From: Kappaphycus alvarezii | Taxonomy: Eukaryota > Rhodophyta > Florideophyceae > Gigartinales > Solieriaceae | Assembly: GCA_002205965.3 (NCBI GenBank) | Contig: NADL03000465.1 | Coordinates: 124,001-188,000, forward strand | Length of the DNA: 64,000 bases | Direction: 5' to 3' | In this document: positions 1-64,000 of the stretch, in pieces | Layout: each line of letters begins with the position of its first letter | Position numbering within the stretch: position 1 is the first letter of the stretch | Notes under the pieces: generated by a model | Database searches by the model: none | The model's input: only the letters and a program-made list of their open reading frames with translations | Told to the model about the DNA's origin: nothing | Position numbers and translations under genes: made by a program

Positions 1-1445
1 CGGCACCCTTCAAAGCTGCCAGTCTTTTCTTGCCTCCCGCGTACATGCCATTTCCGAGGTTTGCTCGCGCATCTCCGGATTGAATGACCTCAACTGGGCT
101 ACAAACTGCTGATACACTGCGCCAGTTCCTGCCGCCTGATCTATGTTCTTCGCTACATCCCGCCGCATCTCACTCTGTCCGGAGCCTAAACCTTTGAGTC
201 TGGAATGCGAGGGGTGTTCGAAGACATGCACCGTCGTCTCCCAGACAGTGCCTGGCTCACTGCCCAGCTTCCACTCCGTATGGGAGGGCTCGGACTGCCC
301 CTAACCGAAACCATCGCAGAGGCATGCTACGCTGGCTCTGTTCTCTCCTCCTACCCAGTTCTTCGCCTCCTCCTCGGTGATTGCTTCGACGTCTCGCCTT
401 TGATCTCAACGTCTCTCGCCTCTATCCGGGCCAAATACAGCTTCGCCGATAGTTCCTCCCCCCCGCCGTCCTTGCTGGCCTCCGCGCCTCTTCTTCCCCC
501 GGCCTGTCTGACTGTCAGACAACCGTTATTGCTGAGTTCTCAAAGGCGCTTCGCGCCAAACTTCTCTATTCCGTCGACCTCTCCTCCCCTGGAGGCTCCC
601 GGCTACTCCGCCGCCTAGCTTCCGCCGCTTCTTCCCACGCCTCCTGTTCCTTTTACAACCTCGCGCAGAGCCATCTCAGTACCCGGGCCGCTCCTGAAGT
701 CTGGCGAACCATGGTTTGCCTCCGTTTTGGTGTTCCAATCTTCTCTGGCACACAACCCTGCACCTATTGCGCCGCCGCCCACTTCCGCCCTGTCCCCACC
801 CTGAATTCCTACGGACACCACGCCTCTGCCTGTACCTGCGCCGACGGCTCCATTCGGCGCCACAATTGTGTTCGCGACCACCTCATTTCCGAGTTATCAC
901 GTTTATCAATTGGGATTCGCCCTGTCCGGGAATGGACCTTCCCGCAGGACTTGCCCCGACCATCCAACTCCCGCCGCTGACTCGACAACTACATCGGTGA
1001 TGTCCAGTTCTCTTCCGTCCCGCAGGGCTACTACGTCACTGTCATCAGCCCCCACTCCGCTTCATACGCCCAACAGCGGATCCACACGCCCCTCGCTCTC
1101 CTTACTGCATCTGAGCGCGCGAAATCTCTCCGCTGTGGCCATCTCTCTGCACTGGACTACGTATCGACTTCCAGCCGATGGCTTTCGATATATACGGGTC
1201 TGCCGGTCCCGGTGCCGAACGAGGTCTGTGCAGAATTGCTGAGTACATCTCTCTACGGAAAGGCAGTAGCCCTGCCTTCGAGCGCGATTGCTTGTTCACG
1301 ATGATCAGTTCGCTCATACAATAACGAGCTTCTGTCGCGATCAACCGACGACAACTCAACCGCTCCTTGCTCGGATATATTTTTCCCTTTTTGAGAGCCG
1401 CAAGCTCCCCCTTTCCTGCTTGGTAAAATATTTTTCTTCTTCTTC
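1..1445 (+). mobile_element. LINE-A fragment: 3' part of the RT/endonuclease ORF plus 3' UTR
   Basis: Degenerate non-LTR retrotransposon. Around 205-430 one frame reads a post-RT segment with LPLRMGGLGLPL, a phrase typical of these polyproteins. Around 711-1000 comes the C-terminal zinc-binding/nuclease region: CTYC, then HHASAC, then RRHNCVRDHL. This CX2C...HX4C plus RHN arrangement is that of RLE-type (restriction-like endonuclease) LINEs. Stops and frame changes are frequent (the frame is lost near 430, 980 and 1310), so it is dead. The 5' end lies outside the window. Related copies are at 32638-34466 and 62169-62907, both minus strand; the latter places the 3' end in the pyrimidine-rich tract near 1425-1445. 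The RLE assignment rests on motif order only. Confidence 0.75.
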
Positions 1446-1965
1446 CCCTGCTCCATTTCTGTCACTGAATAGCACCAGAAATGTGATGGCAATGTTGTGG
1501 AAGCTGGGTGTTTGCAACGTCTCAATCCGCTCTGGGGTACTCAATTCTCTGAGTGCTACGTGAACAACGCAGCCAAGTCAGAGTGATGTAGGCCACAGTC
1601 GATCGCAACCCTAATCTCAACGGAGTTAGGCGAGTGCTAGAGAAACTAGACGGAGAAGTCAGTCTGGTTTACGGGTGAGATGCTTACGTCCCGAAAGGGA
1701 AGGTGGTGGGTGTTGAGGTGAATGCGACGGTTCTGGTTAGTACCGTACAACATGCTGTGCTGACAGCGAGGCGGGGGAATCGATGGCAGCTGGGCTCAAC
1801 GTCGGATCTATGACGCAATTGCTGTAAGCCTAAAATTAGATCTGGAAACTGTAGGAGATCGTAGTGTGACACGTGGACACGATCCACAGGCGGTTCGAGT
1901 GACTTATCGATTCGTACTCTGCTCAACACTAGGCCCTCTGGAAGTCCGAGAACCGCTTGACTTGT
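1446..1965. repeat. Repeat unit downstream of LINE-A, present inverted near 31-32.6 kb
   Basis: No coding capacity seen. The reverse complement recurs in two pieces: about 1446-1735 matches 32333-32620, and about 1733-1950 matches 30975-31174. The break between the pieces is exactly where LINE-B sits at 31175-32332, so this copy is the unoccupied (empty) version of that site. A 50-bp part near 1449-1505 also recurs at 3265-3315. Confidence 0.7.
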
Positions 1966-2887
1966 GGGCGGATGAACCGATCACGTACTGTCCCACTGGA
2001 TGAGAGATCCTATAGGTATGCAATAGTGCCTTGAGAGCGTTGTTGGCCTCGATATTCGTTAATCCGTCAGCAGGGCTACACTCTGGTCGAATTAAGCCCA
2101 CATTGGATATGAAGACCTCTTGGTACTACTGCAAAATAATTGGGATATGTAGATCCAAATAATAAATAGTTCCAACCTGAATAAATAAATAAGTTCCATA
2201 ATTGGACTTAGAATGAATAATGAATAGAAAACCAAATTTATTGATAGGTGATCGAGGAGAATATTTCGATAGCCCGAGGATGTAAAAATATTTCTAACAA
2301 CCTAGACTACTTATACTCTACATCAGGGTGAACCTGCTACAAAAATCAGGTGAGCCGTTCAATAATTCTGGTAGACATAATTCAGGCTCAGCAATAATTG
2401 GTGCAATATTTTCCAGGTAAGCAATCATCCAGATAATAATTTGTTGGTAGCATCAATGCAATAATTATAGCCTGGATAATATAAAAACCCAACTGTAGGA
2501 CGTAAAAATTATTTGACACTGAATTCAGCATAAAATAGCGCCAGTGTATATAGATAAAATTATCCCTTGATGATTCACAATAAATATAAATTGTGGGCCT
2601 CAATAAAAAATATTGTTGCACAATTCTGCATCACTGTAGGACATCGGGATAGAGATTAAAATATTTGGTCAATTTTTACAGCTACTCGCGAGCAGATGCA
2701 ATGTCTACCATGAGGCGTTTCCCCGTGGTGTACCGAGCTTGAGTGAGTACATCGAACAAAAGTTTGCTATCTGTCATCATCATCAGCGGAATGGTACGAG
2801 CAAGGGTGCGTTCCTAGTCGTGCTTAACTGTAAAGGCGTTATCAAAGCCGGCGACGAATGCTGGTGTCTCGGCCACCGTACTCGATC
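1966..2887. other. AT-rich stretch with no recognisable gene
   Basis: From about 2100 to 2680 the sequence is strongly AT-rich with only short ORFs and no motif that I recognise. Nothing here matches the other repeats of the window on inspection. Confidence 0.5.
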
Positions 2888-3206
2888 GAGCCGAGCGCTC
2901 AATACTTCAACTGTTATCTTGCCTATCACATCTCAGGAGTTCGAGAATCCAATACTAACACGGAGCCTGTGCTTTGACCTCAGTCCCTTGGCCTGAAAAA
3001 TTACCCCGTGCAAATCTCAGACAAGTTTATCGAACCAGCTGCTCGCCGGTTTTCCATTGGCGTCATTTTCACCCTACCAGTTTGTACGGGGTAATTTTGC
3101 AGGTTTTGGTACTGAGGTCGAAGCACAAGCCCCATGTCAGTATTGGATTCTCGATCTCTTGAGATGTGATACTCGAGATAGAAGCTGAAGTATTGAACGC
3201 TCGGCT
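2888..3206. repeat. Long inverted repeat (foldback), arms of about 127 bp and loop of about 66 bp
   Basis: The arm at 2888-3014 is an imperfect reverse complement of the arm at 3081-3206. Shared landmarks are CAATACTTCA near the outer end, CACATCTCA then GAGAATCCAATACT in the middle, and AATTACCCCGT at the inner end. Arm identity is roughly 80-85% by eye. The short ORFs here are by-products. A transcript through it would form a long hairpin. It could be a foldback or MITE-like element, or two copies of a repeat landed head to head. Confidence 0.8.
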
Positions 3207-3599
3207 CATTTTCGGTATCCAATCCTCCCTATGGTACTGCCCCTCGTCCACATGAGTGGTTTTTAGCAGCCCAAATTATTGCCATCACATTTCTGGGGCT
3301 ATTCAGAGACAAAAATGGAACGGAGGAAGAAAAGGGGGGAATTGGGTTCCTTTATTGACTAGGAATGCAGGACAGCTATAGGTAAGTGGTGTGTTTACTG
3401 CAGCAGTTAATAAAAAAGGCGAACATAAAAGTATATTTATTGTAGAATCATCGCGACACATGTGTGTGTGAAATCTTTACGAGTAGGAAACAAAACACTC
3501 AGACGTGCAGAAGTCATTGAAGAAATACTAATCAAGCAGACGACAGGTGCTCACCTGGCGGGCTTGCATCCCTTGAAGACAGATGAGAAACGAGGAACT
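3207..3599. other. Intergenic, with two short repeat matches
   Basis: 3265-3315 repeats a segment also found at 1449-1505 (inverted) and 32565-32615. 3425-3475 is the reverse complement of 30789-30835, the sequence flanking the 3' LTR of gypsy-1, so it is a site without that LTR. No gene is supported. Confidence 0.55.
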
Positions 3600-4075
3600 A
3601 GATCCCGTAACTCAAGCGAGGCGGAGGAAGCGCGGCGGCTGGCAGCGAAAGATGCAAGGAGGCGGAAAATTTAGAAGCACTTTCTCCTGACGCCCCATAA
3701 ATGTCCATGCCGACAGGCACCAGTGAGATATCGTTGGGGTCGCAGTAGCAGCCGTAGCGCAAGATCTTGGCGTGCTCGGCGAGAGACGCAACGGCCCCGG
3801 GAGAGGAGGCGCTGTGCGAAAGGCGCTGTTGGGTGACGGGGTGGGACACAGTAACATCCAATACAATATCCTTGGCGGCTAGACCGTAGGCGGCAGGTAT
3901 GTAGAGCTCCATGCGGAAGGAAGGCATGAGGTGCGAGGGGGAGGACGGGAGCGGGTGTTCAACGAGCGCAGTGATGCCGCGTTCTTTGCAGTAGCGATGG
4001 AGGGCATTGCGAAGCACATTGTGACGCCGGGTTTGCCCGTCATCGTACTTGCAGTTCGCGACACATAACCGACTA
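3600..4075 (-). pseudogene. LINE-C fragment: C-terminal nuclease-like domain
   Basis: The minus-strand ORF reads CKYDDGQTRRHNVLRNALHR, then ELYIPAAYGLAAKDIVLDVTV, then SPGAVASLAEHAKILRYG. The RHN..R helix followed about 50 residues later by an IP...DVTV strand is the pattern of RLE-type LINE nuclease domains. The same domain recurs at 36700-37100, 13800-14072, 50500-50800 and 61124-61640. It is cut on the 5' side (high coordinate) by a short S1 repeat and on the 3' side near 3600, so only about 150 residues remain. Confidence 0.75.
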
Positions 4076-4190
4076 CATCTTCCATGCATTAAAATAACCC
4101 AAACATTTCCCCCTCATCCCGCATAACGAATTACCGGCGTGGTTATATAACCGACCTAATCTTCCATGCATTAAAATAACCGTGTAAATG
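4062..4190 (+). repeat. Two adjacent copies of short interspersed repeat S1
   Basis: Two head-to-tail copies of a roughly 50-90 bp repeat contain CGACYWMATCTTCCATGCATT followed by AAAATAACC. The first copy ends with CCCAAACATTTCCCC near 4110. The second lacks this end because the LINE-B 3' UTR begins there. Other copies are at 13227-13311 (inverted, with target duplication) and 61877-61971. The terminus resembles the LINE-B 3' end (CACCCAAACGTTTCCCC), which suggests a LINE-dependent short element. Confidence 0.6.
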
Positions 4191-4559
4191 GGTGGTTAAT
4201 TTACTGTGGTAGATATGCGGGATTGGTATCCAGTAAATTTGCACCGGAGCGTAGATATTGTATCATTGTCAAGCCAATTGCGAAACCGTACGATGCGTCG
4301 AAAGCTGTGGATGGCACTCCAATCTACCAGAAGGTGGAAGGAAGGCCAGACAGCAAACAAGCGGCATCGGAGGTTACTGTCAAATTGGAGTGCCGCTGTA
4401 AAAGAATGGCTCTAACCTTCGAAAACCGTTCCATTGCGCGGGTGGCAATGGTTCTCGCGAGTTCCTTGACGACGGAGAACGCCGCCGGATGCCAACCTCC
4501 AAGCGTTGAGATGGGAACAGGAACCAGCCTGTTTCTCCCAGGCAGCTCAGCAAGGAAAC

Positions 4560-4763
4560 TGTAATAAAAAATGGTCTTCTCTTCATGTATTACAGGAAAT
4601 GGTCCTCCCCTCATGTAATACAGAAAATGGTCCTCCCTTCATGTAATACAGGTAATGGTCCTCCCTTCATGTAATACAGGTAATGGTCCTCCCTTCATGT
4701 AATACAGGAAATGGTCCTCCCTTCATGTATTACAGAAAATGGTCCTCCCTTCGTGTAATCCAG
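4560..4763 (+). repeat. 28-bp tandem repeat array, about 7 units
   Basis: Units of about 28 bp read AATGGTCCTCCCTTCATGTA plus ATACAGGA, with point variants. The array lies at the extreme 5' end of the LTR-b insertion. Each unit contains a version of the element's own first bases (TGTAATA), so it may have grown by slippage at the LTR terminus. The other LTR-b copies lack the array. Confidence 0.9.
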
Positions 4764-5004
4764 CAACCTACAACGATCCCGCCCCTAACTTCTCCCACCG
4801 TCATTTCCAAATTTACTTCCATTTTATCTAGATATTTTTATACTGTATTTAACCCTCTGAATCGACCCGAATCAAGTCCCTTTTCCCTTTTAGCTTACCT
4901 CCTCCTCCAAATTTGCCTTTTTTGAGAAGAAGGGCGCAAATGCACTACTGCAAAATCCCTTGCAGATTTAATTTACCTATTCCTAATCTATAGAACCTGC
5001 CCCG

Positions 5005-5030
5005 GGAGCCTATTTAAACCCTTTTATTCT
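5005..5030 (+). promoter_or_regulatory. Putative promoter of the LTR-b acidic gene
   Basis: The phrase GGGAGCCTATTTAAACC is kept in all three young LTR-b copies (here, near 21170 and near 38042), about 95-110 bases before the ORF start. TATTTAAA is a plausible TATA box. It is separate from the second TATA-like element (TATATAAGC type) that precedes the R region of the LTR. Confidence 0.45.
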
Positions 5031-5124
5031 AAGTTCCAAATGCCCCGATCATTTTACTCATCTCCCCTCTCCCCACACACCCAAAACACCCTACATTGCC
5101 TCCCATTCCCCAGCGTCTATCAAA

Positions 5125-5683
5125 ATGAACAACCTTCGCCCCTCCGCCCCTATCACCAAAAACCGCCCCTCCCGCCCCATCAATGGTCTCCGTCTCGCCG
5201 CCTGCGGGCCAACCAATGCCGACGACTACCTCCGGCGGCAAACTAAGAAGAAGATCATCGAGTTCGTTCGCCGCCTCTTCATAGAAGAAGAGGCGAGGGA
5301 GGTAAGTGAGGATGAGGCTGAGAAAGTCGAGGAGGAGAGTGGGAGTCCTTCGAGGAATGGGCAGCCCCGAAGTTGGTCTACGAGGTTAAGGAGGAAGAGG
5401 AGGATCAGGATGAAGATGATGAGGGGGTTGATGGGGGCGATGAGGACGAAGATGTGGACGACGAAGATGAGGCACAGGAAGGTATGGGAAGGGTTGGAAT
5501 GGGGGAATGTATGGAACAAGTGGTACCGACTATGGAACCTGATGGGGATATCTTTAGTAGTTTAGATATCTCCCAGGGGAAATAGATATTTATGAGCCGT
5601 TCGCAGATATTTGTGGGGACTGCTTGGAAAGCATGGATATTTTTAAAGAGCTGTTTGGATCTGATTTAGAGAATGGGAAATAA
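5125..5683 (+). pseudogene. LTR-b acidic-protein gene, copy 1 (frameshifted)
   Basis: Unrecognised protein. The ORF opens with ATG at 5125 in the context CAAAATGAAC. The N-terminal 70 residues are basic to mixed, including NRPSRPINGLRLAA, a DDYLRRQ motif and FVRRLFIEEEAREVSEDEAE. A Glu/Asp-rich centre follows, then a C-terminal signature: VPTMEPDGDIFSSLDIS, a GDC motif, and MDIFKELFGSDLENGK. The frame changes near 5370 (GA-rich run) and again after DISQG near 5580, so this copy is broken. No zinc finger, signal peptide or membrane segment is evident. Homologous copies are near 21.3, 38.2, 49.7 (minus), 58.9 and 63.9 kb (minus). Confidence 0.7.
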
Positions 5684-6125
5684 CAGGACCAAATTAATTG
5701 TTAGTTTCTTAAGTATCTTTTGCTCAGAGTATATTGTCCACACAAAGTATTTTTATGCATTTCTTGGTATCTTCTGTAGTTTTGTTCGGACTTTAGGGGT
5801 AGCCAAAAGTCTGTATAAGCTGAGTACACTTCTTCCTCCTTGAGAGGCCAAGCAAGTTGGCAGACAACTTAAAGCCAAGTCCCGAGTAGTAGGAAGTTGA
5901 GAGTCAACTTCAGACCCAAGGAAACGTTTTCTTACGCTGGTCGCAGAGCGTCAGTGGTAGACTCTGCCCCATTTATACTTGCTTGTAGCTTCCTCAACTC
6001 TTTTCTATATACACTCCCTTTTGTTCGTTCAACAATACCACGGCAGCACTTTTGTCGCTCGCAACACCTCCTTCTCAGGGTAATTGGTTCTGAGAATCTC
6101 TTTCCCCGCCAATTTACCCCTATCA

Positions 6126-6441
6126 GAACCCTTGGTATTTCCGCTGCTTCTCTGCGTGCTGCGTTGAGGCTTTTGAGTGTTTTGAAAGCCCTGGCTCTTG
6201 CGTGGGAGGGAGCGAGCGGGTTGACAAAGGTTACGTCGAAATAATCCGAGCCACCGCCGGCTCCCATCGTCGTAATATCCGGCCTCGTCCTGTTTTGGTA
6301 GTGTAGACGAGGTTCGATGAATGGACGTCGGGCGGCTCTTGCAAGGTCGTTCCCCAGTAAAGTCACCTGGTTGTTATGGCGAGTATTACGCTCGCAGCCA
6401 AAGCGACAATGTAGCAAGTGGTCCCCGTAGATATCCAGCAT
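6126..6441 (-). pseudogene. LINE-B ORF: C-terminal nuclease-like domain
   Basis: The minus-strand reading contains DIYGDHLLHCRFG (an HX4C half of the zinc site), then RHNNQVTLLGNDLARAARRP, then RTRPDITTMGAGGGSDYFDV. RPD followed 12 residues later by D is the RPD...D core expected of RLE-type nuclease domains. The 31175-32332 copy has the same elements (DVHGDHLMHC, RHDRQVTLLAKDLARAARHP, TRPDIQAMGSSGGTDFFDV). The frame runs into the LTR-b insertion at 6125 and the ORF resumes at 4559, one frame away. Confidence 0.7.
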
Positions 6442-8450
6442 TTCATGGCATCCTGCTTTGAAGCAAGGGTACCTGGGTGAATAAGGGGGTTTGGCAAAAG
6501 TACTGGAACCACACGGAAAAGTCTTTCCTCTTGATGTGCGTCCTCAATCCAGGGCAAGGTGCACAGTAGACCCAGCCTTTGGCACCGGGGAGGGACATGC
6601 TAGCGCGGAAGGCACGGGTGCGGATGTTTCGAGCGGCAAGGCCTCTTGCGCAGCCATATGAATTGCATCTGTTAGCTTCTTCTGCGATGGTGGGTTGGAC
6701 GAGCAGAAATTGCTAAACGGAATTCGTTCTGGGGTCGACAAGAGGCGCTCCATCTGGTAAAGGCGGCTGTAGCATCCTCGTACTGCGTCAGGTCTTGAAC
6801 AGGACGGCAAAGACTTCTCGCATAACTGCTGCGTCGCGGCGCTGGACGCAAGAAACGAAGCAGCGGCGACATCTCGCGCGGAGAGAGGCCGATTCCCAAG
6901 GTCGGCTTCTTCTCCTGTAGTGCCTTAATGGGCAGTTGCAGCTCCTTGAATATACATTTGTCTAGCATTCCACCCGCTAAAGTGCGGCAGCACCTCTCGA
7001 TTAAGCTGTCGAAGTATTCGGCCCCTTTCCGCGTACAAGAGGGCGGCACAACTCGCAAGAGGTATCCCACTTTGCAAACCCCAAAGCAGTTGCGCAGTAG
7101 TTGGAATGAAGCGTGCGCGTCCTCGATTTCCATGACAGCGTTAAGTAAAGGCTCAAGGGAGTATACATGGTCCAGGAAGTATTGTTCCATGAACGTTTGG
7201 GAGCCGATTGGCGCGTTCAAAACCGAAGTATCAGCACTTCCTGCCGCATATCACAGGGGTATGCGGACTGAACCGACGCGAGGGGGCGGTGGGCCACCAT
7301 ACTTTGCATTTCGAGACTGCCAGATGGAGACCACGACGTTTGGCCTCGGAGAAGACAGAACCTCGATTACCTTGAGCATATCCTCGTGTTTGGCTACAAT
7401 CTAGCCATCGTCGTGATACCAAAGCTCCAAAAGCAGTGTGTCTAACCCTGTGTCCTCGTCGGGGGTCCCGACAATAGCTCTTTGATCTTTAGGGCGATGG
7501 GGTGGAGTACAAGAGCGAAAAGCAATCCGCTGAGCGGGTCTCCTTGCTGAGTACCCACAACACTCCGTATAGTCTCGAATCCCGTCCAGAGGAACGCTGG
7601 GTCGTTGTTTAGCAATACAGTACCCAAGGGAGCAACTGGGGAAAGAGGTTCCGGACTGCATTAAAAAAGGAAGCACGGCTGCACAGGTTGAACGCATTCT
7701 TCAGGTCGACCGACAAGAGCGCATATTCAGAGCGTGTACCGAACTTGTTCACGATGCGTGAACACCGTGAACTACTGCATCTGTTCCTGACTTTGTAGCG
7801 ATACCAACCTGAAGAGGCTGGAAGTAGGTGGAGGCCTTCTCATTGACCGAGTAGCAAGGCAGCTACTAACTAACCGTCGCAAAGTCTCTCCCACTGCAAT
7901 GGGCGCGGAGTCATGTCTTTCCTCGCAAGTGGTGTGAGTGGGGCTCCAGCAATCCACGGGGCGAGGGCAGTAGGAGCTTTTCCGGAAGCCAGGACGTTCA
8001 GAAGTTCTGTTAATAAATCCAAGAATTTCCCCTGCGAGGAAGACGTGGGGAAACGTTTGGGTGTTTTACTCTTAGAAGGTATATCCGATCTATCCCATGG
8101 AAGATGTGGGTTTCCGTAGAAGCTCTTCGACGTGAGAGGGGCGAAGTCCGGATCCCCCGGGGCTGAAGGGTTTGAAAGAGCGAACTGCCCGCAAAACCTC
8201 ATCCTTCGTGATCGCTGAGATATCGGGGGTGCGAAAGGCGGTTCAAAGTGTTCCTCATCCTCCCGGGAAGATTGAGGATGTTCAGCTCGGAGGGCGTCAG
8301 ACACCGATTTAGTGGCCGGTAACACCCCTAGAGATCCTAATGCCTGTGCAGCTTTCCCATATGCTCCTTCGCGGGCGAATCTCATGGCATGACGGATGTT
8401 GGCCTGTTTCTGTTCCTAGGGCGTTAAAGTTCGTTTTATTCGGGAGGTCA
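6442..8450 (-). pseudogene. LINE-B ORF: reverse transcriptase region
   Basis: RT motifs are split over frames on the minus strand. TQQGDPLSGLLFALVLHP is at 7450-7560. The catalytic WYHDDG box is at 7405-7420, so the YxDD aspartates are kept. A post-RT segment at 6672-7220 contains KELQLPIKAL and KKPTLGIGLSPREM. The pre-RT part at 7870-8385 starts FAREGAYGKAAQALGS, a motif commonly just upstream of RT in this LINE group. At least five frame changes and stops make it inactive. Confidence 0.75.
8047..8103 (-). mobile_element. 5'-truncated LINE-B tail inserted in LINE-B
   Basis: About 55 bp equal the last bases of a LINE-B 3' UTR (minus orientation, from GGGGAAACGTTTGGGTG to ATCTATCCCATGG), interrupting the pre-RT coding region. 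It is flanked by GAAGACGTGGG and GAAGATGTGGG, an 11-bp target duplication with one mismatch. There is no poly(A) tail. Confidence 0.6.
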
Positions 8451-8484
8451 CTTGTTGAAGTGCGTTCTGCCATAAGGTTTGGAA

Positions 8485-9360
8485 CTATCCTGCATTCCAC
8501 AATTCGAGCCGTTCTCTGATTAGGTCACTGGTTGATTGGACCTGCGTTTCGACGTTCGAACCGGTAGCACCTGAGGAAGGTGAAGTATTGGAAAGCATCA
8601 CTGAAGGGAAAAGAAAAACTTTAGAGAGCTTCTCTTCCGCATCATTGTGTCCATGTGCACAAGCCCGCGCTGCGTCATGCATGGCGACCGACAGGGAGTC
8701 ACTCAGTGCTGATCGGAATCGTGTAGGGATATGAGACAACACAGGAATGTGGGTCGTAAAGATGTCCTCATGGCAGGGCAGGGGTTGTGCGTGGAGCGGA
8801 GCATGCCCTGGTGGGTGTTGCTGATCTGACGCGTGTCCAGTCGTGTGTGCGGGTCGCGGCGGTTGATCGTCGGCGATCGGGCGTGGGACCGGGACCGAAG
8901 ACTGGCGGGGTTCATCTGCCTGCAACTGCGACTTGTGCAACGGAGCGTACTGCCTTGGCCTTGTGTCTACGGTACACGAGGGCAGCGGACGTACGAGAAC
9001 GAGTACAGTCCTTGCGGTCCGGACCGTGTACTTTGGTGCCGAGGAATTTGTGATGACAGGCACAGTACCAGTATCCGATTTGAGCTAGACTTTTCTGCAG
9101 TTTGTGGATCTCATGGCAGCGGGGCGGACCGTGTCGGGATTGTGGCGTGTGCGTCGTGCGCAGATGGGCCAGCAAGTTTGCGACAGTCTGGAGTTGCGGC
9201 TGGGCCTGCTGCAGAGGATACAATGACCGGGAGTAGGTAGTTCCCGGGTGGGTTGGGGCCTTTTCAAGTTGCGTGTTGAGAGCCAGTAAATGCCGTTGTC
9301 ACACGAAGGCCGATATTCCAGAGTAAAACTATTCTTCTTGCCTACGGCCTGTGCCATGAT
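8485..9360 (-). pseudogene. LINE-B ORF: N-terminal Cys/His-rich region
   Basis: The minus-strand frames at 8912-9357 carry Cys/His clusters: CILCSR, HLRTTHTPQSRHGPPRCHE, YWYCACHHKFLGTKVHG and a following C. These look like one or two degenerate C2H2-type fingers, as often found at the N terminus of RLE LINE proteins. 8485-8900 is Pro/Ser-rich linker. The first Met on this frame is near 9357, which agrees with the loss of LINE similarity upstream. Moderate confidence because the frame shifts inside the region. Confidence 0.5.
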
Positions 9361-10187
9361 GCTGTAAGCGCGAACAGTCCAGTAAGCCTAGTGACAATTT
9401 TCCAATCCCCTGAGGTCCTAGAACAGTGCACCCTTCTAAGCGATTGGACTTACTACTGTACAGTACTGTACAGTGTGCCAATCCTCGGGACTTCCTGTCC
9501 TGTACGGTCGGTATGCACTTCAGACCTCCTTGTTCAAAACTGTAATTGTCACCCGTGCTTCACTGTCAGTTGATACAGCAATGCAATCAATCTGGTGCGG
9601 CGGAATTTGACCGTTTGGAATTTTGAAATTTTGTCCTCGTCAGCGGAGGAGACGGGAGCCTGCGGGATAGCCGATGGGCGATGCGATGAAGAAAGCGCGG
9701 TCGGGGTGTCGATGTTCTAAGCGATCGCCTTGGCAAAGAGAAGCGGGGGGTGGGCGCCGGGCACCGAAGTCCACGTGACTTAGGTTTTTTTACCAACACA
9801 ATCCAGTTTGCTTATCGCTTTCAAATGTTACTGGTATATATATCAATAACCCAAAAATCCCCCCCTGCCTCCAGCTGGTGTCATCGTATACAGTTTTGTC
9901 GCAGCAATGGGAAAGTAATGGGTAAATGTGGGGTGATTTAATATTTGAAAAATATGGTCGGTTGTGGCCCGGAATATCCTACAGGGTAAGTCACTGTACA
10001 GCAGGGGGGAATATCTTTAATGGGCAGCCTGCACAGGACAGAAATCCTGTTAACGACATGTTTTCCGAGGATTTTCCAGATTCGATTGGCAACTCAGTCA
10101 TTACCAAGTCGTGAAGCTGTTGCTGAGAGATTTGACGTACCCTTATATGTAGAAACGGTCCGATGCAATACTGTACTGTACTAGATG
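9361..10187. other. Intergenic, no gene recognised
   Basis: Only short uninformative ORFs. 9455-9476 holds the perfect palindrome CTGTACAGTACTGTACAG, and short GTACTGT runs recur near 10170-10200. I see no similarity to the other repeats of the window. Confidence 0.4.
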
Positions 10188-10540
10188 TAGTGTACGGTAC
10201 TTTGAAAACCCCGTTTCGCCATGAAGCTTTTCAAAACGCACTTTTTTGTGTTCTAATCCCCTTGGTTGATCCCCGGGTTTGCGTTCCTCCATCCGCCAGA
10301 TTCCGGATTTGTTACCGTACATAATTCCTGCCAGGATTTCGCAGCCGTCCTTCCCGCTCGAGGTTCTCTTCCAACCACTGCCACCGACACCTTTACCTTC
10401 CTCCACCTCCTCTCTCCTCTTAATTTCTTAATTTCTTCTCGCTGCTTCCTGTCTCTTTCTTCTCTCGCTTTTTTGCTTCGCAAATCTCCTCCTCCCTCTC
10501 ATACCTGCGCAGAGTCAAACTTATCAAGGCAACATCCAAT
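10188..10540 (+). promoter_or_regulatory. 5' flank and leader of CDC20 relic 1
   Basis: Collinear with 37362-37745 upstream of relic 3, so it was duplicated together with the gene. It contains a long pyrimidine-rich tract (10380-10500: CTTCCTCCACC, CTCTCTCCTC and similar) just before the start codon, a common look for a leader or core promoter. The start context is CATCCAATATGCC. No TATA box is obvious. Confidence 0.5.
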
Positions 10541-12147
10541 ATGCCTGTCACAGACAGACGCTCGCAGGACTCTGACTTCTCTCTTGCCCTTTCCAACCTC
10601 CCCACGCCTTCTCGGAAACGCAAAGCACCCGACACAAACCACTCATATAGCCACATGTATTCCGCCACATCCCGACTCGCCGCAAGACACTCACAGAAAA
10701 CGCTGAACGGTAAACGCCGAAAGGCCCAGTACGGCGACCGCTTCATACCTCTCCGCTCTGCGATGGACATGGATCTCGGCCGTCATGTCCTCACCCATGG
10801 TTCTGGAAGGGGGAATGGCTCCACCGACGACTCTACCCGCTCGAGGGTGTCCCGCATTTACGGCTCGTGTCTCGCCTCTGCCCTTTTAGGTACCTCGATG
10901 TCAGCAATTGATGCTGGTGGCAGTCCCTGTGACGTCAAGGCCATCGACAAAAAAATTCTCGCCTTTCGCGAGAAGTCCGCTGAACCGGGAAGGGTACCTC
11001 AATCCAAACCGGGTACTTAATGATCAGAACTTCTGTCGTCGCGCGATGCGTCGGGGCAGGTCCCGTTACATCCCGCAGCAAGCAGAGAAGATCCTCGACG
11101 CCCCGGCCCTCATGGAGGATTTCTACCTCAATCTCCTGGACTGGGGTTGCAACAATATGCTATCTGTGGCCCTTGCTGAAAGTGTCTACTTGTGGAATGC
11201 TGACACTGGGACCTATGCTATCTGTGGCCCTTGCTGAAAGTGTCTACTTGTGGAATGCTGACACTGGGACCATCGACCAACTCTGTGAGACCTCAGACTA
11301 CGGAGACTGTATCACATCAGTGTCCTGGATGCCTGATAGTGATTACATTGCAGTCGGTACAAATAGAAGTGAGGTCCAGATCTGGGACGTTCGGAAGTCA
11401 ACGTGTCTACGGCGCATGCGCTCCCATTCGGGACGTGTCGGGTCGCTGGCCTGGAATGGACACCTGCTCAGTTCGGGTTCCCGGGATGCAAGCATCCACA
11501 ACCATGATGTCCGCGCACGTCAGCATCACGTCGCGACACTGGCCGGCCACGAGCAGGAAGTATGTGGTTTGAAGTGGAGCCCGAATGGCAGACAGTTGGC
11601 ATCAGGAGGCAATGACGATTTGGTATGCGTCTGGGAGAACCAAAATACAGGCCCGGGGTGGACACCCACGCATCGTTTTGATCATCACTCGGCCGCTGTT
11701 AAAGCATTGGCGTGGTGCCCCTGGCAAGACAATCTGCTGACTACGGGTGGTGGAACCGCGGACAGGCGGCTGAAGTTCTGGAACACTATCAGCGGGACCT
11801 GTTTGAATACTGTGGATACTGAGTCTCAGGTGTGCGCCGTCGTGTGGTCGCCACATGATAAAGAGCTAGTGACAGGCCACGGCTACTCGCAGAATCAACT
11901 AACGCTATGGAAATACCCGTCAATGACTAGGATGGCGGAGCTCAAGGGGCATACCTCAAGGATACTTCACATGGCCCTCAGCCCGGATGGACAGACAGTT
12001 GTCTCAGGTGCTGCCGATGAGACACTACGATTCTGGAAGGTGTTCTCAGGTGCGGATACAAGACAAGGAGGAGATGGAAGGTCGCAAAACGGTAACCGTG
12101 GGCAGTGCTCATTGGAAACACTCCGGGAGAGAAGTGTCATTCGATGA
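10541..12147 (+). pseudogene. CDC20: CDC20 relic 1 (APC/C activator, WD40), frameshifted
   Basis: Cdc20 activates the anaphase-promoting complex and is the target of the spindle checkpoint. Seen here in order: a C-box (GDRFIPLRSAMD), a Mad2-interaction-type motif ([12 protein letters not shown]), [20 protein letters not shown], the [12 protein letters not shown] entry to the propeller, and WD repeats with GHEQEVCGLKWSPNG, SGGNDDLVCVWE, ALAWCPWQ and [16 protein letters not shown]. It ends in an Ile-Arg tail (ERSVIR), the known C-terminal APC/C-binding signature. Breaks: a 1-nt frame change near 10980-11000 and a 58-bp tandem duplication at 11156-11271. No introns are needed. It is the fullest of the three relics and could be read as a functional gene only if both breaks were assembly errors. 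Confidence 0.9.
11156..11271 (+). repeat. 58-bp tandem duplication inside CDC20 relic 1
   Basis: Two perfect 58-bp units (11156-11213 and 11214-11271) cover the codons for [18 protein letters not shown]. Because 58 is not a multiple of three, the frame shifts and the first unit leads to a stop at 11237. Relics 2 and 3 have a single unit. Confidence 0.95.
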
Positions 12148-13432
12148 GGAAAACCGACACCTTTTGCTGCCTCGCGAGATCCCGTGTTCTCTTCCGATAT
12201 CCGCAAGAATATTGCCGGTGGCACTGCAGGAGAAAAGAGAATTCCGAAGGGGGATCATATCGCTTCTTTTCGGTGTCTTTCCCAAGTGCTTGAGGTGATT
12301 CGTACCGCGCTACAATGATTTACTAACCATTTCGTGTTAATTCGTATCTGTTTTGCCTGTACTGCGAGTTTGCGATGTCCCGCGATGGGACGACCGACGA
12401 TGCGATATGCTGGCAACTGTTTACTTACTCCGTTTCCGGTTATCCTGTTTGCATGTTTTCGCTGTTCTGCCCGCTCTGCCCATTCTACATGTTCTGCTTG
12501 TTCTGCTTGTTCTGTTTTTTCTCATTTTTCGCATGTTTCGCATGTGTTGTGGGTCTTTTGAGTGCTGCGCGTCGTGTGCGTCTTGTTCGTTTTGCGGGCC
12601 TGTTCTGATTGTTTGAGCGCGCAACCACTTTCTTCTAAGTTTGAGTTTCTCGTTGCCACACAAGGGGAGTTCTTGAAAGCCTGCAATTTTGGAAGGACCT
12701 GACCAAGACGCAAGGTACGGAGAGGAAGGTAATACACGTTTGTCTAAGTACCGTAGATTTGCTATTGTGTCGTCGTAAGGCTGGAGGGCTCATTCCTGTT
12801 AGATATTTTGAAAAAGATTAGGAAATTTAGGGGGTTCAAAAATCACTCACGAGTAAAACGTGATCTTTTTGGTGTACTTGTTCCCCATGGCTCCCTCCGT
12901 GGCAAATGTGTCTTCGCATTAGTCTACTTGTCAACATATATCGTATTGTTTCCAATCGCTTGGAATATGTTTGGGGTATTTCCAGATGCGCAAGCTCGGA
13001 TTCGCTGCAATTTCGTCCCGTAGGTATTCTATTTGCACAAGATTATACTCGGATTTTTTGTTCGGTTGGTTACAAAGCACCACAGACTACTCACAAAGCC
13101 GCCCGTGCAAGCCTTCATCCCTTTGCCAAACGACGGCCTATTATCTATCCGGATTGTTTTCTTATATCAAAGCTGCCGCTGAAAGTTGCCTTCAACTTGA
13201 GAAATGAAGACAGGGGCGTAACACTTAGGGGGAATTTTTGGGTTATTTTAATGCATGGAAGATGTGGTCGGTTATGCCCACGCGGTTAAGGCGTAATGCG
13301 GGATAAGTCGTCGTAACACTTCCGGTTCATTTACTTTTACAGATACGCTGGCTGAAACCCAGTCAACGCTAATGGTACTGGGCGTGTACCCGAAATGTTG
13401 CGGCAGGCGCAGATGTGACTTGTTCTAAGATC
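12148..13432. other. Spacer downstream of CDC20, shared by three duplicated blocks
   Basis: No gene recognised. Collinear with 41253-42292 plus 48671-48960, and inverted with roughly 61780-63350. It contains a TTCTGCTTG-type low-complexity run (12470-12530), which is expanded in the block-3 copy. The short ORFs are not conserved between copies as proteins. Confidence 0.75.
13227..13311 (-). repeat. S1 short repeat with a 10-bp target duplication
   Basis: An 85-bp insertion lies between two copies of CGTAACACTT (13217-13226 and 13312-13321). The paralogous position near 48780 has no insertion, and the version at 61877-61971 (inverted) keeps about 95 bp. The read-out includes GGGTTATTTTAATGCATGG and the shared GGGGGAA end. 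It lacks terminal inverted repeats, which argues against a MITE and for a retroposed short element. Confidence 0.8.
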
Positions 13433-13525
13433 CAATGGGACCTGCACGATCACTGGCCTTAAAGTAGCCTTTTATGGGGCGTACTTTCCCTCCATTTCTT
13501 TGCTGGAATGCCCTTTTGAGTCGCT
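13433..13525 (+). mobile_element. Old LINE-B tail fragment
   Basis: Diverged match to the LINE-B end at 32165-32275: AATGGGACCTGC, GGCCTTAAAGTAGC, then GAGTCGCTTGTGGTTGTCTG. It joins LINE-C directly at about 13526. The same join is at about 50390-50410 and, inverted, at about 61655. It therefore predates the block duplication. Confidence 0.55.
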
Positions 13526-13623
13526 TGTGGTTGTCTGTGCTTGCATGGCTCGCAATCAAAACGTCCTTCGCAACGTTCTCGACCGCCTCTGAAAAAAAGT
13601 CAGCGTCGCTGCACTTGTCGAAC

Positions 13624-13743
13624 ACTGTGTTCGTCGTGGTCGGTTACTGAGTCGATATACCCTTTTTGAGTCGACTGTGGTTGTCTGGAAACCCATGGGA
13701 TAGATCAAGTATATCTTCCAAGCGTAAAACACCCAAACATTTT
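13624..13743 (+). mobile_element. 5'-truncated LINE-B tail inserted in LINE-C
   Basis: About 120 bp of LINE-B 3' UTR (ATACCCTTTTTGAGTCGA ... ACACCCAAACATTTTCC) lie between GTCGAACA repeats, an 8-bp target duplication. The LINE-C copy near 50490 lacks it at the same position. The inverted block copy near 61440-61560 has it, so it inserted before that duplication. Confidence 0.7.
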
Positions 13744-14072
13744 CCTCGTCGAACATGCAGTTCCCATCCAAGATCCCAATTCTTCTATTCATCGGGAGTC
13801 CCGTCCATTACTAATGGACATCTACATTCCGGGGGCCAATCATCTTCATACAGGTGATATTTTCGTCGCTATTACTATTGTCCATCCTCCTTCTCGCCGT
13901 CACATCTCGTCAAGTACAGTTACCGCAAGCGCTGCCGCAACAGTAGCGGAGCGCAAGAAACATCAGCATTACGGCGATTTATGCCGCCAACGTGATTTTC
14001 TCCTTTCCCCCATCAGAATTGGAATCTATGACACCTCGGGATATGAGGTCCAGAGGTATTCACGAGGCCTCG

Positions 14073-14498
14073 TGAAACAGAGAGGGAGGCAGCCAGGGCG
14101 CTGCTAAAGGAACAGTATAGAAGATGTTAGTGGGTTTCAGAAAGTTGGGGGCAAACGATGTATGGAGTGTGCCTGTATTTGCACAAGAATTCAGATGAGC
14201 CAGTTTTATATAGATGGCGTTTTAGCTCTACTCTAGAAATTCTATATTTTGTTAGCTCAGTCGAACTTATTAAAAATTAGAGGTTTAACAATACAATTGT
14301 ACTATCTAAAATGTAACTACGTAAGTAAAACGATGACATGGGGCTCCACATCAAATAAAAACAATGAAAGAAAATCAAACTTCTAAATTCATTCAAGACA
14401 ATGCGGTTTCTCTGTTACACCACTGTGAAATATGGAATTAGAATTGCGACAGCGAACAAGTCTCTATTACACAGTGGTGTAACAGAGATATTGTTACA
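14073..14498 (-). repeat. LTR-d, 3' LTR of gypsy-3
   Basis: 426 bp, starting TGAAACAGAG and ending TTGTTACA on the plus strand. Near 14409-14487 it contains the perfect 19-bp inverted repeat TCTCTGTTACACCACTGTG and its complement. Paralogous copies are at 20046-20467 and 60698-61123. Confidence 0.85.
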
Positions 14499-15046
14499 CT
14501 ATTACCTCCCCCGGACTATTTACTTCCTCGTCAATGATACTGCGGGAGCATATTATGTTTTCGAATATACTCCTGGAAAGCATTCGTTACTACAGCAGAT
14601 CCATCTTCCGTAACATCAAAAAAGTCCTTCTTTGGTTGCCACTCTGCCTCAAGAGTTGGCACTAAGAATAATTGGTTAAACGGAGTGGAATAAAAACTAC
14701 ACTGTTTGCAGTGTATTACCAGGTTGATCTCAGACCTATTGTGAGACTGTTTCTATTCTTCAGCCACCGCCCACTCCAATTTAGTGCCTTTACTTTAACA
14801 ATAATAGAATAAGTATATAAAGAGGATTGATATCACCTCTACCATGAACAAAATGCACACAATATTTCATGTCAATAATTGCTTTTGATCACGAACAGTA
14901 CTTTGAAAATATTACATGCCAAAGAACTCATGAAGCCACTTAATATTGCCTTGAAAATTACAGTCATGCATAGAACATTTAGGTAGACAATATGAGCGTT
15001 CAATGTCACCCAGTAGTCATATTGATAGGCAAACGAAGCATCAAAA

Positions 15047-15310
15047 CTAAGAAATTGTAACCTCGTCCAAACTTTTGTGATCCAAGATAACCTCAATTTC
15101 CTGTGGTCCACCACGCAGTTCAACGGGTGCTGGTGCGGGAGGAATGGGTAAGGGAATGTCATCCGTCTCCTCCAAATGTGGTGTGTTGTGAATGATATAT
15201 ATGACTGGATGAACTTTAGAATGAGCAGGGAGATCCAGCTGAACAGCATTCTTATCAATTAGCTCCTTAAACACAAATGGCTCCAAGCTTCGCGGACCAA
15301 GCCTTTTCAA
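15047..15310 (-). pseudogene. Gypsy-3 integrase C-terminus
   Basis: The minus-strand ORF reads KRLGPRSLEPFVFKEL, then LDLPAHSKVHPVIYI, the conserved gypsy integrase C-terminal segment (pattern: GP.. then L.LP....HPVFHV). It is followed by EIEVILDHK, which resembles the start of a chromodomain. If so, gypsy-3 is a chromovirus-type element. The frame breaks just after this. Confidence 0.65.
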
Positions 15311-15969
15311 ATCCCAGGACCAAATTAAAAATCTATAAAAAACGAAGATTGATCCATAGCTTTGAACTGACTATCTGGAACCTTATCGCCTTGAAGCATA
15401 TGCAATTTGCCAAGCTTTTGCCAGCTTTTAGGAAATTGTGCAACCTCAAGAGAAACTCTGAGCTACCAAAGTCTAGCTTAAATGGTGACATACTCAGATC
15501 ATTGCTCACAGCCAAATTGCATGCAAATTCTGCAGAATGAAGTGGTTCATCCCAGTCATCCTGATGATAGGAACAGTAGTAACGGAGCTATTTCTCAACC
15601 ATTCTACTAAAATTCTCGGAAGCACTATCTATTTGTAGCTGTTTACTTGTATAAATTCTTAATTTCACCCCAATAAGCTTCATCAGTGTCTTCCAAAATA
15701 TTGAAATGAAATTGATGCTCCTATCTGAGATCAAATCGTCCGGAAATCCGTGTTTCTTGAAGATTTTCGCGAAGAAGTCTCGAGCCGTGTCCTCATCAGT
15801 ATCTGATGTCTTGGATTTCAGAAAGTGGACTCGGCGGGTAAGCCGATCAATTCAAGTCGTGATTGCATCATGACCAATACTCCGCAGGGGTAGTCTCACA
15901 TTCAAATCTGTAGCTAATAATACCCATCTGTGGTCAGGCAATTCCAGTGACTTGGATCAGTCAAAATTT

Positions 15970-17520
15970 TTAATTAGAGTCCTTATACTGCTGACACGTG
16001 AGACATCCTTCATAATAATTTCGAACATCTCGGCTCATACGTTTCCAGTGGAAGTTTTCTGATCTGGACAGTGCCTCTCTAGATTTCAAATGTCCACCAA
16101 CTTTCAAGTCGTCGGCAATTTGCAAAATATCCGAAACCAGTTTGCAAAAATATCCGAAACCGAACTTCTTGGTACGCACAACTTTCCATTGTAAATCAGC
16201 CTCAACCATCTCTTCAGAACACCGGCAGAATTTTTTCAAGTTTGTGTTTGTAAAAAATCTCCTCTGGCCACTCTCAGTCCAAGGCTTCTACCACTGGACG
16301 AAAAACTGGTCATCATCAAGCCGGGAATCTGATAAACATCAAGGTAGGGAACTTCAACGTCTTTCATTGAGACGTCACGATCTTCTCTCATCACGTGCGG
16401 AGCTCTGGATAATGAGTCTCCCAAGTCGTGAATTTTTCCAGGGTTCAGTGTGATGGGGAAGATTCCGACGTTTTCGAGACTTTCCAACCAACGTGCTTCT
16501 TTCGGACTCAGTTTTTGTTTGTGAAGAAGCTCTTAAGCACCTGGTTGCCTCTGAAATCTCAAATTGGACTCTTCAATGTAGCACCTGAATCTTCCTACAA
16601 AACTAATCAAAAGCAGCAGCTCTCTGTCGTTTGCAGTGTAGTCTGACTTAGTTGGTGAAAGCTTCTTGAATAGGAAGAAACTATGCGATCTTTTCCATTC
16701 TCATCCAACTGCAGCAGAGTTCCAGTAACAGCGAACTATGAAGCATCTGTATGACCACTAAATGGCTTTTTCCAATCGGGAGCGACCAACATGGGAGCCA
16801 ATGTCATTGCTTTCTTTAGCCTCTGGAAAGCATCATCACAGTTTCGATCCCATTTACCTATACCATGATCTTTCTTTGTCAGATCTGTGAGAGGTACAGA
16901 AATTGCAGAGAGCCTCGGAATGAATTCGACCTTCTCAGGAATGACATGAATGCCGTCTTTCGTGACTATTAAATCCGAAAAGTCAAGCTCAGTCTAAAGG
17001 AAGGATCATTTTTTCGGAGAGATGTAGAGCCTGTGATCTTTAAGCCTTTTGCATACAATTTCCAGATTTTCATTTGTTCTTCCTCATTTTTACTGAATAT
17101 GAGAAGGTCACCCATATAGAAAACCAAGAAGGCATCGATGCAATCATAGAAGATCTGGTTCATCAAAGTTTAGAACGTAGCAGGATCGTTGCAAAGTCCC
17201 ATTGGCATAACAAGATTTTCAAATTGCCTATACTTTGTATGGACCACATTTTTTCGACGTCTTATGGTTGCACCCTTATTTGATGAAATCTCGTTTTCAC
17301 ATCAAGCTTTCAAGAAAGTCTCGCACCTCCGAGTCGACCGAACATGTAATCCGAACGAGAGGGGGCAACATTATTCTTTTTGGTGATACTATTCAGAGCG
17401 CGATAATCGCCAACATCTGTAAGCTTTCCACCATTTTTTTCACAACGAAAAGTGGTGCTTAATATGGCCATTTGCTGGATCTGACGTTAGTATTCCTCAA
17501 ATGAGACTCGACGTACTTTT
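15970..17520 (-). pseudogene. Gypsy-3 pol relic: RT, RNase H and integrase N-terminus
   Basis: Fragments in the expected order on the minus strand. RT: FYDCIDAFLVFYMGDLLIFS at 16969-17166. The catalytic YMDD is YMGD, so one catalytic aspartate is lost. RNase H end: PGKIHDLGDSLSRAP at 16236-16487 (cf. N..AD.LSR). Integrase zinc site: RDVRNYYEGCLTCQQYKDS at 15970-16050, a CX2C. Stops and indels are spread throughout. Confidence 0.75.
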
Positions 17521-18605
17521 TTGACGGCCTAAATTCGGATGGAGACAACTGGAATAAAGGCCGATGAGGTTCCTTTGCTTCTTCCTCAACTTTGATCTCA
17601 TGATCAACTGATCGAATCAGTGGAAGCCCACTAGCAAATTAGTCCTGAAAGAACTCTTTAAATTTATCCAGTAATCCGCTCAGTATTCCAGCGAACTTCG
17701 AATCTGTCACTTCTCTCATGCTGTGAACTTCAAGTACCTAACATAATTCGAATTCATCCCCATTCCTCAGCATTCGTATAAATTTCTTCAATCCGAGATT
17801 AGACACATCAATATCGTTTATCGTCATCGGGATCAGTCGCTGAAGTGGAAGCATCTTTCACGAAATCAATCCATTTTCGATAGTATACACGTTGATTGCG
17901 GGCAAAACGCCGCGGCATTCCTAACAGAACATCATACCTGGTTTGGCACACAGACTAACTAGAAGTATTTTTATGCTCGCATAGCTTAATAGTTCCGTTG
18001 GAACTAATCTCAGATACTTCCGCAGATACTTCCTTCTGTGAATGGCAAAAAATGGCTCGTTCACGACGAATCTCAAACAATATCCTATTTCGCTTCAGAA
18101 ACTCGGCTGGAACCACGTTTGTATTGCATCCATCTTCCTTTAGTACTTTGACTGCTATTCCATCCAGTCTACCTTCAAGTACTAAAAAGGCTCGACTGGT
18201 ATAGAGCCATCAGTGGGGATGCTGTCACCATGACTAGATGTGATATCATTCGACTAGGCTTCGGAGATTCTCTACTTTTCCCTTTCCTCTGATAATTTAG
18301 CTCCGGTGACGTGCACAACAGTTACCCTCTGCTATTTGTGACATCTTTTCACACTCACACACCGGTCTCACCTGATTGTTAAACAAGTCTTGTGGACCAA
18401 GTAGTTTTCCGAGTCAAAGACATTCAAATCATTAGTGTGTCCTGCCTATTTATTGTTCAACACGATGCGATTATCACCCCTGTTACCTTTATTACCGTTT
18501 CTTTTCTTCTCTTCCAAGGTCTAAATCCCACCTCATGGCACGTAAATCATCGGTTCTCCATCAAGTCTTTCTGACGCTGCCCATTTTGACTACGTCCCAG
18601 GTTAG

Positions 18606-19026
18606 CTATTTCCATTGATGGAGGGCCTGAGGCATTTCGATTGTTTGAAAATGAACCTCTGCCAGTGAATAAACCTGCTTCTTAAAATGCTCCATCAAAG
18701 ATGAGCACAATAATGTTAGCAGCTTCGAACTTGAATGGATTCCCCATACAGACCTCCCGCAGAATATATGTTTGAGACCTTCACAGAACTGGCCAGTTTT
18801 CCGACTCACGTATACCGAGAATATTGGTAACAAAATTACTGAGCTCAGAGAGATAAGCTGACACACTTGTTTTCTGTCGGAGCTTGGTAAGCTTGTCACG
18901 AGCACTGAAAACACTATCCTGGGGAACAAATTTAGCTTCAACTAAGATTTTAAACGTTTCCAACGTCAGCGGGACAATGTTTTCTGAAACAATTGTGTAG
19001 CAACAGATTGCGGTGGTATCGGTCAT
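18606..19026 (-). pseudogene. Gypsy-3 gag relic
   Basis: The minus-strand ORF at 18781-19026 contains FVPQDSVFSARDKLTKLRQ, then SVSAYLSELSNF, the gag pattern seen in Ty3/gypsy elements (…ARDKLxxLxQ…SVxxYxxxF). A frame change near 18800 leads into the rest (18606-18800). No zinc knuckle is visible. Confidence 0.6.
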
Positions 19027-20045
19027 AAAAGTGGAAGCAAATTCAATTTAATTATTGGTACTGATAACTTCGTTCTGACCCACCTGAATAAGGTAACCTT
19101 AGGTACTTTTAGACTGAATGAAACAATGACCGAACCGTTAACGAATCTCGAGTCCCATCGATCAACACAGGCTTATTTGTTTTGAAGAAAGACATGTTCA
19201 GCAAACCTATTACTTAAAGCCTTACATTAACCTAAACTTGAATAAAACACTTCAAGTTGAAATATGCAAGGAATTCGTCCCTGGACGACCGATGGGCTCC
19301 CTCCCGGCGGAGATAGTGACTCACTAGTAGCTTTGATCACACCTACACTCCGTTGTGACTCAGCAATCTGTTCGGGATATCCCTACCAATACACTATGTA
19401 CACCACGATCGGTGTCCTCACACTATAGCAAAGCCTCTCAAGCCGACCTAAAGCTGGTCAATAACCAAGTAATACCTTTTCTGAGCACATAATCCCTAGT
19501 CTGAGTCCAGTCCAAGTCGACCTTTTAAACGTTAGCTGAACCCGTGACCCAGTCAGTGCACCTAGGTAGCAGCCAACAAGTGCAAGGATAGCAGAGGAAT
19601 ACTGACAGAGGACCTGAAATGGGACTTGTTCAGAAACATGACTTTACTCACGCAACTTAGTTAAGCGCGGCTGTCCAGTCTAAGTATTCTGCACAGGTTC
19701 ACGCAGCTTCGTGAGGCCTGCACGCTACCCTGTACAGAATGACCTAGAGAATACAGCCCTTGCTGCACCCTCCACGTTCCCGGTTACTGAGATCTCCAAT
19801 TAGTAGCAGCGACCTTGGTGGAACAAATGAGGTTTAGAGTGGCTGGCACTCCAGCGCACAGGTACTCTCTTGTAATTGGCACTCAAACCCACAAGAGCAG
19901 TATATGCGATTTTGCGTACAGTAAACTGACAGCAAAAGTTTTCCAAAATTCAGCAACCCACAAAAAAATACATGTGTAAAAAGACCTCGAACTAGAGCAA
20001 GACGAAAGAGAAAAGAAGCGGAACCGGTGATATCAATGCTAGCAG

Positions 20046-20467
20046 TGAAACAGAGAAGGAGGCAGCCAGGGCGCTGCTAAGGGAACAGTACAGACGATGT
20101 TAGAGAGTTTCAGAAAGTTGGGGATAAGGGTGTACAGAATGTACCTGTATTTACACAAGAATCCAGATGACCCCCCTTTATATATATGGCATTGTAGCTC
20201 TACTTTATAAATTCTATACTTTGTTAGCTCAGTCGAACTTATTAGAAAGTGAGGTTAACTATAGAATTGTACTGTCTAAAATATAACTACGTAAGTAAAA
20301 CGATGACGTGGGCTCCACGTCAAATTAAAACAATGAAGGAAAATCAAACTTCTAAATTTATTCAGGACGATGCCGTTTCTTTGTTACACCACTGTGAAAT
20401 ATGGAATTAGAATAGAGATAGCAGCAATTCTCTGTTACAAATTGGTGCAGCATGCACATTTGTTACA
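20046..20467 (-). repeat. LTR-d, 5' LTR of gypsy-3
   Basis: 422 bp, TGAAACAGAG ... TTTGTTACA on the plus strand. The 19-bp inverted repeat kept in the other LTR is eroded here. The right flank CTTCG resumes LINE-C. Confidence 0.85.
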
Positions 20468-20831
20468 CTTCGCTTTCTTCGCTTCTTTTTGTCGCGGTTC
20501 CTCTCTTCAGTAAAAACCTTGCGACTCGCTTCTTTTTGTCGGGTTCCTCTCTTCAGCAAAAAATCTTGCGACTTCGCTACCCATCTTGCGTTTACCTCCT
20601 TAGTAATGCAGGCGAGGCAGGCTGGCACCCGTACCTGCCTTTGTAGCTAATCTATGAACGCTATCCACACAATTTCATGCTTAGAATTCATAATGATTTT
20701 CAGTCCAATTTCAAGAGTTGAAGAGGACTGTTTTTCGTTCCAACATACTGCCCGGTTACCGTTTGCGACCTTCCACCTCCTCCTTGTCTTGCATCCGCAC
20801 CTGAGAACACCTTCCAAAATCGTAGTGTCTC

Positions 20832-22329
20832 TCTTTGGCGCAGATATTTTGCCACCGGCATCTACAGGCCTATAGTTTACTGTAATAACTCTCCTTGTCC
20901 AAATTTGCTTATAGTTCGTGTCCTTCCTCGTCCTCCCTGAACCTCGCTTATAATTACCGCGGTCTTCTCCAAATTTACTTCCTTTTTATCTAGATATTTT
21001 TATACTGTATCTACCCTTCTGAATCGACCCCGATTCAAGTTCTTTTTCCCTTTTAGCTTACTTTCTCCTCCAAATTCGCTTTTTTGAGAAAAAGGGCGCA
21101 AATGCACTACTACAAAAGTCCCTTGCAGATTTATTTTACCTATTTGTAATCTATAGAACCTGCCCCGGGAGCCTATTTAAACCATTTCATTCCAAGTTTT
21201 AAACATTTCCGATCATTTTGCTCAACACTCCTCTCCCCCTACACACACCGCTCACCCCTTTTCAAGAAGTATGACATTAAATCGCCCCTCTGTCCCTATC
21301 TCCAAAAACCGCCCTTCCCGTCCCATCAATGGCCTTCGTCTCGCCGCCTACGGGCCAACCGATGCCGACGACTACATCCGGCGGCAAAAAAAGGAGCAAA
21401 TCATCGCGTTCGTTTCTCGCCTCTTCATAGAAGAAGAAGCGAGGGAGGTAAGTGAGGATGAGACTGAGAAAGTCGAGGAAGAGAGCAGGGAGTCCTTCGA
21501 GGAATGGTTAGCCCCTGAGCTAGTGTAAGAGGCTCAGGAGAAGGATGGGGAGGAAGAAAGGAAGAGGAGGATGGCGAAGAGGAAGAAGAGGAAGAGGAGA
21601 GGAAGAAGAGGAGGTGGAGGAAGAGAAGGAGGAGGATGGGGAAGAGGAGGAGGAGGAGGAGGGAACAGGGGGCATGGAAAGTGTTGGACTGGTGGGGCCT
21701 GGAATGGAGAGTATGGATCAAGTTGTGCCCACGATGGAACCGGATGGAGATATGTTTAGTAGTCTAGATATCTCCCAGGGGTATATAGAGAGCTGTGAGC
21801 CATTCGCAGATATTTGTGGGGACTGCTTGGACAGCATGGATATTTTTGAGGAGTTGTTTGGATCTGATTTAGAGAATGGGAAATAAGAGGACCTCATTTA
21901 TTGTTATTTTCTTAAGCATCTTTTGTTTAGAGTATGTCATCCACACAAATTGTTTCTGTGCATTTCCTGGTACTTTCTGTAGTTTTGGTCGGACTTTAGG
22001 GGTAGCCAAAAGTCTATATAAGCTGATTTAACTGCTTGCTCATGGAGAGGTCAAGCAAATTGGCAGACAACTTCAAGCCCAGTCCCAAATAGCTAGGAAG
22101 TTGAGAGTCAACTTCAGACCAAAGAAGCATTTATTTTACGCTAGTCACTAAGCATAAGTGGTAGACCCTGCCCCTTCCATACTTCCTTGTAGCCCATTCA
22201 ACTGTCTTCCCTATCCACTCCTTCCTGTTGGTTCAACTATACCACGGTAGCACTTTTGTCGCTTGCAACACCTCCTTCTTGGGGTAATTGGTTCTCAGGA
22301 TCTCTTCTCTTACTGATTTATCCCTGACA
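20832..22329 (+). mobile_element. LTR-b copy 2, inserted in CDC20 relic 2
   Basis: About 1,498 bp between GTCTC (20827-20831) and GTCTA (22330-22334), a near-perfect 5-bp duplication of the CDC20 sequence GTCTC. Relic 1 supplies the uninterrupted site. It ends CCCTGACA. The first bases read TCTTTGG rather than TG, so the left edge may be mutated or a few bases off. The 3' 340 bp match the LTR-a and LTR-b R-U5, with TCTATATAAGC near 22012. Confidence 0.8.
21271..21886 (+). pseudogene. LTR-b acidic-protein gene, copy 2
   Basis: Clearest copy. N-terminal part: NRPSRPINGLRLAAYGP, then DDYIRRQKKEQIIAFVSRLF and EEEAREVSEDE. A TAC-to-TAA stop follows PELV at 21526. After a GA-rich run in which the frame changes (21530-21600), the acidic stretch and C-terminal signature read through: EGTGGMESVGLVGPG, VVPTMEPDGDMFSSLDIS, then ADICGDCLDSMDIFEELFG and DLENGK to the stop at 21884. 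Predicted full product about 200 residues, strongly acidic in the middle. Function unknown. The CxxC-like pair in ICGDC is shared with older copies. Confidence 0.7.
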
Positions 22330-23275
22330 GTCTAATCGGCAGGACCTGAGACAACTGTCTGTCCATCCGGGCTGAGGGCCATTGAAGTATCCTTGAGTTA
22401 TGCCCCTTGATCTCCGCCATCCTAGTCATTGACGGGTATTTCCATAGCGGTAGTTGATTCTGCGAGTAGCCGTGACCTGTCACTAGCTTTTTATCATGTG
22501 GCGACCACACGACGGCGCACACCTGAGACTCAGTATCCACAGTACTCAAATAGGTCCCGCTGACAGTGTTCCAGAACTCCAGCCGCCTGTCCACGGTTCC
22601 ACCACCCGTAGTCAGCAGATTGTATTGCCAGGGGCACCACGCCAATGCTTTAACAGTGGCCGAGTGATGATCAAAACGATGCGTGGGTGTCCACCCCGGG
22701 CCTGTGTTTTGGTTCTCCCAGACGCATACCAAATCGTCATTGCCTCCTGATGCCAACTGGCTGCCATTCGGGCTCCACTTCAAACCACATACTTCCTGCT
22801 CGTGGCCGGTCAGTGTCGCGACGTGATGCTGACGTGCGCGGACATCATGGTTGTGGATGCTTGCATCCCGGGAACCCGAACTGAGCAGGTGTCCATTCCA
22901 GGCCAGCGACTCGACACGTCCCGAATGGGAGCGCATGCGCCGTAGACACGTTGACTTCCGAACGTCTCAGATCTGGACCTCACTTCTATTTGTACCGACT
23001 GCAATATAATCACTATCAGGCATCCAGGACACTGATGTGATACAGTCTCCGTAGTCTGAGGTCTCACAGAGTTGGTCGATGGTCCCAGTGTCAGCATTCC
23101 ACAAGTAGACACTTTCAGCAAGAACCACAGATAGCATATTGTTGCAACCCCAGTCCAGGAGATTGAGGTAGAAATCCTCCATGAGGGTCGGGGCGTCGAG
23201 GATCTTCTCTGCTTGCTGCGGGATGTAACGGGACCTGCCCGAAGCATCGCACGACGACAGAAGTTCTGATCATGA

Positions 23276-23991
23276 TGATGTGCGCAAAATGGCACACGAA
23301 AAAATAGATGAGGACCATAATTGTATACAGTATCGGAATTGGGAAGATATTTTTACAGTTTTTGAATTTGCAAGATATTTTTAATTTGGGTGAGTGTGGC
23401 AAATTCGTCGGTTGATTTTTTCATTTTAGGACACGCTGTCATAGTAGATGTCAGTACAGTTCCAGGTTGTGGGTGATACTACAAGTAGCTCTGAAAGGTC
23501 TATATAATGGCCACATCAATTCCCACCCCTGGCCGATGGGTGGCTGGCATGGGTATGGCACCTAGATATTTACCTTGAGGAAATATCTTCTAATAGTCTC
23601 TCTGGTTCACACGATTACCGTGAATACATTTTATGGTTATTAGTATGTTTGTTGAGACTTTTGGGGTAGCCAAAAGTCTATATAAGCCGAGTAAACTGCT
23701 TCCTTTAGTGGAGGTGAAGCAAGTTGGCAGACAACTTCAAGCCAAGTCCCGAGTAGTAGGAAGTTGAGAGTCAACTTCAGACCCAAGAAAACTTTTTCTT
23801 ACGCTAGTCGCAGAGCGTCAGTGGTAGACCCTGCCCCTTTTATACTTGCTTGTAGCTTCCTCAACTCTCTTCTATATACACTCCCTTTTGTTCGTTCAAC
23901 AATACCACGGTAGCACTTTTGTCGCTCGCAACACCTCCTTCTCAGGGTAATTGGTTCTGAGGATCTCTTCCCCGCCGATTTACCCCTATCA
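23276..23991 (+). repeat. LTR-a, 5' LTR of gypsy-1
   Basis: Starts TGATGTGCGC and ends CCCCTATCA. TCTATATAAGC at 23678-23688 is a good TATA box, placing the R start some 25-35 bases downstream. That is about where similarity to LTR-c begins (GCAAGTTGGCAGAC). Similarity to LTR-b starts slightly earlier, at the GGGTAGCCAAAAGTC phrase. Confidence 0.92.
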
Positions 23992-23993
23992 TT

Positions 23994-24012
23994 TGGTACT
24001 CTTGTGGAGGGG
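23994..24012 (+). promoter_or_regulatory. Gypsy-1 primer-binding site
   Basis: TGGTACTCTTGTGGAGGG begins two bases after the LTR and starts with TGG, the complement of a tRNA CCA end. The old relative gypsy-2 keeps a version at 52601 (TGGGTACTCTTGAGGAGGG). The tRNA species is not identified. Confidence 0.65.
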
Positions 24013-24078
24013 GTTGCACCCGAGGTATTCGAGTTGAGCAGTAGTAAGGAACACTTCGGGGGATTTCTTTTCGTAATC

Positions 24079-24987
24079 ATGGATCTCAATGCTGCTCGTA
24101 TAACGTTCACAGGGGGCAAGACTGAAGACGTTGAGGAGTTTCTTTACACATATGTCAACGTTGTGATGCGAGAGAAGGGCGATGAAGAGAAGGCCGCAAG
24201 TATCTTCGCCTATCTTCATGGTGACGCAAAGCACAAATATAAGTCCAAGTTTATCGACGGGTGGTCTCTTAACGGGAATGGGCGTAACTTCGGTGAGGTA
24301 TGTGAGTGGCTTGTGAAAGAGTATGCTAAGGAGGTAGAACCAGATGAGATGATTCGTACCGCCATAGAGGCCCGGCTCAACTTCGACGATTTGTTAAGCT
24401 CATTGGTGTACTTGTGTGATCTTTATGAAAAGGCTGGGTTCAACGCCCAAGCCAAGTACGGAATGCTGCGTAAGGCGGCTATGGGGGATAAGCGGCTCTC
24501 CGATTTCCTCCTCATCAAGGGCCCTCACACTTTTGATGAACTGAAGGGTACCATAGTAGAATTTGTCAAAAATTCGGAGACGTTTCAGTCACTGAGTGAG
24601 GTACCGAGGGAAACCCGCACATCGATGTCTATCGTACATCCTGAAAAGAATTATCAAAGGCCGGCTACTAGTGCAGCGGCATTAGAATCTGTCAGGAGCG
24701 ATGTCAAAAACTTGGAAGAAAGGTTGGAAACCCGATTCGATAATCGACTTGACATGATAACCTCGCAGTTGGAAAGCCTTACTCTTACCATTAAGAAGAA
24801 CCAGTCTGGGGCCCCTAAGGCCGCAGAAGTCTGTTCTTACTGTCACAAGCCTGGACACTTTGCAAACAGGTGTCCTGATAATCCACATAGAAACACTCGT
24901 TGTGCAAAGTGCGGTCGATATGGGCATCATGAAAGTAACTGCTGGTCTAAAGACAACAGAAGAGCAAATTTATCGGAAGCGGAGTGA
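24079..24987 (+). CDS. Gypsy-1 Gag with two zinc knuckles
   Basis: 302 residues from ATG 24079. The frame is open further upstream to the PBS but has no ATG there. Gag forms the particle and binds the genomic RNA. The first 200 residues are the capsid-like part (GDEEKAASIFAYLHGDAKHK, then WLVKEYAKEVEPDEMIRTAI, typical of Ty3/gypsy gag). A Lys/Arg-rich linker follows, then two CX2CX4HX4C knuckles near residues 252-265 (CSYCHKPGHFANRC) and 275-288 (CAKCGRYGHHESNC). Intact. The 3' end overlaps the protease frame by about 128 bases in the +1 frame, compatible with a frameshifted Gag-Pol. Confidence 0.9.
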   Translation: MDLNAARITFTGGKTEDVEEFLYTYVNVVMREKGDEEKAASIFAYLHGDAKHKYKSKFIDGWSLNGNGRNFGEVCEWLVKEYAKEVEPDEMIRTAIEARLNFDDLLSSLVYLCDLYEKAGFNAQAKYGMLRKAAMGDKRLSDFLLIKGPHTFDELKGTIVEFVKNSETFQSLSEVPRETRTSMSIVHPEKNYQRPATSAAALESVRSDVKNLEERLETRFDNRLDMITSQLESLTLTIKKNQSGAPKAAEVCSYCHKPGHFANRCPDNPHRNTRCAKCGRYGHHESNCWSKDNRRANLSEAE

Positions 24988-25954
24988 GTCAGGACCAGAG
25001 GTGAAAATCTTACAAAATAGAAGGGATCAAAGGTTGACGGATGCCGGTAACGTATCCATCGCTGAAGAGATTAGTCAAGTCAATGTGACAAAAAGGGATG
25101 GGGAAGGGAACATTTTATCGAAGAAACCTAGGCTAGAGTATGGAATGCTGGAGCATATCCCAGCACCTGTACCTCCTCGAACCAAGAGGTCTGATCAAGT
25201 TGTTCCAGGAGTGGGAGTCACTCCGGCCAAGAAGACGAAAAAGAGTAAGAAAGTTAAGAGTATCTCTAAGGACGTACTAGAGTATGTGAAGAGGTACAAT
25301 TTGGTGGCTGAGCTTGCATCGGCCCCAACTGGGATAACGTTTGGTCAACTTTTGAGGGGCGACGCAGAGGATGCGAGAAAAGAACTCAAAAAAATTATCA
25401 GGTCTAATAAGTCCGCTAAGGGTAAGAAACTGTTTCTTCAATCGGCCTCGACAGCACCAAGACGTCTTAAGCTGGTACCAGTCAAAGTATTGGGTATGAA
25501 AACCCAAGCTCTCTTCGATTCGGGTGCTGTTCCAAACCTCATTTCAGAAACTTTGGTGACAGATCTAGGTCTCGAAATTACTCCAACGACTCGAAAAATA
25601 ACTGTAGCGGATGGAACCGTCTCAAAATGCATGGGCACTGTTGACAAGGTTTCCGTGTTCTTTGGGGACTCTAAAGTTGATGTAGACTTTCTTGTCATGC
25701 CGGATCTCCCTTTCGATGCAATCATTGGCTGCCCCACAATGGAAAGACTAGGAACATGCATTGACTTGGGCAACCAAATGGTTTCAGTTAATATTGACGG
25801 CAGAACCGTGAAGATGCCCCTGGATTTCGACAAAAGCACGCATCCTGAAGATTTAAAAGAAACGGACAGTGAAGATTTCACTTCTAGCTATGACAGCGAA
25901 GATTCGGAACCAACTAACACTTTCGGAAGTGGAAAAGGGTACCCTCGGGGGTAA
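24860..25954 (+). CDS. Gypsy-1 protease region
   Basis: Frame +1 relative to gag, open from within the zinc-knuckle segment. The useful part probably begins downstream of the overlap. A Lys-rich linker leads to a retropepsin-like domain: KVLGMKTQALFDSGAVPNLI with the DSG catalytic triad (Asp near residue 220 of the open frame), and later FDAIIGCPTMERLG, the second conserved strand (IIG). The C-terminal 50 residues are acidic. The stop overlaps the next ATG (TAATG at 25952-25956). Confidence 0.85.
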   Translation: MQTGVLIIHIETLVVQSAVDMGIMKVTAGLKTTEEQIYRKRSESGPEVKILQNRRDQRLTDAGNVSIAEEISQVNVTKRDGEGNILSKKPRLEYGMLEHIPAPVPPRTKRSDQVVPGVGVTPAKKTKKSKKVKSISKDVLEYVKRYNLVAELASAPTGITFGQLLRGDAEDARKELKKIIRSNKSAKGKKLFLQSASTAPRRLKLVPVKVLGMKTQALFDSGAVPNLISETLVTDLGLEITPTTRKITVADGTVSKCMGTVDKVSVFFGDSKVDVDFLVMPDLPFDAIIGCPTMERLGTCIDLGNQMVSVNIDGRTVKMPLDFDKSTHPEDLKETDSEDFTSSYDSEDSEPTNTFGSGKGYPRG

Positions 25955-26259
25955 TGAACATGGCATGGGACGATTATGATTCCGGGTTTGAAACAGATGA
26001 CGACTGGAATTCTAGGATAAGTTTGAAACCCGAATGTGTTTCTTTTTGCGATGATATCGAATCAAAGGACAGAATTCGGAGCATGAAAGAAGATTACCTT
26101 TGCAAAGAAAATAAGAATACGTCGAATTCCATATATGAAGATGTGAGCACGACGGAAGAGGTCCTTCAAAATATTGAGGTTGAGGATCAAGAAGAAAAAG
26201 GGCGCCAAATGGCAGAAATCCAAGGAAAAGTGCAGCACCTTCCCGCCCCGCCTCACTGA
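25954..26259 (+). CDS. Gypsy-1 acidic linker ORF between protease and RT
   Basis: 101 residues, Asp/Glu-rich (DDYDSGFETDDDW, later DVSTTEEVLQNIEVEDQEEK), no domain recognised. It starts in a TAATG stop-start overlap. It is probably part of the Pol polyprotein linking protease to RT. The downstream RT frame is open upstream of its first ATG (26271), and the change of frame falls near the A-rich run at 26190. Whether this is a mutation or a programmed shift cannot be told from one copy. Confidence 0.55.
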   Translation: MNMAWDDYDSGFETDDDWNSRISLKPECVSFCDDIESKDRIRSMKEDYLCKENKNTSNSIYEDVSTTEEVLQNIEVEDQEEKGRQMAEIQGKVQHLPAPPH

Positions 26260-26270
26260 AAATATCCGAC

Positions 26271-27938
26271 ATGTTAACATCTTCCGAAGTAATTGCATGG
26301 AGCGTTTCAGATTTAAGACAAGCAAGTGTACCGGTTACTCACTCGTTCGAACTTACCGACACTCAACCGATTTACCACAAGCCTAGACGTCAACCGCCAA
26401 AATATGACCAATTTATCTCAGAAAATGTTACAAGTATGCTGAAAAATGATATTATTCGACCAGTTTCATCCCCATGGTCGTTTCCAGTTGTGGTCGCACC
26501 AAAGAAGGATGGAAAGCTGCGTTTTTGCGTCGATTACCGACAACTGAACCAGAGAATGATACCCGATCGATTTCCGATTCCGAACATGGAGGAGATCCTC
26601 GAGGACCTGAAGGACGGGAGATATTTCACCTCAATTGACCTTTACACTGGCTATTGGCAGATTCCATTGGATGAAAAATGTAAGGAAAAAACAACCTTTA
26701 CCAGCAAAGCCGGTACGTTCAGGTTCGAAGTGATGCCTTTTGGTCTCATGAATGCACCAGCTACATTCCAAAGAATGATGAACGAGGTTTTGAAAGGACT
26801 TCCATTCGCAAGAGTCTATATCGATGATGTCGTCATATTCTCAGAAACATTGGATCAGCACATCTCGCACGTCAAGACAGTTGTGGAGAGGATATCGGAG
26901 TATAGCTTGAAAATTAAGTTGAGCAAATGCTTCTTTGCGAAAACTTCTATCCAATTACTCGGTCATATCGTCGACCAAGAGGGAATTAGAGTGGATCCAG
27001 AGAAAACGAAAAAAATAAAGTTGGCACCAAGGCCCGCTTCAAAGACGGAGGTCCGAAGCTTCTTAGGACTGGCCTCATATTACAGAAGATTTATCAAAGA
27101 TTTCGCCAAGACTGCAGCACCGTTACATGCCAGCACTACGAAGAACGGAAAATTTTACTGGAACAAGGAAATGGAAACTGCATTTCAGGAGCTTAAAGAT
27201 AAGCTATGTGTCCCCCCAGTTCTCATGTACCCAGATTTCAAGAGACCATTCGTTGTGGAGACAGATGCCTCAGAACGGTCTTTGGGTGCCGTTTTGTCCC
27301 AAAAAGATGAAAACGGAAGACTACACCCTGTTCAATTCGCAAGCCGAACTCTGAATGATGCGGAAAAGAGATACTCAGTCTGCGAGAAAGAAGCGCTAGC
27401 TGTCGTCTTCGCGCTGAAAAAGTTTCGCGTATACCTTTTATCACTCGAGAAATTTGTCTTGATAACTGATCACCAGGCACTTAAAGCATTCCAAAAGAAG
27501 GATGTACATCACCGCTTGGCCCGATGGCTCGACATTTTCGCAGAATATCGGTTTGAAATTGTGTATAGACCCGGACGCAATAATCAGCCTGCCGATTACC
27601 TATCCCGCTTGAGGGACGCACTGATTCCAAATGAAAAAGCTTCGGAGGACATCGTCGGAGTCGCCGAGTTGCAGTTGCCGAACGATAACGAGTACGAAGC
27701 TAATATTCACGGACTGATCAAATTCCTCGATGGACTAGAAATGAGAAAGGTTGATCTTGAACACCGAAATTGGGTACGCAGGAATCAAAAGGCTTTTACA
27801 TTGTGGAATGGGAAACTCTTCCGGCACACTAAAGCCGGTCCCCGACTAGTGGCCCCTTTGAAAGAAAGAATGAAGATCTTGAGGACTTTCCATGATGAGC
27901 TAGGGCATTGGGATCTCGAAACAACCAAAAATTCGTAA
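26271..27938 (+). CDS. Gypsy-1 reverse transcriptase and RNase H
   Basis: 555 residues. RT motifs in order: LRFCVDYRQLN, FTSIDLYTGYWQIPL, MPFGLMNAPATFQRMM, the catalytic YIDDVVIF (residues 183-186), LGHIVDQEGI, RSFLGLASYYRRFI. RNase H: VETDASERSLGAVLS (Asp near 332), EKEALAVVFALKKFR, LITDHQALKAF, then RPGRNNQPADYLSR. All catalytic residues are present. The frame ends at 27938, right after the integrase HxxxH half-site (HDELGH), because of an apparent single-A loss in the A-run near 27927. The old relative has one more A at that place. Confidence 0.93.
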   Translation: MLTSSEVIAWSVSDLRQASVPVTHSFELTDTQPIYHKPRRQPPKYDQFISENVTSMLKNDIIRPVSSPWSFPVVVAPKKDGKLRFCVDYRQLNQRMIPDRFPIPNMEEILEDLKDGRYFTSIDLYTGYWQIPLDEKCKEKTTFTSKAGTFRFEVMPFGLMNAPATFQRMMNEVLKGLPFARVYIDDVVIFSETLDQHISHVKTVVERISEYSLKIKLSKCFFAKTSIQLLGHIVDQEGIRVDPEKTKKIKLAPRPASKTEVRSFLGLASYYRRFIKDFAKTAAPLHASTTKNGKFYWNKEMETAFQELKDKLCVPPVLMYPDFKRPFVVETDASERSLGAVLSQKDENGRLHPVQFASRTLNDAEKRYSVCEKEALAVVFALKKFRVYLLSLEKFVLITDHQALKAFQKKDVHHRLARWLDIFAEYRFEIVYRPGRNNQPADYLSRLRDALIPNEKASEDIVGVAELQLPNDNEYEANIHGLIKFLDGLEMRKVDLEHRNWVRRNQKAFTLWNGKLFRHTKAGPRLVAPLKERMKILRTFHDELGHWDLETTKNS

Positions 27939-28879
27939 CTGAGAGATTCTGGTGGCCCGGTATCCATAAGGACGTCTATAACTTCGTGAAAAGCTGCGAC
28001 AACTGCCAAAAATTCACTCCAATACGGAAGTATAAGACAACTCTAAGTTTTCCAGTTTCCGGTCTCTTTGAAACCTTCTCAATTGACTTCGCGGGCCCGT
28101 TCAAGGAAACTTCTTCCGGAAACAAATATCTCCTTATAGGGGTGGAACATCTTACTGGATGGCCAATAGCAGTTGCAGTCGAGGAGGCAAATGCTGAGGT
28201 GGTACTGAGATTCATCGAAAAAGAAATAATTGAACCGTTTGGTCTTCCAAAAAGGATCATCTCGGATAACGCCCTTTGTTTTACTGCAACTTCACTGCTT
28301 CGTTTTTTGGAAGAGAAAGGGATTCAGCTGAAGACCGTTCTCGCATACGCTCCTATGTCCAACGGGAAAGCGGAGAGGATGGTTGGAACCATCAAACGAG
28401 CAATATCGAAAACTATGTTGGAGAATGAAATCCAGTGGGAAGATGCCTTACCAAAAGTGTTATACGGCTACCGTCGAAGAAGAGGAAGAAATGGACGCTC
28501 ACCATTCGAGCTAATGTACGGAAGGGCTCCTAGAATGTTACAGAGAGACATGGAAACAAATATTATCGATGAAGAGAGTAGGGAAGTTGAACTACTGGCC
28601 ACCGAAGGCTGGAGATCACACCGCGCGCTAACACAGACAAGAAATAAGGATGCAGAACCTGCAGTCAGAACCTTTTCAGTTGGCTCTAAAGTACTTGTAG
28701 TACATGGAAAAGCAATGCAGCAGGCTGTGAAGTGGCCGGCCTTCCAAACCAAGTACTCGAACCCTTGCATCGTCACGGAGGAAAGACACCCGCACTATCA
28801 GCTCTGTTCAAGCTCAGGGAAGAGATCAAGGAGGGCCATCCATGCACGTCGTCTGGTCCCTTACCAATCAGAGGCCTGA
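27908..28879 (+). CDS. Gypsy-1 integrase
   Basis: 323 residues in the open frame. The CX2C half of the zinc site is CDNC (residues 30-33); the HxxxH half lies in the end of the preceding frame. The core catalytic residues are Asp60 (FSIDFAGPF), Asp120 (ISDNALCF) and Glu156 (SNGKAERMVG). The last two are 35 residues apart, exactly DX35E. A C-terminal beta domain follows (GSKVLVVHGKAM). No chromodomain is evident. The ATG at 27908 is only the first in frame; the natural protein is part of Pol. Confidence 0.93.
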   Translation: MGSRNNQKFVTERFWWPGIHKDVYNFVKSCDNCQKFTPIRKYKTTLSFPVSGLFETFSIDFAGPFKETSSGNKYLLIGVEHLTGWPIAVAVEEANAEVVLRFIEKEIIEPFGLPKRIISDNALCFTATSLLRFLEEKGIQLKTVLAYAPMSNGKAERMVGTIKRAISKTMLENEIQWEDALPKVLYGYRRRRGRNGRSPFELMYGRAPRMLQRDMETNIIDEESREVELLATEGWRSHRALTQTRNKDAEPAVRTFSVGSKVLVVHGKAMQQAVKWPAFQTKYSNPCIVTEERHPHYQLCSSSGKRSRRAIHARRLVPYQSEA

Positions 28880-29411
28880 AGAATTCCTTCTCACACAGGA
28901 CTATGCGCAACCACGGGGCATACTCATCTTTAACTATAGAATGATTCCTATGGGAGGAAAAAGGGCCTGGGAATGGATCATCTCATCTCGGTACGCGGAC
29001 TACTACGAACTCCACGTAATCATCCATTTCTACATTAATATATGCCTATGTTTTCGTACGTTGAACGGACCATTGCTACCTGAAGAAGATTTCCGACTAT
29101 TAATAAGAGTTCTATTTTCATTCCAAAACGGAAGGTTCACGGAAGCAGGTCCAGAGTTTGTGGAGGTAATATATCATTACTCTATAGGAAGATATGGAAT
29201 GGTAGCTGCTGGAGACTTGTCGCAAACGTATCTGAATATTATCCGTCCAATTTACGTATTTCTCAAGAACAACCAAGACGTGCGACTGAGAGGTTACGCC
29301 TTACCCCCGATATGGAATACAGGCTGGTCCCGTATCCTCTATGGGAACCTTACGTTTCTCCGCCACAAATTGGGAACGTTGGAGGCGGCGAGGATCCTCC
29401 TGAAGCAGTGA
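28842..29411 (+). CDS. Gypsy-1 ORF3, module 1 (env position, unknown)
   Basis: 189 residues, overlapping the end of integrase by 38 bases in another frame. No match that I recognise. It opens RPEEFLLTQDYAQPRGILIF. A hydrophobic segment at residues 57-70 (LHVIIHFYINICLC) is followed by FRTLNGPLLPEEDFRLLIRV and EFVEVIYHYSIGRYGMV. The continuation of the module switches frame near 29310 to MEYRLVPYPLWEPYVSPP. Much of this is repeated in module 2 (29665-30037). Position suggests an envelope-like or accessory ORF, but no signal peptide, furin site or classic TM anchor is clear. Confidence 0.7.
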   Translation: MHVVWSLTNQRPEEFLLTQDYAQPRGILIFNYRMIPMGGKRAWEWIISSRYADYYELHVIIHFYINICLCFRTLNGPLLPEEDFRLLIRVLFSFQNGRFTEAGPEFVEVIYHYSIGRYGMVAAGDLSQTYLNIIRPIYVFLKNNQDVRLRGYALPPIWNTGWSRILYGNLTFLRHKLGTLEAARILLKQ

Positions 29412-29668
29412 TGATGACCAGAGGAGGACCTTCAGGAGACAACAACCCGCCCAGAAGAGGTTCCGGTCGTCCCCCGAGAGGACCTCGTGCAGGTCCCAGT
29501 ACGTCAGGAGCTGGTCGCGGCCATTCATCGGGACCGTCCACCACAACTTCATCTCTAGCTCTCTTCACAACCATGCACAGCATACAGTCGGAAGAAGAAG
29601 ATTATCTTTTTGGCTGCGCAATATCTCCGAGGATGCGAACGATGCGCAGGTCATTTCTTATTTCATGA
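29312..29668 (+). CDS. Gypsy-1 ORF3 linker, Gly/Pro/Arg-rich
   Basis: 118 residues in the frame that continues module 1 (MEYRLVPYPLWEPYVSPP), then a low-complexity linker (GGPSGDNNPPRRGSGRPPRG, SGAGRGHSSGPSTTTSS). The stop overlaps the ATG of the module-2 frame (ATGA at 29665-29668). The linker plausibly separates two folded modules of one protein in the ancestral element. Confidence 0.55.
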   Translation: MEYRLVPYPLWEPYVSPPQIGNVGGGEDPPEAVMMTRGGPSGDNNPPRRGSGRPPRGPRAGPSTSGAGRGHSSGPSTTTSSLALFTTMHSIQSEEEDYLFGCAISPRMRTMRRSFLIS

Positions 29669-30037
29669 TAAGCATCTGTTTATGTTTTAGGGCGCTACAT
29701 GGACCGCACTTATCTTACGAAGATTCGTTCTTGATGATGCGCGTCTTCTTTTCTTATCGACATCCATTCCTCCGGCATCTTCCAGAAGAGTTTGCATATC
29801 ACATATATTTTTTCACTCTTGGAAGATTCGGAAGAGTCACGGAAGAAGAATGTATTCAACCCCACCTCGATGTTCAAACCAATATATGAGGCTATGCTAC
29901 AAAGTGAGGTACCAGTAATGCGAACCTACTTTTTAGAGCATCATATTGGTAATCAGTTGCATCCGTACCCGTTTGAGAGACCATACATTTTATCAATAAG
30001 ACAGCGAACACTAACGGAAGCAGAAGAAGAGCAGTGA
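29665..30037 (+). CDS. Gypsy-1 ORF3, module 2 (diverged duplicate of module 1)
   Basis: Read in two frames (29665-29889, then 29792-30037). Aligned with module 1: ICLCFRALHGPHLSYEDSF against ICLCFRTLNGPLLPEEDF; EFAYHIYFFTLGRFGRV against EFVEVIYHYSIGRYGMV; HPYPFERPYILS against VPYPLWEPYVSP. This is a tandem duplication with about 40% identity by eye. Gypsy-2 keeps both modules in remnant form (57600-58200), so the two-module layout predates their divergence. Function unknown. Confidence 0.65.
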
Positions 30038-30054
30038 CGAGTCGGGACGTTCGT

Positions 30055-30070
30055 CTTGAGCGAGAGGGCG
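30055..30070 (+). promoter_or_regulatory. Gypsy-1 polypurine tract
   Basis: TGAGCGAGAGGGCG lies immediately before the 3' LTR (TGATG at 30071), in the right place for plus-strand priming. It is short and interrupted by pyrimidines. Confidence 0.5.
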
Positions 30071-30788
30071 TGATGTGCGCAAATTCGCACACGAAAAAAT
30101 CTAGATGAGGACCATGATTGTATACAGTATCGGAATTGGGAAGATATTTTTACAGTTTTTGAATTTGCAAGATATTTTTAATTTGGGTGAGTGTGGCAAA
30201 TTCGTCGGTTGATTTTTTCATTTTAGGACACGCTGTCATAGTAGATGTCAGTACAGTTCCAGGTTGTGGGTGATACTACAAGTAGCTCTGAAAGGTCTAT
30301 ATAATGGCCACATCAATTCCCACCCCTGGCCGATGGGTGGCTGGCATGGGTATGGCACCTAGATATTTACCTTGAGGAAATATCTTCTAATAGTCTCTCT
30401 GGTTCACACGATTACCGTGAATACATTTTATGGTTATTAGTATGTTTGTTTGAGACTTTTGGGTAGCCAAAAGTCTATATAAGCCGAGTAAACTGCTTCC
30501 TTTAGTGGAGGTGAAGCAAGTTGGCAGACAACTTCAAGCCAAGTCCCGAGTAGTAGGAAGTTGAGAGTCAACTTCAGACCCAAGAAAACTTTTTCTTACG
30601 CTAGTCGCAGAGCGTCGTGGTAGACCCTGCCCCTTTTATACTTGCTTGTAGCTTTCTCAACTCTCTTCTATATACACTCCCTTTTGTTCGTTCAACAATA
30701 CCACGGTAGCACTTTTGTCGCTCGCAACACCTCCTTCTCAGGGTAATTGGTTCTGAGGATCTCTTCCCCCGCCGATTTACCCCTATCA
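30071..30788 (+). repeat. LTR-a, 3' LTR of gypsy-1
   Basis: 718 bp, nearly identical to the 5' LTR. Differences include AAATTCGC for AAATGGC near the start, one deleted base in GTCGTGG near 30615, and an indel in the TTTGAG/TTGAG run near 30450. TATA box at 30474-30484. Confidence 0.92.
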
Positions 30789-30836
30789 GATTTCACACGC
30801 ACATGTGTCGTGATGATTTTACAGTACATATGCAGA

Positions 30837-30945
30837 GGGAAACGTTTGGGTGTTTTACTTTTAGAAAGTATATCCGATCTATCCCATGGTTTTCCAGACA
30901 ACCACAATCGACTCAAAAAGGGTATACCGACACCGTAATATAATA
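30837..30945 (-). mobile_element. 5'-truncated LINE-B tail
   Basis: About 105 bp of LINE-B 3' UTR in minus orientation (GGGAAACGTTTGGGTG ... GGTATACCGACACCGTAAT). Possible imperfect target duplication: GTACATATGCA on the left and GTACATATACA on the right (about 30825 and 30953). Confidence 0.6.
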
Positions 30946-30959
30946 TAACACCGTACATA

Positions 30960-31174
30960 TACATATAGAGGGGCTTGTGTTGAGCAGCGTACGAAGTGAG
31001 AAGTCACTCGAACCGCCTGTGAATCGTGTCCACGTGTAGCACCACGATCTCTTACAGGTTCCAGATCTAATTTTATGCTTACAGCAATTGCGTCATAGAT
31101 CCGAAGTTGAGCCCAGCTGCCATCGACTCCCCCGCCTCGCCGTCAGCACAGCATGTCGCACGTACTTACCAGAA
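30960..31174. repeat. Left half of the LINE-B target region
   Basis: Reverse complement of about 1733-1965. It ends in CTTACCAGAA (31165-31174), the left target duplication of LINE-B 31175-32332. Confidence 0.65.
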
Positions 31175-32332
31175 CTTCAGCTGCCGGTCAGACCAAAGGA
31201 CAAGAAAAAACCATCTCTTGGGATCGGACTCACCTCCGCGAAGAACATCGCGGCTGCGGCGTTTTTGGCTTCTAGCTCATAATTACCAAGCTTTGCAAGA
31301 CCTTGCTCCCAACGCCTATTAAGAAGCTAGGAACATACGAAGCAGCTGCAGATGCCCATCGGAGGTGGTCGACCTCTTGCCTGCCGTATAGGATTATCCC
31401 GTTTAGTGTAATTTGCTCGCAAAAAAAACCATCGCAAAAGACGCTGACGGACGCAATCCATGAAGCAGGGCAAGAACGAATTCCTCTTGGGGATTCGAGG
31501 AAGCAGGCGTTTCGCGCGTCTATGGCCCTCCCGGGAGCCAAGGAATAGGTGTATTGCCCCCATGCCTCGGACTACAGACAAGCATTGACCCTCGAGAATT
31601 CTCGGTGTGGCTTCAATACTACTGTCAAGTCCCACTTTTTTCAGCCTGCCACGCCATGCCCGAGAAGGAATCAGACAACTCTGATGTACATGGCGATCAT
31701 CTGATGCACTGCTTGCATGGAGCCCAACGGATCAACCGACACGATCGCCAAGTAACCCTTCTCGCGAAAGACCTGGCAAGAGCTGCTCGTCATCCTGTTG
31801 TAGAGCCACGCCATGGCCCACCGCACGAGACCAGACATCCAGGCAATGGGAAGCAGCGGAGGGACCGACTTTTTTGATGTTACCTTCGTGAATCGCTCCC
31901 TCCAACAGAAGAGTGAGGGCCTTCAACCCGATGTCCTCTCTGAATGCGGCGGCGAAATGCAAAGCAGAGAAGATATCAATCCTTTATCGCGACCTCCACC
32001 AGAGGTAGCTCGTGCCTGTGCCAATTCTCCACTCTTGGAGGTTGGCACCCGGATGCATGTGCAGTGTTAAATGACGTGGCAAGGAACGTGGCTGTGAGGG
32101 CACTGGAGACGCACGGAAAGGTTCGGGGGGTTTTGATGCAAAGGCACGCTGCAGCAGCCGTCATGTCCAATGCGGCCTGCTTGATGGCTGGCCTGAAGGT
32201 AGCATTTTAGCGAGCGTAGTTCCTTCCCCATTACGGTGTCGGTATACCCTTTTTGAGTCGATTATGGTTGTCTGGAAAACCATGGGATAGATCGGATATA
32301 CCTTCCAAGAGTAAAACACCCAAACGTTTCCC
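31175..32332 (+). mobile_element. LINE-B copy, 5' truncated, with 10-bp target duplication
   Basis: Begins within the ORF after the RT (LQLPVRPKDKKKPSLGIGL, the counterpart of LQLPIKALQEKKPTLGIGL near 6920) and runs through the nuclease domain (DVHGDHLMHC, RHDRQVTLL, TRPDIQAMGSSGGTDFFDV) to an ORF end at about 32210 (SNAACLMAGLKVAF-stop). A 3' UTR ends CACCCAAACGTTTCCCC. It is flanked by perfect CTTACCAGAA repeats (31165-31174, 32333-32342). The empty site is preserved near 1730 (inverted). The ORF is frameshifted. There is no poly(A). Confidence 0.85.
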
Positions 32333-32637
32333 CTTACCAGAAACGTCGCATTCACCTCAACACCCACCACCTTCCCTTTCGTGACGTAAGCATCTCACCC
32401 GTAAACCAGACTGACTTCTCCGTCTAGTTTCTCTAGCACTCGCCTAACTCCGTTGAAATTGGGGTTGCGATCGACTCTGGCCTACATCACTCTGACTTGG
32501 CTGCGTTGTTCACGTAGCACTCAGGGAATTGAGTACCTCAGAGAGTACTGAGACTTTGCAAACATCCAGCTTCCCAACATTGCCATCACATTTCTGGTGC
32601 TATTCAGTGACAGAAGATGAGAACTCAAGATGGAGGC
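32333..32637. repeat. Right half of the LINE-B target region
   Basis: Reverse complement of about 1446-1735 (landmarks CACTCGCCTAACTCCGTTG and CATCACATTTCTGGTGC). It leads directly into LINE-A in minus orientation. Confidence 0.65.
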
Positions 32638-34466
32638 AACAATGGTTCGCCAGACTTCAGGAGCGGCCGGGTACTGAGATGGCTCTGCGCGAGGTTGTAA
32701 AAGGGAGGGGAGGCGTGGGAAGGAGCGGCGGAAGCTAGGCGGCGGAATAGCCGGGAGCCTTCAGGGGGGAGAGGTCGACGGAAGAGAGAAGTTTGGCGCG
32801 AAGCGCCTTTGAGATCTCAGCAGTAACGGTAGTCTGGAAGTCAGACAGGTCGAGGGAAGAAGAGGCGCGGAGGCCAGCAAGGATGGCGGGGGGGAGAAAC
32901 TGTTTGGGAGGCTGTATTTTGTCCGGATAGAGGCGAGAGACGTTGAGATCAAAGGCGAGACGTCAAAGCAATCACCAAGGAGGAGGCGAAGAACTGGGTA
33001 GGAGAGAGAGCCGACCCAGCCTAGCATGCCTCTGCGATGGTTTTGGTTAGGGGCAGTCCGAGCCCTCCCATACGGAGTGGAAGCTGGGCGGTGAGCCAGG
33101 CACTGTCTGGGAGACGACTGTGCATGTCTTCGAACACCCTCGCATTCCAGAGTCAAAGGTTTGGGCTCCGGACAGAGTGAGATGCGGCGGGGTGTAGCGA
33201 AGAACATAGATCAGGCGGAGGAACTGGTGCAGTGTCTCAGTAGTTGGTAGCCCAGTTGAGGTCATTCAATCCGGCGATGCGCGACCAAACCTCGGAAATG
33301 GCATGTACACGGGAGGCAAGAAAAGACTACCACCTTCTGGTAGATTGGAGTGCCATCCACAGCTTTCGACGCATCGTACGTTTTCGCAATTGGCTTGACA
33401 ATGATACGATATCTACGCTTCGTACAAATTTTCTGGATACCAACCCACATATCTACCACAGTAAATTAACCCCCCATTTACACAAGAAAAGACTGGCAGC
33501 TTTGAGGGGTGCCGATTGGGGATCCGATGACTATCACGGAATTGTGGGAAAGTATGTTGCAGGGTATGCCCACCGAAGGGACGCGGAGAGTGGATCCGGG
33601 CCAGGACGCCATAGCGTTGTTTTCGCCATGTTGATAGAGAATCGGATAGCTTTCCATGATTTGAGATGAAGCGGAGAACGTCAGAAGCGAGGTTGACAGG
33701 GCGATGACGGTACCCTCGTTGGCGAACCAAGCGTTTAGGCGTATGACGGGAAAGCGTGATGAGAGCTGGGTGACCAATGGATGGATGCGAAGGGCGAACA
33801 GGATGCTTCCGAGCGGATCTCTCTGGTGGGTGCCTGTGCGACTGTGCGACAGTGCAGGATGTGTGAACCGAACATGAGCGTGGAATCGCTTCCATAGAAG
33901 TAGTGCACAAACCGGGCGAGGTCGGGATATGGTTAGCCGTCTTGAGCAGAATTTTGTCAGGCTCGATGTTGTTGAACGCGCTTGGCGCGTCAATTTGAAG
34001 GAGAGCGAAGCTGGCGCTCTCAGGGCGGGGAGAGAACCCGTGTGGCAAGAATGATGGCTTCTGTTTCCGTGGCAGACTCCGAGGGCGAGCTGGTGAGGAA
34101 GTAAATAAGAGACCGAGGTGGCGTGTGCAGACAAGCGCCGAACGACGAGGCTGCAGATGAAGCGTCGGAGAACCGTACCCATGGCGATGGGGCGGAGACT
34201 GCCCGCGGGCCTTTGGATGCCGAGTAGGGTAGCCCCGGCGAAGAGATGACGGAACCCAGTTGGGAGTCGGCCGTTCACGGCAGAGTTCACAAATATTGTG
34301 AGGTGAGACAGGGCGGAGCGATCTACGGTACCACCGCCTGGTATATGGAGAGGGATTTGAAGACGGATGGGCGGAGGCCCTCAGCGCCCGAAAGCTGTGG
34401 TGTGGAAGGAAAGCGAGCTGACGGCGAACCTCGGCCTCCGTAAAGACAAAGGTGGGGGGCAGCAAG
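32638..34466 (-). mobile_element. LINE-A copy: RT part, with internal deletion
   Basis: Minus-strand LINE-A from the RT (34465) to about 32638. RT motifs in the 33478-34290 frame: LRPIAMGTVLRRFICSLVVRRL, HQRDPLGSILFALRIHPLV, and the catalytic position reads FANEG instead of FADDG, so it is inactive. The following part (33047-32761) matches 200-650. Compared with 1-1445, about 720 bp of the C-terminal region and 3' UTR (positions 725-1445) are missing. A second frame (33413-34465) runs through the same RT, showing frame changes. Confidence 0.75.
33329..33481 (+). mobile_element. Short insertion equal to a LINE-B-type 3' UTR, 12-bp target duplication
   Basis: About 153 bp interrupt LINE-A between perfect CAAGAAAAGACT repeats (ending 33328 and starting 33482). 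Its reverse complement is 4190-4335, where it directly follows the LINE-B coding end, so it is best read as the 3' UTR of a LINE-B subfamily retroposed as a 5'-truncated copy. It ends AACCCCCCATTTACA. A weak pol III A-box-like string (TGGTAGATTGG) leaves a SINE as the alternative. Confidence 0.7.
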
Positions 34467-34680
34467 AGGGGAAACGTTTGGGTGTTTACTCTTTGAAGGT
34501 ATATCCGATCTATCCCATAGTTTTCCAGACAACCACAATCGACTCAAAAAGGGTATACCGACACCGTAATGGGGAAGGAACTACGCTCCCTAAAATGCTA
34601 CCTTCAGGCCACCCATCAAGCAGGCCGCATTGGACATGAAGGCTGCTGCAGCGTGCCTTTGCATCAAAACCCCAGTTGGG
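34467..34680 (-). mobile_element. 5'-truncated LINE-B tail
   Basis: Reverse complement of about 32110-32332: from the 3' terminus GGGGAAACGTTTGGGTG through the 3' UTR to the last codons of the ORF (GCATCAAAACCCC end). No clear target duplication was found; the left neighbour is LINE-A. Confidence 0.7.
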
Positions 34681-37360
34681 GTAACCGGGACACTTGGAGA
34701 GGATGCAGGGAAGCAAGGAGGGATTTGTTATGGAGAGTAGCCGGTGTCGGTAAGGTGGTAGAGCAGAGGCGGCGACAGCCCTTGGTGAAGCCCCCCTGCT
34801 GGATAAAGCGGCGGCGGCGGGTGTTGGGAGAGGGGTGGGAACAGGAGGTGGATGGCAATTGGGATCCGAAGGCGTCAAGTGTATCTGCGTAGAGCGTTTG
34901 CCAGCTTCCTTCCAGGGCCATGGAGATGCGGGATCAGAGAGGCCGGTGGGGCAGGGGCGCGGTTGCGATTACGGGGTTCCCGCCACCACCTATTAGGGGA
35001 AGATAGGTGGTGTGCCTCCGGCGCTAAGTTCTCGGTCTCGGATGTCCGCCGTGCCATTCACAGCCTGGATCCTTCAACCGCTCCGGGCCGATGGTCTATC
35101 CCCAGCGTTCTTGCGAATGCTGCTTTGCCCGGCAGGTGGAGTCACGCCCGGGAGGGATTGCCTACATGCCCTGACAAAGTTCCTCAATCTCTGTTTGAAC
35201 AGCGATCTGCCGGCCGCGTGCCGCCCGTATTTCTGCGGAGGCCGTCTCACTGCGCTGCCGAAGCCAAACGGGGGAATCCGTCCGATTGCGGTTGGGCTTT
35301 CTCTACCGACGCCTAATTTCTAGGCTCGCGGCACACAAAGCCACCCCCGCCATCCGCTCTTACCTTCTGCCCCATCAGGTCGGGGTAGGCGTCAAGAACG
35401 GCACCGATGCAATAATTCATTCTGTGCATCGTCTTTCCCAGAGATCCGAGTTCCACGATCACGTCTTGGTCCAGATAGATGCTCGCAACGCTTTCAATTG
35501 CATCTCCCGCCAGCGCATTCTGGAAGCCGTACAGACACATGACCTAGGCATCGCACGGTGGTTACACTCTTGTTAGGATGCTCCTACAGAGCTTGCTTTC
35601 GGACCCTACTATGTCCGTAGTTCAGAGGGCACTCAGCAAGGTGATCCCCTCGGTCCCTTGCTCTTTGCCCTGGCTCTCCATCCGCTCTTGCTATCGTTAC
35701 AGGAGAAGTTCTCACCTGCCCTGAACGCTTGGTACGAAGATGACGGTAACATTGTTCTTCCTCGATCCCAAGCCGCTGCTGCCATCCGTTTCATCCAGCT
35801 TGAAGGAGGTCCACTAGGGTTCCAGCTCAACCTTGCCAAGACCCCAAGTTTACGGCTTCTCCCCTTCCCACTCCCTTTGGCACTTCCTTGCCCCTTTTTC
35901 AAGCCCCCTGGTTTTATCGTGCTGGGATCCCGATTGGCTCGGACGCTTTTTGTTTCCCATTTTTTCGCAGGCCGCCAAAACAAAGTTGACCGCATCTTCC
36001 AATCCCTTCGAGACTTGGATGATGCTCAATTGGCTTTCCACTTACACCGCTTCTGCCGCGAACGCCTCCAAGGTCATGCACTTGCCTGCGTACGCTTCCC
36101 TCCACTCAATCTGCGGTTCTCGCCGCTAGCTTCGATCAGAAGCAGAGGGAAGCGTTCCACCAATTGCAGCTGCCCTGTCCAGAGCGAGCCTGGCTCCAAG
36201 CCTCTCTCCCCTTCTTCAATGGGCGGTCTAGGTCTCTGCAAACTTCAGACATTACCGAGGCTGCATACGCAGCATCTGTAATTGATCTTTTCGACTTATT
36301 TCCGACCTGCTTACCCTTTCCCAGGACGCCACTTGGAAGAGATCCCTCGGTCTGCATCTCGCTCTTATCCTCCGCTACCCGCAGCTGTCTTCGTCGCTTA
36401 CAGCTACGGCTCTTTTCGAGCGTTGTTCAATCGCCGGTCCCGGCGAAAGGCTCCAGTCTGCGATCACAATTGAACTCATGCTATCGAAGTCCGATAGCTT
36501 GTTCTCGTCCGCGGCAGCCAACGACTGAGCACGGGTCCTCTCCGTGCGCACATCCTCCGCATCGACTGTTTTCTCTTCGCTTCCTCATCCCCACCGCGGT
36601 ACGTACATGTCCTCTTCCGCCTGGAAAGTCGCTCTGGCTCTTACGTCTCGGCATCGCGCTATTCCCTGGATCTACTCGCTGTCCGGTCTGCCCCGCCGCT
36701 CGGCCGACATCGCACCCGTCTTAGATCCAAGTGGTCAACACGCGTTGACCTGCAAATACGAAGACGGAATGACTCGTCGTCACCACAATCCTCCGCAACG
36801 TTCTTGCCCGCTACTGCAAGGAAGTTGGGATCGTCGCCCTCGTCGAACATCCGCTCCTCCACCAGGTTCCCGACTCATCTGGGCATTCGGAGTCCCCGTG
36901 CTACAAATGGACATTTACATACCCGCTGCATACGGGCTTCACAGTACCGATATCGCCGTCGATGTTACTGTTGCCCACCCCTCCGCACGCCGCCACATTT
37001 CGCCAAGTACGGTTACTGCCGGCGCCGCCGCGACACTCGCAGAGCGCGAGAAACATCGTCATTAGGGCACTTACTGCAACCGAAACGATATCCTCCTCTC
37101 CCCCGTCGGGATTGATATCTATGGCGCCTTGGGCGACGACGGTAAGGCTTTTTCCGACGCCTTGCTTCCTTCGCTGCTTCCCGTCGCGGTTCCTCCCCTC
37201 AACAGGAGCTCCGCGACTTCGTTACCCGTTTTGCATTTAGTCTCCAAATAATGCAGGCGCGACAAGTTTCTACCCGCCGCCCGCATCCGTAGTTAATTTA
37301 TAAATACCCTCCGCACGCCTCTGTGCGACATTGTATGACAAATAAAGATCTACCACCAGA
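34681..37360 (+). mobile_element. LINE-C, most complete copy: RT to nuclease domain
   Basis: Plus-strand LINE. In order: pre-RT FSVSDVRRAIHSLDPSTAPG (35030-35080), GGRLTALPKPNGGIRPIAVG (35240-35300), YLLPHQVGVGVKNGTDAI (35363-35415), VQIDARNAFNCISRQRI, then TQQGDPLGPLLFALALHPLL (35630-35690). The intact catalytic YEDDGNIV is at 35733-35755. The post-RT part includes FNGRSRSLQTSDITEAAYAA. The zinc site is split by a frame change (CPVC, then HALTC), followed by the nuclease segment YIPAAYGLHSTDIAVDVTV and AATLAEREKHRH. The last coding part (NDILLSPVGIDIYG) ends near 37230. There are fewer lesions than in other LINEs, but a stop after LHSC (35576) and frameshifts remain. 34681-34980 is poorly defined. 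Confidence 0.82.
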
Positions 37361-37772
37361 AGTAGTGTACAGTACTTTGAAAACCCCGTTTCGCCGTGAA
37401 GCTTTTAAAAACGCACTTTTTTGTGTTCTAATCCCCTTGGTTGATCCCCGGGTTTGCGTTCCTCCATCCGCCAGATTCCTGATTTGTTACCGTACATAAT
37501 TTCTGCGAGGATTTCGCAGCCATCCCTCCGCTCGAGGTTCTTTTCCAACCACTGCCACTGCCACCGACACCTTTACCTTCCTCCCACCTCCTCTCTCCTC
37601 TTAATTTCTTAATTGCTTCTCACTGCTTCATACAAATCTTTTGTTTTCTGCTTCTCTTTTGCTGCGCTTCTCCTCGCTTTTTGCTTCGCAAATCTCCTCC
37701 CTCTCATACCTGTGCAGAGTCAAACTTATCAAGGCAACATCCAATATGCCTGTCACGGACAGACGCTCGCAG

Positions 37773-39211
37773 GTAAATTTTCTTATAGTTCCGGTACTTC
37801 CTCGTCCTCCTGAGCCTTGCTTATCATCAGCGCGGTCCTCTTCAAATTTACTTCCATTTTATCTAGATATTTTTATACTATATCTACCCCTCTGAATCGA
37901 TCCTGAATCAAGTTCTTTTTCCCTTTTTGCTTTCTTCCTCCTCAAAAATTCGCTTTTTTGAGAATAAGGGCGCAAATGAACTACTACAAAATCCCTTGCA
38001 GATTTATTTTACCTAATCCTAATCTATAGAACCTGCCCGGGAGCCTATTTAAACCACTATATTCCAAGTTTGAAACGTCCCTGGTCATTTTGCTCATCAC
38101 TCCTCTTGACCCACACACCGAAAACACCCTCTATTGCCTCGCATTCCCCAAAGCCTACCAAAATAAACAATCTGTTCGCCTCGAAAGTCATTTCCAAAAA
38201 TCGCCATCCCAGCCCCCTAAGCTCTGTTCCCCTACTCCCTTTCGGACCTACTGACCGCAAGGACTACCTGCACTGGCAAACCGAAAAGAAGGTTCTCTAA
38301 TTCGTGCGTCGTCTTTTATTGAGGATGAGGCGGAGGAGGTAGGAAAGGTGCGAAAGCGGGACATCGAGGAGGGAGCTGAGGAGATCTTCGAGGAGTGAGT
38401 AGCCCCTGAATTGGTCTACGAGGCTAATAACGGGAAGGGAGGGAAGGATGGGGAGGATGGGGAGGATCAAGAGGAGGAAGAGGAGGATGGGGAGGATCAA
38501 AAGGAGGAAGAGGAGGATGATGAGGAGGAGAACGAGGTGGATGAAGGAACAGGGGGCATGGAAAATGTTGGACTCGTAGGGCCTGGACCGGAGAGTGTGA
38601 GACAAGTGGTGCCGACGCTGGAACTGGATGGAGATGTCTTTAGTAGTTTAGATATCTCCTAAGAGGAAATAGAGACATATGAGCCGTTCGTAGATATTTG
38701 TGGGGACTGCTAGGGCGGCATGGATACTTTGGAGGAGTTTTTTGGATCTAATTTAGAGAATGGGAAATAAGATGACCTTATTGATTGTTAGTTTCTTAGG
38801 TATTTTTGGTTAGACTATATCATCCACACAAATTGTTTCTATGCATTTATTGGTACATTCTGTAGTTTTCTTCGGACTTTAGGGTAGCCAAAAGTCTATA
38901 AAAAGCTGAGTAAACTGCTTCCTCATGGAGAGATCAAGCAAGTTGACAGACAACTTTAAGTCAAGTCCCGAGTAGTAGGGAGTTGAGAATCAACTTCAGA
39001 CCCGAAAAAAAGTTTTCCTACGCTGGTTGCAGACCATCAGTGATAGACCCTGCCCCTTCCATACTTGCTTGTGGTTCTCTCAACTCTCTTCCATACATAT
39101 TCCTTTTTGTTCGTTCAACTAAACCATGGTAGCACTTTTGTCGCTCGCAACATCTCCTTCTTGGGGTAGTTAGTCCTAAGTATCTCTTCTCCCGACGATT
39201 TACCCCTATCA
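37773..39211 (+). mobile_element. LTR-b copy 3 in CDC20 relic 3
   Basis: 1,439 bp ending CCCCTATCA. The left edge joins CDC20 directly at CGCTCGCAG with GTAAATTTTC, so the first part of the LTR is missing, together with about 30 bp of CDC20. This is an insertion followed by a deletion rather than a clean one. It contains the TATTTAAA box (38046), the acidic-gene relic and the R-U5 end with a TATA-like TCTATAAAAAGC near 38897. Confidence 0.75.
38160..38769 (+). pseudogene. LTR-b acidic-protein gene, copy 3
   Basis: The start codon is lost (CAAAATA for CAAAATG near 38160). The N-terminal part is still readable (SKNRHPSPLSSVPLLPFGPT, then FVRRLL). The acidic stretch in the frame 38411-38662 is long and uninterrupted (EDQEEEEEDGEDQKEEEEDD), followed by EGTGGMENVGLVGPGPES and VVPTLELDGDVFSSLDIS, then a stop. 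After it come the remains VDICGDC-stop-GGMDTLEEFFGS. Dead copy. Confidence 0.65.
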
Positions 39212-40650
39212 GTCCCCACGCCTTCTCGGAAACGCAAAGCACCCGACACAAACCACTTATATAGCCACATGTATTCCGCACATCCAGACCCGCCGCAAGA
39301 CACTCACAGGAAAAGTGAAACGGTAAACGCCGAAAGGCCCAGTACCGGCGACCGTTTCATACCTCTCCGTTCTGCGATGGACATGGATCTCAGCCGTCAT
39401 GTCCTCATCCATGGTTCTGGAAGGGAGAATGGCTCCACCGACGACTCTATCCGTTCGAAAGTGTCCCACATTTACGGCTCGTGTCTCGCCTCTGCCCTTT
39501 TAGGAACTTCGATGTCGCAACTGATGCTGGTGGCAGTCCTTGTGACGTCAAGGCCATCGAAAAAAATTTCTCGTCTTTCGCTAGAAGTCCGCTGAATCTA
39601 GGGAAGGGTACCTCAATCCAAACCTAGTACTTTATGATCAGAACTTCTGTCGTCGCGCGATGCGTCGAGGCAGGTCCCGTAACATCCGCAGCAAGCAGAG
39701 AAAATCCTCGATGCTCGACCTCATGGAATATTTCTACCTCAATCTCCTGGATTGGGGTTGCAACAATATGCTTTCTGTGGCCTCGCTAAAACTGTATACT
39801 TGTGGAATGCTGACATGGGACCATCGACCAACTCTGTGAGACCTCAGACTACGGAGACTGTATCACATCAGTGTCCTGGATGCCTGATAGTGATTACATT
39901 GCAGTCGGTACAAATAGAAGTGAGGTCCAGATCTGGGACGTTCGGAAGTCAACGTGTCTACGGCGCATGCGCTCCCATTCGGGACGTGTCGGGTCGCTGG
40001 CCTGGAATGGACACCCTGCTCAGTTCGGGTTCCCGGGATGCAAACATCCACAACCATGATGTCCGCGCACGTCAGCATCACGTCGCGACACTGGCCGGCC
40101 ACGAGCAGGAAGTATGCGGTTTGAAGTGGAGCCCGAATGGCAGACAGTTGGCATCAGGAGGCAATGAAGATTTGGTATGCGTCTGGGAAACCAAAACACA
40201 GGCCGGGGTAGACACCACGCATCGTTTTGATCATCACTCGGCCGCTGTTAAGCATTGGCGTGGTGCCCTGTTAAGACAATATGCTGACTACGGGTGGTGG
40301 AACGCGGACAGGCGGCTGAAGTTCTGGAACACTATCAGCGGGACTTGTTTGAGTACTGTAGATACTGAGTCTCAGTGTGCCCGTCGTGTGGTCTCCACAT
40401 GATAAAGAGCTCGTGACAGGCCACAGCTACTCGCAGAATCAACTAACGCTATGGAAATACCCGTCAATGACTAGGATGGCGGAGCTCAAGGGGCATACCT
40501 CAAGGATACTTCACATGGCCCTCAGCCCGGATTGACAGACAGTTGTCTCAGGTGCTGCCGATGAGACATTACGATTCTGGAAGGTGTTATCAAGTGCGGA
40601 TATAAGACAAGGAAGAGAGGGAAGGTCGCAAAACGGTAACCGTGGGCAGT

Positions 40651-41207
40651 TGATAGGGTAAATCGCTGGAAGAAGAGATACTCAGAAACCAACTACCCCT
40701 AGAAGGAGGTGTAGCAACAAAAGTGCTACCGTGGTACAGTTGAACGAACAAAAAGGAATTTTTATGGAAGAGAGTTGAGAGGGTTACAAGCAAGTATGGA
40801 AAAGGCAGGGTCTACCACTGATGCTCTGCAACCAGCTTAGGAAAACTTTCTTGGGTCTAAAGTTGACTCTCACTTCCTACTACTAGGAGGTTGACCTGAA
40901 AATGTCTACCAACTTGCTTTATGCTTGTGTGCAACTAATTTGTTGCACGCCCCGCTCGGGTATGCTGGATCACAAGTAATCCTACCATTTCCTGAAAGTG
41001 GCCCATTGTATAGAGTTTCACCCTCACGATTTCAAGCACCTTTACAGTAACCATGTGCCATATCTGCACCGCCACAGTATGATGCAAAGCATCCCTCTAA
41101 AAATAATTGAAAATAAAATTGAAAGTACAGTGACAGCGCAGCCAGCGCAGCATGCAATCTCATCCAGCGCAGCACGCCAAATAATATCTAGAAGTCTCAT
41201 TATATCA
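40651..41207 (-). mobile_element. LTR-c: 557-bp solo LTR with CAGT target duplication
   Basis: Plus-strand ends TGATAGGG and TTATATCA, flanked by CAGT (40647-40650) and CAGT (41208-41211). Relic 1 preserves the unbroken CDC20 site (GGGCAGTGCTC). In its own (minus) orientation the last 280 bp match the R-U5 of LTR-a and LTR-b from GCAAGTTGGTAGAC onward, while the first 280 bp are unrelated to either. No acidic gene. Confidence 0.85.
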
Positions 41208-41252
41208 CAGTGCTTTTTGGGAACACTTCGGGAGGGAAGTGTCATTCGATGA

Positions 41253-42292
41253 GGAAAACCGACACCGTTTGCGTCCTCGCGAGATCTCGCGAGCTCTTCC
41301 GACATCCGCGAGAATATTTCCGGCGTGACTGCAGGAGAAAAGATAATTGCGAACGAAGCTCATATCGCTTCTTTTCGGTGCCTTCACAAGTGAATGAGGT
41401 GATTCGTACCGCGCTACAATGATTTACTAACCTTTTCGTGTTAAATCGCATCTGTTCTTCCTGTACTGCGAGTTTGCGATGTCCCGCGATGGACGGCCGA
41501 CGATGCGATATACTGGCAACTGTTTACTTACTACTTCTATGTTATATTTTTTGTATCTTTTCGCTGTTCTGTGCGTTCTGCATTTTCTGCTTGTTCAGCT
41601 TGTTCAGCTTGTTCAGCTTGTTCAGCTTGTTCAGCTTGTTCAGCTTTTTTCTCATTTTTCGCATGTTTTGTGGGTCTTGTGGCCTTTTGGGTGCTTCCAT
41701 TGTGTGTGTGTTGTTCATCCTGTGCGTCTGTTGTGATTGTTTGAGCTCACAACAAATTTCCTCTAAGTTTGAATTTCTTGTTGACACACAAGCGGAGTTC
41801 TTGAACGCCTGCAATTTTTGAAGGACCTAACAGAGAACCAAGGTACGGAGAAGAATTTGACCTGCGTTTGTCTAACTAGTGCAGATTTCTATGTTTCAAG
41901 GTTCAAGGTACGGGGAAGGTAACCCGCGTTTGTCTAATTCGCCTAGATTTGCTATTGCGTCGTTGTGAATTTGCAGGGGCGCATTCCTGTTAGATATTTT
42001 CAAAAATCACGCAAAAGTAAAACGGGATCTTTATGGTGTAACCATTCGCAATGGCTCCCTCCGTGGCAATTGTGTCTTCGCATTAGTTTACCTGTCAACG
42101 TTTATCGCACTGTTCCGATTTCTGATCTTATCCAATCGCTTTGAATATGTAAGGGATATTTTTAAATGTTCAAACTCGGACTCGCTGCTATTTTGTTCAC
42201 TAAGTATTCAGTTTGCACAAGATTTTACTCAGATTTTTCTGTTCGACTGGTTAGAAAGCACAACATATAAATCACAAAGCCGCCCTTGCAAG
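41253..42292. other. CDC20 downstream spacer, block 3
   Basis: Collinear with 12148-13115, interrupted at 42292 by the copia element. 41593-41646 is an array of about six TTCAGCTTG units. No gene recognised. Confidence 0.75.
41593..41646. repeat. 9-bp tandem repeat (TTCAGCTTG)n
   Basis: About six perfect units. The paralogous place near 12495-12515 has only two units of TTCTGCTTG, so the array expanded after the duplication. Confidence 0.9.
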
Positions 42293-42724
42293 TGATGGGC
42301 AGATCGAGAGAGAGAGAGGAGAAGAAAAGCATGATGACGGAGAGAGAGGGGAAGCAGGAGAGAGGGACAGAAAAGGGTAGAAAGTGTAGGGTTCCAAGAA
42401 GGAGAGATTGGAGAGGAGAAGGCTGAGGAACTTTCTCAGTAGAAGATGGAGAGAGACCGGGGCTTGTATAAACTTCAAGACTAGTCGACTGATGCTTTCT
42501 GTTGATCGAAGGAAGTTTCCTAAAGACATGTAGACGACGGTGAGTCTCTAACCCTAGACTTGCTTGAGCTGGTCTAAAGTAGATCAGCTCAAGCTTACAG
42601 CACTGTAAAGTGCATAAAGATAACGGTGAAGTTGTAGGTTGAAATGTAAGTACAGAAATAACTGTGAGCCTCTTTGCGAGTTGTCAGTTGTCAGAAAAAG
42701 CAAAGAAATGAAATTACACTAACA
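42293..42724 (-). repeat. LTR-e, 3' LTR of copia element
   Basis: 432 bp with GA-rich first 120 bp on the plus strand (GAGAGAGAGAGGAGAAG). Differs from its partner at many positions, so the element is not recent. Confidence 0.88.
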
Positions 42725-43312
42725 CGCCCCTCAAACCAGAACTGACTTCAGCAGCGCCCTGTTGATATAAAAACAATATAATACTAAATTGAAATACCAG
42801 GAAGAAAAATGCCCAACTCACTTCGAAGCTTCACAAACTTGACTCGAAGCAATGGTTTCGTCAGAAGGTCAGAAACTTGGTCTCTGGTTCGACAGTGAGT
42901 AACAAAGATCCTTTTGAACGATACAGGTTCACGAAAGAAATGATATCTAATATTAATGTACTTGTTCTGTTCATTGATTGATTCGTTCTGGGTCGAGCTA
43001 ATTGCGCCTGAGTTGAACTGATATCCTAATAGGAGTAGGTCATTTCATCCATCAAACAGCAGAGAAGGTTTGACTGGCAAATATCTTCTTCAGAGGCAGT
43101 GCACAGAGATATATACTCTGCTTCGCAGGACGACAGCGCGACACATCCTTGCTTCTTGGAGCGACATTAGATAGGTCCACCAGACATCATGAACACGAAG
43201 CTTTCGGTAGGCTTGCGAGTAGAGTGGCAGCCTGCGCAGTAAAAGTCACTGAATCCAGTGATGGTGTGAGATGAAGACGGGCCGTAACGAATTCGAAGAG
43301 TTTTTGATCCGT

Positions 43313-43872
43313 TTAACTAGCCATACACACGTTTGACATCCATCCAGTGATTGACCATCGGCTTTTAGCAGACTTCGACAGCTTTTCCACAGCAAATTGA
43401 CGAGTGCAGATCATCAAGTACATGAAACTGCCTATTGTAGAGCGATATAGTACTGATGGAGGAAGTTCTTGATCATTACTGCCGTACTTGTTGGCATTGC
43501 TTTGGACTATTGGAGTATCGACATGTTTTGAGTCCACCATTTGCAACCTTTCCAAGATCCTTTATGTGTATATCAATTACGAAAGATGTAGCGTTCTCTC
43601 AGAGCGTTTTCGCTGTACTTGAATACCAAGAACTGGACAGGACCTAAGTCTCTCATCGTGAATCTCTTCTTCAGTTCTGCCTTGATATTGTTGAGCATAT
43701 GTCGACTGCTGCCTGAAATGAGGAGATCATCAACATATATTATTATCTTGCAGAACAAAGTCTCCTTCCGAAAGACATGGAGAGATGATTTGTGCGGGTT
43801 ACTGACAAAAGTGAGTTGCAAAGTCAGAAATGCATCTATTTTTGCATACCATTGGCAAGGAGCCTGCTTCAA
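43313..43872 (-). pseudogene. Copia RT / RNase H relic
   Basis: Minus-strand frames: MKQAPCQWYAKIDAFL, then the catalytic IIYVDDLLISG (43573-43872), then a break near 43570, then SVLYRSTIGSFMYLMICTR (43313-43555), the copia signature linking RT to RNase H. The catalytic YVDD is kept but the ORF is split. Confidence 0.85.
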
Positions 43873-44643
43873 TCAATACAAGGACCTTAGAAGTCGACAG
43901 ACGAGGTTGTGCTTGTTTGCATCTCAGAAAGCAGCTAGAGACTCCGTGAATATTTGTTCTTCGAATTCACTGTTCAGAAACGCGATTACTACGCCCATCT
44001 GATCGCATTCAAGATCTAACCGATTTATCAAGCAGAGAAAAATTTGTACAACAGAAATAGATTACGACAGGAGCATACTTGCCTGTGTACTCTGGTCGGG
44101 AACATGTCTGAATCTTTTAGCGACGATACGAACCTTAGGAACGACGCCGGTTTGATACGAAAAAACATAGCGACATGGATTCACCTGCATTCATGGTTAC
44201 TTGGAACGAGATCAAAGGTTCTATTCTCACGGATATATTATTCTTCGTTTTGATCCCTGGTGTCCAAAAAAGTAATGTTCTCGGCAGAAGTAGCCTCTTC
44301 GTATGTCACGGGAACACCTTTTCAGAGCAGAGTTTCTGCGAAAAGTGACACATTTAAAAATGAGCTAAAAGGACGCCAGCGGGTGGGTTTCTTTGAGACC
44401 CAGAGGAACTATGAGGAGCTATTGAATATGCTTCTTGAGATGAGAGTGGATTTTCTTCGCCCACTGTGGACTCTTCAGAATCTTGTTCTTCGTCAGCGGA
44501 ACTCTGTACTTCTAAAAACTCTTCAGAAGGAGATTCATCTTCACTGGAGGTAATTTTTTGACCGTGATCTACATTAACCGTGATCTACATTTGGTAGCTC
44601 ACAGGTAACTTGAGCTGTATACAAGTTTTTATTTCGTTGAAAA

Positions 44644-45544
44644 TTACATCTCTGGATATTTGCGTTCTTTCTGAGCCAATATCCCACAGCTCATATCCCT
44701 TGCTCTGAGAGTAGTACCCCATGATAAGTGCCGCACGAGATATGGGATCCAACTGATTGAGTTAGTTCTTTGGCACCACATATCAGCAGTGCGCACCAAA
44801 TACCAGCATGTGAGGTAAGTCAGTGGCAATGCCGGTCCAGCGGTGGTAAGGAGTGACGCTCTCTGTCAAAGAGCTTGAAATAACGAGATTCAGAACATAG
44901 GCAGCCGTAGAATGCGCTTCAGCCGAGAAATGCTTTGGAAGACCCTTGATGTAACATGAAACGGACTAGATTGAGAAGGGTTCGATTTATCCGTTCTGCA
45001 GTCCCGTTTTGCTGGGTGTTGTGAGCCAGGGTGAGCTTATGTTATACGGCGTTCTCCTTTATGAAATTTTTGAGGTCGGTTAAGAGGTAATATATGCCTT
45101 TACGGACCGTAAAGCATTAATGAGAAGCTTATCTTCATCCAATGGAGTTTTCATTTCAAGAAAATCATGGACTTGGAGATATTTCAGAGAATGGCTAGAA
45201 TGTTTCTCCGCAAAGGCTTTGTAGTTTTCAAAGCAACCTATCACCTTTGACTTGTGGCTCATAGGATACACAACCGTCCACTTGGAGTAATCGTCGATGA
45301 TTGATACAAAATACCTTACCCCTCCCAGAGAAGGAGTTTCAACCGGTCCCAAGACATCAGAATGAACCAGTTCTAGAGGTTTTGCCGAACTGCTTTGTCT
45401 TTTCTTCGAAATTGGGGCACGGTGGGATTTACCAAGTATGCAACCGACGCGAACATCATCTTCCCAGATTCCTTGTGAAATTCTTACACCTTTCACGACA
45501 CCGCTTCTGATCATTGATTTAATTCTGGGAGCATTTACGTGCAC
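44644..45544 (-). pseudogene. Copia integrase relic
   Basis: 45080-45544 reads GCILGKSHRAPISKK, then PLELVHSDVLGPVETPSLGG and RYFVSIIDDYSKWTVVYPM: the GAG-pre-integrase end and the integrase core with its first catalytic aspartate. The continuation (44644-44829) contains LTYLTCWYLVRTADMW-type C-terminal remnants. Catalytic D2 and E were not located with confidence because of frame breaks. Confidence 0.75.
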
Positions 45545-46136
45545 AAATCTCTGATGCTAGATTGAAATTGGGAATATCAAGGAAAGTTGATATCCCGTCG
45601 GTGGATTTTGTGCAGGCTTGGTGACATCCAAAAAATATAGACCATTAGTGAGCGTACCCTTCGCCACAAGAGTAGAGTCCGAAAATGAAAAAGCCTGACT
45701 GTATCACAATTAAAGCACATCTCAGTTCCAAGATTTGCCATGACAGATACGGAGAGCAGTTGGTAGCGAAGGTCTGGAACGTATAATACTTTTTATTACA
45801 TAATTGAGAGTTTCTCAGTTCCGCCGTAATGTGAGAGCGACGTCACCGGAGCCAATAATCATATCCGTATAATCTGCCCCAATTTCGAGAGTTGAAGGTG
45901 ATGCGAGACGGTGATAATTTCTCAAAGCTGAGCGGTCTTACCTAACATGCAAGTACATCCTGAGGCGATGATCCATTGAGTAGATGAGATAGGAGGACCT
46001 CCGGTATATTTAAACACTACTTGTTGCAGAGGAAGTCAACGCAAAGAGACAAACTACATCTGGGTAATCGTAGTTTCAGCAACCTCCGTGGCATTGAGGG
46101 ATTTCACTCCATTTACTCTATTTACCAAGATGATCT

Positions 46137-46840
46137 CTAGATGGACGACATTTGGGAGCGGATGAGGGGACTTCTTGTAGCCTTGGTTTCTATCCGATGC
46201 CTGCCGCAGTGTATGCAAATTTCTGCGGAAGTTCCTGTTCGAGGCTTGGAAGACTCTGCAGCCAGGATTGCAGCTGTCGCAGCGACTTTGATTGCGTCTT
46301 GATCTCGCTGAGCATGGCGTTGCTCTTCTTGGAGACATCTACTCTGTACATATTCGAATGAAAGCTTGTCATCTTCGATATTGGCAGCATCAAGGTCTGA
46401 TATGAGGCTTTCAAAGCGAACGAGAGATCCATTGGAGAAGGCCATGGCCATTTCGTTGTCCTCGACATATAAAGACATTGATTTTACACTTTCCGCAAGT
46501 TAGCGAATACAGGCAGCAAAAGTAGAACTTTGTCATTTAGGTGCATCTGTGTGGTATAGAAGCGACGTCTTGCGGCGAGCTTGTTTAGCAGAGTATGCTT
46601 CTCGAAAATATCACAAATGATTTTCCACATTTTCTTAGCCGTTCTGGCGTATTTAAACTGCTCAAGGTGAGCATCTGAAATTTTGAGTCCAATGATGGCC
46701 ATTGCCTTGATCTTCCTTTGGCACGTGGAGTGAGTTGACGAAGATGCTTCCGGTGGACTAAGTTTAAGATGATTATCAACCTCCCTGAAAGATAGGATGG
46801 GTTCAATTCGAGCTTTCCAAATGCGAGGTTATCATCACGG
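46137..46840 (-). pseudogene. Copia Gag relic
   Basis: Minus-strand frames: AIIGLKISDAHLEQFKYART, then KKMWKIICDIFEKHTLLNKL and ARRRFYTTQMHL (46484-46702), then SLYVEDNEMAMAFSNGSL and QSRCLQEEQRHAQRDQ (46137-46478). This is the UBN2/copia-type Gag pattern, including the start of a CX2C zinc knuckle (CIHC). It is split by one stop near 46480. Confidence 0.8.
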
Positions 46841-48225
46841 AGCTTCTCTAGATTATCAATACGAGTTCCGGCAGAGGGAGACTATGACGAGTATAATGGA
46901 ACCAAGTGAATCAAAATTTAATTTTTCTGTTTGTGGTCAATTTGTTGTTACGGTCGTGTCTAGCTTGGAAGACGCGATTCCATTGACCACAAAGACTAAT
47001 AGCAGACTTCCGCTCAGATTTGTTGCGGCACTTCCTACCACCTCTGTGCTGAGCACGTTGCTTCGGACCCAACTTGAGCTGACAGAGATCTCAGGTGAGG
47101 AAAGAAGACTCTGGTTATGAAAAACAGAATGTACAATAGGTGCTACAGAAGGTGGAGAAGAGGGCAGAGTGGACGAAATAAGTGCAGACGGAGAGATAGG
47201 TTGGACAGTAAGCGGAGTCGAGAATCTTAGCCCTGGAGCGTCAACAACAAGAGGCGGCACCGCAGGAGATAAGAAAGTCTGGGTGAAAGTGACTGGAGCA
47301 GGAGTTGAGGTGTCGGATTTATGGAGTAGGAGAGATCAAGTTAAAACTTGAACTGGAGCTCCGTTTGTAACTCGTTTCTTCTACCCTTTGGTTTCGACAC
47401 ACGGCTTGCAGAGACGTATAGAGGCTTTGAGCGGAGCTTGACTGAATTATTGGAGCTGTTCCCGATTGCGAGCCTTTTCTTTGTACCTAATTTCAAGATT
47501 TGTTGAACAAAATCCTTCTTCTTGATAGAAATAATCTTCTTTAGAGTGAGAAGGGAGTGAAACGACGTCCAGAGTGGTTGCAGTGGAGGTTATATCACCG
47601 CCTTCACCGTCAGACTCAATAGCGGAGTCGTCGATGAAACGGCACTTCGGGCAAAGCTGCGGTTCTCGGATCGAGGGGGCTTGAACAGGGTCTAATGAGT
47701 CGGTCTTGGAAGTGAAGTTGATACGGCGGACGACAGGGTCGTCTGGAGAGATCTTGATTCCTCGAAGGAAGACGAGCGGCAGATGACCACTGGAGGCAAG
47801 TTGCAGGTTAGGCGAAGGCTGAGGAAGAAGCGTGAAAGATATAAGGAAGCAAGAGGTTTCGAGGAGATTTGGACTTACTGTTGAAACTAGACACGGTGTG
47901 AGACAAACCGAGGTATGTGACACAGAGACGAGAGCGAGCAGTACGAGGAGTCGGGCCGCAAAATGGACTTTGTTCTGTGTGCGGGATGAAGAACGACGAC
48001 GGCCGCAAAACCAACCAAAGTAGGTAGTGCAGAGACGACGATGTTAGACAGACCACAAGAAAAGGTCAGTAGATAGTGCAGAGACGACAAAGAAGTCAGA
48101 TCAAACCTTAGGTGCTTTTTTTTGGAGCTTCTGTGTTTTCTCCCTACACGGAGTGAGAGTAGCCTCGAGATGGTTCGCGTCGAGCAGGGAGCGCGAAGAG
48201 ATAAGTTGGTGTGCAGCGCTAGCGG
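46841..48225 (-). other. Copia 5' leader region with an unrecognised ORF
   Basis: About 1.4 kb between gag and the 5' LTR. The longest minus-strand ORF is 47447-47923 (158 residues), containing PKCRFIDDSAIESDGEGGD; no known domain. It may be a leader, an inserted sequence or chance. The ORF at 46937-47260 is Ser/Pro-rich and also unrecognised. Confidence 0.4.
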
Positions 48226-48240
48226 CCTGGGCCCATAACC
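48226..48240 (-). promoter_or_regulatory. Copia primer-binding site (initiator tRNA-Met, internal)
   Basis: Immediately inside the 5' LTR the plus strand reads CCTGGGCCCATAACC. This equals the anticodon stem-loop of an initiator tRNA-Met (CAT anticodon within GGGCCCATAACC). Priming from a tRNA-iMet fragment is known for Drosophila copia. The C before CAT (position 33) is typical of animal and plant initiators and differs from the T known in common ascomycete yeasts. Confidence 0.8.
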
Positions 48241-48665
48241 TGATGGACAGAACGAGAGAGGGAGGAGGGAGAGCCAGACAGGAGTGAGGAGAGAGCGGGA
48301 GAGCAGGAGAGAGAGAGAGAAGGCAGAAAATGAGGGACCGGAGAGGAGAGATGAGAGAGAGAAGGTGGTGAGGAACTTTACTCAGTAGAAGATGGAGAGA
48401 GACCGGGGCTTATATAACTTCAAGGCGAGTCGACTGATGCTTTCTGTTGATCGAAGGAAGTTTCCAGAAGACATGTAGACGACGGTGAGTGTCTAACCCT
48501 AAACTTGCTTGAGCTGATCTAAAGTAATCAGCTCAAGCTTACAGCACTGTACAGTGCATAAAATAACGGTCAAGTTGTAGGTTGAACGGTAAAGAAGAAT
48601 AACTTGATTCTCCGTGCGAGTTGTCAGCTGTCAGAAAAATGCAAAGAAGTGAAGTTACACTAACA
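48241..48665 (-). repeat. LTR-e, 5' LTR of copia element
   Basis: 425 bp, TGATGGACAG ... ACACTAACA, partner of 42293-42724. Confidence 0.88.
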
Positions 48666-48670
48666 GCAAG

Positions 48671-48965
48671 TTCTTATCTCCTTGCAAAACCACGGCCTAT
48701 CATCTATCCGGATAGTTCTTATTTACCAACACTTCACTCGAAGTTGACTTCAACTTGAGAAATGAAGACAGGGTCGTAACCCGGTCAGTTCATCTACTTT
48801 AACAGATACGCTGGCTGAAACCCAGTCAACGCTAATGGTAGTGGGCATGTGCATGAAATGTTTACGTGCAGATTTCATTCACTCTTTTAACATCCAACGG
48901 GGCCTACCAGATGAATGGTCTTAAGTTGTACTTTCAGGGAGCGTACGTTCCCTTCATTGCTATTT
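48671..48965. other. CDC20 spacer resumed after the copia element
   Basis: Matches about 13115-13480 without the S1 insertion: at 48773-48790 the sequence GGGTCGTAACCCGGTCAGTT is the empty site for S1 13227-13311. It ends in the old LINE-B tail and is cut by a reversed LTR-b at about 48966. Confidence 0.75.
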
Positions 48966-50380
48966 TGGGTAAATCGTCGGAAGAAGAGATACTCAGAGCT
49001 AAATAACCCAGGAAGGAGATGTTACAGGGACAAAAGAGCTACTAGAGTATATTTGGGCGAACAGAAAAAGATGGATAAGGACGACAAATGAGAGAGTTAC
49101 AATGAAGTAAAACAGTGGCAGGGTTTACCATTGATGCTCTGTGATCAGTGTAAGAAACTTTTTCTTGTGTTTGAAGTTTACTCTCAACTTCTTTATTACT
49201 CGGACTTGACTTCAATTTTTCTGCGAACTTGCTTGAGCTACACAACATAAAGCAGTTTAATCAGAATATGTAGACTTTTTAGCTAGCCTTAGACTCTCAA
49301 ACAAACGTACTAATTACTACAAAATGCAGTAATTAGAATCGTATGAATGGAGACTAAAAGCATTGAACACCAGGATAAATAACTATATTTACTTATAAAA
49401 ATCATGGTCTGCGAGACCAGAGCCAAATGATACCCCCAACATATCTATACCACCGATGCAGTGTCTACAAATCATATCGAAAAGCCCAGAATTATAGATG
49501 ACACCTTCGGACATATCCAGCTCCTTCAATTTCTCCAAAACGTTCAAAGTTCTCTTCACCACTGTCAAAATGAAACATATATAACTAATTCTTCCTAGTT
49601 TTCTTCTACATTCTTTACAGCGGCTCTCTCACCGCTGTACACAAGTGGCTACCACGGGTTCACTCAGTACTCCTCATCTTCCGATCCTTCTATCTCATCC
49701 TCAGACTTCTCCTCTTCTACCTCCCCATCTATATCCCCTTCCTCTGCCTCTTCGAATCAGTGCCTGCGGATCCACTCCCGAACTCGTTCCAGGTCCATTC
49801 TTCTGCAATATTCATCATATTTGGTTGGTCTCTTGACCATCAAGGATAGAGCATTGAGGGGGCACCTGACACGGGATAGCTTGGCGATGTTGAGGGACGG
49901 GCGGACGCTGGTTATGCTGTGGGAAAAAGGGTAAGCCGATGGAATGGTTGACAGCGGTGTTTTTGGTTCAACGACATCGATTTCGAACTTCAAAAGGCCA
50001 AATTCCTGGAAACATTTCACGGCATTGGGGGCAAAAATTGTGAGGCAATACCGCATTTTTGAATTTACATGCAATCAGGGCAATAACTAAAAATATGCTT
50101 GATAAAATATCGAAACTGAATTTGGAGGAGGAAGCAGATCACCAGTAGAAATATTTTTGATTTGGAAAAAGCATCAAAAGCCTGAAAGATGAAATAGGAA
50201 ATATAGTTGTAAACGTAATATGCATTCGTCGGGAAAACAGTTTCATGATTTTGTTCCCAAAATAAAATTAATGGGAAAACTTGTTTTGAAAAAAAGAGAT
50301 GAGGGGTGAATATGACGGAGGTTTGTGGACGGGAGCACTCTCTTACAGAAAAGACCGTTTTAATAACAAATATATGTAGG
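48966..50380 (-). mobile_element. LTR-b, older reversed copy
   Basis: Reading on the minus strand, the R-U5 end (TGGGTAAATCGTCGG at 48966, with AACTTGCTTGAGC and the ACTCTCAACTTC phrase near 49170) is preceded by a diverged acidic gene (49390-50074). The surrounding block (old LINE-B tail to LINE-C) is uninterrupted in block 1 near 13500, which defines the insertion. The right edge is somewhere near 50370-50385 and the target duplication is not resolved. 50090-50370 is AT-rich and featureless. Confidence 0.6.
49390..50074 (-). pseudogene. LTR-b acidic-protein gene, diverged copy
   Basis: The minus-strand frame 50074-49757 contains LSRVRCPLNALSLMVKRPT, then YDEYCRRMDLERVREWIRR. This aligns with NRPSRPINGLRLAAYGPT and DDYIRRQKKEQIIAFVSRL of the young copies. 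After a stop the same direction reads FEEAEEGDIDGEVEEEKSED (acidic), and further on DMSEGVIYNSGLFDMIC, then HCIGGIDMLGVSFGSGL, matching the C-terminal signature. Spacing and order agree with the young copies although the sequence is strongly diverged, which supports a real protein family. Confidence 0.6.
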
Positions 50381-51020
50381 AGTGCACTTCTGAGTCGATT
50401 TTGGTTGTGTTTGCTTGCATGACTCGCCATAATCAACTCCTTTACAATGTTTCCCGACCGCCTCCGTGAGCTAGTTGGCCCCGCCGCACTTTTTGAACAT
50501 ACCTTTCCCGTCCAGGATCCCAATTCTTCTATTCATCGGGAGTCCCGTTCATTACGAATGGATATATACATTCTGGGTGCCAATCATCTTCATACATGTT
50601 ATATTGTCGTCTATACAACTATTTTCTTTCCCCTGCTTGCGGCCAGATGTGGCCAGCTAAATTTACCGCAGGTGCTGTCAAAACGGTCGGGAGCGTGAGA
50701 AACAATTTCATCTCGGTTATTGCAGCCGCCAACGCCTTTTTTTTTTCTCCTATCGGAATTGGTACCTATGGCGCCTTGGGTGACGAGGGCTATAGTTCTC
50801 TCCGGCGCCTTGCTTCCTATGCTCAGCAATGACTTTGCTTTTTCGTTACTTTTTTCCTCTAGCCTCCAAGTAATGCAGACGCGACAGGTTGCTACCCGCT
50901 GCTGCCTTCGTTGTTAATCTATGATACTATCACACACACTTTCGTGCATTGGAAATGGTAATGAATTTCTTTCAATTTTCCTCCATGTGGATTACTATCG
51001 GATACAGTTGAATATATTTT
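50381..51020 (+). mobile_element. LINE-C 3' fragment, block 3
   Basis: Collinear with 13526-14072 plus 20468-20735 but lacking both the LINE-B tail and gypsy-3, so it shows both empty sites. Readable pieces: SPVHYEWIYTFW-type remnant of the nuclease domain, GIGTYGALGDEGYSSLRRLA and a 3' UTR with GTTAATCTATGA. It ends near GGATACAGTTGAATATATT, like the copy at 60470. Confidence 0.7.
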
Positions 51021-51904
51021 TTTAGCTGATGATGGGTTAAAAATGGCCCAACGTAAAAGCGAACCAGTACCTAATCGAAGATAGAGCCATTGCGAGCGAC
51101 TGAAGTGGTACGTAGAAGTTAACGGGCGAAGGAGAGGATAGGGCCTGATAGGTAAGTAAATGCTCTAGTAAGCAACTACAAATGGGGGACTCCACCATCT
51201 CACTTAGAGGCTAGGAAACTGATTGAAGGATTTGGTTTGAAGTTGACTCCTAATTTTTTCGGAGCTTTGATTCTCTCGATTAGAACTATCTGGACGGAGC
51301 TATTCTGAGTATATCTTCTCAGCTTTAAAAGCTGCAGTGCCTCTATTACCTCAGTGATTGAACGAATGGCATTTTATGCAGTAGCAAAATTTTCTAACTT
51401 CCCTTTGTGTCTAGACCAAAGTCGGCACTTCAGTTCGGTATATTCGGTCATGCACATGGTCTCGGTCTCATCTCCAACTTGCTAGGATCCACTGCAAAAG
51501 CGAGTCTCGACGCAAAAGGATATTGCATGTTAGCTAGCTAAACAAATCTGTTCGATTAAATGATCCAGTAGAAAGCTAATGTTGAGATACATCTGAAGCT
51601 TCAAGCCTTATCGTTTTCTGATCATAAATTACTGCGAAAAAAAAATCAAACGTGTCAAATGCTTGCAGAGGCTACGTACCAGTTGAATTATACGTTTATG
51701 ACTGTGAAAATCAATAATAAGGTAGTTAATAGATTATAACAGTAGATGAACAGGACTGAAACGGCACTTGAAAGCGCAAGGTCCATAATCTACTCTCCAC
51801 AATTTTGCCTTCTTTGTGGCGCACACATGGATGGAATATTCATTTCGACACAACCTCTACCTGCTGGTAGAAGGAAGGGTTTGATTGTTTCACTCTAGGG
51901 AAAC
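51021..51904. other. Intergenic with LTR remnants
   Basis: 51150-51310 looks like a reversed, eroded LTR R-U5 (CTGATAGGTAAGTAAATG, later TTTGAAGTTGACTCCTAA). 51780-51903 recurs at 60270-60395 (ACCTGCTGGTAGAAGG against ACCTGCTGATAGAGAG). No gene is supported. Confidence 0.4.
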
Positions 51905-52599
51905 TGATGAGCACTAAAACGTACCCACTCGAAATGATATCGTGATAGATGCAGCAGTGAGTACAGTATTGTATCTGAATTTTCGAGAGTTTTTAAAGTA
52001 CTGCATTTGAGATATAATTTATTTACTCAGTTGAGTGTGGAAAGTTTACGGTTTCAGTGTTTATTTTATGATACGCTGGTAATAAAAGATGTCAGTACAC
52101 GCCGAGGTTCAGGTAGATTTCAAGAGTGACTGTGAAAAATTGGCGTAATGGCCACATCTATTCCACCCTGGCCGATGGTTGGCGGGCATGGGTACACTTA
52201 GTAATTGTCCTCCATTCAATTTCATTGGGTAATTTTTTATGGGAATCAGCACCGCACATAATTTGAGACTTTGTGGTTAACTTGAAAGTATATATAGCTG
52301 ACTAAACAGCTTCTCCTTGGAGATATTATGCAAGTCTGGAGACAAAATGTAAGCCTATTCCAAAATAAACTGGAAGTTGAGAGTCAAATTAAGGCCCAGT
52401 TGCAGTTTCTTTTTCGCTGGCCAAAGAGAGTACGTGTAGAACGTGTTCCTTCTATACAAAGTTGAAAGACTCTGAACTGTCTTACTTGTCACCTCTTTAT
52501 GTTCACTCAACTATACCAGTGAGCAATTTTGTCCATTGCAAACACCCTTTTAGGGGTAATTTGTTCCGAAAGTTTTCTTCCAACGATCGATCCCTATAA
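51905..52599 (+). repeat. Gypsy-2 5' LTR (LTR-a type)
   Basis: About 695 bp. Matches LTR-a along its whole length: TTGAGTGTGGAAAG, GATGTCAGTACACG, ATAATGGCCACATC-like and CCTGGCCGATGGTTGGCGGG, then TATATATAGCTGAC near 52288. It ends ATCCCTATAA, followed by the PBS at 52601. Confidence 0.8.
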
Positions 52600-52639
52600 T
52601 TGGGTACTCTTGAGGAGGGAACTGCCTCCTATGTATTCA

Positions 52640-54245
52640 AGTTGTGAAGCACTGGGGAACGTTTAAGTTTAGGTTTTTTATTTGTAACCATAGAGTTAAA
52701 TCCTGTGCGTATATTCCTCACCGGAAGCAAGCATCAAGACGTTAGTAAGTTTCTTTATACATATTGTATGTTTAATGCGTGACGGAACGGATGAAGCGAA
52801 GACAGCAAGTATCGTTATTTCGCTTTATGGTGACGCAAAAGAAAATATAATGCAAAGGTCCATGGATGGGTGGTCTCTTACCAGAATTAGGCACAGGTTC
52901 TCTTGGTATCTGAATGGATCGTGGAAGATACGCTTAGGAATTTGAACAAGTCGAGATGATACGTATAGGTGCTCTTGAACTGCAGTGGTTATTCGACTCA
53001 TTGGTTTACTTCTGTGATCTCTGCCATGAGGCTGGGCTCAACGCCCAGAATAAGTATGGAATGCTGCATAAGGCGGCGATGGAGGATAGGAGCCCCTCCG
53101 ATTTCCTCCTCATTAAAGAATCCCATACATTTAATCATCTAAATCGCACTATTGTACAGTTTATGAAGAACTCGAAGTTTTTTCAGTCCCTGGGAGAACT
53201 GCGGAGGGAAGAACGCATATCGAAGAATATCGATGTCATAAAGAACACCCTAAAAGGAGCTACTAGAGTTCAGCTACCAGCTCATTTCGGATGAAATCGT
53301 GAGAAGCGATGTCAGAAAATTCCAAATAAATGCCCTGAGAAATCACAAAGAAGTATTTATTGTTAGAAAGTACGGTGATTGTGGTCCTTCTGAAAGCAAT
53401 TGTTGGTCTAAAGACAACTGGAGGCAACTTTATTAAACGCGGATGCGAATTAAGACCAGAGATTAAAACTTTATAAAGTAACAGGGATATGAAGTTAGCC
53501 GATATCGGTAGCATATCCATAGTTAATGAAATCATCCAGGCCACCGTGACAAAATGGATGCAGGGCGGAGACGTTTATCGAAAAATACTAGGTTGGATCA
53601 TGTAATACTTGAAAAAATCCAAGCACCTGTACCTCTACGGAAGAAAAAAGTATCATCAGGTTTTCCAGAGTGGAAATCGCCCAAGCTAAGGAAATGGGAA
53701 TGAATGAGAAATTCAAGACAATCCCAAAAGATGTATTAGGATTTGTGAGAAGTACAACTTGTTAGAAGAGCTTGCATCGGCACGACTGAAATAAAGTGTA
53801 ATCAGGTTCTAAAGGGAGAGCAGAGGATGCGGAGAAAGAACTCAAAACATATAAGTTCTAATGAATCCGCAAAGGGAAGGAACTGTTTCTTTGCTTGGCC
53901 TCCGGAACAGCAAGACGTCTTAATCTAGTGCCAGTCAAAGTATGCGAATGAAACCCAAGCTCACCTCGGCTCTACCGCTGTTCCAAATATCATTGCAGAT
54001 AGTTTATGACAGATCTAGGTCTCGAAATTATTCCAGCTACGCGAACGATAAATGTTGCGAATAGAACCACATCAAAATTTATGGGCACTTTTGACAAGGT
54101 TTCCGTTTTCTTTGGGGACTCAAAAACTGATTTCGATGGTCTACCATATCTAAGCTACCTTAGATGTAATTATTTATTTTCCGACCACGTAAAAACTGGG
54201 CACATGAATGGACTTGGTCATCCAAAGTGTTTCAGTTCATATTGA
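52640..54245 (+). pseudogene. Gypsy-2 gag and protease relics
   Basis: Gag remnant 52956-53294 (LVYFCDLCHEAGLNAQNKYG, then HKAAMEDRSPSDFLLIK), corresponding to gypsy-1 LVYLCDLYEKAGFNAQAKYG. The knuckles are largely lost. Protease remnant 54006-54245 (MTDLGLEIIPATRTINVANR). Stops are frequent. Confidence 0.75.
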
Positions 54246-56640
54246 CAACAGAATCGTATAGATGCCACTGTACTTAGACAAAGTCATGTATATATATGGA
54301 AGATTTACGAAAAACTAACATTGAATATTTCATGCGCAGCTACGACGGCGAAGTATCCGAAGCAAGTAACACTTCCAAAAATGGAAAACTTTTGCTCGGG
54401 AGAACTGAGCAAAGCATGGTATGATAATTATTCTAGTTCTAACAGACCACGACTGGAATTATAGAATAAATAAGAGCACCTACTGTGTTTCATTTTGCGA
54501 TAACATCAAATTTTAGGACAATATTAAGAATGTGAAAGGCAAATATTTGTGCCAAGAGAATAACCGTTTGTCGAAGGCCATATATGAATATACGGACACA
54601 CCCGAAGAAGACCTTCAGAACAAGGACGTGAAGAGTCAATAAGAAGAAGACGCACAAAATCTCAAAAATTTAAGAAAAATGCAACAAACCCCGCTCCTTC
54701 GTCAAAGAAATTATGCGACATATTATTATCTCCGAAGAAATTGAATGGCGCGTTTCAGATATAGGTCAAGCAAGTATAGTAGTGTTCCATTCCTTCGAGC
54801 TCGCCAATTTACAGCCATTTTATCGTAGACTGGTCGTCAAGCACAAAAATACGACCGGTGTAAATCGGAAAATGTTATGAAAATTATATCAAGTGTTATT
54901 AATCAATCCAACTCATTACCGGGGTAATTTTTTATTGTAGGTGTCACCAAAGAAATTAAAACCTCCAGCGTTCCGTCAATTAACGCCAATTGAATCAAAA
55001 AAAATGATACCAGAAATATTTTAGATTCCGAATATGGAAAATATTCTCCAGGACTTCAAGGACAGGGAGTTTTTTACAGCAATTGACTTGGAGGCTGTAT
55101 GTTGACACATTACTTTGGATGAAAACAGAAAAGCCAAAAAAAAATCACCAGAAAGCTGGATAAGTTCATGTTCTGTTTGATGTCATTTGGCCCAATGAAT
55201 GCACCAGCTACGCTTTAACTTATGGGAAATGAAGTTTTAAAAAACCTTTCATTAAGTTGAGCAAATATTTCTTTGCGAATTAATCTATGCATCTACACCG
55301 CCATATCGCCGATAGAGATGGATTTAGGTTGATATACGAAAAACGAAAATAATCAAGTTGCACCAAGGGCCGCTTCGAAGAAAGAGTTTCGAAGCCTCCC
55401 AGTTCTAGCCTAATAGTGTCGAATATTGAATAAAGAGCTCTCCAGGACAGCAGCCTCATGACATTCGAGTACTAAGAACAACGGTACGCTTGTCTAAAGC
55501 AAGGAACCAAAGGCTGCATTAGAAGAATGTCGAGATAATCATGCGTTCCTCCAGTGATCCTGTATCTGGATTTCAACAGTCCGTTTGTTGTGGATAAAGA
55601 TGTCTCGGATTGGTCACTATATTGCCTTTTACCCAAAAAAATGAATACGAAAGGCCATCCCCGTCTAGTCAACAAATTGCACCCTGAGTGGCGCTCGAGA
55701 TCTAGACCTGTTGAATCCCTTCGTTGTGTTTCGATGCCGACCCTTGGAGGAGGACATTTCAAATTTGTAAATCTGCTGGTTTCTGTGATTCTAACGCGAG
55801 CTTGGGTGCCTGAGGAAAAAATGGACACCCTTTCATATACACGAGGCCAGATTAATGCAAGGAAGTTCTATTTGCATTCCTGAAGGCACTGGTGTAGAGA
55901 AATGAGCCCAAGAAGGGTAATTCAAATTGTTCGGAAGTTTTGGTGCAGATGGACGGGGTATTTGGTGAAACATTGCGGTGTAATTATTGTACGGGCCTTT
56001 TTGAGTGATTAAGCATTTAATGTGTAGCAAACGCTTGAATTAGTTTGACATCATTTGAATTATTATTCCCTTGTATTACTATTATGTAGCTTTAGGAATA
56101 AACTTATGAGCGAAAGGGAGCGAGGGAATTCTGAATAGTGCAGTACATAGATACTCATTCTGCAAAAATGTAGCGCTATCTGTCGTATTCGCGTTGAAAA
56201 AGTTTTGCATCTGCCTTATATCGCTGGAAAGTTTTCTTTTCATGGCTGATCATCAGGTACTTAAGATTGCACCGGAAAGAAATATCTGAGTCACCATTTG
56301 ACGAATGACTTGATGTTTTTGCAGAAAGTCTGTTTTAAATTTTGTATATACCCGGGCACAATAATCAGCCTGCTGATTTCCTATTGAATCTTAGGGATCT
56401 AATGAGTACAATTAAAAAGGCTTCCGTGAACATCACCGGAGTTATTGAGGCGGAGCTTGCACCCGGTAACGAATACGGAGCTAATATTCAGGGACTAATG
56501 AGGAGCCTGGGTGAATCAGAAATAAGTAAAGTTGATCTTGAACTCACAAAAAGGGTACAGGCTTTTACATTGTGTCATGGTAGACCTTTTTGACACACTG
56601 AAGCATATCGTCGACTAGAAGCCCATTTGAAAAAATGAAT
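54246..56640 (+). pseudogene. Gypsy-2 RT / RNase H relic
   Basis: Follows gypsy-1 26000-27940 with deletions. The stretch covering the catalytic YIDD motif is missing (jump near 55240, between the GNEVLKNLS remnant and the KLSKYFFAN remnant). The RNase H end PGHNNQPADFLLNLRD is readable at 56342. Confidence 0.7.
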
Positions 56641-57599
56641 GAAGATCTTAACGTTATTACATGATGAATTAGGACATTTAGATCTCGAAACAACCAAAAA
56701 ATTAATTAATGAAAAATATGGGTCGCCAAGAATTCATAAAGACTCTTTATTTTGTGGAAATCCGTGAAAATCGTCAAATCTTCACTCCGATCAGAGAAAA
56801 CAAATCTGCTCTAAGCTTTTCACCTTCTTTTTACTGAAACCTTCTCAGAGGAATTTGTGGGTTCATTAAAAAAATTTCAGAAACAATTTTCTCCTCATAG
56901 ATATGGAAAATCTTATTGGTTGGCCATTAGAAGTTGCAGTTGAAGAGGCCGATGATGTAGTGGTACTGAAATGCATGGAAAAAGAAATAAGAGAACTGTT
57001 TTCTTCCGAAAGGAATCGTCTTGGATAACGCCCTTTGTTTCACTGCAACGTAGCTATTTCGTTTTTATGAGAGAGAAAGGGACTCAATTGGAAAAAGGTC
57101 TTTCTTTCGCTTTTATTTCAAACGCGTAACCCGAAAAATGGTCGGAACCACCAGACGAGCAATATCAAAAACTTTTTCGGAGAATGAAAACGAATCGGAA
57201 AATGCTGCATTAATGGTGTTATATGGTTTTTGCAGAAGGAGAAGAATGAGTAGACGTTCACTGTCTGAGCTAATGTACGAAAGTGCTCCGAGAATTATAG
57301 ATAGAAACGTCCAAACAAAAAGTACCGCTGAGAGCAGTAGAGAGGTAACAATGCCTGTCAGAAAGGTTGCGATCATGCCGCGTACTAACCCAAAAAAGAA
57401 ACAAGGGTTCATTATATCGGCTTCAAACATCTTCAGTCGACTCTGGAGTAATTTTTATACATGTAAAAGCTATGTAGAGGGCTGTAAAACACAGGGCAGT
57501 TTGCAACCAAACAAAGTTGGCAATTTAAAACTACAGGGTGATTCCTATTGGAAGAGAAGGAGCTCGGAACTTATTGGCTCGCCTACACGAGGCTGTTAG
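56641..57599 (+). pseudogene. Gypsy-2 integrase relic
   Basis: Readable pieces: the HDELGH half-site near 56660, SKTFSENENESENAALMVLYG and MYESAPRIIDRNVQTKS (57138-57599), matching gypsy-1 integrase 28400-28560. The A-run ACCAAAAAATT near 56695 has one A more than gypsy-1. Confidence 0.7.
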
Positions 57600-58215
57600 G
57601 AACTCCATTTAATCATCAATTTTTACACTTAAATCTTCCTAAGATTCCGCAAATTGAACGGCCAATTCATTCCCGGAAAGATCAGCAGGTATTCTTAAGA
57701 GCTCTGTTTCGTTCCAAAAATATAGTTTCATGAAGCAGTTCCAAATTTTGTGGAAGTAATAGAACAGTAGAATAATCTTGTCGCTTCAGAATATTTCCAA
57801 GGACGTAAATGATGGATAAGTTCTTTCTTATTTCGTACTAAGCATGTTTTTATGTTTTCAAGTTTTACGTGGACCGCACTTGTCATAAGAAGACTCGTTT
57901 TGTTTCTTTTCTGTGTTATTTTCTTATAGACATCCATTTCTCCGGCACCTCTCAGATGAGTTTTAAATCTTGTATACTTCCTCGCTCTTGAGAGACTCGG
58001 AAAAGTTACGGAGAATGGTATATTTAATGTAGCTTTAAGGTTATCAGATCTACGCATGAAGCTGCGGCACGAAGTCAAATAACAGTAACTCGAACTTCCT
58101 TTTAGGAACATGTTAGTAATCAGCGGAATCATTATCCATTTGAAACGGCTTATATTGTAGCAATAAAGCACCGAACACAAGAAAAAACAAAAAAAGGAAA
58201 ATGACAAGCCAAGGA
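57600..58215 (+). pseudogene. Gypsy-2 ORF3 relic, both modules represented
   Basis: 57655-57765 matches module 1 DNA (GAACGGCCAATTCATTCCC ... TTTTGTGGAAGTAATAG against gypsy-1 29062-29172). 57815-58200 matches module 2 (GGACCGCACTTGTC, AGACATCCATTTCTCCGGC, GAACATGTTAGTAATCAG, CATTATCCATTTGAAACG). The linker between the modules is deleted. Confidence 0.65.
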
Positions 58216-58249
58216 TTTACTAATGAGAGAGAGAGCTTGTTGTTAGAAA

Positions 58250-59650
58250 GCTGATTCTCTCCAAAAACTCCTGTTTTCTTCATCTAAAATTTTTCATAAT
58301 AACTCCTCCCATCTCTTTTATTCCAGAAACAAAATCTTGAAACCAGTTTTCCCGTACGAATCAAAATTTACACAACTAAAGTTTTCATTTTAAATTTGAG
58401 TATTTTGGTCCTTTTTCAAAAATTAAATCCTTGCATTCGAGATCCCCTTCTTCCTTCAATTTCAGTTCTGATATATTCTTCTAATCAGATGTTTTATTTC
58501 TGCCCTGGTTTTGTGCAGATTCAAATAAGTGACACTACTTAGCATTTTTTCCTTTGTCCAGGGCCGTGAAAGCTCTGAAATACATCGTCCTATTAGAGTT
58601 TGACATCAAAATCATTGGAGACATGCCCCTGCGATTAACAACTTCATCGTCTTAACCCACTTTTGCCCTCAACATGACCGATTCCCGCACGTCTTTCATC
58701 ATTTCTTAGGCATTTGGAGATCGCCGACCACTCAATGCCTTGGACTTGCTGAATACTGGGCCAGACGACTACGAATAATACCAAATAATATTGTACTGTT
58801 AATTTCTTCGGAGGTGGGTCCGCTGTCACTGCCTCGAGGAGGCAGATAGATCAGAGTATTGGTATAGGAGCAGATATCAATGGAAAAAGTAGAAGAGGAG
58901 GAGGCTGAGGCTGTTGTAAAGGAATAGGATAGTGAAAGGATTAGGGCGAACCTAAAGGAGCCACTGTTGTACAACGGTGGGGGAGCTGGTGTAAAGGAAA
59001 AAAGAGAGAGCGAGGAGGAATTCGTTATTTCCGACACCTCTGATGTGGATGAGGCAGAATCTGAAGAACGAAATGAGGGTTTGGATGAAGTGGATATGTC
59101 CGAGGAGGCAATCTATCATGCTAAGCATTCGACGGAATTTGTAGGGACTGCATTGGGGATTCGGATATTTTGGAGGACTGTTTTGGCCCTGATATCGAGA
59201 ACTAAGATTGTAGAGAGTGAATCTAGATATTCTTCTTGATAGTACCTTCTGTTAGTCTTTCTCATTCACAAGATTCTCTTGAATATATTTCATGATAGAG
59301 AGTATGTTTTCTGAGAGTTTACGGATAGTCTACAAATATTTATAGGCTTCAGGCTGCATAAACTGCTTCATTTTGGAGAAGTAACCAAATTAGGAAGAAA
59401 GAATCAATTGCAGGCTGAAGTAGTCTAGAAGCTGAAATTCAACTTCTGCCGTAAGGAAAAGTTGTTCGTCAATCGCTTCAGGGCATAGATGCAGAGCCTA
59501 CCCCTTTTATATGGCCTTACGGCCTCTCCCCCACCTGCATGACTAAGCTATTCTCGTCTCCACAACTATGCTTTTTGGTAGCACTCTTGTCGCTTATCAC
59601 TCCTCCGTCTTGGCAAAAATTGCTCAAAGCTATCATCCCATCAGAGAAGC
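58250..59650 (+). mobile_element. Old LTR-b copy adjoining gypsy-2
   Basis: Starts about TGATTCTCTCC after a GA-rich tract and contains the acidic gene (58674-59205) followed by LTR-like sequence. 59236-59345 resembles LTR-a 23570-23660 (TAGTACCTTCTGTTAGTCTT; GAATATATTTCATGATAG), then the R-U5 region (AAGTTGAGAGTC-like phrase, GCACTCTTGTCGCTTATCAC). It sits where gypsy-2's 3' LTR should be. Either it is that LTR, or a separate LTR-b landed or recombined there. Boundaries are approximate. Confidence 0.5.
58674..59205 (+). pseudogene. LTR-b acidic-protein gene, old copy
   Basis: N-terminal remnant from ATG 58674: GDRRPLNALDLLNTGPDDYE, which lines up with SRPINGLRLAAYGPTDADDY. The acidic middle at 58967-59100 reads KEKRESEEEFVISDTSDVDE. 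After a 1-nt shift the C-terminal signature reads GDCIGDSDILEDCFGPDIEN-stop at 59205, parallel to GDCLDSMDIFEELFGSDLEN of copy 2. It ends at the same relative position. Confidence 0.6.
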
Positions 59651-60460
59651 AAGCCATTTTGCAGGATATCAGCTCTCCTACTGATGCAATTTTGGGACCT
59701 ATTTTCCACACTGCTGATCCCCCAACTTGGTTTGAATGCAGTTTTATACGTCCTGCCACCGTGTAACATTGTAATGACCCACCAGATAAACCGTTTCTTG
59801 CGAATGGGGGGAATTATAGTGTAGCTTATCTCTTTTTCTAACAATTTTGCCGGTAGAAACTGACTGGAGTTTTAGAGAAGGAAAGGAGAAAACAGAATCG
59901 GGTCTACGCCTTTGAAAACGCTGCCCATTTAGCCCTTCCTTCCATACACCGGCAAGTGACTGATTCATACCATGTTCCACTCGTAGTAACTATCCCAAAA
60001 GTCCCCCTCACTGATTCATACACGTTGAACAAAGCCGACCCAATCTTGCAGATATTGGAATTCACAAATGGCCCCCGATTTTTGCAAGTGGGGTATATTA
60101 GGCTGGTTTGCTTCGGATGGTGCGAAAGGTTTGATACCTATGAAGTTGAATCCAAGCTAATTTTCATGCTTTTTTCCCTTTATATTTCGCTTGGATCGAT
60201 GCTGAAAGTTTTTTGAAACACGCGTTGTATCGGGGAAAGGATTGTGTGCTTTATTCTTGGAACTCACATTGTATCTGCCTCTTCACGATTTACCCTTCGA
60301 TTTCGAGCAGACATAGACAGAATCTTCATTTCGGCACTCCTATTTACCTGCTGATAGAGAGGGGGTTTCGGTATTTCACTCTAAGCAACTTCACTGTAGT
60401 TGGTAGTTGGACTATATCTTCCAAAAGTAACTGCACCCAAACCTATGGCCTCTAGGGAGA
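59651..60460. other. Intergenic, no gene recognised
   Basis: Contains an 86-codon ORF (59956-60216) with no recognisable motif, probably chance. 60270-60395 repeats 51780-51903. Nothing else is supported. Confidence 0.4.
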
Positions 60461-61655
60461 AATATTCAACTGTATCCGATCGTACTCCACGTTGCTGAAA
60501 ATCGGACTGAAAATCACTACGAGTTCAAAGGCACGAAATTGTGTGGATAGCATTCATAGATTAGCTACGAAGGCAGGTAGCGGCTGCCAGCCTGCCTCGC
60601 CCTCATTACTAAGGGGCTAAGCGTAAGACGAGTGGCGAAGTCGCAAAGTTTTTGCTGAAGAGAGGAACTACGACGAAAAGCAGCGAAGGAAGCGAGGTGT
60701 AACAAATGTGTCTGTTCCACTACTGTGTAATAGAGACTAGCTCGCTGTCGAAATTTCAATTCTATATTACACAGTGGTGTAACAGAGAAACTGCATCGTC
60801 TCAAATGAATTTAGAAGTTGATTTTCCTTCAATGTTTTTATTTGACGTGGAGCCCCACGTCATCGTTTTACTTACGTAGTTATATTTTAGATAGTACAAT
60901 TCTATAGTTACACCTCTACTTTCTCATCAGTTCCACTGAGCAAATAAAGTATAGAATTTCTAGAGTGGAGCTACAACGTTATCTATATACAGGGGGCTCA
61001 TCTGGATTCTTGGGTAAATACAGGTACATTCTGTACACTCTTTTCCCCCAACATTCTGAAACCTCTAACATCGTCTGTACTGTTCCTTTAAGCAGCATGA
61101 TGGCTGCCTCCCTCTCTGTTTCACGAAGCATCGTGAAGACCTCTGGCCCTCATCACCCGAGGTGTCATAGATACCAATTCTGACGGTGGAGAGGAGAAAA
61201 TCACGTTGGTGGAATTAATCGCCGTAATGCTGATGTTTCTTGCGCTCCGCTAATGCGGCAGCGCTTGCGGTAACTGTACTTGACAAATGTGACGGCGAGA
61301 TGAGGATGGACAATAGTAATATCGACAAAATATCACTTATATGAAGACGATTGGCACCCGCAATGCAGATGTCCATTAGTAATGGACGGACTCCGATGAT
61401 CAGAAGAATTGGGATCTTGGATGGGAAGGGTATGTTCGACGAAGAAAATGTTTGGGTGTCTTACGCTTGGAAGTTATACGTGATCTATCCCATGGTTTTC
61501 CGACAACCGCAATAGACTCAAAAAGGGTATACCAACTCAGTAACCGACCACGACGATCACAGTGTTCGACAAGTGCAGCGACGCCGACTTCTTTTCAGAG
61601 GCGGTCGAGAACGTTGCGAAGGACGTTTTGATTGCGAGCCATGCAAGCACAGACA
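60461..61655 (-). mobile_element. LINE-C 3' part, inverted block 4
   Basis: Reverse complement of the block-1 LINE-C (13526-14072 and 20468-20735), including the LINE-B tail near 61440-61560. Where block 1 has the 6.4-kb gypsy-3, this copy has a single LTR (60698-61123). Confidence 0.78.
60698..61123 (+). mobile_element. Solo LTR-d at the gypsy-3 position
   Basis: 426 bp, TGTAACA ... GTTTCA, flanked by CGAGG (60693-60697) and CGAAG (61124-61128). These are the same pair of slightly different flanks as gypsy-3 in inverse orientation, so this is the same insertion event reduced to one LTR. Confidence 0.85.
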
Positions 61656-61876
61656 ACCACAAGAGACTCAAAAGGGCATTCCAGCAAAAAAATGGTGGGA
61701 AAGTACGCCCCATGAAAGGCTACTTTAAGGCCAGTGGTCGTGCAAGTCCCATTGGATCTTAGAAGAAGTCACATCTGCGCCTGCCGCGACATTTCGGGTA
61801 CACGCCCAGTACCATTAGCGTTGACTGGGTTTCAGCCAGCGTATCTGTAAAAGTAAATGAACCGGGAGTGTTACGC

Positions 61877-61971
61877 ATCAGCGACGACTTATCCCGCATT
61901 ACGCATTAACCGCGTAGGTATATAACCGACCACATCTTCCATGCATTAACATAACTCAAAACTTCCCCCTA
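61877..61971 (+). repeat. S1 short repeat, longer version
   Basis: About 95 bp from CATCAGCGACGAC to AACTTCCCCCT between AGTGTTACG copies. It is the same insertion as 13227-13311 before that copy lost about 8 bp at one end. Confidence 0.65.
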
Positions 61972-62168
61972 AGTGTTACGCCCCTGTCTTCATTTCTCAA
62001 GTTGAAGGCAACTTCGAGCGGCAGCGTTGATATAAGAAACAATCTGGATAGCTAATAGGCCGTAGTTTGGCAAAGGATGAGTGCTTGCACGGGGGCTTTG
62101 TGAGTAGTCTGTGGTGCTTTGTAACCAACCGAACAGAAAACTCTGAGCATTATCTTTTGCAAATAGAA

Positions 62169-62907
62169 GAAGGAAATGAAGAAGAAGACTTTATCGTGCA
62201 GGAAATGGGGAGCTAGCGGCCCTCAAAAGGGGAAAATCTATCCGAGCCAGAACGGTTGAGTAGTCGTCGGTTGATCGCGACAAAGTTCGTTGTTGTATGA
62301 GCGAACTGATAATCGTGAACAAGCGATCGCGCTCGAAGGCAGGGCTACTGCCTTTCCGTAGAGCGATTTAATCAGCAATTTAGGACAGACCTCGTTCGCC
62401 ACCGGGACCGGCAGACCCGTATATATCGAAAGCCATCGCGTGGAAGTCGATACGTAGTTCGGCGCAGAGATATGGCCATAGCGGAGAGATTTCTTGCACT
62501 CAGATGCAGTAAGGACTGCGAGGGGCGTGTGAATCCGCTGTTGGGTGTATGGAGCGGAGTGGGGCTGATGAAGGTGACGTCGTAGCCTTGCAGGGCGGGA
62601 GGGACTGGATATTATCGATGTAGATGTCGAGGCGGCGGCGGGAGTTGGAGGGTCGGGGCAAGTCTTGCGGGAAGGTTCATTCCCAGACAGGGCGAATCCC
62701 AATTGATAAGCGTGATACCTCGGAAATGAGGTGGTCGCGGACACAATTGTGGCGCCGAATAGAGCCGTTGGCGCAGGACAGACAGAGGTATGGTGTCCGT
62801 AGGAATCTAGGGTGGGGAAAGTGCGGAAGTGGGCGGCGGTGCAATAGGTGCAGGGTTGTGTGCCAGAAAAGATGGGGACACCAAAACAGAGGGAAACCAT
62901 GGTTCTC
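62169..62907 (-). mobile_element. LINE-A, 5'-truncated copy
   Basis: Minus-strand reading MVSLCFGVPIFSGTQPCTYC, then GHHTSVC and FPRYHAYQLGFALSGNEPSR, to the pyrimidine-rich end at 62169. It equals 711-1445. The ORF 62900-62238 is open for 220 codons, the longest intact LINE-A stretch here. Flanks CAAATAGAA (62160-62168) and CAAAAGAA (62908-62915) look like a target duplication that lost one base. Block 1 near 13030 (GTATTCTATTTGCAC) is the empty site. Confidence 0.8.
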
Positions 62908-63143
62908 CAAAAGAATACCTACGAGACAAAATTGCAGCGATTCCGAGCTTGCGCCTTTGGAAATACCCCAAACATATTCCAAACGATTGGAAACAATCGT
63001 AAATTGGAAACAATACGATATATGTTGACAGGTAGACTAATGCGAAGACAAATTTGCCACGGAGGGAGCCATGGGAAACGGTTACACCAAAAAGATCACA
63101 TTTTACTCGTGAATGATTTTTGAAACCCCTACATTTCCGTCTG

Positions 63144-63208
63144 TCTGGAAAACCGTAGGATAGATCGGATATATCTTCCAAGAGTAAAACACCCTAACGT
63201 TCCCCCCT
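63144..63208 (+). mobile_element. 5'-truncated LINE-B tail
   Basis: About 65 bp (CTGTCTGGAAAACCGTAGG ... ACACCCTAACGTTCCCCC). The flanks are versions of GGAAATTTAG, a 10-bp target duplication with one change. Block 1 at 12820 has the single uninterrupted copy. Confidence 0.7.
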
Positions 63209-63352
63209 AAATTTCCTAATCTTTTTCAAAATATCTAACAGGAATGAGCCCCTCCAGCGTTACGACGACACAGTAGCAAATCTACGGTACTTAAACAAAC
63301 ACGGGTTGCCTTCTTCTCCGTACTTTGCATCTCGGTCAGGTCCTTCCAAAAT

Positions 63353-63384
63353 GGGAAAAGTTTGAATATTTTACTCTTGGAAGG
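63353..63384 (-). mobile_element. Very short LINE-B tail beside LTR-b
   Basis: About 32 bp (GGGAAAAGTTTGAATATTTTA then CTCTTGGAAGG) equal the last bases of LINE-B in minus orientation. The LTR-b at 63385 cut it. Confidence 0.5.
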
Positions 63385-64000
63385 TGATAGGGAAAAATCG
63401 GCAGGGGGAGAGGTCCTCAGAACCAATTACCCCATGAAGGAGGTGTTACAAGCGACAAAAGTTCTACCGTGGTATAGTTGAACGAACAAAAGGAGCGGAT
63501 AGGGAAGACAGTTGAAAGGGCTACAAGCATGTATGGAAGGAGCAGGGTCTACCACCTATGCTCAGTGACTAGCGTAAAATGAATGCTTCTTGGGTTTGAA
63601 GTTGGCTCTCAACTTCCTAACTATTTGGGACTGGGCTTGAAGTTGTCTGCCAACTCGCTTGACCTCTCCATGAGGAAGCAGTTTACTCAGCTTATATAGA
63701 CTTTTGGCTACCCCTTAAGTCTGAACAAAACTACATAAGGTACCAGGAAATGCACAGAAACAATTTGTGTGGATTATATACTCTAAACAAAAGATACTTA
63801 AGAAACTAACAATCAATAAGATCCTCTTATTTCCCATTCTCTAAATCAGATCCAAACAACTCCTCTAAAATATCCATTCTGTCCTAGCAGTCCCCAAAAT
63901 ATCTGCGAACGGCTCATAGCTCTTTATTCCCTCCTGAGAGATATCTAAAGCACTAAAGATATCTCAATCCGGTTCCAGCGTCGGCACAAGTTGTTCCATA
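63385..64000 (-). mobile_element. LTR-b, reversed copy running off the window end
   Basis: TGATAGGGAAAAATCGGC at 63385 is the reverse complement of the LTR 3' end. The R-U5, the TATA-like region (CTTATATAGACTTTTGGC near 63690) and the last 57 codons of the acidic gene follow. It is close in sequence to copies 1-3. The rest lies outside the window. Confidence 0.8.
63827..64000 (-). pseudogene. LTR-b acidic-protein gene, C-terminal part, cut by window end
   Basis: From 64000 down, the reading is MEQLVPTLEPD, then -EISLVL, with a break before DISQEGI, then SYEPFADILGDC-like and FGSDLENGK-stop at 63827. It keeps the C-terminal signature. One or more point changes (TGA after PD) break the frame in the visible part. 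Confidence 0.55.

Follow-up and report, generated by a model that had tools for sequence, protein, structure and literature searches.

Can the LTR of a retrotransposon hold a protein gene of its own? Such repeats do not normally encode proteins, and a solo LTR is usually taken for a dead remnant. A preliminary description of a 64-kb stretch of DNA (the window; C461:124001–188000) raised this question at positions 5005–5683, where it placed an open ORF of about 200 codons, with its own TATA-like box, inside the U3 of an LTR (LTR-b) of a gypsy-type element, and proposed that every solo LTR of this kind would be a mobile single-gene cassette. Here we compare this locus with its relatives in the window and across the genome (336 Mb, 884 contigs searched), and weigh what its product might do.

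A broken copy with intact relatives

The LTR at this locus, copy c1, is a solo LTR at 4560–6125 on the + strand, as are all of its features. It has the TG...CA ends and short target duplication attributed to it, beginning TGTAATA and ending CTATCA like the other copies, between flanks GAAAC and GAACC that are alike at four of five bases. The 5′ end of U3 (4560–4766) carries 28-bp tandem repeats, recognized from self-matches, whose 9-base core has six exact matches in c1 and zero to six per copy genome-wide. The TATTTAAA box at 5011–5018, a putative promoter of the U3 gene, lies 114 bp before the ATG at 5125, in keeping with the TATA-like box described at about 100 bp; its 14-base surrounding is exact in 34 of 42 copies (mismatches ≤2). 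Downstream of the U3 ORF (5125–5683, closed by a stop), which is of type b and has intact homologues in L010 and other copies, a second TATA box (TGTATAAG in c1; 5810–5820) stands at the U3/R border; it would be the promoter for the genomic RNA, and its 15-base TATATAAG context is exact in 31 of 42 copies. The end of U3, R and U5 (5781–6125, with an inferred start of R) are common to LTR-b and the gypsy-1 LTR, also as first described, at 91–93% over about 345 bp.

What did not hold for c1 is the open ORF of about 200 codons. The frame changes twice, and the longest ORF from an ATG (146 codons) encodes the product in about its first half only. Every copy observed in the window is broken, and the ORF is intact, at 182–191 aa, elsewhere in the genome, including in L010, a sister of c1. 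The c1 insertion is duplicated on contig C74 as L009 and L010; because the three are segmental duplicates of one insertion, with the same flanks, they are not independent. The product ends FGSDLENGK, which agrees with the FGSDLEN noted previously.

Other LTR copies lie in the window. Copy c2 (20832–22329, + strand; ORF broken) is inserted in a cdc20 copy with the target duplication GTCTC/GTCTA, and the empty site is found in the window at 12019–12023; thus, the ORF and R-U5 moved as one unit. Copy c3 (37774–39211, + strand), with a deleted 5′ end and a broken ORF of type d, interrupts a cdc20 copy in its N-terminal part, the unoccupied site being at about 10568–10599. Copy c4 (63385–64000, − strand) is cut by the window edge and holds the C-terminal part of a broken ORF only. 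Two diverged copies with approximate outer limits were recognized with tblastn and nhmmer: c6 (48965–50350, − strand), which has a decayed type c ORF and genome-wide relatives, and c7 (58241–59643, + strand), which has a decayed ORF.

These 64 kb contain no fewer than three intronless cdc20 copies, each of them decayed or interrupted (10541–12147; 20747–20831 with 22330–23273; 37355–37773 with 39213–40650). The cdc20 sequence lies in a duplicated segment; two copies were struck by c2 and c3, and the c2-struck copy also abuts gypsy-1. The best named matches of a window cdc20 copy are from Gracilariopsis chorda (74%), Agarophyton chilense (73%) and Gracilaria domingensis (71%), and unnamed proteins reach 79%. 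The window DNA is rich in repeats and most likely comes from a florideophyte red alga. A short repeat containing ATCTTCCATGCATTAAAATAACC occurs at 4064–4181, 13228–13307 and 61888–61955; a type c LTR elsewhere in the genome (L092) is inserted in a copy of this repeat, and the window copies at 4077 and 4159 are unoccupied. Rfam and tRNA scans led nowhere.

The ORF lies in both LTRs of complete elements

The gypsy-1 element (23276–30788, + strand) resembles the LTR-b elements in its gag-pol backbone and R-U5, with a short U3 that lacks the ORF. Its pol ORF matches RVT_1 (1.8e-35) and RT_RNaseH (3.8e-38), and rve (6e-10) lies downstream; its flanks, CATGA and GATTT, show no matching target duplication. 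Internal pieces of three LTR-b elements, L023/L022 among them, match gypsy-1 protease and pol at 74–100%, depending on the segment, and the start of the internal region of L040 matches gypsy-1 gag at 100% over 82 residues. The carrier of the ORF therefore has the characters of a Ty3/gypsy element: RT, RNase H and then integrase after RNase H, together with TG...CA LTRs, a short target duplication and a PBS-like stretch after 5′ LTRs.

In gypsy-1, the interval from integrase to the 3′ LTR holds further ORFs at 28842–29411, without a Pfam match, and at about 29560–30037; in LTR-b elements the version of the second is 38–40% like the first. Another gypsy element in the window (51905–58178) is decayed, about 70% like gypsy-1, and has an ORF-less 5′ LTR. 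The ORF-type LTR c7 occupies the expected start of its 3′ LTR, and the R-U5 of c7 and of that 5′ LTR are only 51% alike.

Against the genome, the c1 ORF region gave 41 matches, with 40 of 3183 first-look candidates scored; copy counts are lower bounds. With c1, c2 and c3, and with c4 left out because of the window edge, 39 further copies make up a set of 42. Ten of these have an intact ORF of 182–191 aa, and in the intact ORFs of L030 and L043 the acidic run is read in another frame, after which the frame is regained. A perfect 5-bp target duplication with TG...CA ends surrounds 15 of the 42, 13 by script and two by eye (L021 and L038, whose U3 start differs from that of other copies), where chance would give a perfect duplication in about 1 in 1000 per copy. 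The PBS-like stretch follows the LTR in 8 of the 42, and the internal 3′ end, GAGAAAGGGGGCG, directly precedes it in 9 by script. In a tree of the 42 LTRs, the intact copies did not cluster beyond shuffles (284 of 500 as low).

An 87-residue N part derived from L034 is found at a minimum of 150 places in the genome (6393 first-look candidates), all at 100% and without a stop. Among the 150 listed places, 89 form 46 same-strand neighbour pairs less than 9 kb apart, 41 of which are spaced by 7.5–7.7 kb, the size of a complete element. Thirty loci taken from this list include 7 with the full ORF, 4 with a perfect duplication around the LTR, 13 with the PBS after the LTR and 12 with GAGAAAGGGGGCG before it, of which one is probably miscalled. 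Of the 23 non-intact loci, 22 lose the frame after the N part and before the C-terminal part, within or close to the purine-rich acidic run; such breaks would be either slippage in the genome or assembly errors, the two being indistinguishable. With at least 150 places sharing an identical 87-aa N part and LTR pairs 96.8% to about 99% alike, the family is abundant and looks recently active.

Complete elements settle where the ORF resides. Those bounded by L023/L022 (C653), L059/L060 (C567) and L061/L064 have target duplications GCCCT, CCCCC and CAGGT and LTRs that are 98.97%, 99.2% and 96.8% alike, respectively; overall, LTR pairs are about 99% alike in three elements and 96.8% in the fourth. 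The ORF region is present in both LTRs of the C653, C567 and C575 (L034/L035) elements, open in both in C567 and C575 and in one in C653, and the PBS follows the 5′ LTR. The differences between the paired LTRs L059/L060, L061/L064 and L034/L035 include many gaps. Thus, the proposal of a gene inside an LTR is borne out, since complete elements hold an ORF-bearing LTR on both sides of gypsy-type gag-pol. The suggested check for a separate nested insertion likewise favours it, the ORF being enclosed in a unit that has TG...CA ends and just one target duplication, and being present in both LTRs of complete elements; so does the search for intact frames (10 of 42 copies, and 7 of 30 others). A host gene beside the LTR was rejected because the same LTR-ORF unit occurs at many places.

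Solo LTRs also carry the ORF. L065 is a solo LTR with an intact ORF and the duplication CCCTC, and L029 is of the same kind, with GATGG. The notion of a mobile cassette must be given up, as a solo LTR is not itself mobile and is a remnant of recombination; that solo LTRs carry the gene holds for those that keep the ORF intact (L029, L065, L092 and L095) and fails for c1, a dead copy. At C529:534–545k, L040 and L030 are both preceded by the internal 3′ end and followed by the PBS, an arrangement that looks as in a tandem array, LTR-internal-LTR-internal.

The reading frame is under purifying selection

The diverged window copies have a common reading frame with an excess of differences at third positions. 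In the N part, c1 and c3 differ at 29, 18 and 39 sites at codon positions 1, 2 and 3 (72–73 sites each; chi-square p = 0.0013), and over the whole ORF the three window pairs gave chi-square p values of 1.5e-6, 0.00065 and 0.0008; for the N part of c1 and c2 alone the signal was not significant (p = 0.2). The flanks lacked codon periodicity, with the 3′ flank of c1–c3 a borderline exception (p = 0.06). For the c1–c3 N part, dN/dS was 0.28 in the ORF frame vs. 0.75 and 1.9 in the other frames, and over the last 36 codons of c2–c3 it was 1.26. As non-coding control frames of the LTR spread from 0.50 to 1.72, a single ratio below 1 means little.

The intact type b ORFs, with the acidic run left out, gave dN/dS of 0.19–0.28 between the two main subfamilies (L010, L020 and L022 vs. 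the L029–L045 group) and 0.27–0.48 within them, near-identical pairs aside, with Fisher p from 5e-8 to 7e-5 in four comparisons. Picking intact copies excludes stops and not amino acid changes, so the choice of copies alone cannot yield low ratios. These values indicate that the type b ORF is under purifying selection. The dN/dS check proposed in the preliminary description therefore gave a value away from 1 between subfamilies, and between ORF types synonymous changes far outnumber non-synonymous ones. A chance frame in purine-rich DNA was rejected, as the signal persists without the acidic run.

ORF and surrounding LTR have different histories

The ORF comes in three types (b, c and d), each found at 150 or more genome places. 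Comparison of the three lists was by eye and covered a few contigs; as the N parts of the types are only 46–66% alike, the lists do not hold the same places. For type c, a 47-residue N part of L057 is found at 150 places or more, 72–81% other than itself, two with a stop. The c6 DNA matches the genome at least 51 times (40 of 2000 candidates scored), at 69–84% apart from itself, and in eight c6-type loci (c6 and seven relatives) there was no full-length ORF among the three longest per locus. Four type c loci (L089–L092) were fetched for their long open frames. L092, a solo LTR of 1361 bp flanked by the duplication TCTTC, holds an intact ORF of 199 aa, and L090, with AACTT, is frame-shifted in its later part. 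Both LTRs start like that of gypsy-1 (TGATGTGCGC or nearly), so the ORF-less gypsy-1 U3 and the ORF-bearing type c U3 share a 5′ end; L089 and L091 have a start other than TGATGTGCGC. For type d, a piece of c3 is found at no fewer than 150 places, 67–79% other than itself and a few with a stop. Among three loci (L094–L096), again chosen for long open frames, L094 is intact (192 aa) in a 5′ LTR with the PBS, L095 is intact (195 aa) in a solo LTR of 1491 bp with the duplication GTCTC, and L096 loses the frame near its end.

Between types b and c (L034 vs. L092), the N part differs at 38 of 41.7 synonymous sites and at 46 of 132.3 non-synonymous ones, with 28 of 58 residues alike; N and C parts together have 62 of 111 residues alike (Fisher p = 2e-16). 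Synonymous sites are thus near saturation, yet 54–56% of the compared residues agree. Types b and d (L034 and L095) share 38 of 58 residues in the N part, with a synonymous difference of 0.66, and 51 of 55 in the C part, and their LTR flanks differ by 0.11–0.16. Even within type b, the ORFs of L010 and L034 have a dS of 0.36 where the flanks differ by 0.025–0.046. As ORF dS far exceeds flank divergence, the coding part has an older history than the surrounding LTR; exchange of ORF segments between LTRs would be the simplest reading, and constraint on the flanks could contribute to the contrast. The LTR is therefore modular, its ORF N-terminal half being far more diverged than what surrounds it. 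In c2, L021 and L038 a type b ORF stands with a TGTTAGGCG-like U3 5′ module, and type c ORFs stand with two different 5′ modules among four copies; U3 5′ module and ORF type are not strictly linked.

A product with a basic start and a conserved tail

The product has a basic start (M-x-N-L-R-P-S), an acidic run and a conserved, acidic-hydrophobic C-terminal part. A long helix is predicted in the variable N-terminal half, in a low-confidence model of the N part (pLDDT 69, pTM 0.32). Seven residues (F, I, C, C, D, F and G) do not vary in an alignment of the C-terminal ends of two type b copies, c6 and c7; in L092, whose type c ORF is intact, the first of the two cysteines is absent. Type c products (L089–L092) carry VIVISDSSDEDEE or variants before the last acidic run, which we take to resemble a SUMO-interacting motif. 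The earlier impression that the product resembles nothing known is upheld: no Pfam family scored above the cut-off (E up to 10 in one search and 1 in another), PDB sequences gave chance-level matches (E of 0.55 and up), and none of 20 protein database candidates for the broken c1 product matched at E up to 10. Pfam includes a Sag family; similarity to Sag was not found, all Pfam families being below the cut-off.

Discussion

At the level of sequence, these comparisons establish that a Ty3/gypsy-type family of this red alga holds a conserved protein gene inside its LTR U3. With the gene in U3, a complete element has two copies and a solo LTR keeps one. The gene would be transcribed from its own putative TATTTAAA promoter, and the genomic RNA would have a separate start, close to the second TATA box, the one that stands at the U3/R border.

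The closest precedent is MMTV sag, a gene lying mostly in U3, for which one U3-internal promoter is described and whose LTR is said to be conserved because it is coding (PMC4667437). The likeness is the gene in U3, here in the U3 of both LTRs. The differences are that MMTV is an animal betaretrovirus and sag encodes a superantigen, whereas the red-algal element is of Ty3/gypsy type and its product has no known domain, with the whole ORF in U3, in three types, and intact in solo LTRs. In HIV-1, an antisense gene that starts at TAR is reported in U3-R (PMC1654176); it too is inside the LTR, whereas the red-algal ORF is on the sense strand, between two TATA boxes, in a retrotransposon. These two were the genes inside LTRs, and none was in a Ty3/gypsy element, in the open-licence literature searched. 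A grass 'gene within the LTR' was discarded as a precedent, since in the passages seen the gene is inside the LTR retrotransposon and not in the LTR itself (PMC1560396). The search of open-licence literature on Gracilaria-like algae gave no paper on LTR genes.

Other elements share single features. Subfamilies of crapaud in Podospora differ mostly in U3 and show signs of recombination between them; unlike here, the U3 that varies is shorter than 200 bp, and both of the ORFs depicted, Gag and Pol, are internal (PMC10787394). Plant LTR retrotransposons have additional ORFs beyond gag-pol, likewise accessory, none of them placed in the LTR in the passages on them (PMC7264820). Steamer-like element 1 of Mytilus has a small extra ORF (67 aa), whose transcription the LTR may drive; it is antisense and, in the corresponding passages, not placed in the LTR (PMC10974842). 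Foamy virus Tas and the 3′ORF of snakehead retrovirus (SnRV) are accessory ORFs near the 3′ end with a shown or proposed action on the LTR; they start at the end of env, unlike the red-algal ORF in U3 (PMC12193657).

What might the product do? We give roughly an even chance to a trans-acting regulator of the family's own LTRs, either an activator or an anti-silencing factor. Such a protein would act in the nucleus, in trans, on family LTRs, its N-terminal half choosing the target and its tail recruiting an effector. Any LTR with an open ORF, solo LTRs included, could supply it, so that gypsy-1 and other relatives without the ORF could draw on it in trans. The ORF's own TATA box, the varying tandem repeats in U3, the contrast between a variable N half and a steadier tail, and the existence of relatives that share a similar backbone and have no ORF would all fit. 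The nearest functional model may be found in the VANDALs, which are Mutator-like DNA transposons. Their VANC anti-silencing proteins have conserved and variable parts and target fast-diverging non-coding tandem repeats (PMC10398659, PMC5735166). The red-algal U3 has tandem repeats and its product varies in the N half; VANC differs in being a DNA-transposon protein, and the likeness drawn here is one of description. On its reverse strand the 28-bp unit contains GTATTAC, a sequence that is also part of the VANC21 motif YAGTATTAC; this may be chance.

Several observations temper the regulator reading. No known domain turned up in the product, the model of its N part is of low confidence, and one of the seven invariant residues is missing from the intact type c ORF. 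By analogy, an acidic tail and a basic start would be weak evidence: the SnRV 3′ORF was called a transactivator on acidic/basic features, and its mutants point to no major activator (PMC12193657). Moreover, the imperfect link between U3 module and ORF type argues against a simple reader-target pair, as a tighter link would be expected if the N half reads the U3 repeats. A broader version, which we hold more tentatively, is that the LTR is a modular self-contained gene and that solo LTRs with open ORFs form a dispersed gene family controlling all members in trans, ORF-less ones included. If so, 5′ U3 modules and ORF N halves would be interchangeable on a steadier C half and R-U5, and the diverged N-terminal halves would be alternative specificities.

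It is unlikely, though worth weighing, that the product, like MMTV Sag or lentiviral Nef, is an accessory factor aimed at the host, acting on the host cell (e.g. on defence or the SUMO pathway) and not on the LTR. The best documented gene lying mostly in U3 encodes just such a protein, a superantigen (PMC4667437), diverged N-terminal alleles would fit an arms race, and the type c VIVISDSSDEDEE may be a SUMO-interacting motif. However, that motif is not obvious in types b and d, and dN is below dS in both the N and C parts between types, with no sign of positive selection over whole parts.

Still less probable is a self-limiting role, in which a small protein expressed from an internal promoter would restrain transposition of the family as p22/p18 restrains that of Ty1. 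The ORF has its own TATA box, and many dispersed copies could supply the product in trans, but p22 is a truncated Gag, whereas the U3 ORF is outside gag and has no Pfam match above the cut-off; nor does restraint sit well with a family that is abundant and looks recently active. We regard as very improbable a passenger, captured once, without a present role and tolerated by U3: most copies are broken (32 of 42; 23 of 30), but the selection signal between subfamilies and types, with frames kept across near-saturated synonymous divergence, largely excludes this as to the past. Finally, that the ORF is an ordinary internal gene after pol and LTR-b a 3′-end fragment of the element, as the extra ORFs of gypsy-1 (28842–29411 and beyond) might suggest, is refuted by elements with paired LTRs and can be practically dismissed, since in 5′ LTRs the PBS comes after the ORF (8 of 42; 13 of 30), the LTR unit starts right after GAGAAAGGGGGCG or, in solo copies, at perfect 5-bp target duplications, and the post-pol ORFs encode different proteins that are also present upstream of the LTR.

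Because a conserved gene lies in U3, removal of an element through LTR recombination need not remove the gene. The mosaic pattern offers a way to study gene exchange between LTRs. In this red alga, a retrovirus-like family carries in its LTRs a small protein gene whose sequence selection has preserved in many copies.
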